Part shown: positions 1 through 64,000 of the stretch, piece after piece
How the letters are laid out: the number at the start of each line of letters is the position of its first letter
How positions within the stretch are numbered: the stretch's first letter is position 1
Assembly: GCA_910589415.1 (NCBI GenBank)
Contig: OU342632.1
Coordinates: 42,025,341-42,089,340 of the forward strand
Reading direction: 5' to 3'
From: Malachius bipustulatus
Taxonomy: Eukaryota; Arthropoda; Insecta; Coleoptera; Melyridae
Length of the DNA: 64,000 nt
Translations under genes and position numbers: made by a program
Notes under the pieces: generated by a model
Seen by the model: only the letters and a program-made list of their open reading frames with translations
What the model was told of the DNA's origin: nothing
Databases searched by the model: none

Positions 1-894
1 TTATACAGTGCGGCATGCGGCAATCATAATAATCTACCTTTCCCCTATTGCGTCCACTGTTGGACAAGTATTTTTAGTCTTGAGTCACGCCATATCATGT
101 TGAAAAAAATTTATCACGGCGTGGGTGATGAATTTAAAGGGTTTGGTACCATGCACCCTTAGCTTAGAGTCGATGTAGGGGATATAAAGAGTGGGATTTT
201 GAAGATATTTTTGTGTTGGGGTGTTAATGGTTTGACAATCTGTTATGTTTAGAAAAAAACAAAAACTGAAATTTGGTACGTGGATGAATTTGACAACGTT
301 GGAAACACCACTAGAGTAGATATGGTAAAATTTTCTTTTGAAAAATGCTACATTCAGATGATATCGTTGGGTTGGGTGTCAATAATTTTGATACGAAACT
401 ACTAAATACTGCAGAGCCCGCTGTAAAGTTTCTCTATAGACGTAATCGGCCAATGATCGGTGAACTGGTGAGTGAATGTTCAACACAAGAAGAAGTATGA
501 GAATTGCAACAGCTTACAAGGGCAAATCGCTCAATTTTCAGTCTAGTTTACCACGCGGTAATTTATGAGTTTAATTGTCTATCGCGATCATGGTCCAAAA
601 TATTTTTTGCACTGCGGCTGCTTTGAGATATTTTCCATTGACTGTAGCGAATAATTGCGTGACATCAGGCTTGTCATGAACTGAATCTTTGTGAAATGTA
701 TGTTCAATCCCACTTGGAGTTACGTTGTAAGGTTATTTGGTAATAAATTAGCATAAGCTGCACGTTTGGTTATTAACATTATATCGTGTTCAAATTTTAG
801 ATGATTTAGTGTTTCCCAGAACTATTCAATCTTATAAGCGCCCTACTGCTGGATTTAGGTTCATCTGACCTAAAAAGGAGTTCTGATATTGAAA
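1..894. other. No gene recognised
   Basis: This AT-rich stretch has no long open frame, no recognised repeat and no RNA gene that I can see. It leads into the RTE-like relic that follows. Confidence 0.5.
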
Positions 895-2975
895 CGATTA
901 AAGTTTGGAGTTAACAATAATCATGGGCGTAATGAGCGGGGAGAACGGCTGATTGATTTTGTAATATAGTCACCAACACCGTCTGCAAACTACCGTCCAG
1001 ACATGGAATAAATGGTATACATACATGGAAATCACCTCAGGACACTTCAGGGCACACGGTGAAAACCAGATAGATTACATTTTGGTTAACAAAAGATTCC
1101 GCAACTCAATAACATCAGTCAAAAGACTCATCCCAGAGCCGCCATCAAGTCAGATTATGACTTACACCTCCGCGCGATAAAACTTACGTTAAAGAAAATT
1201 TAACCAACAAAAACCAAAAAACACGAAATAAAAATAATGAAAACGAAAGCATAAACGTATGAACAACAGGATATGAAAGATCATCTAAATGCAGAAGGAG
1301 ATATTAGTGATACAGAGAAAGAACTCGGAAAACTACACACAATAACTCAGAATACACTCGATAAATACCTAAAACCAACATGAGTAAACAAGAAGGAATG
1401 AAATAGGGTGGAAGACAGACGAAAATTGAAGAGTACAAAATAATACAAATAATTTAAAAACTCTTATAACAAATGCAAAAAATGAATGGTTAAAGGAAGG
1501 ATGCGCAGAAATACAACTCACCACAACAAAAACATGACTCGTTCAACCTCCACAAAGGCAGGTTTATTTAAATCTAAAAAAAGTGGACGACTGACTGATG
1601 AAGAAAACTCAACAATAGAAGTAGAACGGAAGAAATATTGAAAGAAAGTTTGGATGAGATACGTAGAGGAGACCTTTAGGGATGATCGACACAACAACGC
1701 AGATAAAATAGACTGTATAACTGGACCTCTATTTACAACGGAAGAGGTAAGAACTGCTATAAGAGGAATAAAATACGGCAAAGCAACAGAGCCTTCTACA
1801 CAGTCTTCTACAATTAAGTGCAAAAAAGTGCCATGAATATAGAATTTAAGCCTTATGAGCCACCCACTCAAGTCCTTCCTAAAAAATAATCCACAAAAAT
1901 TATATAAAAAATGCGAAGAACAACTAACACCACACAATTGGGGTTTCGAGATGTTTCGGGTACATGGGAGGCACTGTTTGCCGTCCAGGTCTTGCTCCAA
2001 AGGGGCGAAGACATCAACTCTGGTAGTATGCATTATGTATGTGTGGACGACTAAAAGGCTTTTGACATAGTTAAACAAGCCAAGCTTGTATCCCTACTTG
2101 AGGAGATCGACATAGATGATCTCCTCTAAGAATCATCAAAAAGATTTACTACAACCAAACTGCTAACATAAGAGTGGACAAATAGTTGACAGAGATAATC
2201 TCAATAGAACACGAAATGCGGCAAGAGTGTATACTATTCCCCATGCTGTTTAATGTCTATACTCCCAATGTATTTCCAAACAAGCCTTGGAAAAGTACGA
2301 CGAGGGCATACTAATAAACGGCGAGTGTCAGAGCAATATCTGAAATCTGGATACGCAGACGACGCAGTGGTACTCGCAGACAGCCTGGAAGGCCTACAAA
2401 CAATAATGACCCATATAACTGAAATCAGCCAACACTACGGATTAAACCTAAATACAAAGAACAAAAAATACAACTAATGATCAACCAACAACCACTTGAA
2501 AGGTTGAAAGCTATACATACCTTGGCACTAGAGTAAATAGTCAAGGGACCACTCATTAGAAATAAAACAATGTATAGAAAAAACCAGAGCAGCATTTATA
2601 AGAATTTGTTCTGACTTCAGAAGTCAAAACCTGCCACTGAAAACCAGATCATTCGTACTTCAGTACTTCTCCAGTCCTCCTTTACGGAGCAGAGACTTGC
2701 AGACAGTTTCTGAGGTGTCAATGAGGAATCTCGAAGCGTTCGAAATGTGGTGCTATAGACGCATTTTAAGAATCTCCTGGATCGACCGAGTCACAAATGC
2801 TGAAGTCCTGCGCAGAATGGGAAAGGAATGCGAAGTTTTCTGGGGGAGAAGACGAATTTCCTGGTTTCAGAACCTGAGGAAACGACGACTGGACTTCTGC
2901 ACATCCGCCAACAAAGTGAAAGCCATGATGATCGACAACATTCAAAACGAATAGGCAAGAAGAAGAAGAATTAAG
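895..2975 (+). mobile_element. Decayed RTE-like non-LTR retrotransposon
   Basis: A broken copy of an endonuclease-reverse transcriptase element. Translated fragments appear in the order expected for one polyprotein, but in shifting frames. An endonuclease piece reading NERGERLIDF lies near 925-960 and ENQIDYILVNKRFRNS near 1060-1100. A reverse transcriptase piece with the catalytic YADD (GYADDAVVLADSLEGLQ) lies near 2350-2400. The C-terminal piece (NLEAFEMWCYRRILRISW, then EVLRRMG) lies near 2725-2820. The sequence ends in a short GAAGAAGAAG tail near 2957-2969, as is common for these insect elements. Stop codons and frameshifts throughout mean it cannot be active. The clade call rests on remembered motif style and could be a neighbouring clade. 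Confidence 0.8.
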
Positions 2976-4179
2976 AAAGTTTGCATATCCATGCATGCAG
3001 GTGCAGTATTGCTATATCCTGGACCTGACCATAATAATCAACTTATGGCGGAGGACGAATGCCTGAAGTCTAGTTAGCGAGTTAAGGGAATGTTTTTTTT
3101 TGTAATTCTCTAGCTAAAGCTTTTATCAATGACAGCTAATACTAAATACGTGATGAAAGTTCTTCACTTTATAGATGCAGAGAAGACAATTTCCTTCGTC
3201 TTATGGAAGATCATTACCGATACGTGCATCTAGTATCTACATCAGCAGAAACGTTCTCATTGATACGCTGAGAGTGTAAACTAACTTTCAGTTGGAGCTA
3301 CGTCAACTGTCACTTTCTTGCGCTAGGTGAAGAGGGCACATCTATACTCTGTGAACTTCGAAAATGCAGTGCATTATTACTGTGTCATGAGTTATTTGGC
3401 CTATAAGGATTGCACAACATATTTATTCCGTCAGTTATTCCCTACAAGTTTTCCAGAAGAAAACCCTAACATCCACTTCAATCAATCCCATCTCCAGTTC
3501 TTGTAATTTATGTACGGTTATTCCTGTGCAGATCTTGATACAGCATTAGGCATGCAACAAGCATAAATTATGTTGACACCAGTTGTGACAGCAAAGACAG
3601 CTATTTCAATTATTCGTCGCCTCCCGGTACGGGTGCTCTTTTGAATTAGATATTAATAAATGCCATCTTAGCAGACTCGATACGTCTATTTTCAACTCTG
3701 GTATGAACATTGCAGGCTGCTTAAACATGTTACATAAATTCTAAAGTGCAAATCATTTCTAATAAAAACGCGATCAAGACTAAAATTCTGGATGGAGGTC
3801 GATGCACCATAAATCCAAACAAAATCTAAATGTTTCAGAGTAAAGATTAAGGTCAATTACTTATACAGCAAGTAGAAAAATAACATGCTGGTGAAGAAGA
3901 CAAGTCACAAGCCGTTTTAATTTAGAGCGTTTACAAGAATTAATTAAATTTAATTATTATCTACTTACTGTTACTGGTATATAGAGGTAGGTATACTATA
4001 TTGACGTAGGTGCATCATTGTAGTAATGGTTTTTAACATTTCTTAATGAACTAGGTACATAATAAATGCAATTTTTAAGTTTGATTATAAACACTTGACT
4101 TGTATTATTAGAAGAGTCGATTAAAAATAATAGTTCAATTAAATTGTAGATTACCTACTAAATGACCTTTTAGGATAGG
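2976..4179. other. No gene recognised
   Basis: AT-rich intergenic-type sequence with no long open frame and no repeat structure that I recognise. Several TAGGTA/TACCTA motifs occur, for example near 3990-4010. Confidence 0.45.
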
Positions 4180-6240
4180 AATTTTCCGGAACAACCTTAA
4201 AATTTTGGAGTTGTTAGAAATTAGAAGATAATAAAATTATCTCCAACTAAGTATGTACTTGTGCATTTTCCATCATCTTGATATTGGGGGTGAGTTAGTT
4301 GTTGAAATTTTCTCAGCTGATTAAAACTGACATATTTGTAAAAAATACTTTCTTGTAGATAGTGAAAATCCCTACCAGACAATATGTCTAGTGACACGAC
4401 ATCTGCATAAATAAGAATATTTTTCTCCCCAATGTTTCAGAAAGCGTCTGTTTTCGTGACGAATTTTTCAAAAAAAAAAGTTTTTAATAAATTCGCAATA
4501 CAATAAATTTTTACTATTGTTAATATATTTTTTCCCCTATAGTCAATGGAATCAATGCGTGAATTTCAAAAAAATCAGCCTCGAAGGTAAGAATTTATCA
4601 GAACAAGTTGAGATTTCGGAGGTTACCGTTACCAGAGAAAAAAGACAAAAAAGGTTAAATTTCATAACTTTTCGACAGCCAATAATCCTTTTTGCTATTT
4701 TTTTTGCTATTTTGATTTTGGGGGGTGGTCAGTTGTTGAAATTTTTACAACTTATGAGTGGGGAATACTTTCTTGTAGAGCGTGAAAATCCCTAAAAAAC
4801 GATATGTCTAGCGATACGACATTTGCAAAATATTTGCTCTTAAGCAAAAATTTTGGAATTTTTTTCTCCCAAACACCTTACCTCTGATTTCGCGACGAAT
4901 TTTTCTAACAAAATTATAAAGTAATTTTCCAGTTCTTAGATCATTCGCGATGCAATAAAATTTTCATTTTCAAAAAAGTTTCGGCCTGGAGGCGATGGAA
5001 TCGACGCACAAATTACAAAGCTGACATTTTGGGGATAGCCAGAGAAAGAAAACAATAAAAGATGAAATTTCACAACTCTTCAACCGCCAATCCTTTGTGG
5101 CGTTTTCCGACACTTGATTTTGAGTTGGTTTTTGTACTTTTTGTGGTTTTCACAGCTTATTTTCGAAAAATGCGATATGAGTTTGTGAAATTTGATATTT
5201 TTTTCTCCTGAATATTTCAGAAAGCGTCTCATTTCGCGCCGAAGTGTTGAAAGAGAAAGAAAAGTTTGGAGCACCAGTTTTTACGATATTTGTATTTGCG
5301 ATACAGAGTGATCCCGAAATGGCAGACACGGACAGCACCACAGCATCTATTGTGGATTAAAGATTCTAAGTTTTATTTACTGCTTTCTCAAGTATGGCCC
5401 CCTTAAGAAGATATGACCACTTTTGTAGAAAATAAAGTCACAACACTGCACTACTCTTCTTCAGGCAGAAAAATAATGTGTAGGTCTACAATACCTAGAT
5501 AGAATGTTACCATGGACTATGGAAACATATAAAATGGAAACACAACAAAGCTTAAAACAATAATCGTTGCGCGGATACGACATAGTCGATAATATTATTC
5601 AAAATCTATAATTCGAACAACGATGCGACATTGAAAAATTTTGTTGAACTCGAGGAATAGGTAAACTTTGAATGCCTGTAAATCCGTTCCCGATAATAAA
5701 AATAATAAAAAGCAAACACTATCGTTACAGTTTTGTGAAACCATGTGTTTTGCCAGTGGAGGTTGTTTAAATTTGACCGCCATTTCGATTTAAAGTTTGG
5801 AAAAAGGACACCCTATATCTCGGTAACGAAGCCGAGGAACCCATTTTTGTTTTAAATTTACAGTCTTTCTGAACATCCTCTACAACACCCTGTATTCAGT
5901 GTCCGCCATTTCGGGATCACGCTGTATAACAAATTTTTGCTATTGAAATCGACGCGAAAATTACAATGCAGCGATGAAAAATCAGTCTCGAAGGTAGGAA
6001 TTTTCCGGAGCAAGCTGAGGTTTTGGGGGTTACTGTTTTTAACAAAAAAGTTTGTAAAAAATTTTTATCCCCAAAAAAGCGTCTGATTTCGTGAAAAAAT
6101 TTGCAAATAAACGTGGTAAAGGCCCGATTTTTACATAATTCGCGATAAATCAAAATTTTCTCGTTAAGATTTTTCGCTCTGAAGTGGATCAAATTGATGC
6201 GAAAATCACAATGCTGCTGCGAAATTTTTTTGTGGTTGTT
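4180..6240 (+). repeat. Degenerate tandem satellite, unit about 420-450 bp
   Basis: Blocks recur in the same order. The phrase ACTTTCTTGTAG starts at 4349 and 4769. A block like GGAATCAATGCGTGAATT is seen near 4548, 4997, 5945 and 6190. A block ending AAGCGTCTGNTTTCGTGACGAA occurs near 4440, 4875 (partial), 5220 and 6070. Copies are diverged by point changes and small indels, which suggests an old array. A TA-flanked MITE splits it at 5304-5924. The short open frames here are by-products of the repeat, not genes. Confidence 0.65.
5304..5924. mobile_element. MITE with TA target duplication inside the satellite
   Basis: Terminal inverted repeats of about 27 bp: the left end reads CAGAGTGATCCCGAAATGGC and the reverse complement of the right end reads CAGCGTGATCCCGAAATGGC. 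TA dinucleotides flank both ends (5302-5303 and 5925-5926). At about 621 bp with no transposase frame it is a non-autonomous, Tc1/mariner-type element. It interrupts a satellite unit that resumes on the right side. Confidence 0.75.
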
Positions 6241-7012
6241 GAAAGAAGACATGTACCTACCTACAAGAATAAATTTCCTCTTGAGCGTTATCCATCATCT
6301 ATCTTATTTTTTTGGGAGGGGGAGTAGTTTTTTTTTTAAGTTTTCGAACTTATTTTTCAAAAATAGCGAGATCTTGCACAACCAATACCTCCGCCTTAGC
6401 AGATTTTCCGTCACTGTATTGCAAAAGAACGCAGTTAAATCATCGTAAAAAAATCTATTTGCCAATTAAACGAAAGCTTTTGTTGAATAAAGATTGCCCA
6501 AAACTAGGAAAGACAGCTTCATTGAATATAACTCGCTTTTTAAAAGAGTTAAGCTACTGAAGTTCAAAAATGCGGCATAACATTTCTGAGAAGCTTCTGA
6601 ACGTTTGAAAGTATCATGTCAAAATTGTTTCGGTCGAGGACATTCTTGGAAAAACCAACGAGAGATCGTGGACAAAAAATGACAAAATTTACCCCGCCTC
6701 CTTTATATTGTACATACTGTACATTATAAGTAGTTACCTTTACGCCAAAGTATGGTAAAGGAATATGTTGAAATTGGTCCAAATAACTTTAAAAAAAATA
6801 CTCAACTCTAATTTTATTGGAAAAACGTGCTTACCAAAGAAAATTATTTTGCATTTGCTTTTGCGTATAACATAACATAATATTTTTGTCATTCGCTTGA
6901 TTAAAACTGAGGTTAAAGGGAAACCACTGTACGTATTGGAAACCACCTACCCACCTACCCACCTTTCCAAACTCCCCATTTTTTGAAGGTCTCTTGATAA
7001 ATTTTCACTGAG
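6241..7012. other. No gene recognised
   Basis: AT-rich sequence. The right end (6945-6970) holds a short tandem of ACCTACCC. No coding or RNA feature can be supported. Confidence 0.4.
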
Positions 7013-7965
7013 TTCTTCTTCTTCCTCGTGCCTTATCCGCTCAGTGAATTTGGGGTATCATCAAGGCAATTTTGATCTTGCTTACGGCCGCTCGTCGGAA
7101 TATCTCCACCCTCCACCGACGTCATACCATACCATTGGCGTAGATTTTTCAGCCATATAGGTCGCCTTCCTGGTAGTCTTCTACCTTCTATTTTTCCTTG
7201 GAGTACGAGCTGCAATAAACTATACTTTTCATTTCGCATTATGTGACCAAGGTACGTCAATTTTCTGATTTTTATGGTCTTCATTAGTTCTCTCTCGGTC
7301 TTCATCCTTCTTAGCACATCCTCATTTGTTAAGTGTTCTTTTCATCCAATCTTCAGAAGTCTTCGCATTGTCCACATCTCGAAGCCTCTATACGTCTGCG
7401 TGTTTCCTCTGTGCGTCTAGGCTTCCATACTCCATATAATTCCACAGAATAAACGTAACACTTTATCTTCGTCTTACGCAGATCCAGCCTTAACTGCTGA
7501 AAACATTTCTCATTCTCAGGAACACAGATCTAGCCTTTTATATTCGTTGACGAATTTCAGGGGAGTGATCCCAGCTGTCATTATAAGAGTGCATCCTAGG
7601 TACGAGATCTGTTTCACCCGTTCCAGAGTTGTTCTTCCTATACTCAAATTCGGTACATACCATGTTACTGTCTCTGCTTACTCTGCTCACAACCATATAC
7701 CTCTTTTTTGATGCATTCAATTCGAGACTATGTTCTGTTCCCACCTCCATCACTCTATTTATTAATGCTTGTAATCCTTGTAGTGTGTCTGATAGTATCA
7801 TCATATCATCTGCGTATCTGATGTTACCTGACCCCAGTATAAGCCTGTTTTTTAGATCTCTTCTATCTATCCCTGTTATTTTTGGGATTCTTATCATTTT
7901 CTCATGCTTTACTCTCTCAAAAGGCTTTCCTAAAAACTACAAAGCACGCATGCACGTCGCAGTTT
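7013..7965 (-). mobile_element. 5'-truncated RTE-like retrotransposon fragment
   Basis: On the minus strand the sequence encodes IRYADDMMILSDTLQGLQ near 7770-7830, the reverse transcriptase catalytic YADD motif. After frameshifts comes a C-terminal piece, EVLRRMKTERELMKTIKIRK followed by LTYLGHIMRNEKY, near 7200-7320. A GAAGAAGAAG tail near 7017-7027 marks the 3' end. The upstream part (endonuclease and first RT motifs) is missing, as expected from incomplete reverse transcription. It is related to, but not a close copy of, the element at 895-2975. The copy is clearly inactive. Confidence 0.8.
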
Positions 7966-9404
7966 ACTGAGCCCATTTATCTAAATTTAGCATGACTGTT
8001 TATCTGCAATTTTTGATTAGTAGACAAGCACTCATCCGTCTACACACCATGGTCACCATTTGGAAGGTACCTAATTTTATTGTTGAGCGGTTGATATAAA
8101 TTTTATGCCCGACCTTGCCCAAGCTTTTGTTTAACGAATAAACTTGCTCTGGCTAAAAAAATGTCAGTCTAGGTTGCTTATTCTAATCTATAATATTAAG
8201 ATTAAACCCACAAAGAACTTTGCTTGGTAATGTTCACCTACTACATATTCACGTATAAAATATAGTATGCATCTGCACCAGTACCACCTACCTACTTTTG
8301 TTTTAATTCAAGTAATTTGAGGCCAAATGATGGTGAACTTTCAAAGAAAACTGTCAATGGATAAGTAGTGGAAGAATAATTTATATCAGTTCCTTACTAC
8401 TTCCTGGTCTCGTTTGAAATTGTGTACTAATTTTAATGTTACTTAGCATTAATTTGTCATTGCAGTGGTGAAATGAATGACTGATTATTGTGGAGAGATT
8501 AGCATTAATATACATAATGTACCTACTCGTAATGGGATTAACATAATGTATTATAGCAGAGTAATTATTGCTAAGAGCCTCAGCCTAATTTAAGATAATG
8601 TCAATGACAATAATTGAAGTCTAATGTAAATTATAATCGCGTCATTGGTTTTATATAAAGGTGGATTAAAAGTGTCGAACAAACATAAAAATGTACTTAC
8701 ATAATGTTTTAAATACCATATTTTTTTAATGAAAGCCGTTTTTGTTAATATTTTTTATAAGTTTTGAAGAAGACTTAGGTACTTTGAAAACCAAAACAAC
8801 CAGGTAGGTTTTCGTTCATTGACAAGTTTTTTATTGAAGATCAAAATCAGAAAAAAACCATCAGAGTATTGAAAAATCCGTTTTCAACTCTGTAAAATGA
8901 CTCAAAACTTTGACCCAACGAGTGTGGTGGCCAGTTCCTTCCTGACTTTTCTGACGGTGTAACACATCTACTGTAGGTAGTATTGATTCTTATGGCCTTA
9001 AAATATCGCTGGGTACCCTTTTGGGGGCTTTGTATCTTCGTTTAAGGGTACCTGTAATATGCTCCCGCGAAATTAGGAGGTACTTACCGGTCCTCCTGTA
9101 CCTGTATGGGATATATAACTTTATAGAGCCCTGCACCTGTATCTACTTTTGAGAACCAGTGCTGAAAAAAACATAAAAAAACATTTTCTGTACAAAGTTG
9201 CGATCAATTTTTATCATTCTGTCGAAATTTCTCCCTATTTTTTTCCAATCCGTTTTTCCAAAAAGTTTTGTTCCTAATTTTTTGACCTTCTCTTCCTACA
9301 ACTTTATGCAAATGCGTTATAAAATTAACGGAATAACGTAAAAGATATGTTCGAATAAAGAAACCTATTTAATTATTATTATTGTGGTCGATGTAAATAT
9401 TAGT
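7966..9404. other. No gene recognised
   Basis: AT-rich sequence with no open frame above background. No terminal repeats or RNA gene could be identified. It runs up to the degraded start of the Jockey-like element. Confidence 0.4.
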
Positions 9405-10068
9405 CAGGAAAATTGGGGGGGGGGGGAAATTGGCGGGGGGGTCTTGTTGGCTATATCTTCTGAGATTGAGGCATGCCGGGTAGACCTCGGGAGCATCTGT
9501 CGCCTTAATGACAGCACCCTATCTATCGATGTAGTAGTAATATGAATAAAGCTCCTCTTAGGCTCACTTTATTTAGCGGTCGTCTACATACCTCCTTTTG
9601 TCTCGACGGATGAGCTGACTGCGTTTTTTGGGGTGTTGGAGGCGCTTTACTTCACTCATGGGCCGGAACTCGTTATAGTGGGAGATTTTAACATATATGT
9701 GATTATGCCAATTACTCTGCTGAGGTCCATAGTGGTAGGCTAGATGCTCTAAATAACCTCTGTATTTTGCTATCTCTAGAGCAGTTTAACTCAACTCGAA
9801 ATGCTAATAACCGGCTGCTATAGATCTGATATTCTCCACAAAACCATGTAATGTGGAACGGTCCCCAGAATTCATCGTTGATGAAGATCCTCATCATCCT
9901 ACTCTTCTGATTAGTATTCCCTGCAACCCTTCTATGCCAATTCAAAAGTTAAGTGGAAACTCGTCGCACTTCTCGTACAACTTCAAGAAAGGAAATTATC
10001 CATTGCTCTATATCAGCATCTAACCGGCGTCGCATGGGATTCAGTTATCAGCGAACACACATCTGATA

Positions 10069-10971
10069 ATGCACTGGAGAGATTCTACACTGTTATTAAT
10101 GACGCATTTAATATATGCATACCCAAAACAACTCCCACGACCAACAAGCGTTCGCAACTATCCCCCTTGGTTTACCAAGAGCATTATTCGTGACATAAAA
10201 TTAAAAAATTCCCACTGGCGTCACTTTAAATCTCATGGAGACCATTACTCATACAGTATGTTTCAGCAACTGAGATCCAAAGTTAAAGAGAATATTAAGA
10301 AGTCGCATGTTTCATTTGTAAAAAACATGGAGGATCGCATATCTTCGGATGCAGGCAGATTTTGGTCTTTTGTCGGCCACAAACAAAAGAACTATGGCTT
10401 CCCTTCCACTATGACATACAATGGTAAATCGTATGATAGTCAGCAGGACATAGCAGACAATTTCGCGCTATTTTTCAATAGTTGTTTCAGTGATCACAAA
10501 TCTAGCTCTAGCCCTTCCCATGACAGTGCCATAGCCTCAACTATCTCCATTCCACCTGCTTTCGTGTTATCAGATATTTACGTTGCTGGTAAAAAGCTGA
10601 AGTCTGGTCTAACAGCTGGTGCAGATCTAATTCCTGCGTTTTTTCTGAAAGACTGCATTCCCATATTAGCAGATCCAATACTCCACATCTTTAATACCAT
10701 CCTTGCCACTGAATGCTTTCCGAGGAAATGGAAAACAGCTCGCATCGTCCCAGTCTTTAAAAAATCTGACAGGGCAGACATTTCAAATTATCGCCCCATA
10801 GCTTTATTGAGTAACTTCTCGAAGTTATTCGAATTTTGCCTGCACGCTTACATCTCATCTCAGGTAACCCAGAGACTATCGACTTGTCAACACAGTTTTA
10901 TTAAGGGAAGGTCCACAGTGACGAACCTCACTACAATACACCAGTTTATTGCCAGAGACAACATACTATAA
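10069..10971 (+). pseudogene. Jockey-like ORF2, N-terminal reverse transcriptase block
   Basis: This open frame carries the linker and the first fingers motifs of a Jockey-like reverse transcriptase. YPPWFTKSIIRDIKLKNSHW is the typical post-endonuclease linker. Later come ISNYRPIALLSNFSKLFE and QHSFIKGRSTVTNLTTIHQF, the RT 1-2 region. The last true codons lie at the target site TTTATTGC (10945-10952). The final residues and the stop at 10969 belong to the inserted DNA element, not the retrotransposon. The apparent ATG at 10069 is not the real start: related sequence continues upstream in another frame, so a frameshift lies near 10130. Confidence 0.8.
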
Positions 10972-12086
10972 AGAGACCGTCAGATCGACGGACGAAAATG
11001 GGTACACTGTTCACGCGCATTCCGGTAGCGCATTGCGCATTGCGGACGATTTCTAAACTAAAATGAAGCTGCCTTTAGATCTAAATTCTCATTTTGACAC
11101 AATTTTGACTCATTCTGACGTTTAGTTTTGAAATTGTGTAAAATTTGATTTATTTAATTTGAGTATTTTATCAAACTAATAATAAATTTTAGATGAAACT
11201 TTACCTTGAAAGTATTTAGAAATATAATTTATAATAATTTACCCAATTAATAACAGTATAACGTAAAACTTTCGCATATTTGTTGACTTTTTGAAAGGTA
11301 ATAATTAAGTATCTATTTTTGAAAATTTTATATTTTATATTCTTAAAAAAGTATATTTTTGAGAATACGAGGGCTAATCATCTGTAGAAGGATAAATCGC
11401 CTTCTGACTCTTGGAGTTTTTCTTTAAAATACCTGCGCTGCTTCACTTGAAACTAATCAATCAAAAAAAAAAATTTTTTCATAATTTTTTTTCAGAGAAG
11501 AGGGAAGCCGATCTTCACATCTTAACCAAGCAACGGCGTCTGCGGTGCACGATCCAGCAGATGATGGCTGGAATGCCTTTTATGTTAAAAGAAGCCGATC
11601 TTCACATCTTAACCAAGCGACGGCGTCTGCGGTGCACGATCCAGCAGATGATGGAATTTGAATGCCTTTTATGTTAAAATTATCAACAACAATATTGTTA
11701 TAATAATTTTTTTTTCCTGGAAAAGTCTTTCCATGTTGAGAAAACTGGTTAAATAGAAGCATATATCTTCTGTAAAAACTGGACCTGTATTTATGTGAAG
11801 AAAATTTTGTAGGAAGCATTTGCTGCAATTATTAAGTATACTCGCATATATTGTGCATCTATTAAGAATAAAGAAGTTTTATATTGATGCCTCGAAGTTT
11901 ATTTGTTGAAGTGGCGACACTTTAACCGTAAAAATAATGTTTCAAATAATAATTAGGTATAAATTTAAATTTGAATGTCCCGCGCTTACCAATGATATCT
12001 CCGGTAGCCCAGGTAGTCGCCACCGTCGCAGGTTACCTAGAGTCTAACGTGTAATCGAACACTCTATTATATTATCTTTCTCTATG
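10953..12086. mobile_element. 1.13-kb non-autonomous DNA element with 8-bp target duplication
   Basis: The insertion splits a reverse transcriptase codon run and is flanked by TTTATTGC at 10945-10952 and 12087-12094. The left end starts CAGAGACAACATACTATAA. The reverse complement of the right end starts CATAGAGAAAGATAATATAA. These align as imperfect inverted repeats of about 27 bp. The 8-bp duplication fits hAT, P or Mutator-like superfamilies; I cannot choose among them. No transposase frame is present. The interior contains a tandem duplication of about 88 bp. Its ends resemble those of the element at 13256-13767, so the two may be related. Confidence 0.75.
11504..11679 (+). repeat. Tandem duplication of an 87-89 bp segment inside the DNA element
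   Basis: Two adjacent copies (11504-11590 and 11591-11679) each start GAAGCCGATCTTCACATC and end CTTTTATGTTAAAA. They differ at about one base plus a 2-bp indel near the end. Both are open in the same frame, giving ADLHILTK(Q/R)RRLRCTIQQMM twice. The first copy follows a T-rich tract ending TTTTTTTTCAG, which looks like a splice acceptor. It could be a captured host exon or chance; I do not recognise the peptide. Confidence 0.6.
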
Positions 12087-13223
12087 TTTATTGCGAACTC
12101 ATTAGACGCAGGTGTACAAGTGGATGTTGTATACACCGATCTTAGTAAGGCCTTTGACCGTCTGAACCATGACATTCTGGTGGCAAAGCTTGACAATTTT
12201 GGTCTTGACAATAGGCTGGTGAAACTTATAGAAAGTTATCTGACGGGTAGGCAACAATTTGTGGAGATTTCTGGGTACAGGTCGGACACACTATCGGTTT
12301 CTTCGGGAGTACCACAGGGTTCCGTACTGGGACCCTTACTGTTTAACATATTTATTAATGACGTGGTAAATGTACTGGATGTGATGTGTCTTTTGTTTGC
12401 GGATGATCTGAAACTGTTCATACAGATTGAGTCCCCTGAGGACGCCTTGGTCCTTCAGAGAAATCTTGATATACTTTGTAACTGGTGTTCGAACAATATG
12501 TTAGAGCTGAATATCTCAAAGTACACAGTTGTTTCATATTCAAAAGGCAGGTCCCCTATAATACTATTTAACTATTCAATAGACGATAAATCCCTAACGC
12601 GCACTAATGGCATCATAGATCTAGGCGTTCATTTCGACTGTTCCTTGTCTTTTAACATTCATGTGGATCTGACGGTGGCAGCTGCATACAAAATGCTAGG
12701 CTTTATTGTCAGGAACTGCAGTGAATTTACCAGCCCGAATACTCTACTTCTCCTCTACAATTCGTTTGTAAAATCTCGTCTAGAATACGCGTCAATTGTA
12801 TGGTGTCCTTCTTATCAGATACACTCAGCCAAGCTAGAAAATGTCCAGAGAAGGTTCTTAAAATACTTGAGTTTCAGAATTGACTCTGTCTACCCTTGCC
12901 AGGGATTCCCTCATAAGGAACTTCTTACTCGATTTGGCTTAGATAGTCTTGAAACACGCAGAAACCTAGTATCTGTCCTCTTTTTATACAAGCTAGTGAA
13001 CTATGCTATCGATAGCCCAGAATTGCTGCAGCAGTTGAACTTCGTAGTGCCTAGAATTGGAGCTCGATTTCCTTCTAGTTTCTATTTAAATACACCTCGT
13101 ACACGCGTTCTATAATCTTCACAGATTTACAGAATGTGTGGCGCCTACCTCCAGAATCAGGATTCTATCGACATTTTTAACACATCTGTTTTACAAATAA
13201 AAACGAGAGTGAGCGATATTTGA
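12084..13223 (+). pseudogene. Jockey-like ORF2, reverse transcriptase palm and C-terminus
   Basis: This frame continues the reverse transcriptase directly after the nested element. Motif A is VVYTDLSKAFDRLNHDI, motif B is SGVPQGSVLGPLLFNIFIND, and motif C is LLFADDLKLF with the catalytic FADD. The C-terminal region (LEYASIVWCPSYQIHSAKLE, ENVQRRFLKYL) is typical of Jockey-type elements. The start ATG at 12084 is not native: it lies in the last bases of the nested element. An in-frame TAA at 13113-13115 interrupts the protein, and the reading frame then continues to a TGA at 13221-13223 (QIYRMCGAYLQNQDSIDIF). The family function would be reverse transcription of the element's RNA at the insertion site. 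Confidence 0.85.
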
Positions 13224-13255
13224 TTGTCTAGACTGTTTGCGTTCTTACTCTAATC

Positions 13256-13767
13256 CACGGTGTAAGATAATATAGGTGAGTGAACGAAGCACGTATTTCA
13301 ACAGTAAAGCGCGCGACGAAAACCTGAACCTCAGTGTATGAGAGAGTCTTGCCAGCTGGGCTCTGACCTCTTGCTCTTACACATGCAAATTGCCATTATC
13401 AGGGTGTCATGCTACTCAATTTTATTTTTTTCTGAAGAAGCGATAAGCAAAAATGGGTAGAAACTGTGATTTGCCTAATTGTAAAAGTTGATGCGATGAA
13501 ACTATAACGGGTATTTCATCGAGTCACATTTTAACATTTAAATATTAATAAAATTAGAACATAAGAGCACGCGTTTATCAGCGAATATGCGTGAATCATT
13601 TATGCTAGCGCTTGTGCGCTTGTCCGAGAGAAGAGTACGGCAGAACTAACCATTGCGAGCGAGAGCAACAAAACAAATGGGTAAAACCGATGTAACGTGA
13701 CGAGTGGTGACGATATCGGGTCGCACTGGGGAGTCTTGTTCCAACACCTTAGTTATCTTACACCGTG
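13256..13767. mobile_element. 512-bp MITE with 8-bp target duplication in the Jockey 3' region
   Basis: CTCTAATC flanks both ends (13248-13255 and 13768-13775). The left end starts CACGGTGTAAGATAATATAG; the reverse complement of the right end starts CACGGTGTAAGATAACTAAG. No coding capacity is visible. The Jockey 3' untranslated sequence resumes exactly after the right duplication. The shared AAGATAATATA core with the element at 10953-12086 suggests the same superfamily. Confidence 0.8.
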
Positions 13768-13904
13768 CTCTAATCGTACAATGTCATATTCTTTGTAGGT
13801 ATTACTTTATGTACTATTTCCCATCCATAATTGGCCTTTGGCTGTGGGATGGTGTACACCTAAATAAATAAATAAATGAATAAATAAATAAAATAGGCCA
13901 TATT

Positions 13905-16775
13905 ATTTTTTTGACCAATTTTTCCGAAAAAAAGAGTCTCCAAAGATCTTTAAATTCTCACTGGCTTAATACGATAGTGTCCTCAAATTTTTAGTAAACC
14001 TACTTATTAATTGGAGAGTAAAAACAAAAAAAGTCTATTTTTTTCTTAGACAATTTTTTCCAGTTGATTTTCAAGGCGTCTCTTCCATACCACACATCTT
14101 GTAGCTACATCTCATGGATCAGTTTAACCACCTCTTCCACTGGTCTCAAAATATTTATTTAGGTATAAGGTACCTACATAATATTACTGGATATCTTGAA
14201 AACCGACCGTTACCAAAACTGGCAACTTGAGTTGTTTTGATCAAAGCACATTAGACAGATATGGAAGACATGTTTTAGTACAATATGTAGATTAAATTAT
14301 TAATTAATCTCTTATTATATTAGATTTATCCAAATCAGTCATGGCAGAAAGAGGTAAATGTCCTTTTAATATCAAAAACGATAATTCCCGCATAAACAAA
14401 TTAAAATCGCGGATGTAACAGAGCAGAACTGCTGGGCTTATCAATTATTATTATCATCAATAATAGGTAATTAACTATAAGAACTCCGTTACCTACTTTA
14501 CAATAATGTTTAATATTTATTTTCGATTCCTCATTGCTTTATGTAATTTTTACCAGGTATACCTACCCATAATAAATAAAATTACACTATGCCTAATAAA
14601 ATGGCTTAATCTGAATAAATCTTAGAAACTGTAACATAATTGAATCATCAATTTTTATTATCATGTTAATGTACATCCACATCAGTCAAGAAACAGGTCT
14701 CAATTTGCAACATCTGCATCTTAATAGATGTTTTTGCATACTGAGGATGCAAGAAATGTAAATAAATCCTGCAAGAAATTGACCATATGTTGCTGCATGA
14801 CCATAATAATCATAATATATGTTATTCAACCCACATTGGAACGAACACTTTCAAAAGCCATATAAGGTAGGTATGACCGACCTGCTGACGCCTCGTATAT
14901 CGTATACTGGGAATTATAAAATATAAAATACTCCTTGGTCTTGCCTCTTGCAGTGTTCAGTGCTTGTACTCACAGAAGGACGTTGTCGTGGTTACTGGAC
15001 TGGTTGCCAGTTCCCTCATTATCATTAATAATAAAAAAATGCTTATTGTGTCAATTAATTTGGGTAATGGAATTATTGATGAATTGAATAGATTGTCTGA
15101 GTCCTGATATAATAAACGAAATGAATATTTCATTACCGGCATGAGCCTAAGCTTGTATACAGCTTGAAGAAGGGTAGAATTTAGAGCAAAAAACTAATGT
15201 TCATTAGCAAGGAAACCATATATTTTCGTCAAGAATGTCTATATAAGATTTCTTCAGGAAACGCTCTGTATAGAGTATAGGTAGGTGTAGAATAGATATA
15301 TACCATATACCTACTAGGTAGTCTGTTACATCCTTTGGCTTATTTCCTCTGACTCAACTATTGATTTGCTTTCCGTTCTATCAGTTTGGCTCAACTCTAA
15401 TATAAAGCCATCTGTTTTACAAATTATATTACAGAAACGCTATGACTATGAATACTAATGCCATATTATGAGTATACAATCGATACCTAATACCTGTCTA
15501 CCTGTCTACTAATTTGCAGGATAAATACAAAAGTTATGTAGGTACCAACTTGTACCACGATATCATCGCGGACGATATCATCGTGTATTAGGTTTCCAGT
15601 TATAAAGTCATTAGATTTTTTCTTGTCAGTATCGTTTTGTTGAAATTAATATTATTTTGTTCCAATTTTGAATCTCCGAGCACTTAACGTTATAGTAGAA
15701 TTAGATCCTGAAATTCGGTAATCTAAGCAAACTTTTTGTTATTATTAGGTATAAGTACAAAAGCAATATTATTTTTAATATACAGAATGGGATAATGTTG
15801 GCGATTTTTTTGTAAAAAAGCTCAAGACTCAAGAATAACTGTAATAAAATACCTACAGCGTACCTATGCTTTATATTATGTCCAGCTCATTGTTTGAGGT
15901 TCTTTAAAGATTTTCTCCAGTATGATCAATGATCAACTGTAGGTATAGTCGTAGATTGTATTACTTCTGTCGCCTGGGGGCTCCCGGAAATTTGCTGGCC
16001 CCACCCAGTTTGGGACTTGTGAGACTTTGGATATGCAGTTCTGCATAAATGAACTTAAATTGTGTCGTCTGAACATGAGCTGCAGGGGGGACAGTTTTTT
16101 TGTCTTTTTCCATGTTCAAGGTCAAAAACAAAAAATTCAATGTCCTAGGTGCTTTGCTATGGCTTAAGTAGGTAAATGCTTGATTTGCTTGATTCTCGTT
16201 TCTCGTCATGTGCACTCCCATTTTAGTAAATACAAAATTTGCGAGTACAATATAATCAATTAAGAAGTTCGAACGGTATTTACCTATAGTAATAAAAATC
16301 TCACTATCAAATACATCAATAATTATAATGATGACATCTCCCACAGAAAATTGTTATATATGTGAGGTGAAGCGCTTTCCCATCTTCAGGAGAATAAGCG
16401 ATGACTGTCACTTGAAACTATTTTGACCAACCTGTCTTCAAAAATCTGGTAAGTACACCTCTGATAAAGTGCTCAACTTACGTGAGATATGGCGCTCAAA
16501 CGAAAGCAGCCAAAACTATCTAATCATCCTTGGAATTTGGAAGAAAGCAGTTGGAAGTCCTCTTACTGTTATAGAAGAGAATATAATACACACGGTTATA
16601 TTTTATTTCTCTTTTTTTTCAGTAATGCCATATATTATCAGTAGGCTTGAGAAGATGAGCAAATTAACACGCATAAATTCTGCAATCTGCAGGATGAGGT
16701 TGATATTTTGAGGAAAAGTTATGGAAATTAATCACCATATAAGAATATCTGTTATGTTTTTGCAAATGACTTCTT
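13905..16775. other. No gene recognised
   Basis: Nearly 2.9 kb of AT-rich sequence with scattered short frames and no supported gene. The 127-residue minus-strand frame at 15961-16344 has no recognisable domain and I treat it as chance. A local double motif CGATATCATCG occurs at about 15559-15586. Confidence 0.45.
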
Positions 16776-17340
16776 GATCATCACTCAGCCATCATTAGTC
16801 CACTGCTGAACATAAGCCTCCCGAGATTGCTTCCACGCCATTCTATTCCGTGCCTCCTGTACATGTATCCAATTTGTATGTATACGCCTGATATCATCAG
16901 ACCATCTCTTTGGTGGTCGTCTTCTATTTCTTAGGACGCCCTGTCTAGGTCTCCACTCTATGATCCGCTTGGTCCACCTGTTGTCTTGCATCCTTGCAAT
17001 GTGCCCAGCTCAATTCCATTTTAAGGTTGCTATTTTCTCCACTGCGTCAACAGTTTAGTTCTACTATGCAGTTTAGTGTTTGTTATGCTGTCCATAATGG
17101 TCAGACCCAACATTGTCCTTTCCATTGCTCGCTGTGTCTTCTGCACAGTCTTTTTTGTCAGCGTCAATAAGGTCTCAGCACCATAGGCTAAGACAGGCAG
17201 GACGTACACTGGTTAAAAAGATTCTACGATCTTCAATCCCAGCTTTCTCAGCTTTCCATATGCAGCCTACGGTGCCCACGCCAGTCCTATTGGCTTCAGC
17301 AGTTCATGCGTTCTTCATTATAAACATATTCTTTCAGCGT
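16776..17340 (-). mobile_element. 3' end of an RTE-like retrotransposon
   Basis: The minus strand encodes the usual C-terminus of these polyproteins. A piece like QRAMERTMLGLTIMDSITN lies near 17090-17150. Then comes RWTKRIIEWRPRQGVLRNRR near 16920-16980, followed by EARNRMAWKQSREAYVQQWT ending at 16785. The frame is disrupted between the two pieces. The fragment lacks the endonuclease and catalytic RT motifs. The plus-strand frame at 17113-17349 is only its shadow. Confidence 0.75.
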
Positions 17341-17474
17341 AAGAACTGATGAAGAAGAATCTGGTAAAAAAATGCTAAAGGATTAAATTAAACGCTACAT
17401 CCGATTTCGTCATCAGATAGGAGTGGATATAGTGGTCATACCCTAATAATTTCTTCCTATACTATACTGTTATA

Positions 17475-18126
17475 CAGAGTGTTTGTTGGAAAATCAATAT
17501 ACCTCTACGTACTAATTATTATTTATGGTTAGTTTTGAAAGTAAACTGAATTTCGCGAATTTCTTTATACTGAGAGAGCACTGCTCTTATTACTAGGATT
17601 AGAGAAAACTCGCAAAGAAAAAGGTTTTAGACAATTTTATAGCCAATAAAAAGGCGCTACAAGTTTTTTTATTTCTGAGTTATGACATAAACCTGTGTTT
17701 TTTGTGTAAAATCCGTCATTACTTCTTTTTTTTTTCAGTAAAAACCATATCGAGTTTTGTATGACAGAAAAAATTACTTTTTAATGATGTCATAGCCAAC
17801 TGCTATGACTTATATTAAAAAGGTCATAGCTCGAAAATGACACGATAAATAAATAAATTGATAACGCCGTTTTATCAATTATTTATGATTATAAATAAAT
17901 CGTCTAAAACTTTTTCCTTTACGATTTTTCTCAAATCATAATAATAAGATTGCTGCGTTCAATATAAATAAAAAATTCGAGAAATATATGTAGTTTATTA
18001 TGCCAAATATCTAGGAACCCATGGAGATTTTCAAAAAAGCAAAAGTTGTTTCGAATTCAGCTCATAAAACTGCAATTCTTTCCCCATTTAACCGTAACTG
18101 CAGTAGTTTATCTGCAGTTTACCCTG
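17475..18126. mobile_element. Probable TA-flanked MITE
   Basis: The left end starts CAGAGTGTTTG after TA, and the right end reads ACCCTG before TA, the usual form of such elements. Internal segments are inverted copies: AAAAAGGTTTTAGACAATTT near 17619 against the reverse complement of the sequence near 17905-17935 (GTTTTAGACGATTTAT). The outer ends match each other poorly, so the exact borders are uncertain. Confidence 0.4.
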
Positions 18127-18414
18127 TACGAAATAAGGCCGGTTCCCACTTGTACGACGTCCTACGACGCGGCGCGTAACCGCAAACGTCGTCTCCAATA
18201 CTTCGCATGTAAACTTATGTAGGTGTTCCCACTAGCACTGCAACGGCACGACGTTGCCGCAGCTTCCCCCCTCTGACTGTCGTTGAGCGTTAGAACGGAC
18301 CTGTCGCAGGCTATCGAACGGGTTTCGAATTATTGTATCCAATAACTCCCGATCATAGGTATTTGCAAAAAGTTTCTCAGTTAGTGTAGGTATGTAAATT
18401 TAATGGGACGTTGT

Positions 18415-18415
<1 letters not shown>

Positions 18416-18480
<65 letters not shown>

Positions 18481-18481
18481 T
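18416..18481. repeat. (TAA)n microsatellite
   Basis: An uninterrupted run of about 21 TAA/AAT triplets. The poly-asparagine open frame across it is an artefact of the repeat. Confidence 0.95.
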
Positions 18482-18641
18482 AATTTATACATCCAAAAAA
18501 GGAGTTAGTTATTTATTATTGTTTTTAAGGAAATATTCGTTTATATTCAAGGTGCATAATAGCATTTCTGCTATAATAAAAAAATTGTTTCCGAAGAAAT
18601 TTTTTTAAAGTTGTGTTTTTCATAATGAGATTAATTAAGAG

Positions 18642-18646
<5 letters not shown>

Positions 18647-18681
<35 letters not shown>
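18647..18681. repeat. (AT)n microsatellite at the left edge of the hammerhead array
   Basis: About 17 AT dinucleotides, directly abutting the first 573-bp unit. The same position in the second unit is preceded by unit sequence, so the microsatellite marks the array border. Confidence 0.9.
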
Positions 18682-18687
<6 letters not shown>

Positions 18688-19253
18688 TTGATGAATTTTA
18701 TTGGGATTTAGGTTCTAATTTAAATTTGCCACTAAAGATTCTTTACAGAACAAATTAGAAAAACTTTCGTACAGCATGAGAGGAGAAGACTGAAGACATG
18801 GACGGTACCGTTTCGTCCTTATTATGGACTCATCAGCATATCATATCAGTCAGCTCTAAACCACACATGCTATACGAAATTTGGAAGTTGTATCTATTCT
18901 AACTGGTGTTTTCGTTTTTTAGTGACCTTTAATTTTCAAATGAGTGAGTAGGCAACCAGAGAAACGTGCGTGTCTTTATATAGTATTATCCTCGCTATAA
19001 CAGTAGAGTTTTCATGGGTTTATGAATTTTACACTACTAATGCAGAGGTTTCTATTAATTCAAGAACTACACATTGATTCTCATAAGTATATACCTACCC
19101 ACATTCATTTTCAAGCTAATTTTATTGAATTTTTACTGATGTGTATTTATAAATTAGATGTTACTACACGAATTAAGATGTTATGGCACATTTTTTCACC
19201 CTGGCCTTTTTAGATTTATAATTATTTTTATTGAACCACTTATTTGATTATAT
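18681..19253 (-). repeat. Hammerhead-carrying repeat, unit 1 (573 bp)
   Basis: First of two head-to-tail units. It starts AATATATTTGATGAATTTT and ends with TTGATTATAT. The only difference from unit 2 that I noticed is one base near 18920 (GTTTTTTAG against GTTTTGTAG), so the duplication is very recent or homogenised. A 63-codon plus-strand frame is present in both units, but it lies opposite the ribozyme strand and has no recognisable domain. The unit encodes a minus-strand hammerhead ribozyme (18788-18851). It is probably a non-autonomous retroelement unit of Penelope-like or retrozyme type; that assignment is inference. Confidence 0.85.
18788..18851 (-). ncRNA. Type I hammerhead ribozyme, copy 1
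   Basis: Read on the minus strand, the core CUGAUGA (18836-18830) is followed by stem II GUCC-AUAAUAA-GGAC (18829-18815), GAA (18814-18812), the palindromic stem III ACGGUACCGU (18811-18802), and C17 at 18801 in a GUC cleavage triplet. Stem I pairs GAUAUG (18842-18837) with CAUGUC (18800-18795, one G-U pair). After an internal loop (UAU against U) it also pairs GACUGA (18851-18846) with UCAGUC (18793-18788). Every invariant core base is present. Predicted cleavage falls between 18801 and 18800. The very short stem III suggests that cleavage is favoured in a dimer, as known for newt and schistosome hammerheads. Confidence 0.92.
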
Positions 19254-19857
19254 AATATATTTGATGAATTTTATTGGGATTTAGGTTCTAATTTAAATTT
19301 GCCACTAAAGATTCTTTACAGAACAAATTAGAAAAACTTTCGTACAGCATGAGAGGAGAAGACTGAAGACATGGACGGTACCGTTTCGTCCTTATTATGG
19401 ACTCATCAGCATATCATATCAGTCAGCTCTAAACCACACATGCTATACGAAATTTGGAAGTTGTATCTATTCTAACTGGTGTTTTCGTTTTGTAGTGACC
19501 TTTAATTTTCAAATGAGTGAGTAGGCAACCAGAGAAACGTGCGTGTCTTTATATAGTATTATCCTCGCTATAACAGTAGAGTTTTCATGGGTTTATGAAT
19601 TTTACACTACTAATGCAGAGGTTTCTATTAATTCAAGAACTACACATTGATTCTCATAAGTATATACCTACCCACATTCATTTTCAAGCTAATTTTATTG
19701 AATTTTTACTGATGTGTATTTATAAATTAGATGTTACTACACGAATTAAGATGTTATGGCACATTTTTTCACCCTGGCCTTTTTAGATTTATAATTATTT
19801 TTATTGAACCACTTATTTGATTATATAATATATTTGATGAATTTTATTGGGATTTAT
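19254..19857 (-). repeat. Hammerhead-carrying repeat, unit 2 plus 31 bp of a third unit
   Basis: Unit 2 runs 19254-19826, exactly 573 bp after unit 1. It is followed by 31 bp of a third unit start (19827-19857) before the sequence diverges into TTATTTATAATATTT. The head-to-tail junction is seamless. The tandem arrangement matches what rolling-circle or Penelope-type templates would give. Confidence 0.85.
19361..19424 (-). ncRNA. Type I hammerhead ribozyme, copy 2
   Basis: Identical in sequence to copy 1 and placed 573 bp downstream on the plus coordinate. Predicted cleavage is between 19374 and 19373 on the minus strand. Together with copy 1, a minus-strand transcript would release a 573-nt RNA with 5'-OH and 2',3'-cyclic phosphate ends. 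Confidence 0.92.
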
Positions 19858-20027
19858 TTATAATATTTATAAATATTTTTTTTTGGCATAAATTTACAAA
19901 ACGAACTTTATTAACATTACCTTATGAAGATTTTTGGAATTTTAAAGATGCTAATTTTATTTTGATCATTTGTTGTAAGTATTTATCTTAAGATTTTTTG
20001 AAAAAATATTGATTTCTGATAATTACA

Positions 20028-20076
20028 GTTCTCCTGATGAAGATCTAAATTAAGATCGAAATATATTGAGTTTAAC
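20028..20076 (+). ncRNA. Possible variant hammerhead-like motif
   Basis: On the plus strand CUGAUGA (20034-20040) is followed by one extra A, then stem GAUC-UAAAUUAA-GAUC (20042-20057), then GAA and a palindromic AUAUAU. The next base U could be the cleavage position. Flanking GUUCUC (20028-20033) can pair with GAG-UUU-AAC (20068-20076) as a split stem I. The extra A at the base of stem II departs from the consensus. It may be a decayed or variant ribozyme, or only a conserved element end of other function. Confidence 0.35.
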
Positions 20077-20100
20077 AAAAAAGGATCATATACCTTTTAT

Positions 20101-20640
20101 TTGCGACACACCGCTTGCCTTTACCTAATTTTCAAATAATTTAACTATTTCTATAATTTTTGTAATGTGAGATCAAAAAAATGTAAAAGGAGATAAACTT
20201 TTGTAACTATTTCCCAAGTATAATGTATGTACACCAGGTGAAATATTTAAATAATACCTATATACCTATATAATGGCTTGAGAGGAGAGATTTTAAAAAT
20301 CTAATTCCCAGTTCAATTGTTCGAATGATTTATTGGGGGTAAAAACCGGTATACTTTAGACCCCAACAGGTAGCTGCCAACAATGTGAAATTGTTAAATT
20401 ATGCCAATTTTTTTTGTTTTGTTAAGTTTAAAAATGAAAATTTAAAAATTTTCTCAGTAAACACTACGCTAATAATATGACCTGACTATGTAAACTTTTT
20501 CAAAAGCGATGAAAATACTCATAATAAAATCGCATAAAAACACACTATTTGTGCGATTGATGCGCAAGAAGGTTTTTTTTTTTCATTGAAAAAATATACT
20601 AATAATTCTTACATAAGAGGCATAAGAGTTAGTATGATAT
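20101..20640. other. No gene recognised
   Basis: AT-rich sequence with no supported feature. Confidence 0.4.
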
Positions 20641-21330
20641 GTATCGGAGTTGGTAAATTCCACACTAAGACTACCTGCTCCCTAATCCCATAGGTAAATT
20701 GCACACCAACCTTTAAAAGGTCTTTAGTCCTTATAGGTAATTTACACACCAAGGAAGTATAATTTAATGCTGTTATAGACGAATCAGAATAAGATACCTA
20801 TCCTATAGCATAGAATACCTCTGTGCCTGTAGGTAGATTTTTTCTTATAAATAACTAAAAAATTATCTTAGTACAATTAAGTAGTCGTATTTTTAGTTAA
20901 AAAATACGGCAATAAGCATTGCATTTTCTCCAAATGAATATAAATATCTAATGGAGATGAAAAGTTTCTGATAAAAAAGTAGTATTATTTTTATTATAGA
21001 AACAACAAAACGAATTTCAATCGGTTGTGAAAATTTTCTATTGGTTATGGCTATCCTACCGTATTTTAAATTTTTAAACATTTTAAAATATAAACAAATA
21101 TAATGTATTATATTTGTGAGGGCTGACATGACTATATTAAGTGTAATAATAATATTAACTCTCATACCTGGATTGGGTAAAGCTCACCCTCTTACCACTT
21201 TAAGATATCAGCGTACGAGTATCTTTATCTGGTTGAATCTCGGTGTGGAATTTACCTATGAGATTACAGGTACTTAAATAATATGTCAAGTCGTAAACGG
21301 ATTACTGGTGTGCAATTTACATGTGCCCAT
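20641..21330. repeat. Inverted cluster of a TAGGTAAATTGCACACCA motif
   Basis: The left side carries three versions on the plus strand: TGGTAAATTCCACAC near 20651, TAGGTAAATTGCACACCA near 20691 and TAGGTAATTTACACACCA near 20735. The right side carries the inverse: GGTGTGGAATTTACCTAT near 21242 and TGGTGTGCAATTTACA near 21306. This looks like subterminal repeats of a foldback element, but I cannot fix its ends. Confidence 0.45.
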
Positions 21331-21566
21331 ATGTATAATATGACAATGTTTGTTTAATAAAATGTTTAAAAAACACTAATTTTTTCTTCATCCGAAATCA
21401 ATATATCCGCAATCCAAAATATAAAAAAACGGCAGTTTTAAAGGTAAATTTTAATTCATGAATAGTTTATATGAATAATTATTGCTTGCACCACACCTAG
21501 ACAATAATTATTATCTTATAAAAGCAATTAAAAAAAATTGTTAACACAGTGTTAGTATAATACATA

Positions 21567-22363
21567 CCGGGTGTCCCATCGTATAGAATTCTCGCGAAAA
21601 AAGGTACTTCTAATTAAAATTTTTATATGAAAATTTACATACGTGGATTACAATAAACCTACTATAATATGCTGTAATCATTTTTGGAAAATTAATTAAA
21701 TGCGACTTTCGATTTTCGACATAGATTTTATAACGAAATTCTAATCGCATCTCTATGATTTTTCATACACTTGTAGAAAAAAGTTTCTTCTATAAGAAAC
21801 AGTAATTTGTTAATCGATATCTTTAACCATAATTGAGTAATTTGCCATCAAAGTTGAACATAAAATCGGAATAAAGTTTACGATTATTATTATAAACCCG
21901 TCACTACAGCAATAATTTACAACTTATAGACACATGGTTGTAATAAACAGGTACCTGAAGAAAGGTTTCTACCCTTATTTCAGAGAATTGAAATCCGCCT
22001 TTGTAGAGGAGAATGCAAAATGTTTACTCTCAACTAAGTCGTAAATAACTAGCACACTTGACCATCTTTTGTACCTTTCACCACATTTAAAAGCTTTACA
22101 AACAAAAATCGTCATAAATTATGTCTGATTTTGCCTGATTTGACATTATCTGCAATTAATGGCATTTGCTTTATAAATTTTCAATTTCTAATTTCACAGG
22201 CGGATTTCTGTTGATATTTAGAATTTATTTATATAAAAAAAATCAGATTTTTTTTGTCGCTTAATAGAGAATTAAATTATTCATGAATGTGTCGCGAATA
22301 AGATACTCTAATTTAATTATAAAGTGTACTTTTCGCGAGAATTCTATACGATGGGACACCCTG
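21567..22363. mobile_element. MITE with about 33-bp inverted repeats and TA target
   Basis: The left end starts CCGGGTGTCCCATCGTATAG. The reverse complement of the right end starts CAGGGTGTCCCATCGTATAG. The match continues through AATTCTCGCGAAAA. TA flanks both ends. The 797-bp interior is AT-rich and non-coding. This is a Tc1/mariner-type non-autonomous element. Confidence 0.8.
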
Positions 22364-22512
22364 TAGGTATAAAGGGTTGTCAGTTAAGCGCGCGTCGGTC
22401 TATAGCTCCTAATACAATGATGAGGTTGCGAATTTCGTTCATAAATCAATCTACATAATATAGATACTTAATATTTGTAAGTCTATTTTATAGGAAAATA
22501 TTTTCGAGTGTA

Positions 22513-23093
22513 CAAGGTTGCCTAAATAAGTGTGGCTTTATGAAAGTCATGTTTTTTGAATTGGACACCCTGTATATATTATTACATTTTCGGATTTTCT
22601 GAGAAAATCCAATAAGAGTGGTTTTCAGTTTAGTTCAGAGTAGGCCATGAGTTAAAACAGATGAAAATTTCCATTTTCCATTTTCAAAGCAGCTTACATT
22701 GAAAACGGCACAAGACATCGGAAAACGACTTTATATGACGCTATTTTAACTTTTCAAGTGTCACTTACAGTGTACTTGAAATTTTCATACAGCGGATAAA
22801 ATTTATTGCATCTACATCATAGGATAAGACGTAAAAAGTTAAAATACATGCAAGCCGTTTTACTATATCTTAAGCCGTCTGCAATGTAAGCTGCTTATTT
22901 GAAAATGGAAAATGGCTATTTTAATTGGTTTATAACTCATAACCTAGGTACCTACTAAATTTAAACTGCTATTTTGAAAACCATTCTTAATGGATTTTGA
23001 TTTTCTCAGGAAATTCGAAAATTTAATAATATACCGGGTGTCTTATTTAAATAACATGACTTTCACACAGCCACACTTATTTAGGCCACCTTG
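22513..23093. mobile_element. Foldback element with arms of about 250 bp and TA target
   Basis: The outer ends read CAAGGTTGCCTAAATAAGTG and, from the right inward, CAAGGTGGCCTAAATAAGTG. The arms stay alignable inward through GTGTGGC, GAAAGTCATG, GACACCC and TTCTGAGAAAATC, to CATTTTCCATTTTCAAA. Only a short centre is unpaired. Each arm contains an internal CACCCTG/CCGGGTG border about 61 bp from the end, as if one element were built on another. No coding capacity is visible. Confidence 0.75.
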
Positions 23094-23095
23094 TA

Positions 23096-23989
23096 ATTTC
23101 AAATTTTAAAGAAGTATATTTCTAATTGAGATTTTTATATGAAATTTTATACAAATTACAAAGTAATTTTGACTGTCCAGTTATAAATGGTGTTCCAGTT
23201 TGTAGATCCATTATTATTCCAGTTAACGGTAGAACAAGTAAAAATAATTATACTTTTTCTGCGACGGGCTAAAAGTTAGACATTTTTTCCCCTTCATGAG
23301 GTATAAAAATGCCACTTACGAACTGCTCCTTAACGGGGAAAAACGTAAATTAGCAGGGAAAAAATGAGTAGGTACTCTTTTTCCCGACATGGCGACTTAG
23401 GTATACCTACTATTGACAATCAGATATATCATCAAATTTATACCAAATATAATATACATACACGATAGTTACACATTATACACAATATTATCCTTAATGT
23501 TCATATTGACATTGTTAAAGGAATTTTCATAGCAATTACTATACAAATACATTATTATTAAATTCATTCATTAAATAATTTTCAAAGTAAAAAATAATAG
23601 CAAATTCAAAACTTTCTTTCATCGGTTAGTCACAAAAAGTAATTGAAAATTTTAAATAACATTTACAATGTGCAACATCTTATTGCATTTCATTTCAAAT
23701 GAACGAATACAATATTTTCACGAAAGTGGATAGAGGAGCGAAAAAATGAGCTCCCGAAAAAATATACCTACCTTAAAATTATATTTATTACTGAAAATAT
23801 AGACGAGTACGAATGAGACAGACTTGTTATTGTATAGGCGTTTGACTTGTTTATTTAGGACTTGCTTTAATGGTAGGGCCATAAAGCTTTCAAGTTTATG
23901 AATGGCGACGATCGACGACATTTACCTGGGAATGCCCCCTCGACTATTGCGAGCGGCAAGCTGGTTTAGCCTGGGGCAGTTTAGCGAAG
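23096..23989. other. No gene recognised
   Basis: AT-rich sequence with several near-random short frames. The 67-residue minus-strand frame at 23718-23921 shows no domain. Confidence 0.4.
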
Positions 23990-24186
23990 CGTCGTGCCGT
24001 TGCAGTGCTAGTGGGAACACCTACATAAGTTTACATGCGGACTATTGGAGACGAGGTTTGCGGTTACGCGCCGCGTCGTAGGACGTCGTACAAGTGGGAA
24101 CCAGACTCAGGGTGAAATCCCCCCGCAATTCTGTCGTATTGCCGCGTTGCCGCTGCCGTCCGGTGTCGTACTAGTGAGAACCGGCC

Positions 24187-24940
24187 TATATTGAAAAAGC
24201 TCACCTTGTATATAAGTCAGGAGCTGCAGGGTCGTCCTTAGATATTCAACGTGTCTAGGCTGCTAAAAATTATGTGCCCCTCTTTATAATACAAAACACA
24301 GGATGGCTAGCTGATGGCTAGCTGGAGTGGGGCAATGGTGACACCAAGATTGCAAAAAATAGTGCAATGTGTAGAATTTAACTTCACAATAATAATGTCT
24401 AAGGGGGAGGGGTGGGGGTTCAGTTATTTCGAGGTGTGCCCTAGGCGAAAAATTTTTCAACGTTCAAGGTCGCGCAATTTCCTAGTTGGTACTTGAAAAT
24501 TAACTCAGATAATAATAACTTAATAACAGCGAAAAAAAGATTTGCACTAAGAGGAGATGGATATGGAAGGCTAGAGCTAGAAGGGGTAGAAAAGGTGTCA
24601 GAATTGAAAAAAAGTCATTTTATATAACCAAACAATACACAAAACAAAATATAAAATGCATATACATAAAAACAAGAAAATAAAGAAATTAAAAATCCTA
24701 TACAAAATTTCAGAAACAAAAAATCTTTCGAGATTGTAACTTAAAAAAAATGCGCAGAGCTGTATATGGTATGTTAAGAAATGTTATAGATTCAATTATT
24801 ATATTGTCCTTGAAGTAAATTAGATATATTTTCTTGGTCATTATTTACATCTGCAGCTCCTACAGTTTCACTATGTCACCTATATAGGGGTGGAGAACAT
24901 ACCTATAGTAACACCAGGAAGGTATTCATTTGCTTTGCAA
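24187..24940. other. No gene recognised
   Basis: No supported feature. A GGGGGAGGGGTGGGGG run lies near 24401-24418. Confidence 0.35.
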
Positions 24941-25165
24941 ATTAACGGTTAGCCAAAAAAAGAGGCATTAAGAGCCGCTCTAATGAGTCCGGTCCTGGGT
25001 AGGCGGTGTGTAAATACATAGGAAGCACGCACTCGAAATGATGAATACGCGTCCAAACCACCCGGATCGTAAGCGGCGGATGCCATGAGCACGACACAGA
25101 GAGGGATTCGACCGGATATAAGATTTCTCATATCGTATCCAGAGTATAGCGAACGATGTCACGAT
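24941..25165. other. GC-richer island of unknown nature
   Basis: About 220 bp with clearly higher GC than its flanks. It includes GAGTCCGGTCCTGGGTAGGC and GGATCGTAAGCGGCGGATGC. Overlapping 60-codon frames are open on the minus strand (for example ISGRIPLCVVLMASAAYDPG). No family is recognised and splice sites are not convincing. It may be a transposon fragment, a non-coding exon or a small unrecognised exon. Confidence 0.3.
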
Positions 25166-25689
25166 TTTTGGAATGCAAATGCAAAATTCAAAATAAAAAC
25201 TGTGCTACTGTTTATCTCGAAGCCTTGCCCTGAAAGTGAAAAAAAATAGAAATTCGATCGTAGTGCCAAAGAGGCCTTAGTTGTGACCTTAATATTAGTT
25301 TGCAATTGCTGATTTTAGCTTCTTACCCACCCAGCACCCCTATTTCGCTCCTCGGTCCCGAAAAAATTGATTAAACTTATTTTGCAACAATAAAATTTAT
25401 TGTTGCAAAATAAGATACCCATGCATATTTAATGCATGGGTATCTTGAAAATATTTTGAATTATAATTGACGCCCCTAAAATGCTTGCACTCCTGGGCTA
25501 TATAGCCTTTTTATTAGCGAACGACCCTAAGCAGCTGAGGGGCTAAAAATTCTCTCTTGGTATTTTTAAAAATGAAAATATCCTGACTTCTTATTTTAAA
25601 AAGAATCAAAATTTATATCTTTACAGTTCTTCGATCGTGTTTTTATTATTATTTTTTTTTTTTGGGAAGGAACAGTTTTCAAAATATTC
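25166..25689. other. No gene recognised
   Basis: AT-rich sequence. A small palindrome, TTTTGCAACAATAAATTTATTGTTGCAAAA-like, lies at about 25379-25410, followed by a second hairpin (GATACCCATGCAT against ATGCATGGGTATC) at about 25413-25445. Confidence 0.45.
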
Positions 25690-26300
25690 TTATGAATAAA
25701 ATACCTAAGAGAGGGGAACCCTGAATAAGACCAAGAACGAAACTGAAGGAGCATATGAGATTATATAAGTGTCATAAGTAAAATTAAGAAAGTAGAGATA
25801 AAAGAAAGAGTTGTGGGTGAGATCGAAGTGGAAAAAGGGATGAGACTGTAAAGGTTTTATCGAAAAAACGTATAAATAGAAAATAAGTCAAGGTCAAAAT
25901 AGAAGAAGGCTGAAGACGAGATATAGGAAAGAATAAAAGTTATTAGGGAAGGTATGAGGTTTTGTGAATGAGACTAAAAAAAAGGGATGAAACTACAAAG
26001 CTTTTAAGGAAACCAGGAAGAGAAAAGTAAAAAGATTCTGTGGTTGAAAACGAGACCATACAGAGAGGTATTATATGGGAGATGAGAAGCTTATGGCATA
26101 TACTTAGGTTAAGAGATAATAAAGCATATAATAAGACTGAAAATGAGATAAATTATGGAAGATTTAAGAAACTTATGGAGACCAAAGTCACGAGGATAGG
26201 TTGATTCTGGAGAGAAAAGATTAGATTGGAAAGACTTTAAGACAGATATAAAATACTATGGAAGAGGCTGAAAAATTGAAGATAAATATGTGAAGAGAAG
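25690..26300 (+). other. Purine-rich strand-biased tract
   Basis: About 600 bp in which the plus strand is very rich in A and G (GAGATAAATTATGGAAGATT and similar phrases) with few pyrimidine runs. Loose recurrences of GAAACTTATGGAGA-like and GATGAGA-like phrases suggest a decayed tandem repeat. No open frame is present. Confidence 0.45.
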
Positions 26301-27476
26301 CTGGGCTTCTAAGATCCCGGTTCTTTGTGAAACCAGCAAACTATGGATATATTGTCAGTGATAATCCCAGAGGTCCGTGAATTTAGATCATGGATTGACT
26401 AAATAAATTACCACACACCTGCCGGTTTATAAGGAGAGGTTTTATTCATTGATTTAATAATTGCTTTGTTAGTAGTAGGCGACGCGATCTGCTATAAATA
26501 AAAATTAGACACATCTTACTGGCAGTAGATTATGAGACCTGCTAACGTGAAGTATGTTGGATTCACTCTTTCGAAAAGAAAAGTTCAGTCTGTTTCAGGG
26601 TCAGCATCAGGTAGGTCAGCGCAAATTCATTTTCTAATTACATAGATCAATTTTGGTTTTTCAGCTATGATATATAAATAGCCATTAACTTTAGTTTTGA
26701 GCAATACTATAAAACGATCACCAGAGGAATAATATCACCTCAACCTGAAGCCAAATATAGGAGTAAAGGGATTAAAAAGATCTAATCATTTCTTGAAACA
26801 ATATAACATTTTCCCTTTACTCTCATTTATTAAACTGAACTTTAATTTAGAACAGGGTGTAGGTACCTATGTCTCATTGAAAAGTGAAAAATGATGAGCC
26901 TCTTTTCTTTAATACAATTTCTATTTCTACGACATCTTTAATTATGATCCAGTAAGGTATAAAAGATCATACAAAAATGAAACTACTTTAGAAGGTAAAA
27001 ATTGTTTTCAAGCTAGGGAATATTTATTTGCCAGTAAGAGAAGAAAATGTGCATTTATATAGTTACTCATTGATCAATATGTTATGTAAGTAACATAGTA
27101 TTTAATAGTCCATTAATGCCTAGGTAAGCTTATAAAAATGAAACATTTATGTATAGTTTAGTTTTTAGTGTCTATATACATAACTACACCTAAAACTTTA
27201 TTATAGTGCCTATAAATAGTGTTGCTTCAACACATAGAATTTAATTTTTGGTTAGCGTTACTTAATCAAAATTCATTGGTATCTAATATTAATCATTGAG
27301 AGCAAGGTTTTATAAATTAAAGAAATCACTAGACAGAAACAGGTGGGCGAGTTTGTTTTATAAAAGGAAAGGTAGAAGGAAGCTAATCCCACATACCATG
27401 CATAGATTTTGGTCAGAGATACAGGGATGACTGTAATTTACGACAATAAAAAAAATACAAACATGGAATGTGAATT
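26301..27476. other. No gene recognised
   Basis: AT-rich sequence downstream of the OSGIN-like gene. No supported feature. Confidence 0.4.
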
Positions 27477-27489
27477 TTTATTATTTATT
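27477..27489 (-). promoter_or_regulatory. Polyadenylation signals of the OSGIN-like gene
   Basis: Two AATAAA hexamers on the minus strand (27482-27477 and 27489-27484), about 190-200 bp after the stop codon. This is a plausible 3' end for the transcript. A further AATAAA overlaps the stop codon itself and is probably too close to be used. Confidence 0.5.
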
Positions 27490-27680
27490 TATATAAAATA
27501 AACATTTAAGTCACAAACAGTTTAAAAAAGAATGTAAACACCTCTTTAATCAAAAGAGTCAATAGAAAATTAAAAATCAAAACAATAATTGATCAGAAAA
27601 ATACTGATAACACAGCTATGATTCAGAATGTGTCGCATTTTTACAATAATAATAGGTAGGTATCTGCTACTCGAATTTAT

Positions 27681-28079
27681 TTACAAGTTCAATTTCCTAT
27701 ACAACTCTGAGACAACAGCTAAAGCACCACCTGGTATGAATCTAACAAAATTATCACCCGCTAAAGGACCGATAGCGAACAAATTATCATAATTCTTCAC
27801 TAAATGCGTCAGCTTGTTAATATCAACAGTGTTGGTTTTGCAGTCGACTGGTAGATCCCTCTTGATGCCCAAATCGGTGCTCGAAGAAGGTAGGAAACTG
27901 AGATCAGGTCTTGAGCCTATTAAAATGGCCACAAAGGATACTTTGATCCTAACTATTTTTCCTGAGCTTGATTTTAAAGTAACTGTTCTTGTTGAGTCAT
28001 CCACGCCATCCAGAGAGAATCCAGCATATGAAGCATATAAGGGATAGCTGCTACCGCCATCTTGCATCATTTGGCTCAC
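27681..28079 (-). CDS. OSGIN-like exon 5 (last coding exon)
   Basis: Begins after CCTTTTCCAG with GTG AGC CAA ATG ATG. It encodes 132 residues including FVAILIGSRPDLSFLP and the C-terminal GPLAGDNFVRFIPGG. It ends at TAA (27683-27681). The annotated-looking ATG upstream at 28142 lies in the intron and is not used. Confidence 0.92.
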   Translation of the reverse strand: MSQMMQDGGSSYPLYASYAGFSLDGVDDSTRTVTLKSSSGKIVRIKVSFVAILIGSRPDLSFLPSSSTDLGIKRDLPVDCKTNTVDINKLTHLVKNYDNLFAIGPLAGDNFVRFIPGGALAVVSELYRKLNL

Positions 28080-31000
28080 CTGGAAAAGGAATGAATTAAT
28101 ATTATTATTATATAAAATTTTATTAAACTGGTTATGTTTCATATGAATGATCCTGATGGGTTAAAAAAAGTAAAATTGTACCATACCCAAACAGCACAAA
28201 GTAGTCCTATGGACGTCCAATGGACATCCCTCTATGTACCAACGGACGTCCATAGGACGTCCGTTTTTGTCCTATGGACGTCCATGGGACGTCCATTCAG
28301 TGTCCATTTGTCACAACTTTGGACATCCACAGGATGTCCGTTACCGGACGTCCATAGGACGTCCGTTATCGGACGTCCATTGGGAGTCCGTTATCGGATG
28401 TCCATAGAGAGTCCATTATCGGATGTCCACAAAGCATTTGCTGATAAATATCTTAGTGAGGAACAAAAGACAGAAAATATTCGATAAGTCTTTAAATTTA
28501 GAGTTTTGAAAAAATCCAATAAATGTAGTGAATAGGTTTAGGTATATACGGTAATTTTCTGTTTTGAAAGTAACGTTGATAACGGCTAAAAATGCAGGAA
28601 AACGACTAGGTACTTACCTACTTACGTGTTTCTATCATTAAGTTTTACGTAAAATCTGGTCATTTTCATTGAAAAGTTCTTAAGTATATTAGTTTATGAT
28701 AACATTGATAAACTTAATGAACATATTCGTTTTTGGATTTTTCACAAACTCTAAAAATAAAAAATTCATCGAATTTCTTTCTTTTGCTCACTGTAGGTAT
28801 AATGTTATAATGCAGATGTCTTCATCTTCACGCTAGTAGTCTTGAGATTGATATTGATGGGAATGGCGGAAGTCTTTCGTTGGAACGAATAGTATAATGT
28901 AGGAATGTGGATTGTATGATAGTGGAAGAATGGGGTGGTTAGCGCGTGCGTGCACTTTTGTGCTGCTATTCTCTTCCTGGCTGCGACGGCACGTCATGCG
29001 CAATAGTCAAAAATAACTCGATGGACAAGAAATGGACATCCAATGGACGTACTTTTGTGGACGTACATAGGACGTCCGTGCGGAGAAGTCCGTAGGACGT
29101 CCATTTATTGTCCATGGACCAATGGACGTATAATGGATACTCAACGGACGTCCATAGGACACTCGGTGCTATCTGGGTAGGTGAAGTAACTTGGGAATTT
29201 TTGTGATTAATATGGTTGGTTACATAATCCATCCTGTCTCATTTGATAATGACCAATTAAAACATCTAAAAGAAGTGGGAAAACCACATTTTGTGTCATT
29301 TTAGAATTATTTATATACTTCTAGAGATTTAGACTATTTTCTCAATAAGTAGGTAGGTGTAATACATATGTGGTTTAGATGGCATAAAAGTACTATATAC
29401 AGATACTATCTATTGGTAGGTTATTATTTCATTTAAAACTTTGCTGCATTTCAAGTTGCAAGATTAGTTTCTGTCAACTTTCTGAAATGCACATTGTTGA
29501 AATATTCCAACCAAACATTTACGTTTGCAACGTCGGTGCATTTCAATATTTCATTTCTGAAGTAAGTTTGCAATGTGCGCGGTTTCAACAGTAAAGCTTG
29601 CTGAAACATTGCAGCTGCAACATTATTCTCTTAACTTGCCGAAAGGTTTCAGCAACTTATTACCAAATGAAACTTGGAAAAGTAATCAAAAATCAACATG
29701 GCTGCAACATTTTGAAATTTTCAATGTCCAAAACCTTACTAAGGTACCTAATAATTTATCACTACAAGTATCTAACAATATTGGTACATATAAGTACAAC
29801 AGGAACAGCGAAATTTAAAAATGATTAGCAAGCTACTTGGGTGCAATTTTGAAAATAAGTTTAAAAATCAATGCAAAATGATTAATCAATTCCAATAATT
29901 TTGTCTTTCAGCCAGAAGTTTTCTTCTTATTTCTTTTTCTACAAACCTTCTTTAGGTTAATTTATTATGTATCTCTGTTCTCTCATCTCTATCTGAACCT
30001 TCATTTTTTCTGCTTATACCATATTACTCTTTTGTTATTACCATACCTCTTTTTCAAGGACACTTTTGACTTTCAAAATTGTTTGGTGGCTTTTGACTCC
30101 CAAAATTGTTTTGTGAACAGCTGAAAATAGGTCACTTGGTCTATTTGATTATTGATTTTAACTACATTAGTAAATTTTAATGATTTCTAGAACCGCTTTA
30201 ACAAGCAGGAGAATACCATCAAATTTTAACAAATACACTTCATGAGTATACTTCCACCCCATGACTATGACAGTCCAACTCTACTGTTATAATATGAGGT
30301 TTCATGAGGGTAACATTTTCTGATATGGTAGACATATTCTTCCATTCCTTGATTCATCATCTTTAATTATAAATTCACAAAACCTGCATGCATACTCTGC
30401 CACATCTGCTGAGGGATACGCAAAGAGCAATAATTAGGTAGCTATATTTTTACACATTTACGTAAATTGTAGATTTGGTGGTCTCATATGGTCTTGAGTG
30501 CTAAGTTTAGCGCTACTTTTGCTGTATAGTACCTACATTGTGGTTTGCTCAAGTTAAATGCCTGAAGAGTCGATCTTAAGCAGAGTCCAGGATCCTTTCT
30601 TTGAAAGATACTGGAAGAATCTTAGGAAGAGATATAAATGATGCAAAAGAGATGCCTTTCTAAATATAAAGACTATGTTTACAAAAACCATTTTACTGAT
30701 AAATTTTTGTCTTTAAATTTACAGAAATAGTAAAACTTTATTAAAAGGGTTAAACGCCCTAGAGAACTCACAAAAGCAAAAGATGCTGCTCAACAGAAAT
30801 ATAACTCAGCCCCCACAACATAATAAATTTACGAACAAGATTTATTTATACCTTATGATACTCAGGATACATATTTTCTGGCAATTGCCTATTGAGATCA
30901 GCCGACTTATTCCTGAACACGTGAATGACTGGAATGTTTCTCTCTCTAGCAGCTATCACAGCATCAGCGGCACTGAGTCCGGCCCCAATGACCACCACAG

Positions 31001-34000
31001 GGTCTATCGGTTGCTCTTGCATCCCCGATTCTGTTTCACTGGCAAAATTGTCTATGAGCGATTCAAGACTTCTCAAGTCATGGACCAGCCACTCGGGATC
31101 TTTGCCTTTGTCAACCTCCAATCGGTTGGGTTTGTCACTCGCCCCGTTTGCCAGAACCAGGTAAGTGCAGGTGAAGGTTGTTATCTCACCTGAAAGAAGA
31201 TAAACGAGGTATTAATAATAATGAAATATGTTCTTGCAACTTGATTATGAAAGAAATGATCAACAAGTAGGTATACGGTTTCGGTTGGATATATTTTGAA
31301 AAATTTTTCTTGGCATAATGATTTGCATGACTTCTAATTAATATAGGTATGTTTTAGGGTTACTGGTTTGAAGGAATATAATTCAAAAAGGAAAAATATA
31401 TCCCAGAATGTGATTGGAAGAAATAATAATATCCTAAGCATCGCTTTTCAGCTGCCTATTCTCTTTTGAAGTAGTAAAAATCTTGGTTTAAGAGTTTCAT
31501 TTAGTAGGAGCTGGTTTTGAAATTATAAATTAAGGTGGAAAGGAGAAAGGAAGTACTTTTCGAAAAAAATGTGGTCTCTATCATGGTAAAAGAGCGGTAA
31601 TAAGTCAACTTATTGAGCCTTTTAAACATCACTTTCAATAATAATAATAAATTATTGTATATTGGTCTGACTGCTTTGATGTCATCCTACAGAGGCTGAG
31701 TAGCTGGCAGCCAAACAATATTAGTCACCAGAACTGGAAAATGGCAACTCTAAAAAGAATATGTCCTGATAAATCTTACTCTATTACTAATACATAGGGT
31801 ACCAAGTCTAATCTAAGTTTATCTCAGTAAAAACAAGAAAATGCATTCAACCCATGTATTCAGCCCATTAAAAAAAATTATTTCAAATAAACCATTGCCA
31901 ACCGAAACAGTAACTTTTTTCTTCTAACTCACCAGTTTCCATATCACAGGTTTCTACTATCCAGTTTGCTTTCCCTTTGTTGTCAATCTGATTACAAGCT
32001 ACAGGCACTTGGTGAGCACTGGTAAAGTCTAGACTATAAGAGTTCCTTAACGTATAACTTACATTATTCATATTGTTAGATTTATTTCTACTATGGAAAT
32101 GATCACATAAATTACTACTATCACAGCATAAACTAATCGATCTATCTTTTTTATATTGTTGCTTAGGATTTACAATAAAGTCATGATCGTTCAACGCTAT
32201 TTCTATAATTTTTCTTGTAGGACTCTGATCGTTACAACAGAGCTGGTCTCGAGGCCGCTTACAACATCGAATCTGCTTGTTCTTGCGTCCAGTTCTGAGA
32301 ATGTACTTGATCGCACTGCTCAGTAAGCACGACTTTTCTTCAATTATCTCTCTTTGTAAACAAAGATTATTCTGATCATTTTGCCTTATATTCCTCTCAA
32401 TTTCAATTTTATGTCGCGATTCTCTATTATTGAACTGTCTCGGTCTCGATGGCGGAGATGGCTTATTCGTCTGAGCATCCGCCACTGGTTTTACATGCGT
32501 TACTAGCACGCCACTTTGAAAGTTATCGGAGAGTCCCATTTCTTGTACATACTGCACATAATACTTGGCAACGTCACAGGCAAAGGCTCTCTGCTCCCTC
32601 GAATCTTTTGAAGGAAAAGGTAAGCCAGGTAAAGCCATCCAGTTGCTTAGGGAGAGAGTCAGAATGTGCGGATCCATCGTATGCCAAGAACCTCCAGGAG
32701 GACCCTTACCCAATACGATATGGTCAATCTGGAAACAGTAAAAATATTTTAGTTGATCGTAATATTTTATTATTGCACAGACAGTATGAGAGACAGGTGT
32801 TTCATATATAAATGTAACTATTAATGAATGAACTTGGCAACTATTCATAATCTCAATATGCTGTAATTTTAGGTTTCCGTTTCTATCAACTCACTTTACG
32901 TCCGACTTTGCTGAATTCAGCTAACGGCGTCATTTCCAAACCGAGATCAGCACAAGGATGGAGCAGGGCGTCCAGTAAGAGGCTGACAGGGTTAGTAGAG
33001 CGACCCTCCAGTCCTGAAGCGAGGTGTCCCAAGTCTGCATCAACCAAGCACTGGCCGTTTTGGTCTTGTAGACGAGCTGAGAGCATTTCGTCGGGGTGGC
33101 GAGATCCATTAACATGTGGTAGATAGCCGGACAGCATGTATGATAAGGCGATTCCACTAGGACCGTTACCTGTGGAAAAAAATAATCAATGAAGTTAAAT
33201 ATTCATATCTTGATCAAACTTGGATAACATGATTTAAACACAAAGGAGAGAAAAGTCATTGTTACTTTTACTCTTTATTCAAAAATTGCTGATTTGTCAA
33301 TAATGAAATTAACAGTTTTATGAACTTTCCTGAAATTAGTCATAAAATCAGGTTATTTTTTTAAAGAGAGGTGGGGGTAAGAAGAGTTGAAGATAGAGGT
33401 AGTAAATTATTTTTAATATTATAAAACAATTTTATAAATTATTATCTGAGCTTTTACTCAAGGTTGGTTCAGTCCTCTGGGAATAAGAATATACTTTTAG
33501 TGGAAAATTAATAAAGCCTAAGAAATTGGATAGATAAAAAGATGAAAGCAGGTAAACATCATGATTAGTTTACTCCATTATCATAATAATAAGGTGACCT
33601 GATTCTATCAATCATAGCTTATTATATTTTCTGCATTTCCTTTTTATTTTATTATGGAAAATAAATGTCAACATGGGGCGGAATTTATAAATATAAAATC
33701 AGAAGGAAAAGGAAATGGTTGTATAAACTGGTTTTGAAATAAAAATTTTGCTTGCAAAGTAAATCTGCACCCTACCGCATGAAGGAGGAGTATTTTGCAT
33801 AACAAAGGATTGGAGATTCCTTTACGGAGATAGTTTTGGGGGCTGGGAGGGGTGTTTACCGTTTTTTTTACCGTTTTTTGAGAAAAAACTATTTTAGAAA
33901 AAATGCTCGGAACTTGGGTTCTTTATCGTGAATCTTTCAAGCATCTATTTGAAATTTTCCCCCAACGGCTTCTTTGCTGACCCCAATCTAAAAGTTAAAA

Positions 34001-36635
34001 GTTTCTCCTAATCTCTAAATTGAAAAACTACCGTATAGGAATAGGTTTATGGTCTGAAGGGGGCCCTTCAAGTAATTATGTACTGTGAGAACGACTCCTC
34101 TTCCTTCTTCCTGGTCATCTTTCTGGGGATTTTTTTGCATTTATCTAAAAGTCGTAAACATAGGTTTGAAACCGCGTTTTGAAGAGTTTTCTAACTACCC
34201 AATGGAAGGGCAATTCCAATTTTTTGTTATTCTATAGTGTGGGGGCTTAATTCTTAGGCAAGCAAAATTTTGAAAATTTATAAATTTAACACAGGGTGAT
34301 TTTTTTAGTGGTCTACTATTATAGAAGTATAATGTAGAAAACCAGAAAAAGCTAAAGATCTCAAATTTTTGTGACGGCTGTTACGGTTTAGGTTTAAAAA
34401 TTTTCACTGGAAATATTTCCAAAATAATATGAAGAGAATGATTATTCCTCTTTCTGCCCATTTTTATGGTGATTTTTTATTTGAAATCTAGTCTAAAAGA
34501 AAGTCTCCTACTTAAATGGAATTGATTATTTTCAAGGATATATTCAGTAGATTTTCTTCCATTTTTTTAGTCTGAAAACGAGTTCCCTATTCCATTTTTC
34601 TATGGTTTTTTTATAAACATTCATCTAAAATCGTACTGCTTCAAACCTGTTTACGACTTAACAGCGCTAGCTGTTTGAAGAGTGTTAGTTCAAACTACCC
34701 CATGGAAGAGGAATTCCAATTTTTTTTATGTGCAGTGTGGGGGCTTTTGAGGCAACATTCTTTTTGAAAACTTATATTTACTCCAAGGGTGTTTTTTTAG
34801 TGGTCCATTGAAAGTATATGCAGAACGAGAAAAGCTAAACATCTCAAATTTTGGTGACGGCCGTAATGGCCTAGGATCTATAGATTGGAAATATTTCCAA
34901 AAAAATATTTCCAAAGTCTGAAGAGAACGATTTCTCTTTCTATCCATTTTCTGGGGATTTTTTGCACCCATTTATCTGAAAGTCTTTAAGAAAATGCCCC
35001 CCTATTTAATGGAATAGATTATTTTCAACCGTTTTCAGTATACTTTTTCTTCCTATTTTTACAGTCCGAAGACGAGTTCCCTTTCCCATTTTTCTATGGA
35101 TTTCTTGCAAACGTTCATCTAAAAGTCGTAAACAGGTTTTAAGCAGCTGTTTGAAGAGGAAATTCGAGAGAAATTCAAACTACCCTATGGCAGAGGAATT
35201 CCAATTTTTGTTATGCTGCGCGGACTGTGGGGCTCTTCAGGCAAGAAAAAGCAAAATTTTGAAAACTTATATTTACTACAGTGTGTTATTTTTTAGTAGT
35301 CCATTAGAAGTATGGAGAAATAGAAAACATAAATTTACACAAAATATTTCCAGGATCTAAAGAGAACGCATCTTCTTTCTGTCCATTTTCTGAAGATTTT
35401 TTTTGCAAGCATTTATCTAAAAGTCGCAAACAAAGTCCCCTCCTACCTAACGGAATAGACTATTTTAAACGATATTCAGTAGGTTTTCTTCCTTTTTTTG
35501 CAGTTTGAAGACGAGTTTCATTTTTCCATCTTTCTGTGGATTTTTTTGCCACCATTTATCTAAAAGTCGTAAACGAGTTTTAAACTTATGTTTGAAGAGT
35601 GTTAATTCAAACTACCCCATGGAAGAGGAACTCAAATTTTTATTATGTTGCAGTTTGGAGGCTTTTTAGGCAAGAAAAATTTTGAAAATTTATATTTAGA
35701 TTTTTTAGTGGTCTATTAGAAGTACCTATACGGAAAAACAGATAAGCTAAAGATCTCAAATTTTGTTGAAGACCGTTTATGATGCTTAAAAGATTTATTT
35801 AGACAAAATTAATGGAGAATGGAATGTTTATAAGTATTTTAATCGAGAAAACATTATTAATCCAATGAAATTAGAATAAAATTTAAAACTTACATAAACG
35901 CCGGGAAAATGTTTTATACATCAGTTAGTACCTACTCGTATGTGAGTAAATTAAAAGTCGTTATAAATGGAAGTCAATAATTTTAATTACACCAACTTTC
36001 TTCACTCCATGAAGTATAAAATAAAACAAAAAATAATAAAATCAAAGGCAATAATAAAAAAGTAGAGTAATAAAAACTCAAATAATTAAAACGACTGTCT
36101 TTTTCAATGGCAGAAATGAAATTATATACACAGGTAACATTTTAATTTTTATCAGAACTCAAAAGCAAACTTTTTCAGGTTGGTATTTGTTCTAACCCTT
36201 ATGTTTATTTTTCAGACTGAAAATTCACGCAAGACCTAATTCATTAAGCTCATTATTTTTTGCTCATCGTATGCAGAACTGGGCTGCCAGAGCCAGATAA
36301 CAAAGAGGACAAATTGGAACGTTTACTTATTTTCTGGTCTATTTTTTGTTTTGATCATTTTAATCCTGAAAAACGAAACAAAATCTCGTTAAATGTTCGG
36401 GTCTTTGGATGGAGAGCCATATACTACTCTGGATACCTTTAATAAGCAATGAAATGATACATTACTTCAAAAAAATGAGAAGACAAAAACATAATCACCG
36501 TTCTTTGGGATATAGAACGAAAAGAATAAAATAAGAATCAGCTAAGATTAATTTTTTTCATGATTTTTTTTTAAACTTACCTATGATAACAACATCTTTG
36601 TGGACTGTGGTATTATTTGTATTCTCACGCCTCAT
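27681..36635 (-). CDS. OSGIN-like flavoprotein (oxidative stress-induced growth inhibitor), five coding exons
   Basis: Joined from 36635-36581, 33169-32895, 32728-31933, 31189-30852 and 28079-27681. The total is 1,863 nt, 620 residues. All junctions have GT-AG borders and the phases agree. Family motifs in order: VVIIGNGPSG (FAD dinucleotide fold, residues 15-24), HVNGSRHP, LEGRSTNPVSLLLDALLHP, GKGPPGGSWH (117-126), LSLSNWMALPGL, VVVIGAGLSAADAV (second nucleotide-binding motif), LPENMYPEYHKV, and GPLAGDNFVRFIPGGALAV near the C-terminus. These match vertebrate OSGIN1/2, predicted FAD/NAD(P)-dependent oxidoreductases linked to stress and growth control. No signal peptide or membrane segment is seen. 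An insert of about 165 residues (roughly 192-360), polar and Cys/Lys/Arg-rich, makes this protein longer than the usual 480-560. Start context CGAAAAAATG is good. Confidence 0.93.
28184..29179. mobile_element. Foldback element with GGACGTCC arrays, inside OSGIN-like intron 4
   Basis: The outer ends are inverted: the left reads TACCCAAACAGCAC and the reverse complement of the right reads TACCCAGATAGCAC. Inside each end lies a degenerate array built from GGACGTCCATAGGACGTCCG-type words: about 240 bp on the left (28199-28440) and about 150 bp on the right (29015-29165). Because GGACGTCC is itself a palindrome, the arrays can pair within and between arms. The interior (28440-29000) is unique and non-coding. 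No target duplication is obvious. The open frames across the arrays are repeat artefacts. Confidence 0.75.
29180..30851. other. Remainder of OSGIN-like intron 4
   Basis: Intronic AT-rich sequence. Between 29450 and 29710 words of the TGCAAC/GTTGCA and TGCATTTCA type recur several times on both strands. This may be a decayed repeat. No separate gene is supported. Confidence 0.5.
30852..31189 (-). CDS. OSGIN-like exon 4
   Basis: Acceptor TCTTCTTTCAG, donor AAG|GTATAA. It encodes about 112 residues from EITTFTCTYLVLANGA through VVVIGAGLSAADAVIAARER to LPENMYPEYHK. The GAGLSAADA motif is the most diagnostic piece of the family. The plus-strand frame here is its shadow. Confidence 0.93.
31190..31932. 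other. OSGIN-like intron 3
   Basis: 743 bp, GTGAGT donor and TTTCAG acceptor on the minus strand. No embedded element is recognised. Confidence 0.7.
31933..32728 (-). CDS. OSGIN-like exon 3 with lineage-specific insert
   Basis: Acceptor TGTTTCCAG, donor ACTG|GTGAGT. It encodes about 265 residues. The first 80 (HIVLGKGPPGGSWH to VLVTHVKP) and the last dozen or so (NWIVET) match the family. Between them are about 165 residues without counterpart in vertebrate OSGINs: first Pro/Ser/Arg/Asn-rich, then with scattered Cys pairs (CCKRPRDQLCC, CCDSSNLC). The insert is in frame and lacks splice-like borders, so it is likely translated. It would sit in a surface loop. Confidence 0.88.
32895..33169 (-). 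CDS. OSGIN-like exon 2
   Basis: Acceptor TTTTCCACAG, donor AAA|GTGAGT. It encodes about 92 residues including the end of the GNGPSG flavin motif, YMLSGYLPHVNGSRHPDEML and ASGLEGRSTNPVSLLLDALL, all typical of the family. Confidence 0.93.
33170..36580. other. OSGIN-like intron 1 (3.4 kb)
   Basis: Begins GTAAG at 36580 and ends CCACAG at 33170. It contains the satellite-like array at 33780-35790. The rest is AT-rich and featureless. Confidence 0.8.
33780..35790. repeat. Degenerate tandem repeat, period about 430-500 bp, in intron 1
   Basis: Four successive blocks share a fixed order. A phrase like TCTAAAAGTCGTAAACAGGT occurs near 34143, 34624, 35119 and 35561. Then comes GTTTGAAGAGTGTTA..AACTACCCCATGG, then GAGGAATTCCAATTTTTTT near 34207, 34705, 35189 and 35623, then TTTTTTAGTGGTCTATTAGA. 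Copies differ by many point changes and indels. No coding capacity is seen. Confidence 0.75.
36581..36635 (-). CDS. OSGIN-like exon 1 (start exon)
   Basis: Short coding piece of 18 codons plus one base: MRRENTNNTTVHKDVVII, then G split by the intron (donor G|GTAAG). It completes the flavin-binding GxGxxG with exon 2. It was too short to be found as an open frame by itself. Confidence 0.9.
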
Positions 36636-36658
36636 TTTTTCGTTGGTAATAGGTTAAC
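36636..36658 (-). other. OSGIN-like 5' untranslated segment with upstream splice acceptor
   Basis: The bases just before the ATG are preceded by a good acceptor (TTTATTTTACAG|GTTAACC at 36659), so a non-coding first exon probably lies further upstream. I cannot place that exon. Confidence 0.5.
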
Positions 36659-36782
36659 CTGTAAAATAAATAAAACATACTTTATTATGTTTAAAATAGG
36701 TATGTATACAAAAATATAGGTAAATTGTGATAGCTAACTTATTATAGTAAAATTAAGAACTTTAGTTTGGAATAGGAATAAA

Positions 36783-36899
36783 GTATGATAACCAGCCAAA
36801 AAACTGGTTACATATATATGATAACCAGTCAAAAAACTGGTTATATTATAAACTAGCCAAAAAACTGGTTATATGATAACCAGACAAAACTGGTTATCA
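36783..36899. repeat. Row of four hairpins (ATAACCAG...CTGGTTAT)
   Basis: Four near-identical units of about 22-37 bp, each a perfect or near-perfect stem: ATAACCAG, a loop of CCAAAAAA, TCAAAAAA or ACAAAA, then CTGGTTAT. They sit 150-260 bp upstream of the OSGIN-like start codon, in the upstream intron or promoter region. The loops vary while the stems are kept. Confidence 0.85.
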
Positions 36900-37302
36900 A
36901 TCTTTAGAGTATAATAATTATTAGATAATTTAAAGATGATTTTTTTATAATTACCGAATAATTTAGATTTGCCATGTCATTTACAAACAATACCTGATCT
37001 ATCCATATTAAAATTGAATAACATAATTGTAGTACATTGTTCTTATTTTTTACCCAGACATGGCTTATGAAATAACATTCATAATTGCGTATATTTTTGT
37101 CTATTATTCATCTCCTACTTAATCTGATGAATGATCGAATTAATCAATTCAAAAAAAGATTACATTTTTCTATTGTTTTGACAGCAATCATTTCCTTTAT
37201 TATTACGTTGTAATAATAATAATTATACATACAATTAAATACCGGGCGATAAGAATTGACTCCAACTATACCTAATAATGGAAAACCATTTTTCTTTAGA
37301 AC
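36900..37302. other. No gene recognised
   Basis: AT-rich sequence between the hairpin row and the third hammerhead element. Confidence 0.4.
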
Positions 37303-37312
37303 GTTCTGATTT

Positions 37313-37888
37313 AAATTTGCCACTAAAGATTCTTTACAGAACAAATTAGAAAAACTTTCGTACAGCATGCGAGGAGAAGACTGAAGACATGGACGGTACC
37401 GTTTCGTCCTTATTATGGACTCATCAGCATATCATATCAGTCAGCTCTAAACCACACATGCTATACGAAATTTGGAAGTTGTATCTATTCTAACTGGTGT
37501 TTTCGTTTTGTAGTGACCTTTAATTTTCAAATGAGTGAGTAGGCAACCAGAGAAACGTGCGTGTCTTTATATAGTATTATCCTTGCTATAACAGTAGAGT
37601 TTTCATGGGTTTATGAATTTTACACTACTAATGCAGAGGTTTCTATTAATTCAAGAACTACATTGATTCTCATAAGTATATACCTACCCACATTCATTTT
37701 CAAGCTAATTTTATTGAATTTTTACTGATGTGTATTTATAAATTAGATGTTACTACACGAATTAAGACTTTACGAATTAAGTTACTACTAAATTTAGTGG
37801 CAAATTTAAATTAGAACCTAAGTCCCAATAAAATTCATCAAATATATTAAATAATCAAATAAGTGGTTCAATAAAAATAATTATAAAA
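37313..37888 (-). mobile_element. Third hammerhead element, single copy with inverted end
   Basis: 576 bp flanked by the direct repeat GTTCTGATTT (37303-37312 and 37889-37898). From 37313 to about 37770 it follows the 573-bp unit almost exactly, starting at AAATTTGCCACTAAAG. The last 100 bp or so (about 37787-37888) are the inverted copy of the unit junction region (equivalent to 19213-19310). A short duplicated AATTAAG phrase marks the switch point. An end that inverts part of its own sequence is a known habit of Penelope-like insertions. The 10-bp duplication shows that it inserted as a mobile element, not as a satellite. Confidence 0.8.
37379..37442 (-). ncRNA. Type I hammerhead ribozyme, copy 3
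   Basis: Same 64-nt sequence as the other two copies, with all core bases and stems intact. Predicted cleavage is between 37392 and 37391 on the minus strand. The surrounding unit has small changes (GCATGC for GCATGA at 37370), so the ribozyme is conserved while its flanks vary. Confidence 0.92.
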
Positions 37889-37898
37889 GTTCTGATTT

Positions 37899-39400
37899 CT
37901 GATACAAACTAAGATGTCTAAGACGGTAACAGGTATGAATCCTCAAGTGCGAGTTACAAGTCATGATAAAGTTTGGCCCCATTGCCCTTTTTTTAGGCTG
38001 TTACTAAATAATATTGAAAGGTGGCCAAACTCTCCTTACAAAAAATTCAAAATAGCGGCCGTTTAAAACTCAATTTTTGTCGAAATTTTTTTTTTTTTTT
38101 TAATCAAAACCCAAAAATACTGAATGTTACACAAAAACATTGTAAATAAAATATGTTCGCTGTAAATTATTCTATAACTTCGCTCCTCATGACTTTTTTG
38201 GTAAATCCAATAGTTTCCTGAGAAAAATGCTTTTCAAAGGGCCGTTTCTTGTTGAAAGTCCGTAAGAATGCAGAAAGTTTTTTATCTTTCAATTGAGGAA
38301 TTTAAAAGCCCGTGGTACAGTTACAGTCCCAGTGGCGGAATTATAAATTTTGGACCCCCTTTAACATTCGACAAAGGGCCCCTCTGAAAGTATTAGCACA
38401 GTGGTAGCTCGTTGATATCTGCAAACATGACGGTGTTGTATGAAAGGATTGACGAATCCGTCTTGTAGACAAGCGGGTGGATAAGCGGGAGGGGTCTCCT
38501 CTCCCGGAAATTTATTTGGAAAATAATACTCTTATTAAATACAAAAATATCATATTCTTTGAGCTAAGTTTTTCCAAGAAACAAACAATTTAATTTTGGT
38601 TTGTTCCTCACAAATTTTTATTTGTATTTTATGTCTTTAGAATATTTAAAAAATATTTTTGACCACAACATTTGAATGCTTGAATAAGTTTAATTAACAC
38701 AAATTTTGGAATTGACAAACTTTGCCCTAAGTGGGTAATAAATTTTGCAGGGCAGGCAATACGCAGCCCCTTATTCTCGTCAATGGTTATTATGACTGTG
38801 ATGTACACGAAATGTGTACACGAAAAGTTCACGAAATTTTCATGAAAAATCGAGTTTTTGAAAATTAGACAAAAAAATTCTTTAAATATTTTCACTCCGT
38901 TTTTACTAAATTTTGCATGAAAAAAATTTGATATACGAGTTAAGGCGGCTAATGCAAGCATGTAGGTGCAAACTCAGGCCAGATTTTTTTTTTAATTTAG
39001 GTAATTTTACTTAATCATCAAATTTAGAAAGCAGAATTGAAAATGACAGTTTTTGTGATAAAAGGCCTTAACAAGACAATTAAGTAGGTATATCTCTATT
39101 TTCCTTTAAAAATAAGAGATTACCTAGAATGGTGAGGATATGATAAAATGAAAAACACAGTGCGGCATAATCAATTATTATGTACTAACTTTACCTCATT
39201 AGCAAAATGTAATTATTTTTCAGCTCGCTAGACAGTTTCTTTTGATTCGAAGGTCTTGGGCCAGGTGAATAATCTCTCTTTAGCATAACTATAGTGATAT
39301 ATTATATCCTGACAAGGTCCTGTTATCACAAAATAACTGTCTTTTTCAGATCTAGTTTGAATATAAGCTAATTAATAAGCTAGCCAAGCCAGAGTTTATA
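37899..39400. other. No gene recognised
   Basis: AT-rich sequence with T-runs near 38080-38102. The 110-residue minus-strand frame at 38629-38961 has no domain and is rich in Phe/Lys/Asn, as random AT-rich frames are. Confidence 0.4.
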
Positions 39401-39835
39401 CCGGGTGTCTTCCAAAGCTATCCACCCTGGATAACTCCGTTGATTCTGCTTTGTTTTGAGTAAAATCTTGGGTCAGGTCAGTTTTTGTTTCTCGGGGGAC
39501 ACCTTTTGACACCAAATTTAACCTTGAAGCCACAAACCCTTAGCCCCAACAGCCCCCGTCTCAAGAATTTTAAATGGAAAGGAGGCAAGTGATTTTAAGG
39601 TAAACTGATTCTCTATGCGACTGTATAATAAATTGTTTTTAGGTTTGTATCAATTTTTTTTAGTACCTACCAATTAATTAATTTGCGAGTATCTCGGGAG
39701 AAGATGGAGTTGGTGTTTTGTATTGAGCAAAATCCTAAATTTTTGTTTCTCGCGGGACACCTTTTGACACCAAATTTAAAACAAAACAACAACGGAGTTA
39801 CTGCCCCTCTTGTCCCAACGCTCTAATAAACATTT
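39401..39835. mobile_element. MITE fragment
   Basis: Starts CCGGGTGTCTTCCAAAGC directly after TA, the usual form of a left end. Inside, the phrase GGGACACCTTTTGACACCAA occurs twice (near 39498 and 39754). No matching right end was found, so it is truncated or its border is lost near the retrotransposon at 39.9 kb. Confidence 0.45.
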
Positions 39836-40246
39836 TCTTTATCTTCTCTTTGCCGAATGACATTGGGCAGAGCATTTACAATATAATAATAAATGGCAAA
39901 AAAGAGAGACTGATGACAGAGACACTGGGTGAGACTGATGCCACGTGACTATACCGTCATATTTTGGTGATAACTGGTCGCTGACAACAGCAACCAATGA
40001 CACACCTACTCCTCCAGTTCCGGATTGATCGCGATTGCGGATGGATCGATAGTCAGTCAGGGAGTGAGAATTCTGTTTTTTATCGGTTTAGTGCTGGTGA
40101 AATAATATCAGGATAAGTACAGTATAATATACAATTGCTTAGTTTAAATAATAATTTTGTTCCTTTTATTTATTCTTTTTCAAATTCTGTCTCAACGTAA
40201 AATAAATATTATAGGTATTTTTAATAAATTTTAAGTAGTAGTTACA

Positions 40247-41680
40247 ATGCCCGTCGACTCGGGCGGCCAAGACCGGCCGCCCGATACGGTATCAATATCA
40301 GTAAATAATCATACTTTATCGTCGAATGTAGTAGAGACAGCCTCAGTCAGTAGCCAAAATAATTCCCGTTATGCTATTGATTTTAGTAATGTATATACAT
40401 CATCTGATACAGGTCCTTATTTCGTGCATGTCGAAAGCATAGATAAAAATCTCGGTAGGCTTTTTCCTATTCGAATTGGTCATTATTTGAGATTCGATGA
40501 TTTTTATAAGAAGGCAGTGCAAGATATTAAAATAGCAGGTAGAAATAGGGTTAAAGTAATTCTGGACACTTACCAAGCAGCTAACAAGTTAATAAATAAC
40601 GAATTGCTGACAAAAAACGGATTCGTAGCATACATACCTAAATATTACACGCAGCGAAAGGGCATTGTAAGGATGGTTGATACCTTCTTTGACGAACAAT
40701 ATCTGCTCAATGCAATTGAGAGTAACAAACAAGTGGTTCAGGTAGATAGAATGATGAAACGAGTAACTGATGAAAAAGGGGAGAGCATTTTGGTTAAAAG
40801 ACAGATGATCATTGTTTCCTTCATAGGTTCAGTTTTACCGCAAACTATCAAAATAAACGGAGTTATATTTCCCGTAGAACCTTATATTTATCCCGTAGTT
40901 CAATGTATGAAATGTCTATCTTACGGTCATGTTAAAGCTCTTTGTAGAAAAGATAAAGAATTATGTAGAAGCTGTGGTGGAGTGCATCTGACAACAGATT
41001 GCAAGGCTGAAGCTCATTATTGTATTCACTGTAAAAGTAACGATCACTCATCCACATATAGGGGATGTCCGCATTATCAAAGACAGAAGCGTATCAAAAC
41101 TATTATGTCCACCAAAAATGTTACCTTCAAAGAGGCTGAAACATTAGAAAAAAATCCATCCTACTCTAGAGTGACTGTAAATAATAGGTTCAGTATACTC
41201 GATAATTTAACGAATTTCCCTACTCTAGTTCAAAATTCTGCTCCAATGCAAAATAATTATCCTTCCTTTAAGCCACACATGAACACAAAAAATACCAAAA
41301 CTCGAACACAGACAAATACTCAAACATTTCACCCGATTTCTCAGCAGAGTTTGCAAGGTACCCCAAAGAAGAGGAAAGCAAATGATTCGAATAATCCAAA
41401 TTCACCTTCATCAAATCCAATAATCCCGAATCCTTTTAGGAATGATTTCAGAGCGTATAAAGAGAAATTAGCTGACAAAATAACGTCGTTTGTTATGTCA
41501 AAGTTAGCCGGCCATCAGGATAGTCCTCAGAAGGACGCTCAAAATTTTATAGGTGATGAGGTGGTTATAAAAGAGGGTGTTTTTGCTTTAATTGATGATT
41601 TAATTGATAAACCAGACGCTAGACAACCAAATAACAAATCGATAGATGTAGACATGGTAGATGATGGAGACTTTTACTAA
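40247..41680 (+). CDS. I-like retrotransposon ORF1 protein (nucleic-acid binding)
   Basis: 477 residues. Three zinc knuckles lie at residues 220-274: CMKCLSYGHVKALC (CX2CX4HX4C), CRSCGGVHLTTDC (CX2CX3HX4C) and CIHCKSNDHSSTYRGC (CX2CX4HX6C). The region before them has the size and character of the ORF1 RNA-binding fold of these elements. The C-terminal third is Asn/Pro/Ser/Lys-rich and probably disordered. In the family this protein coats the element RNA to form the transposition particle. The stop (41678-41680) overlaps the 5' end of the ORF2 frame. A GC-rich start (DSGGQDRPPD) contrasts with the AT-rich rest. Confidence 0.9.
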   Translation: MPVDSGGQDRPPDTVSISVNNHTLSSNVVETASVSSQNNSRYAIDFSNVYTSSDTGPYFVHVESIDKNLGRLFPIRIGHYLRFDDFYKKAVQDIKIAGRNRVKVILDTYQAANKLINNELLTKNGFVAYIPKYYTQRKGIVRMVDTFFDEQYLLNAIESNKQVVQVDRMMKRVTDEKGESILVKRQMIIVSFIGSVLPQTIKINGVIFPVEPYIYPVVQCMKCLSYGHVKALCRKDKELCRSCGGVHLTTDCKAEAHYCIHCKSNDHSSTYRGCPHYQRQKRIKTIMSTKNVTFKEAETLEKNPSYSRVTVNNRFSILDNLTNFPTLVQNSAPMQNNYPSFKPHMNTKNTKTRTQTNTQTFHPISQQSLQGTPKKRKANDSNNPNSPSSNPIIPNPFRNDFRAYKEKLADKITSFVMSKLAGHQDSPQKDAQNFIGDEVVIKEGVFALIDDLIDKPDARQPNNKSIDVDMVDDGDFY

Positions 41681-44600
41681 ATTCATGGGGTTAAAAATTT
41701 TACAGTGGAATGCTCTTTCTATAAATAAACATAAATGTGATTTGTCAAAATTTTTGCAGGACAGTCCTGCGGACATTGTCCTTCTTACCGAAACATGGCT
41801 AAAGAGAAAGCATTCAAGTTTTAATTACAATGGTTTTAAATTGGTGAGAAAGGATCGAGAAGGTCAAAGGGCAGGCGGAGTAGGTATTTTGATTGCCGAT
41901 CACTTAGATTTTCAAATCGTGCAACTCGGAAATGTTCCACATAATAAAGTTGACTTATGCTCGATTAAACTAAACGACCCCAAATTAATTTTAGTCTGCA
42001 TTTACCGACCACCTAGAACTCACGTAAGCTGTGCGGAGTGGAGAAATATTTTTAGTCAATTGGGTGATACAAACTGTGTTGTGGGGGGAGACTTCAATGG
42101 CCATCATGTCTCTTGGGGCTCACCCAACACCGATTCATATGGCTCTACATTATATAATGCGATAGAGGACTGTAACTTAATTTTACTTAATGATGGTCGT
42201 CCAACTAGGATTTCCAGACCGTTGGAGGCTCCCTCTGCAGTAGACCTCACCATAGTCACTAGAGATTTAGTCGGTAGGACGGGCTGGAGTGTTCTCCCAG
42301 AACTGCTGGGCTCTGATCATTACGTCATTGAAATTGAAATTGATATCACGTTCACTAAGAAACAAAAAATCTCTTACAAAAAATGGAAAGAGTCTACAGC
42401 GAACTGGGAGGGATTCCAGGCTGACTTAGACAGGAAGTTAGGTGACTTAGACGGTAGGCAACCCCGAGATACGTACAAATATCTCATCGACTCGATAACT
42501 GAATCTGCTGATAAAAATCTTAAATCTACTAAACCCAAGGTAGTTAAGCATAAGCAGCCAATATGGTGGGATGACGAATGTAGCACGATATACAAAAAGC
42601 GAAAAGAAGCTTTAAGAATTTATAAAACGATTTCGAATCTCGACAACTTCCTTGCTTATAAAAACCTAGAAGCACAAGCAAAGAAAATATTCAAGAATAA
42701 AAGTAGAACTTCTTGGCGTAATTTTTTGGGGAAACTTAATAGAAGCACTCCAGCTACGGAAATTTGGCGATACATTAAGTGTATGTCCAACAAACATAAT
42801 TCTACATCAAGAGGATCCATCCCAGATCAAGTTTTGGAAGAGGTGCTGGACCAGTTGGCTCCTCCTAGCGTAGCTCAAGAGATTCAGATACGGAGAAGCA
42901 GTAGACCGCCCCAGCAAAATTACATTGGAAGTCCACTCAAACTTGCAGAGTTAAATAAAGTCACAACTACTTCTACAAACACAGCACCAGGAATAGATAA
43001 AATAACCTATAAAATTCTCAGTCATATGTCAACTTCTTCGAAGCAATTCATGCTGCGCATATTCAATAATTGGTGGGAGGAGGGAATATATAACGATCAA
43101 ATGAAGGAGATAGTAGTATGTCTGGTACATAAATTTGGTCACAACCTTACATCGCCTACATCCTACAGACCTATATCACTGATGCCATGTATCACCAAAA
43201 TATTTGAGAGAATAATTAAATCGCGTTTGGAACACTTGTGTGAATCAAGTGGAATCTTACCAAATAGTCAATATGGATTCCGAAGAGGTATAGGAACTCT
43301 AGATGCATTAAACCACTTGGTCGCGGAAATTCAATGCAGTTTGACAGAAAATAAATACTGTATGTGCATATTCATTGACTTAAGAGGGGCTTATGATTGC
43401 GTCAACCTTCGCCTGCTTGCGCAGGACCTATGCGACATCGGACTTTCGGACCTTCAAGCTAGAAATATTGTCAATTTATATAACAATAGAACAATTTACA
43501 TCAGAGATGAGCATAACAATCTTCATGGTCCAAGGTTAACGTCTTCAGGGATTCCTCAGGGTTCCATATTAAGTCCTTTGTTATTTAATATTTACACCCT
43601 ACAGATTCACCGCCTCTTTGACGATTCTACTAAGTGTATTCAATACGCCGATGACATATGTTTGTACAGCACTAAGAACACTTACAAGGAATGCGTGAGG
43701 GAACTGAGACGTACACTGTATATTTTGAAAAATTGGATAAATGATAGAGGTTTTCACTTAAATGAAAACAAATCAGCAGTCATGTTCTTTACAAGACACC
43801 GCGTGACTGCTCCAGAAATTATTAAAAATAATTCTTATAAAATTAAAACAGTCAAGACCTACAAGTATCTTGGGATCCATCTTGATCCTAAATTACTGTG
43901 GACCAAACACATTGAATATATCCAGAAAAAATGCGAAAGAGGACTAAATATGTTGAAAGTAGTTGTTCATACCAAATGGGGAGCCGATGTGGACACTTCC
44001 TTAATTTTTTATAAAACGTATATAAGGTCTATTCTGGATTATGGATGTACACTCTTTGGATCCACCTCCAATTCCAACATGAAGAAATTGTGTCGCCTAC
44101 AGTGGAGCGCTTTGCGTATTTGCTTGGGTGCCATGAAATCGACTCCAACCGAAATATTAAATGCCGAAGCCCAAGAACCAGATTTGAAGATTAGAATCCA
44201 GTATTTATCAGACAAATACCTCATGAAGATTAGATCCAGATTCCCCGATCTCCTCAGACAAATATACTACTTGGCATTAGAAAACCTTACCAACAAATTG
44301 TGGCAGAATAGAAATAGCCCTCCGTTAACGGATTCATACCTAAGAACTCAAGAATATGAACGCTTCATCTCTCCTTCCCCCATGCTCCCTATTTTCAATC
44401 TAAAATATCATGAGATATATTCACAGCTAAAAGTCATAATTCCCACGTATAGTGAAAACGAAAATTTGAATTTAATAACTCTTAATTATGCCCTGCAGCC
44501 GTACCCCGACTATATTCATATTTACACTGATGGATCGAAGTCTTACGATGGAACAGGCTGCGCCTATTATGTTCGTCAGTTACAGCATGGGTGTAAATTC

Positions 44601-45380
44601 AAACTCAATGGCCTAACTTCGATATTCACTGCGGAATTATGCGCCATTAAAAAAGCCTTACAATGGATGATAGATCAAAAACGACATAACGGTGTCATTA
44701 TCTCAGATTCACAATCAGCTTTAAAAAGTATTAAAAACTTCAGTTTCCATCAGTCAAGAAACCAAATCCTGGTCGATATCATCAAATTGGCCCACCAGCT
44801 AGAGGTATCTGGTCATGTAGTCTTTCTTTGGACTAAGGGACACTCGGCAATTCCTGGAAATGTTATTGCGGACGGTCTCGCAAAGAGATCTATTCGTGAT
44901 TTTGATGATATAGTTGAAGATTTGACATTAGAGGATATAAACATCTGTCTAAAGGAAAATGCTCACGCCACCTGGATACTACATTGGAATAGGTTCTTAC
45001 TCGCCACAAACAATCCTTACAAGCACATTCATCCACAGCTACCAAACAAGTTGGAAGTCGGATTATACAGGAAGTCCAGAGCCCTTTCAAGTACAATTTT
45101 TAGATTAAAAACCAATCATGGTAGATTTCCATCCCACCTGTTTAGATTGGGCCTAATTGGAAATGGCCACTGTACATGCGACAATAATTCTACAGCAGAT
45201 CTCAACCACATAATCTTCTCCTGTAGTAAGTACAACGATCAGCGTGTAGATTTCTTCAACCACTTAAAGATGATAGCAATTCAACACCCTATTTGCCTAA
45301 TAAGTCTACTAGGTTTGAAAGATATACAGATCTATCTTGCATTGTATAAGTTTTTCAGAGATATCAATTTAGACATATGA
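41661..45380 (+). CDS. I-like retrotransposon ORF2 polyprotein (endonuclease, reverse transcriptase, RNase H)
   Basis: Up to 1,239 residues. Endonuclease: ILQWNALSINKHK, LLTETWL, CIYRPPR, VVGGDFNGHHVSWGS and LLGSDHYVIE within the first 230 or so. Reverse transcriptase: SYRPISLMPCITKIFERII, QYGFRRGIGTLDAL, FIDLRGAYD (571-579), SGIPQGSILSPLLFN and QYADDICLY with YADD at 662-665. RNase H: IYTDGSK (Asp957), FTAELCAIKKAL, ISDSQSALKSI and TKGHSAIPGNVIADGLAKR, so all four acidic positions are present. A CTC...H...C motif follows near the end. The product nicks target DNA and copies the element RNA there. The first ATG overlaps ORF1 by 20 nt. The ATG at 41685, 4 nt after the ORF1 stop (TAAATTCATG), is an equally good start and suggests stop-restart translation. 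Confidence 0.93.
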   Translation: MMETFTKFMGLKILQWNALSINKHKCDLSKFLQDSPADIVLLTETWLKRKHSSFNYNGFKLVRKDREGQRAGGVGILIADHLDFQIVQLGNVPHNKVDLCSIKLNDPKLILVCIYRPPRTHVSCAEWRNIFSQLGDTNCVVGGDFNGHHVSWGSPNTDSYGSTLYNAIEDCNLILLNDGRPTRISRPLEAPSAVDLTIVTRDLVGRTGWSVLPELLGSDHYVIEIEIDITFTKKQKISYKKWKESTANWEGFQADLDRKLGDLDGRQPRDTYKYLIDSITESADKNLKSTKPKVVKHKQPIWWDDECSTIYKKRKEALRIYKTISNLDNFLAYKNLEAQAKKIFKNKSRTSWRNFLGKLNRSTPATEIWRYIKCMSNKHNSTSRGSIPDQVLEEVLDQLAPPSVAQEIQIRRSSRPPQQNYIGSPLKLAELNKVTTTSTNTAPGIDKITYKILSHMSTSSKQFMLRIFNNWWEEGIYNDQMKEIVVCLVHKFGHNLTSPTSYRPISLMPCITKIFERIIKSRLEHLCESSGILPNSQYGFRRGIGTLDALNHLVAEIQCSLTENKYCMCIFIDLRGAYDCVNLRLLAQDLCDIGLSDLQARNIVNLYNNRTIYIRDEHNNLHGPRLTSSGIPQGSILSPLLFNIYTLQIHRLFDDSTKCIQYADDICLYSTKNTYKECVRELRRTLYILKNWINDRGFHLNENKSAVMFFTRHRVTAPEIIKNNSYKIKTVKTYKYLGIHLDPKLLWTKHIEYIQKKCERGLNMLKVVVHTKWGADVDTSLIFYKTYIRSILDYGCTLFGSTSNSNMKKLCRLQWSALRICLGAMKSTPTEILNAEAQEPDLKIRIQYLSDKYLMKIRSRFPDLLRQIYYLALENLTNKLWQNRNSPPLTDSYLRTQEYERFISPSPMLPIFNLKYHEIYSQLKVIIPTYSENENLNLITLNYALQPYPDYIHIYTDGSKSYDGTGCAYYVRQLQHGCKFKLNGLTSIFTAELCAIKKALQWMIDQKRHNGVIISDSQSALKSIKNFSFHQSRNQILVDIIKLAHQLEVSGHVVFLWTKGHSAIPGNVIADGLAKRSIRDFDDIVEDLTLEDINICLKENAHATWILHWNRFLLATNNPYKHIHPQLPNKLEVGLYRKSRALSSTIFRLKTNHGRFPSHLFRLGLIGNGHCTCDNNSTADLNHIIFSCSKYNDQRVDFFNHLKMIAIQHPICLISLLGLKDIQIYLALYKFFRDINLDI

Positions 45381-45545
45381 ATTAGATTTAAGCGATAAAT
45401 GTTCATTGGTATAATTTTAGTTCCTTTGTTTACTATCCTCGTGTTTCAATAACCTGACAATTCGAGGGTCCAGTGATTGTTTGTGCTTTAAAGTCATCCT
45501 GATGGACCTCTGGATGCGAGTATCCCTGTCTCTTCCCAATAAGGT

Positions 45546-45716
45546 TTTTTGGAAAAAAAATTATAAAAAAAAAAAAAACAAAAAAAAAAAGATCTTAAAA
45601 AAAAAAAAATTGAAAACAAAAAAAAAAGAAAAAAAAAACAAAAAGAAAAAATATATTAAAAAAAAAAAATAATAATAATAATAAATAAAAAAAAAAAGGA
45701 AAAAAAAAGAAAGGAT
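45546..45716 (+). repeat. A-rich 3' tail of the I-like element
   Basis: About 170 bp of A-runs broken by single C, G or T and a short (AAT)n block near 45670-45684. It follows a 3' untranslated region of about 165 bp. The 63-codon lysine-rich frame here is an artefact. Confidence 0.85.
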
Positions 45717-45724
45717 ATAAATGG

Positions 45725-47446
45725 ATAAATTACCTGAATATATATAAATATATAATCAAATAAATGAAAATATAAAAAATGATGGTATAATGACAATACT
45801 AATAAATATTATGTAAGTAAAAACAGGTATGTAACTCACACCGCACACTTGCACAGTGATTCTTAGTTGGATGTTATACTTGCTTATCCTGCCTTCTCGA
45901 ACCTTAAGGTAATTAATAAAAGTCTGTGGCTAATGGAGCTACGTCTCCGAGGTCGAGTAAAACCCCTACACACACACAGCAACCAATGAGTGACACATGT
46001 GAAAACACGTCGTTTTATTTAGTAACCAATATTTCACGTAACTAAAGACAACCAATAATTGGATACGTCATAAAGACGTACAAAGAGGTAAAGAAGTGGA
46101 ACTTATTAAGATGGGAAATTCTGGAGTTTATTTACATACTCGAAGCAAGTCAAATTGAGAATCTGAGATCAGAGCTACAGTTTTTCTTGTATGGAATATC
46201 TATCCCACATTACGTTTTTTTTTTACGTCATTGTGCCTTATTTAATTTGACAATTTTTGCCTTATTTTTGGACTGAAGTCTATAAGGTGCGTCTTTGATC
46301 TGTAACATTTAATCGCCATCAGGACATTCGTCGCCGAACACCAAAAAATTACAATTTATTGAAGTTGCTCCCCTTCCTGAGCCCATACGCGTTTTATAAA
46401 GATTGAATGGTTTGTACAGGTGTGTCAATAAAGTTCACAACAAGCTGATCTTTATATTAAATTTTTGCAGGAGTCAGATGTCTGGAAAGAGTGGTCTGGT
46501 ATTGCATTCCAGAAATATCAGTCCAGTCTGTATTTTGATATTTTTGAGCACCTATTTCTATATAAAAAAATGAAACAAAATTTAAAACGAAATTAACTGG
46601 ATAGGAAAACCGTTTTCCAAACACCAATATGAGCTTTATTATTAGTTTTCCCATCACTGATGTAGATAGGTATGAGGAAAAATTGCCAAATTTCTATTTT
46701 CCAATAAAAAGGACTGGGTAAATTTATAAAATAGAGATATTTTAGCGATAGATGCGCGATAACGTTTTTTTTTTAAATACAAGTATTTACAAGACCTTGT
46801 AGAATAGATAATATGAAGATAATTATACTGCCAGAGCAAAATAAATAACCTATCATAACTTTAACTCAATTGTCTACCTATTGTGTATTTGAATAATAAA
46901 AGTTTAAATCAAACCCGTGTGTCTAGTTATTTAACATACGGTATTACGGAAGTATTATCAATTCTATGAAAATTTGTTAAACAAAAATATTAATAAAAAT
47001 ACGCCTGAACATCCATTCCCACCCACGGACTTCATCCTTATTATAAATACATGGTATTGATAGTCTTAGGTCAAGGATAAGAATTATTTTCGTAAATGGA
47101 AAACTTTTCTTCATTTTGTGTTCTAATTTGGAAATTTTATCGCGTATTTATTCGAGATTGTATGTATGCTCTGCGGGTTTATTTGTTAATACTGTGTTGA
47201 ATACGATTTAGTTGAACTTATCTGGTTCTAAGTGAAAAAATAATCTGACGAATGAATGATTTTTATTTTAGTAGGTAATAAAATTTACTAATCGGAAAGG
47301 TTGAGGCCATGAGAATGTTTAAAAAAATATTCATATCAACTTCTTTCAGGCCTCATTAATCATAATAGGTAAGGGTGCAAAAATTTTAACCTCATAGTTA
47401 TAGGACTAAATTACTTACTTAAGTCAAATTCTGAATAAGTCAAATA
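45725..47446. other. No gene recognised; one dispersed repeat piece
   Basis: AT-rich. The segment 46470-46540 (CAGATGTCTGGAAAGAGTGG and on) has a diverged second copy at 55618-55680. On the minus strand both copies read a similar peptide, TDISGMQYQTTLSRHLT against TDIAEIQYQATPSRHLT. That hints at a common coding or transposon source which I cannot name. Confidence 0.4.
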
Positions 47447-47884
47447 TCAAGGTGTCCCAGCTCATTCGAGTCGGTCTCTGTGGGGCAAACGATTAATTTT
47501 TCAATTTTTTTTAGCAAATTGAAGTACAGAATCACAATGGCAATAATTTAAAATTATTTTTGATTATACAGAGTGCCCCATATGAGAGTCAAATATCAAG
47601 TTTTTGTATTTTTAAATGGAATTCTTTATTGTTATTGCATTTTTAGATTGTCTTAGAAGAAAAAAATAAGATTGGATTTTACAATTGTGAAGTTTGTGAG
47701 TTATAAACAAGCGAAAATCGCAATTTTCGGAAGTTCAAGTACAACGAAAAACGGCTCAAAAACACTCTTTATAGTCCAAAATAATTTAAAAGTATGGTCA
47801 TTGTGATCCTGTAGTTAATTTTCAAACGAAAAAATCCATCGTTTGGCCCACAGACACCGACTCGAATGAGCTAGGACACCCCTG
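47447..47884. mobile_element. MITE with TA target and about 45-bp inverted ends
   Basis: Left end: AGGTGTCCCAGCTCATTCGA (47450 on). Reverse complement of the right end: GGGTGTCCTAGCTCATTCGA. Pairing continues through GTCGGT.TCTGTGGG.CAAACGAT. TA lies at both edges. The interior shares the phrase GAGTTATAAACAAGCGAAAA with the 56.6-kb region. Confidence 0.8.
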
Positions 47885-48310
47885 TATATATTCTTATATA
47901 ATAAATCTTTTGGAATCCATTAACAAAAGACGAAATTAACTTTTTTGCGCAAAAACAACATTATAAGTAGTGATTCAGTATTATTATACAGTTTTTCTAG
48001 TTATAGTAATTATTATTGCATTAAGCATGATTACGAAGCGAAAATTGACTTTGATTTGAAATTTTAATTATATCGATCAAGGAAATATCACCTTCAGAAA
48101 TAGATTAAATAGGTATCAATTTTTATTCAAGTATTCAATAAAACATTTACATAATCAACAATCAACATAAAATATTGCAAAAAAAAAAAATTGCATGTGA
48201 GATGAAGATTACTGACATGCGGACATGACATACATGCAATATAAAATACTGGTAAAAAATTACTGTCATTATGAAGAGCGATAAATTATGATGTAACCTA
48301 CACCGTTATA
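47885..48310. other. No gene recognised
   Basis: AT-rich spacer between two MITEs. Confidence 0.4.
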
Positions 48311-48981
48311 CAGGGTGAGTCAGTTTTTTGTAGAGGACTTCAGAACTTCGCCAGTTTATAGTTTTTTATTATATTGTCAAAGGATTTAAGGAATAAAAGT
48401 TCCCCTAAACATAAATATGTCCGGAAAAGCTTAGAAAAAAAGGTACAGGAAGTTAAATTTTTTTTTGTACTTTTCGCCGCAAAACTTGGATATTTTTCAA
48501 TATTATAATTTTATACTTTAATGTAGAGCACAAAAACAAAGAAAACACGTGTGAAAAAATTAATCAGTGGCACAGATACAGGGAATATGACCTCTTTTTT
48601 GCTTAACAACTTCTACGCCCATGAACTTACAAGACCTTACTACTAATCAGCGTTAATTGATAAGTGCACCTTTTTTTGTAAGAAATCTCCAAGGAATCCA
48701 ACGCTTATAAGTAAGGTCTTGTGAGTCCATGGGCGTAGAAGTTATTGAGCCAAAAAGGGGTCATATATCCCAGTATCTACGCCACTAATGAATTTTTTCA
48801 CCCGTGCTTTTTTTCTTTTTTGCGCTCAAAATTATAATAAATAGTGAGAAATGCCCAAGTTAGGCTGCGAAAACTGATTTTTTTTCAACACCTTTGGTAC
48901 CACATTATGGTAACTTTGATTCCTTAAAACAGGTCTTTTATAAACTGGTGAAGTCCTGCTAAAAAAAACTGGCTCCCCCTG
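48311..48981. mobile_element. MITE family E, copy 1
   Basis: TA-flanked. The left end starts CAGGGTGAGTCAGTTTTTTG. The reverse complement of the right end starts CAGGGGGAGCCAGTTTTTTT, and both continue with GACTTCA..CAGTTTATA. Inner arms are also inverted, for example CTTCTACGCCCATGAACTTA near 48610 against the sequence near 48725 (AGTCCATGGGCGTAGAAG). A diverged copy lies at 50848-52036. Confidence 0.8.
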
Positions 48982-49000
48982 TATATTAAAGGTGCCGATA

Positions 49001-49477
49001 CATTATGCCGGCCGAGCGGTTTGCGAGCCGCTTGCGAATCGCTCGGTTAAAATTATTTTCACAACGAACTAACTTCAAACTACCCATGGGAAAGTACCCA
49101 ATGGACTTACCACGAACTACCCCCAGTCATTGGTATAAATAAAATTAAAAAAAAGCGATCTATGAAATTTTTTTTCAGGGGAGAAAAATTTGACAATTAT
49201 TAATTGGTGACGAAGGGTGAAGCTTTAGAGTGATGGCTATTTTGTGCAAGAAAAAGAGGAAACAACAACAGGTCTAGCAGCATTGGAAAAGCAACGAACT
49301 TCACAAAATTCCGTTCCAATCTGAATTGAAAACGCCTTTGTGTTGGTCAGAATGGCTGGACATGAGATGGTTCGCCACGAGCGGCTCGCAGCAGTTCGTT
49401 CAGAGCTCCAAATTATGCACTGTTCAGGGGAATCACCTGCTCGCGAACCGCTTGACTCTTGCTCGGCTAGCATTATG
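49001..49477. mobile_element. GC-rich-ended MITE with TA target
   Basis: Left end CATTATGCCGGCCGAGCGGT; the reverse complement of the right end reads CATAATGCTAGCCGAGC. TA flanks both ends, and the right TA (49478-49479) is also the left TA of the next element. Subterminal GCGAGCCGCTTGCGAA and GCTCGCGAACCGCTTG repeats extend the arms. Confidence 0.7.
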
Positions 49478-49479
49478 TA

Positions 49480-50217
49480 CAGTGCTTCCCAAAAGTAACG
49501 GATAAATTCGATAAAACGGAAAGCGCTGTTATTTTGAAAAAATAAAAAAACAGGTCGATTTTGGTTTAGAGTTGTTCAACTTTTGACATAATATTTGGGT
49601 ATACAGGGTGATGCACGAAAAAGTGGTGACGTCATCGGCATTTTTTTAAATGGCAACCTTTATTTTTTATTATATTTTTTGACACTTTATCCAATTGCCA
49701 ATACGGTAATGTAATCATTTTGTAACGTTAAATAAGGAAATTTCGGAGAAAAGAACTTAATTTCTACAGATTTAATAGATTTAATTTAATATAATTTAAC
49801 AGATTTATTTAATACACTTAATTTAATAGACAGATCTTATAAAATTACCATGGAAACAGTCATTTTTATTTGATTTTTTTTTTTTATCGTTAATGTTCCG
49901 ATTTTCACATCAGTGAAAAGTGCACAATTTCGACTCACAAGTTGTTTTCTCAGAAATTTCCTTATTTAAGGTTACAAATTGATTACATTATCATATTGGC
50001 AATTGAATGAGGTATCAAAAAATGGAAAAAAAAATAAGGGTTGTCATTTTTAAAGATGCCGATGACGTCACCACTTTTTCGCGCATCACCTTGTATACCC
50101 CAATATTATGTCGAAAGTTGAACAACTCAAAAACAAAATCGACCTGTTTTTTTAGTTTTTCAAAAAAACAGCCCTCTCAGTTTTATCGAATTTATCCGTT
50201 ACTTTTGGGAAGCACTG
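49480..50217. mobile_element. Palindromic MITE carrying a second MITE at its centre
   Basis: The outer arms (49480-49601 and 50096-50217) are inverted copies of about 122 bp, ending CAGTGCTTCCCAAAAGTAAC on both sides. TA flanks them. The centre is occupied by another TA-flanked element (49604-50093). Without it the outer element would be a nearly perfect 250-bp palindrome. The plus-strand 110-codon frame at 50007 runs across both and is an artefact. Confidence 0.75.
49604..50093. mobile_element. Inner MITE nested in the palindrome
   Basis: Left end CAGGGTGATGCACGAAAAAG; the reverse complement of the right end reads CAAGGTGATGCGCGAAAAAG. Both continue with TGGTGACGTCATCGGCAT. TA lies at each edge. 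Inner segments (TTGGCAATT, GATTACATTA, AAATTTCCTTATTTAA) pair as well. Confidence 0.75.
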
Positions 50218-50847
50218 TATATATGAATCTTTACGTAAAATTGCCATATCAAGATAAACAATTGATAAATTGTTTGTTAATTGGGAATAAAATGACAAAA
50301 TTTTGCCAAAGTGGAAAAACGGTTATTTTCCTAAACTAAAACTTGATAAATATTATTTTTAAAGCGGTAAACATATTTTGAAAATTGTAATTGTAGCTAG
50401 ACGCTAGACACGTAAATAGAGTATTATAAAGCAATTGGTTTCATCTTTTGAAGATGATCTTGTCACTCTGTATAGTATTATAGGACGATAGAATAATAAA
50501 GCAAGAGAAAAAATTTAAAATAAGGGTTGACAAAAATAACTTTCCCTTTACCACGATTATAAAAAAAATCGTCATGAGAGCTATTACCATTCTATTCTTT
50601 TCTAACTACAAAGAAACGCCATAAAACATTTATATAAACACCAGCAACTAAGAAAAATCAGGAAAATGTTATCAACTGCTATAAAATCTTACAACATATA
50701 TACCACACATGACGTATGAGCGGGTCTAATGAAACGATTATTCCTCTTGTGGTTTGGAGGAACCTTTTTGTGGTGGATTTTACTGTTCAAACGATGTGGG
50801 AAAATTCAACTCATGTATTTATAATAATTAGGAATGAATTAATTCCA
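50218..50847. other. No gene recognised
   Basis: AT-rich spacer with no supported feature. Confidence 0.4.
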
Positions 50848-52036
50848 CAAGGTGAGTTAGTTTTTTGTAGCAGGACTTCATTAGTTTATAGAAAACCTGT
50901 TTTAAGGAATTAAAGTTCCCGTAAACATATGTCCGGAAAAGCTTAAAAAAAAAGATACAAGGTGTTGAAATTTGTTTTAAGTTTTCGCAGCATTTTTCAA
51001 TATTTTAGTTTTATACCGAGAGGCTGTTTATTATTATTTATACCACACAAAACGAAAAAAAAAACAAGGGTGAAAAAATTCATCAGTGGCATATTGTATA
51101 CAGGTATAAATATGACCCCTTTTTAGTTCAACAACTTCTACGCCGATGGACTTACAAGATTTTACCTATCAGCATTAGGTTTCTTGTAGATTTATTAAAA
51201 AATAAGGTCTACTTATGAATATACGAAATTCCCCATAGTTTTCAAGTAAATTGAGTCTAAATCTGAACTACCTCATATCATTTATTAAACTATACAAAAT
51301 CACAGATTTTTAAAATTAGGTAACTGCTAGTATTATTTTATATCCAAAAATAACAATTAATGTCGAAAAATGAGCTTATTTTTGCAGTATGATGAAGCTT
51401 AGACTCAATTTACTTAAAAACTCCCAATCTGTCCGGACTGTGTCTCAGACATTGGCTCACTGAGCCACATAGTGTTGGAGTGTAGGAAAAACATACAAGC
51501 CACTCGCAAGCTACTCCAGGCGATACACTCAAAAGTTGATATCACGCCTAAGTCCCTCATCACTGATATTCTTGCCGTAGCAGATCTCAATATTTATAAA
51601 GCCTTGGTTAACTTTTTTATTTCAATTCAAGTAACCCTTTAATTTTCTATTAATATACTCAAAACTTCTTTTTCCATGAATTAGCCTCCTATTTCGTCTG
51701 ATGAACGTTCTGGAAATGTTCTGTGGCTAATGAACAATGTTCGAGGCCAACCCAACCTTTCTTCACACACACACACTTAAAAACTATGAGGAATTTCGAA
51801 TATTCATAAGTGTACCCTTTTTTGTAAGAAATCTCCAAAGGGAATCCAATGCTGTAACGTAAGGTCTTGTAAGTCCATGTAATGAAGTTATGTCGAGAAA
51901 AGTAAACTTTTTTTTTCAACACCCTGTGTCTTTTTTTCCAAGCTTTTCCGGACCAATGTTTATGGGAACTTTTATTCTTTAAAACATTTTTTCTATAAAC
52001 TGGTGAAGTCCTGCTACAAAAAACCGACTCACCCTA
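50848..52036. mobile_element. MITE family E, copy 2, split by a retrotransposon tail
   Basis: The left end CAAGGTGAGTTAGTTTTTTG and the right end, reversed, AGGGTGAGTCGGTTTTTTGT match the 48.3-kb copy, including GTCCGGAAAAGCTT-type inner sequence. The flanking TA is degraded. A 352-bp retrotransposon fragment sits inside at 51423-51774. The inner palindrome (GACTCAATTTACTT against AAGTAAATTGAGTC) lies just beside the insertion point. Confidence 0.75.
51423..51774 (+). mobile_element. 5'-truncated non-LTR retrotransposon tail with 11-bp target duplication
   Basis: Flanked by ACTTAAAAACT at 51412-51422 and 51775-51785. It encodes the C-terminal end of an ORF2: CPDCVSDIGSLSHIVLEC, a CxxC..H..C motif of the I/R1-like group, then ITDILAVADLNIYKALVNFF before a stop at about 51640. 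A 3' region follows that ends in (AC)n. It is not a copy of the element at 39.9-45.7 kb. Confidence 0.8.
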
Positions 52037-54697
52037 TATACAATTTAAAAAATCTGTAGCAATCTAAATACTCCACTCGAGGGCTACTCATATCATGTTA
52101 TTATTACATTATGTAGGTATGTACCTACAAAAATAGATACAGGAAACATATGAAAATAACGTAGGAATACTGGCCCGGTTTTTTTTTCAGGAATTTAGAT
52201 AAAATTCTAAGCGAGTACAGTATACAACCTTGCATTCATAAATAGCGGAGGGTTATTTCGCGTCAATTGAAATAAAAAATTATTAGACTGGGTATTAAAA
52301 GTTGGCGGGCAGATTTCTGGGTCATACTTGTAAATAATAAATAACAAGTAGCCGGAAGTATTTTATCTACCAACCCAGGGAAAAAGTTATAACAATTTGC
52401 ACCAAGTGAACCGTTACTTACTTTTGGGCAAGTTTAATAAATTGCCGGTTCAATATAAACAATAATTGTATTATTGTCATATTATGTTGATCATAGTCCA
52501 ATAACCCTCAAAGCGAGCCTCAAAGTTTCGATCAACGCTGTTTACAACCGCCAATAGGTCAAAAAAACAAAACAAAAAAGTTCAAGTCAACCTTTTGTAA
52601 CTTGGAAAAATAAAAATGTTACTTTAGAAAAAACGAACTGATTAAATTAATTATCGCGATATTCTTCGTGTTTTCGCCACAATTTTTTCTTATTATTTAT
52701 TAATAAAATAGGTATACATTCGGCATCAGCAACATTTATAGGAACATTCCATACGAATCAATAAATAAATACAGGGGAAAATATTTACAAACAATTCAAT
52801 AAAAGTAGGGCGGGGCCTCGTCTTGATGGAACCTTTATATTTTTTTCTTGTTTTCCTCAAATTAAATCGCTAAATTTATATGTTGCAGATAAAAAATTGG
52901 TTGTTCCAATTACAGAGTAAACCAATACAATAATTACCAGTCACGATTTTCAAAATTCGGCTACTCAAAGACATATTATCACTAGAGTAGAAATCATCGT
53001 CTAATCAAATTAATTTTCAGTGAGATGATAATATGTAATTTTGTAAATTAACAAAATAACGATGACATCTAAATGTTATAAGAGATAAAATTTTCCATAG
53101 AAACAGGAAAACAGTGAATATATTATGTAGAATAAAATCGAAATCCACGAAAATGGACATTTACATATTATTGTTAAGGGTGCTCTATTGTTAAGGGATC
53201 ACCTGTAGGAAATGAAGAGCGAAAAAAGTCAATATAATAACATAATTAAAGTGCATACCATGCAACAATACTCATTTTACCCTTGACCGCCTGAACTCAT
53301 ATTAAGGATGTATTTTACTACACTCTGGCGCCGCTGCAGGAAATTAATTATCTGCTCTGCCAGATAATCAATGATTTTAAAATGCCCTATATAATCAAAA
53401 TATTGATCTTAAAAATTCTGTCTGAAAAATAATTCAGTTAATTCATAATTTTTGCTATATTTTCAGGGTACATATTTAATTAAAGTCAGTTAATTAATTT
53501 ACTGCAACCAAGCAATAGCGATAATGGAAATTTACAATGTTTCTCTATTCCGTCTTCATTAAGCCAATTAGTTTGCAGTGCATAATAATAAATTATTATT
53601 TTTATTATTTAAGTAGAGAAATAGAACGTTAACTATTTTTATCAGAGGGACTTTCTTATAGGTATAAATAAACTACTTATAATTGAACCAATGAAATCCT
53701 TTTCAATTCAAAAATTTTCCGACATTGGAAACAATTAATGGAAAAATTGATACCAGCACCAGCACCAGCAATGAGCTACTAATAAAGCGAGACGAAAAAG
53801 TATCTAGCTCTAATTCTTTGTAATAATAAGAGAAAATTGTTACGATTGAAAGTTACTATGGCGATGATCGATAAAATTTTTTGTATAGTAACCTTGAACT
53901 ATTCAAGGCCGAATATAATTTGTATTCACCTCCAAAAATAATGGGGCAACGCATTGTTTGATATCATATTATTAATTCATAATAATGGGTATGGCTTCTA
54001 CAATAATGTGTTGAGAAATAGTTTTATTTTTACCCATAAAGGAACTTTGTTTCAATAATCCATACTCAGGTATGCAGGTAAGTATTATTGTCGGTCATCC
54101 GGGGTATATACTTAAATGCCTAGCTGCTTAAGCATCGATTATTTTTGACATTTACGGAGAAGATAATCGCGAAAAAATTATATAGTGAATGTTGGTATTA
54201 TACCTACCTAGTCACTAAGTACCTACAGTTCTGTTCAAATAAATCAGGGACAATTTTAATTTTCAAATGTAAATGCGAGTGTAAATGTGGTTTATAAGTT
54301 GAACAGTGTTTCCACTGTTTCCACGTTGTCAGGAAATTTGACAGTCAAAATCAATCCATCAAAAAAGGTTTCCAGATTTATATGAACAAGTGGAGTTGGC
54401 AGTCGCGTTACAAGAATTGCGCAAGATTTATTTAAACAGAACTGTACCTATGTATCTTACGTATCAAGATTAAACTAAATTATAATTATTATAAATACAT
54501 AAGTTTACCGTTTCTCTACACGTTAAGAAGACTAAATTAAATAAACAAAAATATGGTCTTTATTGTCTATGTAGAAAAAAAATTATAAAAGCTTTGAGCT
54601 TTCGTGCGAAACCCTATTATCCATGCATAATAATTCATCCAGAAATCGAAGTCATCAGAATAGGAGCTAATTTTGTGCGCGCGCACAGCTGACTTAA
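52037..54697. other. No gene recognised
   Basis: About 2.7 kb of AT-rich sequence. A short CCAGCA triplet repeat lies at 53754-53769. I see no coding region, RNA gene or clear transposon ends. Confidence 0.45.
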
Positions 54698-55219
54698 GTG
54701 ACAGATTTGACAGCTGATGACATCAGATTTTACAAAAACGTTTTCAGTTTGGAAATGGTACAAAAAAAATACATTTCGTCGGAGCTGCGGCTCGGACTGG
54801 TCCACACCACATCGGTGGCAGGTTTCGTTTGCCTGTTACCCCGAAACCCACCTCATGATCGGCTCAGAACACACCGCGGCTCTTGCGTCTCTCACCCTCA
54901 CCCCTCATCACCAGACAACACCACACCGGAAAACACAAACTCCCCTTTAAGACACCGCCATGAAAATCGACACCTCTCAGAAATTTCAACACCATCATCC
55001 AATCCGAAAGGATTACTTCAACAAAAAAAACGTTGGGCATCTCAGGGCCCATACCGTTCCAACTCAGATGACAACACCTCGAATCAGAAGAGCAATAGTT
55101 TGATTACTCGCTCAAAAATCATTGAAGTACCCAGTAGAAATGTTCAAAGTCATTTCTATCAAAAAATTGTTTTCCACAAAAATTCATATTTTTTACAACT
55201 TGGTCGAATTTTGTCATAA
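54698..55219 (+). other. Isolated 173-codon open frame, function unknown
   Basis: Longer than expected by chance in this AT-rich DNA, and it lies in a local GC-richer patch. The product is Ser/Pro/His/Asn-rich (RHRHENRHLSEISTPSSNPK) with no recognised domain, signal or membrane segment. A second frame is open across part of it (54717-54950). A GTGCGCGCGCAC palindrome and two CAGCTGA words lie just upstream. It may be a pseudogene, an untranslated exon or chance. Confidence 0.2.
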
Positions 55220-56182
55220 ATAATAATCTCACGCCGGCGGGTTCGTTTGTGGTTAGCTTTCGATCTAACGCAAAGGAGGTCCAATGTTACCCTATCAAAA
55301 AATTATTTCAGGCATATCGCTGCATGTGTTCCAAACAAAAGCATTCGAATTCGAATTTTTGTAGAAACGGCACGTTATTGATCAAAAACAATGCTTTATT
55401 ATACCTAATATGATTTAATTTAATAGTTTTTAAACTAAAAAAAAAACATTTTTTCTCAAAGAACCGACTAAGAGGGGGGAAGTACATCATTTTTTATCTT
55501 CTTCCACACCAATTCTAAAATAGTGTATTTTTTTATAATTATTGTTTCTTTTTTTATGAAAAAATACACTAAAGACACTCGATTATAGGTCGTAGTTTTC
55601 AATCTAGGGAACTGAAATCAGTTAGATGTCTGGACGGTGTTGCCTGGTATTGAATTTCAGCAATATCGGTCACCTTGTTTCAAAATGGCGGCCTTTTTGC
55701 TATTTTTTGAATAGGCAAAACTAAACATAATTTTTCAATCAAATTAATAAAAAAGAATATATCCCAAGTTATACACTTGTGACAAAAAAATGCTTTTAAG
55801 TCATTAGTCCACCAGTGGCGTATAGGTAGAAAATAGGTCAACATCGCTAATTTTTTTGAAAATTTTGAATTGCGATCCACTAATAAATAAGCACATCATT
55901 TTAACCACAATTCTAGTACAGTTTGATGATTTCTTGACAAATTTAATTTATAATTTAGTATAAATATTGACATCATAAACTTTAGTTGAGAAAACTTTGA
56001 AGAAAAGTAAAAAAAGTTGAAGTATTGTTTCAAAATAATGATCAAAACATTAGGACGCAACATAATGTTCAAGATCAAAAAATGTGGCTAGCTACAATAT
56101 AATCCATTTAGTCCTGTCATTAGGTACTTTTGACCTAGAAAAAACTATGTAGTTGATCTTTCTTATTCTATTTGTAAAGGAA
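55220..56182. other. No gene recognised
   Basis: Contains the second copy of the dispersed repeat piece (55618-55680) related to 46470. Otherwise AT-rich and featureless. Confidence 0.4.
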
Positions 56183-56859
56183 GGTCACTAGTGGTCTAAA
56201 TTCAAAATGGCGACCGGATCCAAGGTGCGCATCAGTTTGCCATTTTGCATTTTATGAAAATTTGTTTTGCTTGATTACCTCAGTCATTTTAAATTTTATG
56301 AGTAAAGTGAAAGACACCGATCTTTTAGAAAATTCAATTTCTTACTACTTGATGGTTTATTACAGTTTTTTTATCTACGATCGATATTATTGTTTAAATT
56401 AAATCTGAAAAAATTAAGTCATTTGACAAATACCGGGGTCCCGTAAGGTGGCCACCGGTCATACCTTAAGGCACTATGAGTCGTAAAGCCCCAAATAGGA
56501 GTAGTTGATACCTATTTTGTTATTTTAACGGCTGAGACCCCCTGTATATTATTATAATTTTAAATTGCCTGAGAAAAGTGAATACTTACAGGTGGTTTTC
56601 GCAATTGGGGCTTTTATGATTGAGTAGTTTATGAGTTATAAACAACTGAAATTCGCGATTTTTTAAATTTCAAAGCAGTTGTACAACGATAACGGCTCAA
56701 GATATTTAAAAAAACGGTTTACGTGTCTTTATCCTCACTTTGGTATCCTATTAGGTAATTTAAATTAAAGAAAGACAATTATTGCCAATAAAATTAAAAA
56801 TGGCGGACTAATGCGCATCTGTATTTGGTCGCCATTTTTAATTTAGACGACTAGTCACC
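56183..56859. mobile_element. Inverted-repeat element ending GGTCACTAG
   Basis: Left end GGTCACTAGTGGTCTAAATT; reverse complement of the right end GGTGACTAGTCGTCTAAATT. Both continue with AAAATGGCGACC and then GCGCAT.AGT..GCCATTTT. The arms total about 65 bp. A second small inverted pair (GGGGTCCC near 56437, GACCCCCTG near 56526) suggests a nested short MITE. A run of 15 C abuts the right end. Confidence 0.65.
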
Positions 56860-56872
56860 CCCCCCCCCCCCC
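56858..56872. repeat. Poly-C run
   Basis: Fifteen C in a row, then GCCCC, at the border of the preceding element. It is a likely sequencing or assembly weak point. Confidence 0.9.
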
Positions 56873-58944
56873 GCCCCTAACGGATAGGACAAGAAAAATC
56901 GACAACGGAATTTTTCTTATTTCAGGTATATTTTTTGATATTATAATGACTGGGCTAGTTACCAACATTATACACTGACAAAGTGGAATGTCATTGATGC
57001 CCAAATTATTTTGACCGCGCGACGATATACCTATTAGAGTACTTTCACATTAATTAATTACTCTTTCCTTTTTTGCAGAATTTAAAAAAGTAAATTTAAG
57101 GACGAAGAACTGGAGTTTCGGCTCTAGTAGCATTCTTCAGCCATAGAGGTATAAGTTGAAATCCGATCTCCAATCAGAATATTGTGCTCTCCATCATTAA
57201 GAATTGGCACGATCAAGAAACGACATACCTAATTTGTACCACCAGATTATTGCGACATTTTTACGGTTTAATTTAATTCAGCTGTCCTTGCAATATGCAC
57301 TATCTAAATGCACTGGCCAGAGCATTACATTATTAACGGGACTTGCTTACTGAGACTAAGATTAGCCGACTTGCAATAAACAAGCTGACGCATTCTTTTT
57401 TTGGAACTATACGAATAAACTATTAGATAGAACTTGTAGCGCCGCTTTATAAATAAACAATGTGTAAGTAAATTCCGGTAGGAGATTTTAGCTTCTCTCC
57501 AGCAGAATCGTCGCCGCGATAATTAATTATTATTATAGTGGACCCCATTATAGGTTGCCAGACAACAGTCTGCAAATATTATTCATTATTGAAATATGAT
57601 GTATTAACGTAATTAATAATAATAAATTGTCAGGTTATTAACCCAGTATAGTGTACCTTGATTCCTTGATTATAGTTGACTTGTTTGAGTCATGTTGTTA
57701 TAATTGTCAGAGAAGGGGGAGGGGTATAAAAAATGTTCTTAAAAGTCTTATTAAATATTTAATCTTTTTATCCGTCAAACTATGTAGGTTGACTTTCAGG
57801 AAAGTTCCAACTTAGCCTGACTATAAAAATTCTAGAGCTGTTCTTGAGACAAAATATTAGACAATCTCGACAAGAAGAAAAATATGTAAAACTTCTTGTA
57901 ATACTATGATCGAGTTTAGGAGGATGACAATTTGTTAAAATAATAAAATAATTAAGGCAAATTTCATGAAATCAATTCCTACTAGAGTTCAAAAAAATCT
58001 TCCGACCATGGCCTCGCAGTCCGGAAATTATTTAGTATTCAACTGAAACTAGTCATGCAACTATACATGTTCATTGTTAATCATTAAATTTTCCTTACCT
58101 ACTATTAAACCTTCTCTCCCTTAAATGAAATAAAACATGATGACGACCTCGCTGGTTCACTGGTGCCCAATCATTCATAACTAATAATGCTACTTATGGT
58201 AAGACCAATTAAAAAACTCAATTACCAACATTCAATCGGGTTTGACCTGACTTAACCACTAATTTTTTCCACTTTCTTACTCGAGCGCATATCTCAATAA
58301 GAGAGAGAGAGAGAGAGGAAAATTTTCATTATGATTCCAGAATTCCCAATAGAGAATCAATCCGTCACCTCCAACATTTCCCCCTCCCTTTCAGCCCAAA
58401 TTTTGATCAATCACTTTTGTCTCTCGCTGCTTTAGCAAAAAGGAGAAGGAGCCAAGTCTGCAGACGATAATTTCCTTCGACCAGGTTCCTTCGACCAATA
58501 CCCGTCCGGAAGCTTCACAGCAGACGAGACAAGACCAAGTCCAGGTCAGTTCAGGTATTTATTCCGGTCAGAGGGCGGGTAAGAAACGAGAGTTTATGGG
58601 TCGTATAGAGACACGGCAGACACACCAAAGAAGGTGGACACCCAGTTCCTGCAAGTTCAAAAGAGAGAAAAGACAACCTGGTGGAAGTAAAAAGGCGAGT
58701 CCGTATTGGCGAGAATGAGAACTGGGACGCGGGTAAAGAAATTTTCTACCCTCTCTTACGATTTATCTCCGACGCTGTTCAAGAACGCAAAATGGAACAC
58801 CTGTTGGCCTTTAATTCGGGAAAAAAGCTCCCGAAATGAGAGTAAGGAGTAGATAGAGTGAAAAAATCCTTATCGGAAAACGATCTCGGAAGGACTGTTC
58901 AAGTAAGTCAGTAATGGAAGTTTTAGTGGCAAAAAAATAGAAAA
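56873..58944. other. No gene recognised; GC-richer part at 58380-58900
   Basis: No open frame of note. A (GA)n microsatellite lies at 58302-58317. The segment 58380-58900 is GC-richer (CCGTCCGGAAGCTTCACAGC, GTCAGAGGGCGGGTAAG) and could be a non-coding exon or part of a decayed element. I cannot show which. Confidence 0.35.
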
Positions 58945-59640
58945 GCTTGTCTGGCGATCTATGGTGCTCTTAACACCACACCGTCGGCGGCTATGGAAAT
59001 CCTACTGCGCTTACCACCTCTACATATTTATTTGGAGGGAGAGCCCAGATGGACTATTTATGTAGAATGCTACAAATGACAAGAATCTTGCCAAAGGCAA
59101 ATACCTTGGAGCGAACCATGTTACTGGATGACATAGAAAGTTATCGTCTACTGGGGTATGCCCTCGGACCTAATGCCTAGGACCATCATGACTCGCTCCG
59201 CTTATAAGGTCCTTTTCACCCAGGAAGACACGTGTGGGTGAACAACAGAAATAAACTCCTAACAACAGAAATGAGCTCCTAACAACAGAATTCAGATGGT
59301 TCACCGATGGATCTAAGGAATTCCACAGGAATTGGAGCTGGGGTGTGTAGTGTTGGCTCGAAGAAGAGAGTCTTTTCAAACTTGAGCCTTCACGCAACAA
59401 CTTTCCAAGCCGAAATCTATGCCATAGAGCACAGCCAATGAAGATCAATATAAATTCAGACAGCCAAGCGGCTCTAAAATCCCTTACCTCTAGCCACTGC
59501 ATTAACTATGAATGCCCTAACAACGAGCAATGAAGTAACTCTTCGGCATTTGGTTGGGCTGAGAGAGGAGTCCTTCAGCGCTGGCAAAACTTACCAAGAT
59601 TGGACAATTCGAACGCAAATACAGGGCCGTCGAAAAAAAG
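58945..59640 (+). mobile_element. Decayed non-LTR retrotransposon fragment with RNase H
   Basis: Pieces in order: ICGALNTTPSAAMEILLRLP followed by PLHIYLEG near 58958-59040. After several frameshifts comes an RNase H start (DGSPMDLRNSTGIGAGVCSV) near 59300-59360. Then FSNLSLHATTFQAEIYAIEH near 59374-59435, with the catalytic Glu, and a DSQAALK-like piece near 59460. The end of RNase H and the 3' tail are scrambled. The element is unrelated in detail to the intact I-like copy and clearly dead. Confidence 0.75.
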
Positions 59641-60658
59641 AACCAAAAAACTATTATTGGAGCTTAACAGAAAATAAATGAAAGCCAATTCATGTTATCT
59701 GAATACTAAGAGCCATGCACCTTTTCTCTCTCTCCTATTTCTTTGTCTACTACAACTTCATGGATCCGGGTAGCAGCGCACAACCAACAAACTCTCTAAT
59801 TTGATTTTTGAGTAAACATGTTTCTTGGGATGGAACACTGGTTCAAGCTCAGTGAAAATCGGTGCAGTGCCTCTTACCTCTTACTGTGAACGAGTTATCG
59901 ATCTAGTTCACGAAGATCCCTCCTTTTTGAAAAATTTGGGGTTTTCGGACAAAATCAAATTTCCAGAATGCAGCAGTCACATCAAAACGCCAAAATGTCG
60001 CTGTAGAGCAGCAAAAGCCAGTCCATAGTGAATGAGTTATCCCGTGGTGTGTCAAACCTACCAATTGAATTATTGATGTATTTTATCAAGGAAAAGGACA
60101 AACATCCAGTTACTGTTAATCAAGAGCAGACAGACCGAACAGACAAATAAGAGCAGACGAGCAAACACATCAATAATTTTCGAAACTTTTGCCGAACAAA
60201 ATCTGCAGGCGCAATAGGAATTGTTTCAGCAGGATGCAGCGATAAGCCACACTGCCTTACATGAGACTTAACAGGATACTTTCTCGGGGAACTGAATTCG
60301 ACTTTCCTTCCCTCTTCCCTCTCACCTTGATGCATAAATTTGGGACAAGCTGAAGTGATCGCAGTATTTCGGTTAGAAGGTCTGCCAAAAACAATATTAG
60401 ATAACTACGAGCTACGATAAATTATAATAACCTCCTCCTATCAATAACTATTTTTCAGAAATAATGTTCAATGGTCTCACTTAAATTAAATATTGCTGAA
60501 AATGGTTTTACAGTATGATAATTTATTGAATTAAATACTTTTCCTGAGTTTTAACTACGTTTGGCAACGCTACATTCTGAGAATGACATTATCAAAACCA
60601 CTCATGACCTAGAATCTTAGCACTACTTGTCAGTTGGTTTGTCAAATGTATGATAAAT
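59641..60658. other. No gene recognised
   Basis: A minor repeat AAGAGCAGACAGACCGAACA/AAGAGCAGACGAG lies near 60122-60165. No gene is supported. Confidence 0.4.
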
Positions 60659-60805
60659 GCCCGTATTCACAAACGATAATTTCCTAAATAATTACGTAAT
60701 TATTTAAATGAGTGAGATGGAGATATCCAGTTTTTTTGCAATAGAATGAGATGGGGATAATTGATTACGTAATTATTTAGGAAATTATCGTTTGTGAATA
60801 CGGGC
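60659..60805. mobile_element. 147-bp MITE, perfect 42-bp inverted repeats
   Basis: Both arms read GCCCGTATTCACAAACGATA and continue identically through ATTTCCTAAATAATTACGTAAT. The loop is about 60 bp. A transcript would form a long perfect hairpin. The target duplication is not clear. Confidence 0.85.
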
Positions 60806-61070
60806 GAAAGCCTTGAACATTCTCGTAATTCATACCTAACCTATTCTAGTCTAGGTCTAGGTCGGACTCCGAATAAAGTTAGAATAGACTATATTAAATA
60901 TTATACGAATAAGATTAATGTAGGCAGGCAGTGAACTTTTTTTATTTGTGATTACGTACAATTAATTAACACATAACATAAACAACATCGTTAATTAATT
61001 GTTATGGAATATGTTGTTTATAAGTATGTATACGTATGATTAAAAAGATACCTTTAATACCTACGTTATA

Positions 61071-61468
61071 AAGGGTGTCCAGTGCAAGATACGAGGTCGG
61101 CTCGGAGGTCGGTTAAAGTAAAGTTGCAAAATTTTATGCTTATTAAGAATCTGAAACAAAATTTAGAATATTTTCATTCGTTGCTGAAATATCCTGAAAA
61201 ATCGTGATTTCGTATTTTAGTCATATCTTTTTTATTGTTGGAAATTAATGACTTTTTCTTGTAGGTTTACATAAGTCGTCATTTGACATTTTAAAAATTA
61301 TCATCAAAGCCAACTTTTGTTTCTCTTATGGCCGCCATATTGATTTTTTTACATCGTTTGGTACGAAATAAGCATAAAACTGGTGTAACTTTTCTCTACT
61401 TTAACCGACCTCGTATCTCTTACTTTTTCCAAGATCCCCATGTAACTGCCACTTAAACTGGACACCTG
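61071..61468. mobile_element. MITE with TA target
   Basis: The left edge GGGTGTCCAG and the right edge, reversed, CAGGTGTCCAG are inverted. Further inside, ATACGAGGTCGG...GGTTAAAGTA on the left pairs with the sequence at 61380-61420 (reverse complement ATACGAGGTCGGTTAAAGTA). The right arm carries about 35 extra bases. Confidence 0.6.
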
Positions 61469-63124
61469 TATGTTCTTGATCAAACGTAATCTTTTCATGA
61501 TCTTGAATTTTTTACATTAATCTTCATATTGTACTTACTCACTAGGCAATCATTAATAATAATTGCAATAGACTTTGAGTTACCTATTATAAAGATTACT
61601 TATCTAGTACCTAACCTACCTCAGAAACAATAAGTATTAAAGGAATTAATAAATATGTATTGTATATTTCTAAAATGCCGAAATTAATTAATGACCACAA
61701 TGTTTGGAATTGGATTTAAGAAGTTCAACGTTTTCTTTATTAATGACGTCTGGCGATGATTTAATGACTACCTACTAATGAATATTATTATAATAGTAGA
61801 CCTAGGAAGGTGTAATTAAAGTATTATTACATTAGGCTAGAATTAGCAAGTTTTTTCAACCGCGCTGTTACATTTTTACAAGTCATTGTTGCTCGAGGAG
61901 GTATAAATATTTAACAATATCAAGGACGTGAGTAAAAATTGTCATGTAATACCTAGATGCTTATTTAATGACTAATCAAAAACTTGAATGAAATCTCTAT
62001 TTACATAATGTATGAAAATAAACTTATCTAAAATTAGCTAAACATTACAAGTCATCTGTTTGACCTATTATTTGCATGTCTTAACAAGTCGAAAAGTTAA
62101 AAAATTAAAAAAGGACGAATAGCAGGATAGTAGGTACTTACCTACATAATATGTTATAAATAACTATTATCATATATTAATCCAACAAAATATTGTTATT
62201 ACTTGCATGTTTTTAAAGTAGGTAGGTATTATAGATTGAAAATAATGTTATAGGAAAATTATCTAAAATTTATTTTAATACATCTTGAAGAAACCCTCCA
62301 AAATTCCTCTCCTAACCCAGCAAAAATCACTAAAAACCGTCTATGGGAGCGAACGCCAAAGGTCAATATGGCTTTAGAATAAGAAGAAGAATGACAACAT
62401 TCTTTGAGATTAGATTACTAAGTTAAATTTCAAGTTCAACAGGAAGTGTTTGCGGATGAAATTGTTTGGGTTTTCAGTATTCCATCAGTCAACCAAGTAA
62501 AGTATAATAATGAATTATCAGTTAATATATAAAAACTAATTTATAGTTTTATTACTAATTAATTACTAATTTAAGTTAATATATAAAAAAAATAAAGTAG
62601 AGGTGTCAATAGATTAATGTAGTCAACAGCGTCGTAGTTGCTTATCTATGGGGCATAAAACAAGATGTAGCAAAAACGCACATGTTTAGAATCTAGACAG
62701 TGAAGTTGTAATTTTTTTTTAGAAAACAGGTGAAATTACTATCTATGGTCTCGATATTTTTTCTAAATGTAACTTACAATTTTTTTTAAATAATATTTTC
62801 TTAAATGTTCATCAAACGTTCAACATTTTTACTTTTTGGAATAATTTTCTTCTCTACCAGAACGTTATAGTAATTATTATTACTTTGTAAGACTCCTAAC
62901 TTTCTAAATTCGACCCACTCTAACACAAGTTTCAGAAGATCGATAATAGTTATTAGGTAATAGGTAATAGGTTTCCCCCCCATCTTTTTCAGAGATTGAT
63001 TTGGTTTCCTTAAAATCATTAGAATAAATCTCTTTATTTCTAGAATTTTCGACCCATTTTATCCGGAGTGTTGATTATTTGCTTTTTATAAAACGTTGAA
63101 TTCAGAGGATATTCAATAACAGTT
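61469..63124. other. No gene recognised
   Basis: AT-rich. At 62335-62393 the phrase GCGAACGCCAAAGGTCAATA followed by AAGAAGAAGAA resembles the 3' tail of the RTE-like elements on the left of the window, but it is short. Confidence 0.4.
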
Positions 63125-63810
63125 AAAATAATTTTTTGCGATTGCATCTACAGCATCTGTAGCTTGAAAAGGGTTCAAAAAAGGCCTTGAACGAGTCATA
63201 CAAAAACGTTCAAGTTACAATCCTTTAAAACACACAATATTGAGAATTATTTCCAAGGTTCGGAATATTTGGGGTAGATCAAATTTAAAGGTTCGGGGTA
63301 CATCTGCAGCTCTAAAAGGATTCAGAAAAGATATTGAAAGAGTCATACAAACTATTCGAGTTGTAATCCCTAAAAGACCTAATATTGAGGATTCTTTCTC
63401 AGGTTCGGGATATTTTGGCATGTAGAAAACAAATTTAGAGTTCGGGGTACATCTGTAACTCCAAAAGCATTCAGAAAAGACCTTGAATGAACCATATACA
63501 AATGTTACAGTTACAATCTTTTAAAAGACCCTGCACTGAGAATTCTTTCCAAGGTTAGAGATTTTTGGGGTAGATATGTAGGAAACAAATTTAAAGGTTC
63601 GAGGTATACCTGTAGCTCCAAAATCATCCAGAAAAGACCTTGAATGAGCCATACAAATGTTAGAGTTACAATCTTTTAAAAGACCAAACATTGAGAATTC
63701 TATCGAAGGTTCGGGATATTCGGGGTATGTAGAAAAAAATTTCAGGGTACATCTGTAGCTTCGAAAGGATTCAGAAAAGGCCTAGAATAAGTCATACGAA
63801 TGTTTCGAGT
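63125..63810. repeat. Tandem satellite, period about 149 bp
   Basis: A block of the form GGATTCAGAAAAGACCTTGA starts near 63171, 63319, 63468, 63622 and 63768 (steps 148, 149, 154 and 146). Each is followed by AGTCATACAAA, a GTTACAATCTTTTAAAAGAC phrase, and GGTTCGGGATATTTGGGGTA. Copies are about 80-90% alike by eye. Open frames on both strands are repeat artefacts. Confidence 0.85.
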
Positions 63811-64000
63811 TATTACATTATTACATACACTTATTTATCAAAGCAGTGTAAAGCATGTAAATACACCCACTCAGGAAACTCATAACGTCCATGACCCTGT
63901 GAAATACTGTACAAGAAACTACATAAAACACGATAAGCATAAAAAAGTTGTGGATTTAGGTTGTTTGTTGTTGGATAGGCAGAGGCAGGTTAAAAAAAAT
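63811..64000. other. Window edge, no gene recognised
   Basis: No supported feature in the last 190 bases. Confidence 0.4.

Follow-up and report, generated by a model that had tools for sequence, protein, structure and literature searches.

A probable hammerhead retrozyme of the beetle Malachius bipustulatus with insertion ends of the Penelope-like type

Introduction

A 64,000-nt stretch of the genome of the beetle Malachius bipustulatus, which we call the window, carries a short tandem repeat with hammerhead ribozyme motifs, raising the question of what kind of element this is and by which machinery it moves. Animal retrozymes have been described as elements of about 170-400 nt, insects being mentioned, for which a circular RNA was proposed as the transposition intermediate (Cervera & de la Pena 2020, PMC7229834). 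The mobilising enzyme was left open there between LINEs and Penelope-like elements (PLEs), with PLEs as a strong candidate, and retrozyme repeats are elsewhere said to lack a conserved motif from which the enzyme could be deduced (PMC7761336). As far as the available text of the founding paper (PMC7229834) and a review goes, the machinery moving animal retrozymes has been open until now, and the RNA circle has only been proposed as template. Two properties of PLEs are relevant here: an anole PLE inserts in vitro without the need of ribozyme cleavage (PMC11167929), and rotifer PLEs occur as inverted copies, mostly head-to-head, with a 31-bp tail on one copy and target-site duplications (TSDs) of 8-10 bp (PMC3846280). 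Hammerheads are also carried by the W-elements of Schistosoma, which are not termed retrozymes in the accessible part of their description, where the mobilising enzyme is not given either (PMC8490949).

Results

A tandem array with two hammerhead motifs

Comparison of the window with itself revealed a tandem array of two units and a partial third, all on the minus strand.

18676-19856, minus strand: tandem array, two 573-bp units plus partial third
18676-19248, minus strand: unit 1
19249-19821, minus strand: unit 2
19822-19856, minus strand: 35-bp partial third unit
18788-18851, minus strand: type I hammerhead of unit 1, 64 nt including a two-part stem I, predicted cleavage between 18801 and 18800
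19361-19424, minus strand: type I hammerhead of unit 2, predicted cleavage between 19374 and 19373

The period is exactly 573, since 18676-19283 is the same as 19249-19856 save for a single mismatch (18919 T, 19492 G), which bears out the tandem 573-bp repeat described in a first-pass annotation of this DNA; the dimer stands, but the limits given for it, 18681-19857, do not, the array being 5 bp longer on the left and 1 bp shorter on the right. The unit has a GC content of 30.9% (window, 34%) and is devoid of coding capacity, its longest circular frame measuring 71 aa on the plus and 41 aa on the minus strand. Because a circular ORF scan of the unit found no frame with reverse transcriptase (RT) and GIY-YIG, it is not an autonomous PLE; GIY-YIG was also not found among the 73 window ORFs of at least 75 aa, plus the ORF2 of a LINE. 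Searched against the whole window at E <= 1e-3, the unit matches its own copies only. The array is one-headed and without a clear TSD. We do not claim the 8-mer TATAATAT that flanks it as a TSD, because an 8-mer in common with that flank also turned up in 669 of 20000 random 30-mers. Near the array flank lies one copy of a 113-bp dispersed repeat, found at 18141-18253 and, inverted and 97% identical, at 23990-24102.

Each of the invariant hammerhead parts that the first-pass annotation had placed on the minus strand of both units was found in the sequence, and the two motifs are, as it had said, one unit apart, at a spacing of exactly 573. Both contain CUGAUGA and GAA, a 4-bp stem II (GUCC/GGAC) capped by a loop of 7 nt, and a GUC that is followed by the predicted cut. 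Stem III, ACG(GUAC)CGU, has 3 bp and a palindromic loop, while stem I is in two parts, GAUAUG/CAUGUC (6 bp, one of them G-U) and, beyond an internal loop, a distal 6-bp GACUGA/UCAGUC. The proposed check with the Rfam model Hammerhead_1 (RF00163) had a divided outcome, since both motifs match at 28.1 bits (E-value 2.5e-4 when 1.6 kb were searched, 0.0099 for the whole window) but fall below the gathering score of 34, a cut-off that nothing in the whole window passed. A relaxed hammerhead descriptor hit three window sites, against a total of four in 400 dinucleotide-shuffled windows. The unit's hammerhead had no match in viral contigs or in bacterial and archaeal genome contigs. Thus the two minus-strand type I hammerhead motifs of the dimer are confirmed as real at the sequence level, and their self-cleavage is predicted.

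Folded as a dimer, the 64-nt core gave exactly the double hammerhead, at -48.0 kcal/mol; the minimum fold of the single core, at -17.3 kcal/mol, is not a hammerhead. With 130 nt of context the double hammerhead lay 0.6 kcal/mol above the minimum and the single form 5.4 kcal/mol above it, and when the full 1181-nt array transcript was folded, stem II was predicted and stems I and III had almost zero probability in either the single or the double form. Compared with shuffles, the circular minus strand shows more structure (z -4.4) and the plus strand does not (z -0.05).

A third copy and other features of the window

The view of the locus as a dimer was right for the array itself and incomplete for the element, as a third copy had been missed, and most copies elsewhere in the genome (44 of 57 loci) are head-to-head rather than plainly tandem.

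37303-37898, minus strand: third copy of the retrozyme, with a 10-bp target duplication at both ends
37313-37767, minus strand: its direct part
37768-37792, minus strand: 25-nt filler
37793-37888, minus strand: its inverted part
37379-37442, minus strand: type I hammerhead of the third copy (Rfam match and sequence), predicted cleavage between 37392 and 37391

The third copy is bordered by the 10-bp TSD GTTCTGATTT (37303-37312 and 37889-37898), and pairs of random stretches had a 10-mer in common in 10 of 20000 cases. Its hammerhead core (37386-37433) is identical to that of the array, and its inverted part crosses the unit junction. The RNA coordinates used throughout begin with the base that follows the predicted cut (r=1) and end with the cytidine that precedes it (r=573); the copy ends on the right at r159 and starts at r79, which is not the site S1 defined below. 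The 10-nt target end of this copy can pair with the RNA by nine Watson-Crick pairs and one G-U pair (11 of 200000 random sites); however, microhomology priming was dropped as a rule of the family, because starts are fixed at S1 and S2. We also dropped the idea that RT halts on meeting its own start, 15-35 nt beyond a whole lap in both window inserts, since inner ends are scattered in the wider sample.

The window holds further features, as follows.

40235-45712, plus strand: intact-looking LINE; ORF1, 481 aa; ORF2, 1239 aa, encoding endonuclease, RT and RNase H; A-rich tail; closest protein match 56% identical over 53%
27681-32890, minus strand: exons of an OSGIN-like flavoprotein gene
34104-35777: diverged tandem repeats, about 70-74% alike over longer stretches
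63154-63812: about 155-bp tandem repeat, close to the window end
22511-23095 and 48471-48873: two long palindromes, self-complementary at 73-75%, which may be fold-back elements

The best named matches of the hand-joined OSGIN-like protein are from Tribolium, Aethina, Leptinotarsa and others, which we take to be beetles, and the next is from a cockroach.

A dispersed family of head-to-head inserts

Across the 544-Mb genome (52 contigs), the 37-nt hammerhead core occurs 811 times (394 + 417) with at most three mismatches, as opposed to zero times for a reversed-pattern control in the same search. Copies are spread over at least nine contigs among the matches listed, and tandem arrays from dimers upward occur in this multi-copy dispersed family. 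A looser hammerhead pattern gave 762 matches, with further loop variants among those listed. Eight loop-variant loci were read, three of which (L094, L096, L097) match the window family at 69-81%, and the other five (L093, L095, L098-L100) are a second hammerhead family with a mostly CAAATA-like loop II; at least two loci of this second family, L093 and L099, are palindromes built head to head, their hammerhead strands directed outward.

We read 57 loci, namely the best 40 of 1485 candidates, which as top-scoring matches are biased to long inserts, and 17 new ones found with a 92-nt query, which gives long inserts no preference; these 17 span about 1.2-1.4 kb to one side, so that second arms may be missed. 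For the end counts, arms shorter than 40 nt were left out, interrupted arms were merged (L043, L045, L092), and an arm of L092 cut at the sequence edge was dropped. As many as 44 of the 57 loci are head-to-head inserts, in which an antisense arm is followed by a sense arm with the RNA 3' sides outward, and the remaining 13 are one-headed, some perhaps from the short sequence span.

The outer ends of these inserts are concentrated at two sites of the RNA.

18676-18688 (unit 1) and 19249-19261 (unit 2), minus strand: S1, inferred RT start site (r113-125), from the TSD-corrected ends of 28 inserts elsewhere in the genome
19212-19220 and 19785-19793, minus strand: S2, second inferred start site (r154-162), from the same 28 inserts

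Of the 101 arms counted, all 40 nt or longer, 57 start at S1, 40 at S2 and 4 elsewhere. The pairing of one S1 end with one S2 end was found in 37 of the 43 two-headed loci with both ends in view (binomial p 1e-7), four others being S1+S1 and two having another end; in the 17 loci not selected for length the rule is weaker, holding for 7 of 11 such two-headed loci. An exact TSD of at least 10 bp flanks 28 of the 44 two-headed inserts and is absent from 16, its length ranging from 10 to 17 bp, mostly 12-15, with a mode of 13. As a control, a 10-mer was shared in 85 of 1892 between-locus pairs. The TSDs are 87% A+T (323/372 bases). After correction for the TSD, the ends of the 28 inserts fall at r113-125 (median r119) for S1 and r154-162 (median r160) for S2, a median spacing of 41 nt that is at the edge of the published 30-40 nt range of PLE tails.

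Arms run across the predicted cleavage junction

Of the 97 arms that start at S1 or S2, 94 continue past r=1 into r=573, that is, across the predicted cleavage junction. The longest arm, in L016, measures 2849 nt or about five laps, and 39 of the 97 exceed 743 nt. The crossing of the predicted junction for up to five laps is as a circular template would give. Inner ends are scattered, and one of 97 lies within 3 nt of r=1; the cDNA of this arm (L044, position 1201) covers about one lap and a further 159 nt, stops at the predicted cut and is perhaps from a linear dimer.

Variants in these arms were counted without arms shorter than 100 nt and without 15 nt at each arm end. In the 40-locus set, non-consensus bases are rare in the hammerhead (8/5937 at r525-573 and 4/2525 at r1-20) and commoner elsewhere (300/30121 at r170-500 and 139/12286 at r21-110), the overall contrast between hammerhead and flanks having a Fisher p of 1.6e-21. 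Positions covered at least twice within a locus allow private variants to be told from those shared by laps or arms, which we read, from sequence comparison, as mutation after insertion and as template variation, respectively. Private variants are alike in and outside the hammerhead, 10/8344 (0.120%) versus 55/45522 (0.121%), and therefore the laps would have been identical, or nearly so, at insertion. Shared variants, on the other hand, are nearly missing from the hammerhead, 2/8344 (0.024%) versus 376/45522 (0.826%), which indicates that ribozyme variants would be missing among the mobilised templates.

Laps within one arm share 231 of 290 variants. The two arms of a locus have 82 of 134 non-consensus variants in common, versus 548 of 9126 between loci, and thus both arms usually appear to come from one RNA or one source. 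Three of the 31 two-armed loci share no variant between arms (L027, 0/9; L028, 0/2; L044, 0/1), and some inserts may therefore use two RNAs. A single circle would nevertheless explain most of the variant and lap data.

Penelope-like elements of the same genome

The best 150 of 775 GIY-YIG candidates were scored, and gave open frames of up to 921 aa, in tandem and head-to-head arrangement, one of the PLE frames carrying both RT and GIY-YIG. In each of the three PLE inserts that could be read at both ends, one arm carries a 32-39 nt tail. L061 has a 32-nt tail and a 13-bp TSD, the one clear TSD of the three; in L062 the tail is about 35 nt (read by eye) and the insert lies beside an AT repeat, no TSD being found there; and in L051/L052 the ends are 39 nt apart and the flanks share only an AT repeat. 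A pattern search located minimal hammerhead-like motifs of the PLE kind in several PLE loci, and the motif of L055 has an estimated cut some 85-130 nt before its start sites. PLE units about 3327 bp apart, most with 833-aa open frames, make up the array G000:C11:3382-82839, which reverses direction near 20-26 kb, like the head-to-head retrozyme inserts on a larger scale.

Similarity between the retrozyme and a PLE family was found next to S1.

19259-19282, minus strand: the 24 nt directly 5' of S1 (r92-115), 19/24 identical to the pre-S1 stretch of the L067/L071 PLE family

This match is the best of 573 positions and was reached in 0 of 2000 shuffles, though the comparison was post hoc, concerns one of four families, and S1 of L067 borders an AT repeat. 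In the other three families, F841, F823 and F833, likeness of the S1 flank was no better than in shuffles (940, 1226 and 1681 of 2000), and a search with the whole unit gave an E-value of 0.063. The match points to the L067/L071 family as the putative partner of the retrozyme. We discarded a likeness between the S1-S2 stretch and L070 (E 0.17): the match of L069 to L070 breaks off at base 1034 of the latter, and the likeness therefore seems to sit in flanking DNA.

Discussion

Judging from genomic sequence, the repeat is very likely (a probability of roughly four in five) a non-autonomous retrozyme whose RNA is predicted to be self-cleaved into a 573-nt circle, and which is copied into its sites by the RT and GIY-YIG endonuclease of a PLE. 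The retrozyme logic that the first-pass annotation had recognised gains support from a multi-copy insert with target duplications and from arms that pass through the predicted cleavage site over as many as five laps, and the likeness to PLEs that it had seen in the ribozyme extends to the insertion architecture, head-to-head with a tail on one arm. We propose that a minus-strand RNA is cut by its own hammerhead and closed, putatively by RtcB, into a 573-nt circle; a PLE enzyme would then stagger the target cut by about 13 bp, and each target 3' end would serve as a primer, with a start at S1 on one strand and at S2 on the other. RT would roll round the RNA circle for up to five laps, the two cDNA arms would be joined mid-insert at arbitrary points, and purifying selection on the templates would keep the ribozyme. 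Extended to animal retrozymes at large, the proposal is that they are circular-RNA parasites of PLEs, with a staggered cut of about 13 bp, both strands primed at two fixed sites 41 nt apart, at most five laps round one ribozyme-made circle and arms sealed head to head, so that each insert is a two-ended record of reverse transcription; we regard this wider proposal as probable.

The competing explanation closest to ours keeps the same element and the PLE machinery but takes as template a long uncleaved multimer transcribed from genomic arrays, the ribozyme trimming RNA without making circles that matter. Tandem arrays are present in the genome, the anole PLE could in vitro insert RNA that had not been processed (PMC11167929), and a homogeneous multimer could also yield multi-lap arms such as the 39 that exceed 743 nt. 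However, private differences between laps are no commoner outside the hammerhead than within it, so that the laps seem to have been identical when inserted, the strong conservation of the hammerhead among templates follows less directly from trimming alone, and only one of the 97 arms stops at the cleaved 5' end. We consider the multimer unlikely as the template.

Mobilisation by a LINE-type retrotransposon with an APE endonuclease, in which ordinary twin priming would make 5' inversions, is very improbable. L1-type twin priming does produce inversions, and the window holds an intact-looking LINE (40235-45380 with Exo_endo_phos, RVT_1 and RNase_H), although the unit has no likeness to it at the threshold used above. 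Yet inversions are the rule here, and outer ends at two fixed internal RNA sites are not predicted by 3'-tail twin priming; moreover, no consistent poly(A) tail was found at insert ends beyond the element's own A-rich bases, and the mark of L1-type TPRT, a single end with poly(A) or a conserved 3' tail, was not seen in the loci read. That the repeat is satellite-like and spread at the DNA level by recombination, extrachromosomal circles or gene conversion, its hammerhead being chance or a relic, would suit the tandem arrangement, and hammerhead repeats such as pDo500 have been described as satellite DNA (PMC2837043); but exact TSDs around 28 of 44 inserts, end points fixed in RNA sense, dispersal over at least nine contigs and conservation specific to the ribozyme make this hardly credible.

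A PLE-mobilised circle, the reading that we prefer, would place the element between known systems. With the metazoan non-LTR retrozymes (PMC7229834) it shares a canonical type I hammerhead, short non-coding tandem units, low GC (<45-50%), TSDs of more than 4 bp and a weak stem III whose loop is palindromic, as in dimer-acting forms; it differs in size, 573 nt versus about 170-400 nt, a range that is descriptive rather than defining, and in its two fixed start sites and head-to-head inserts, which are not described in the available text of that paper. PLEs (PMC11167929, PMC3846280) resemble it in head-to-head inverted arms, one of them with a tail of 30-40 nt, in two adjacent internal RT start sites, in the extension of both target strands and in AT-rich targets. 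In contrast to PLEs, the retrozyme has no ORF, its hammerhead is canonical with a stem III and not of the minimal PLE form, its TSDs are mostly 12-15 bp and not 8-10 as in rotifers (PMC3846280), and its tail stretch is itself not similar. The pDo500 repeat of Dolichopoda cave crickets (PMC2837043) is alike by description, being an insect hammerhead unit of about 500 bp with a proposed double-hammerhead mode, but was described as satellite DNA making up about 5% of one genome. Plant LTR retrozymes (PMC4918200, PMC7761336) are likewise non-autonomous, with a hammerhead-bearing unit and a circRNA intermediate, whereas they have a type III hammerhead, LTRs with PBS and PPT and a 4-bp TSD, and Gypsy machinery is suspected. 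Among the openly licensed papers listed by full-text searches, none has a title or abstract opening that describes PLE-type ends on retrozymes.

One genome thus gives both fossil records: the insert ends bear a signature specific to PLEs, and the laps and arms are copies of one homogeneous RNA that continue across the ribozyme junction. The inserts also show a ribozyme kept nearly free of inherited variants. A defined in vitro test becomes possible, in which a PLE protein is given the 573-nt circle, with predicted starts at r119 and r160. If the proposal is true, mobilisation by PLEs would answer how such animal elements move, and the retrozyme would offer a natural system of target-primed rolling-circle reverse transcription.
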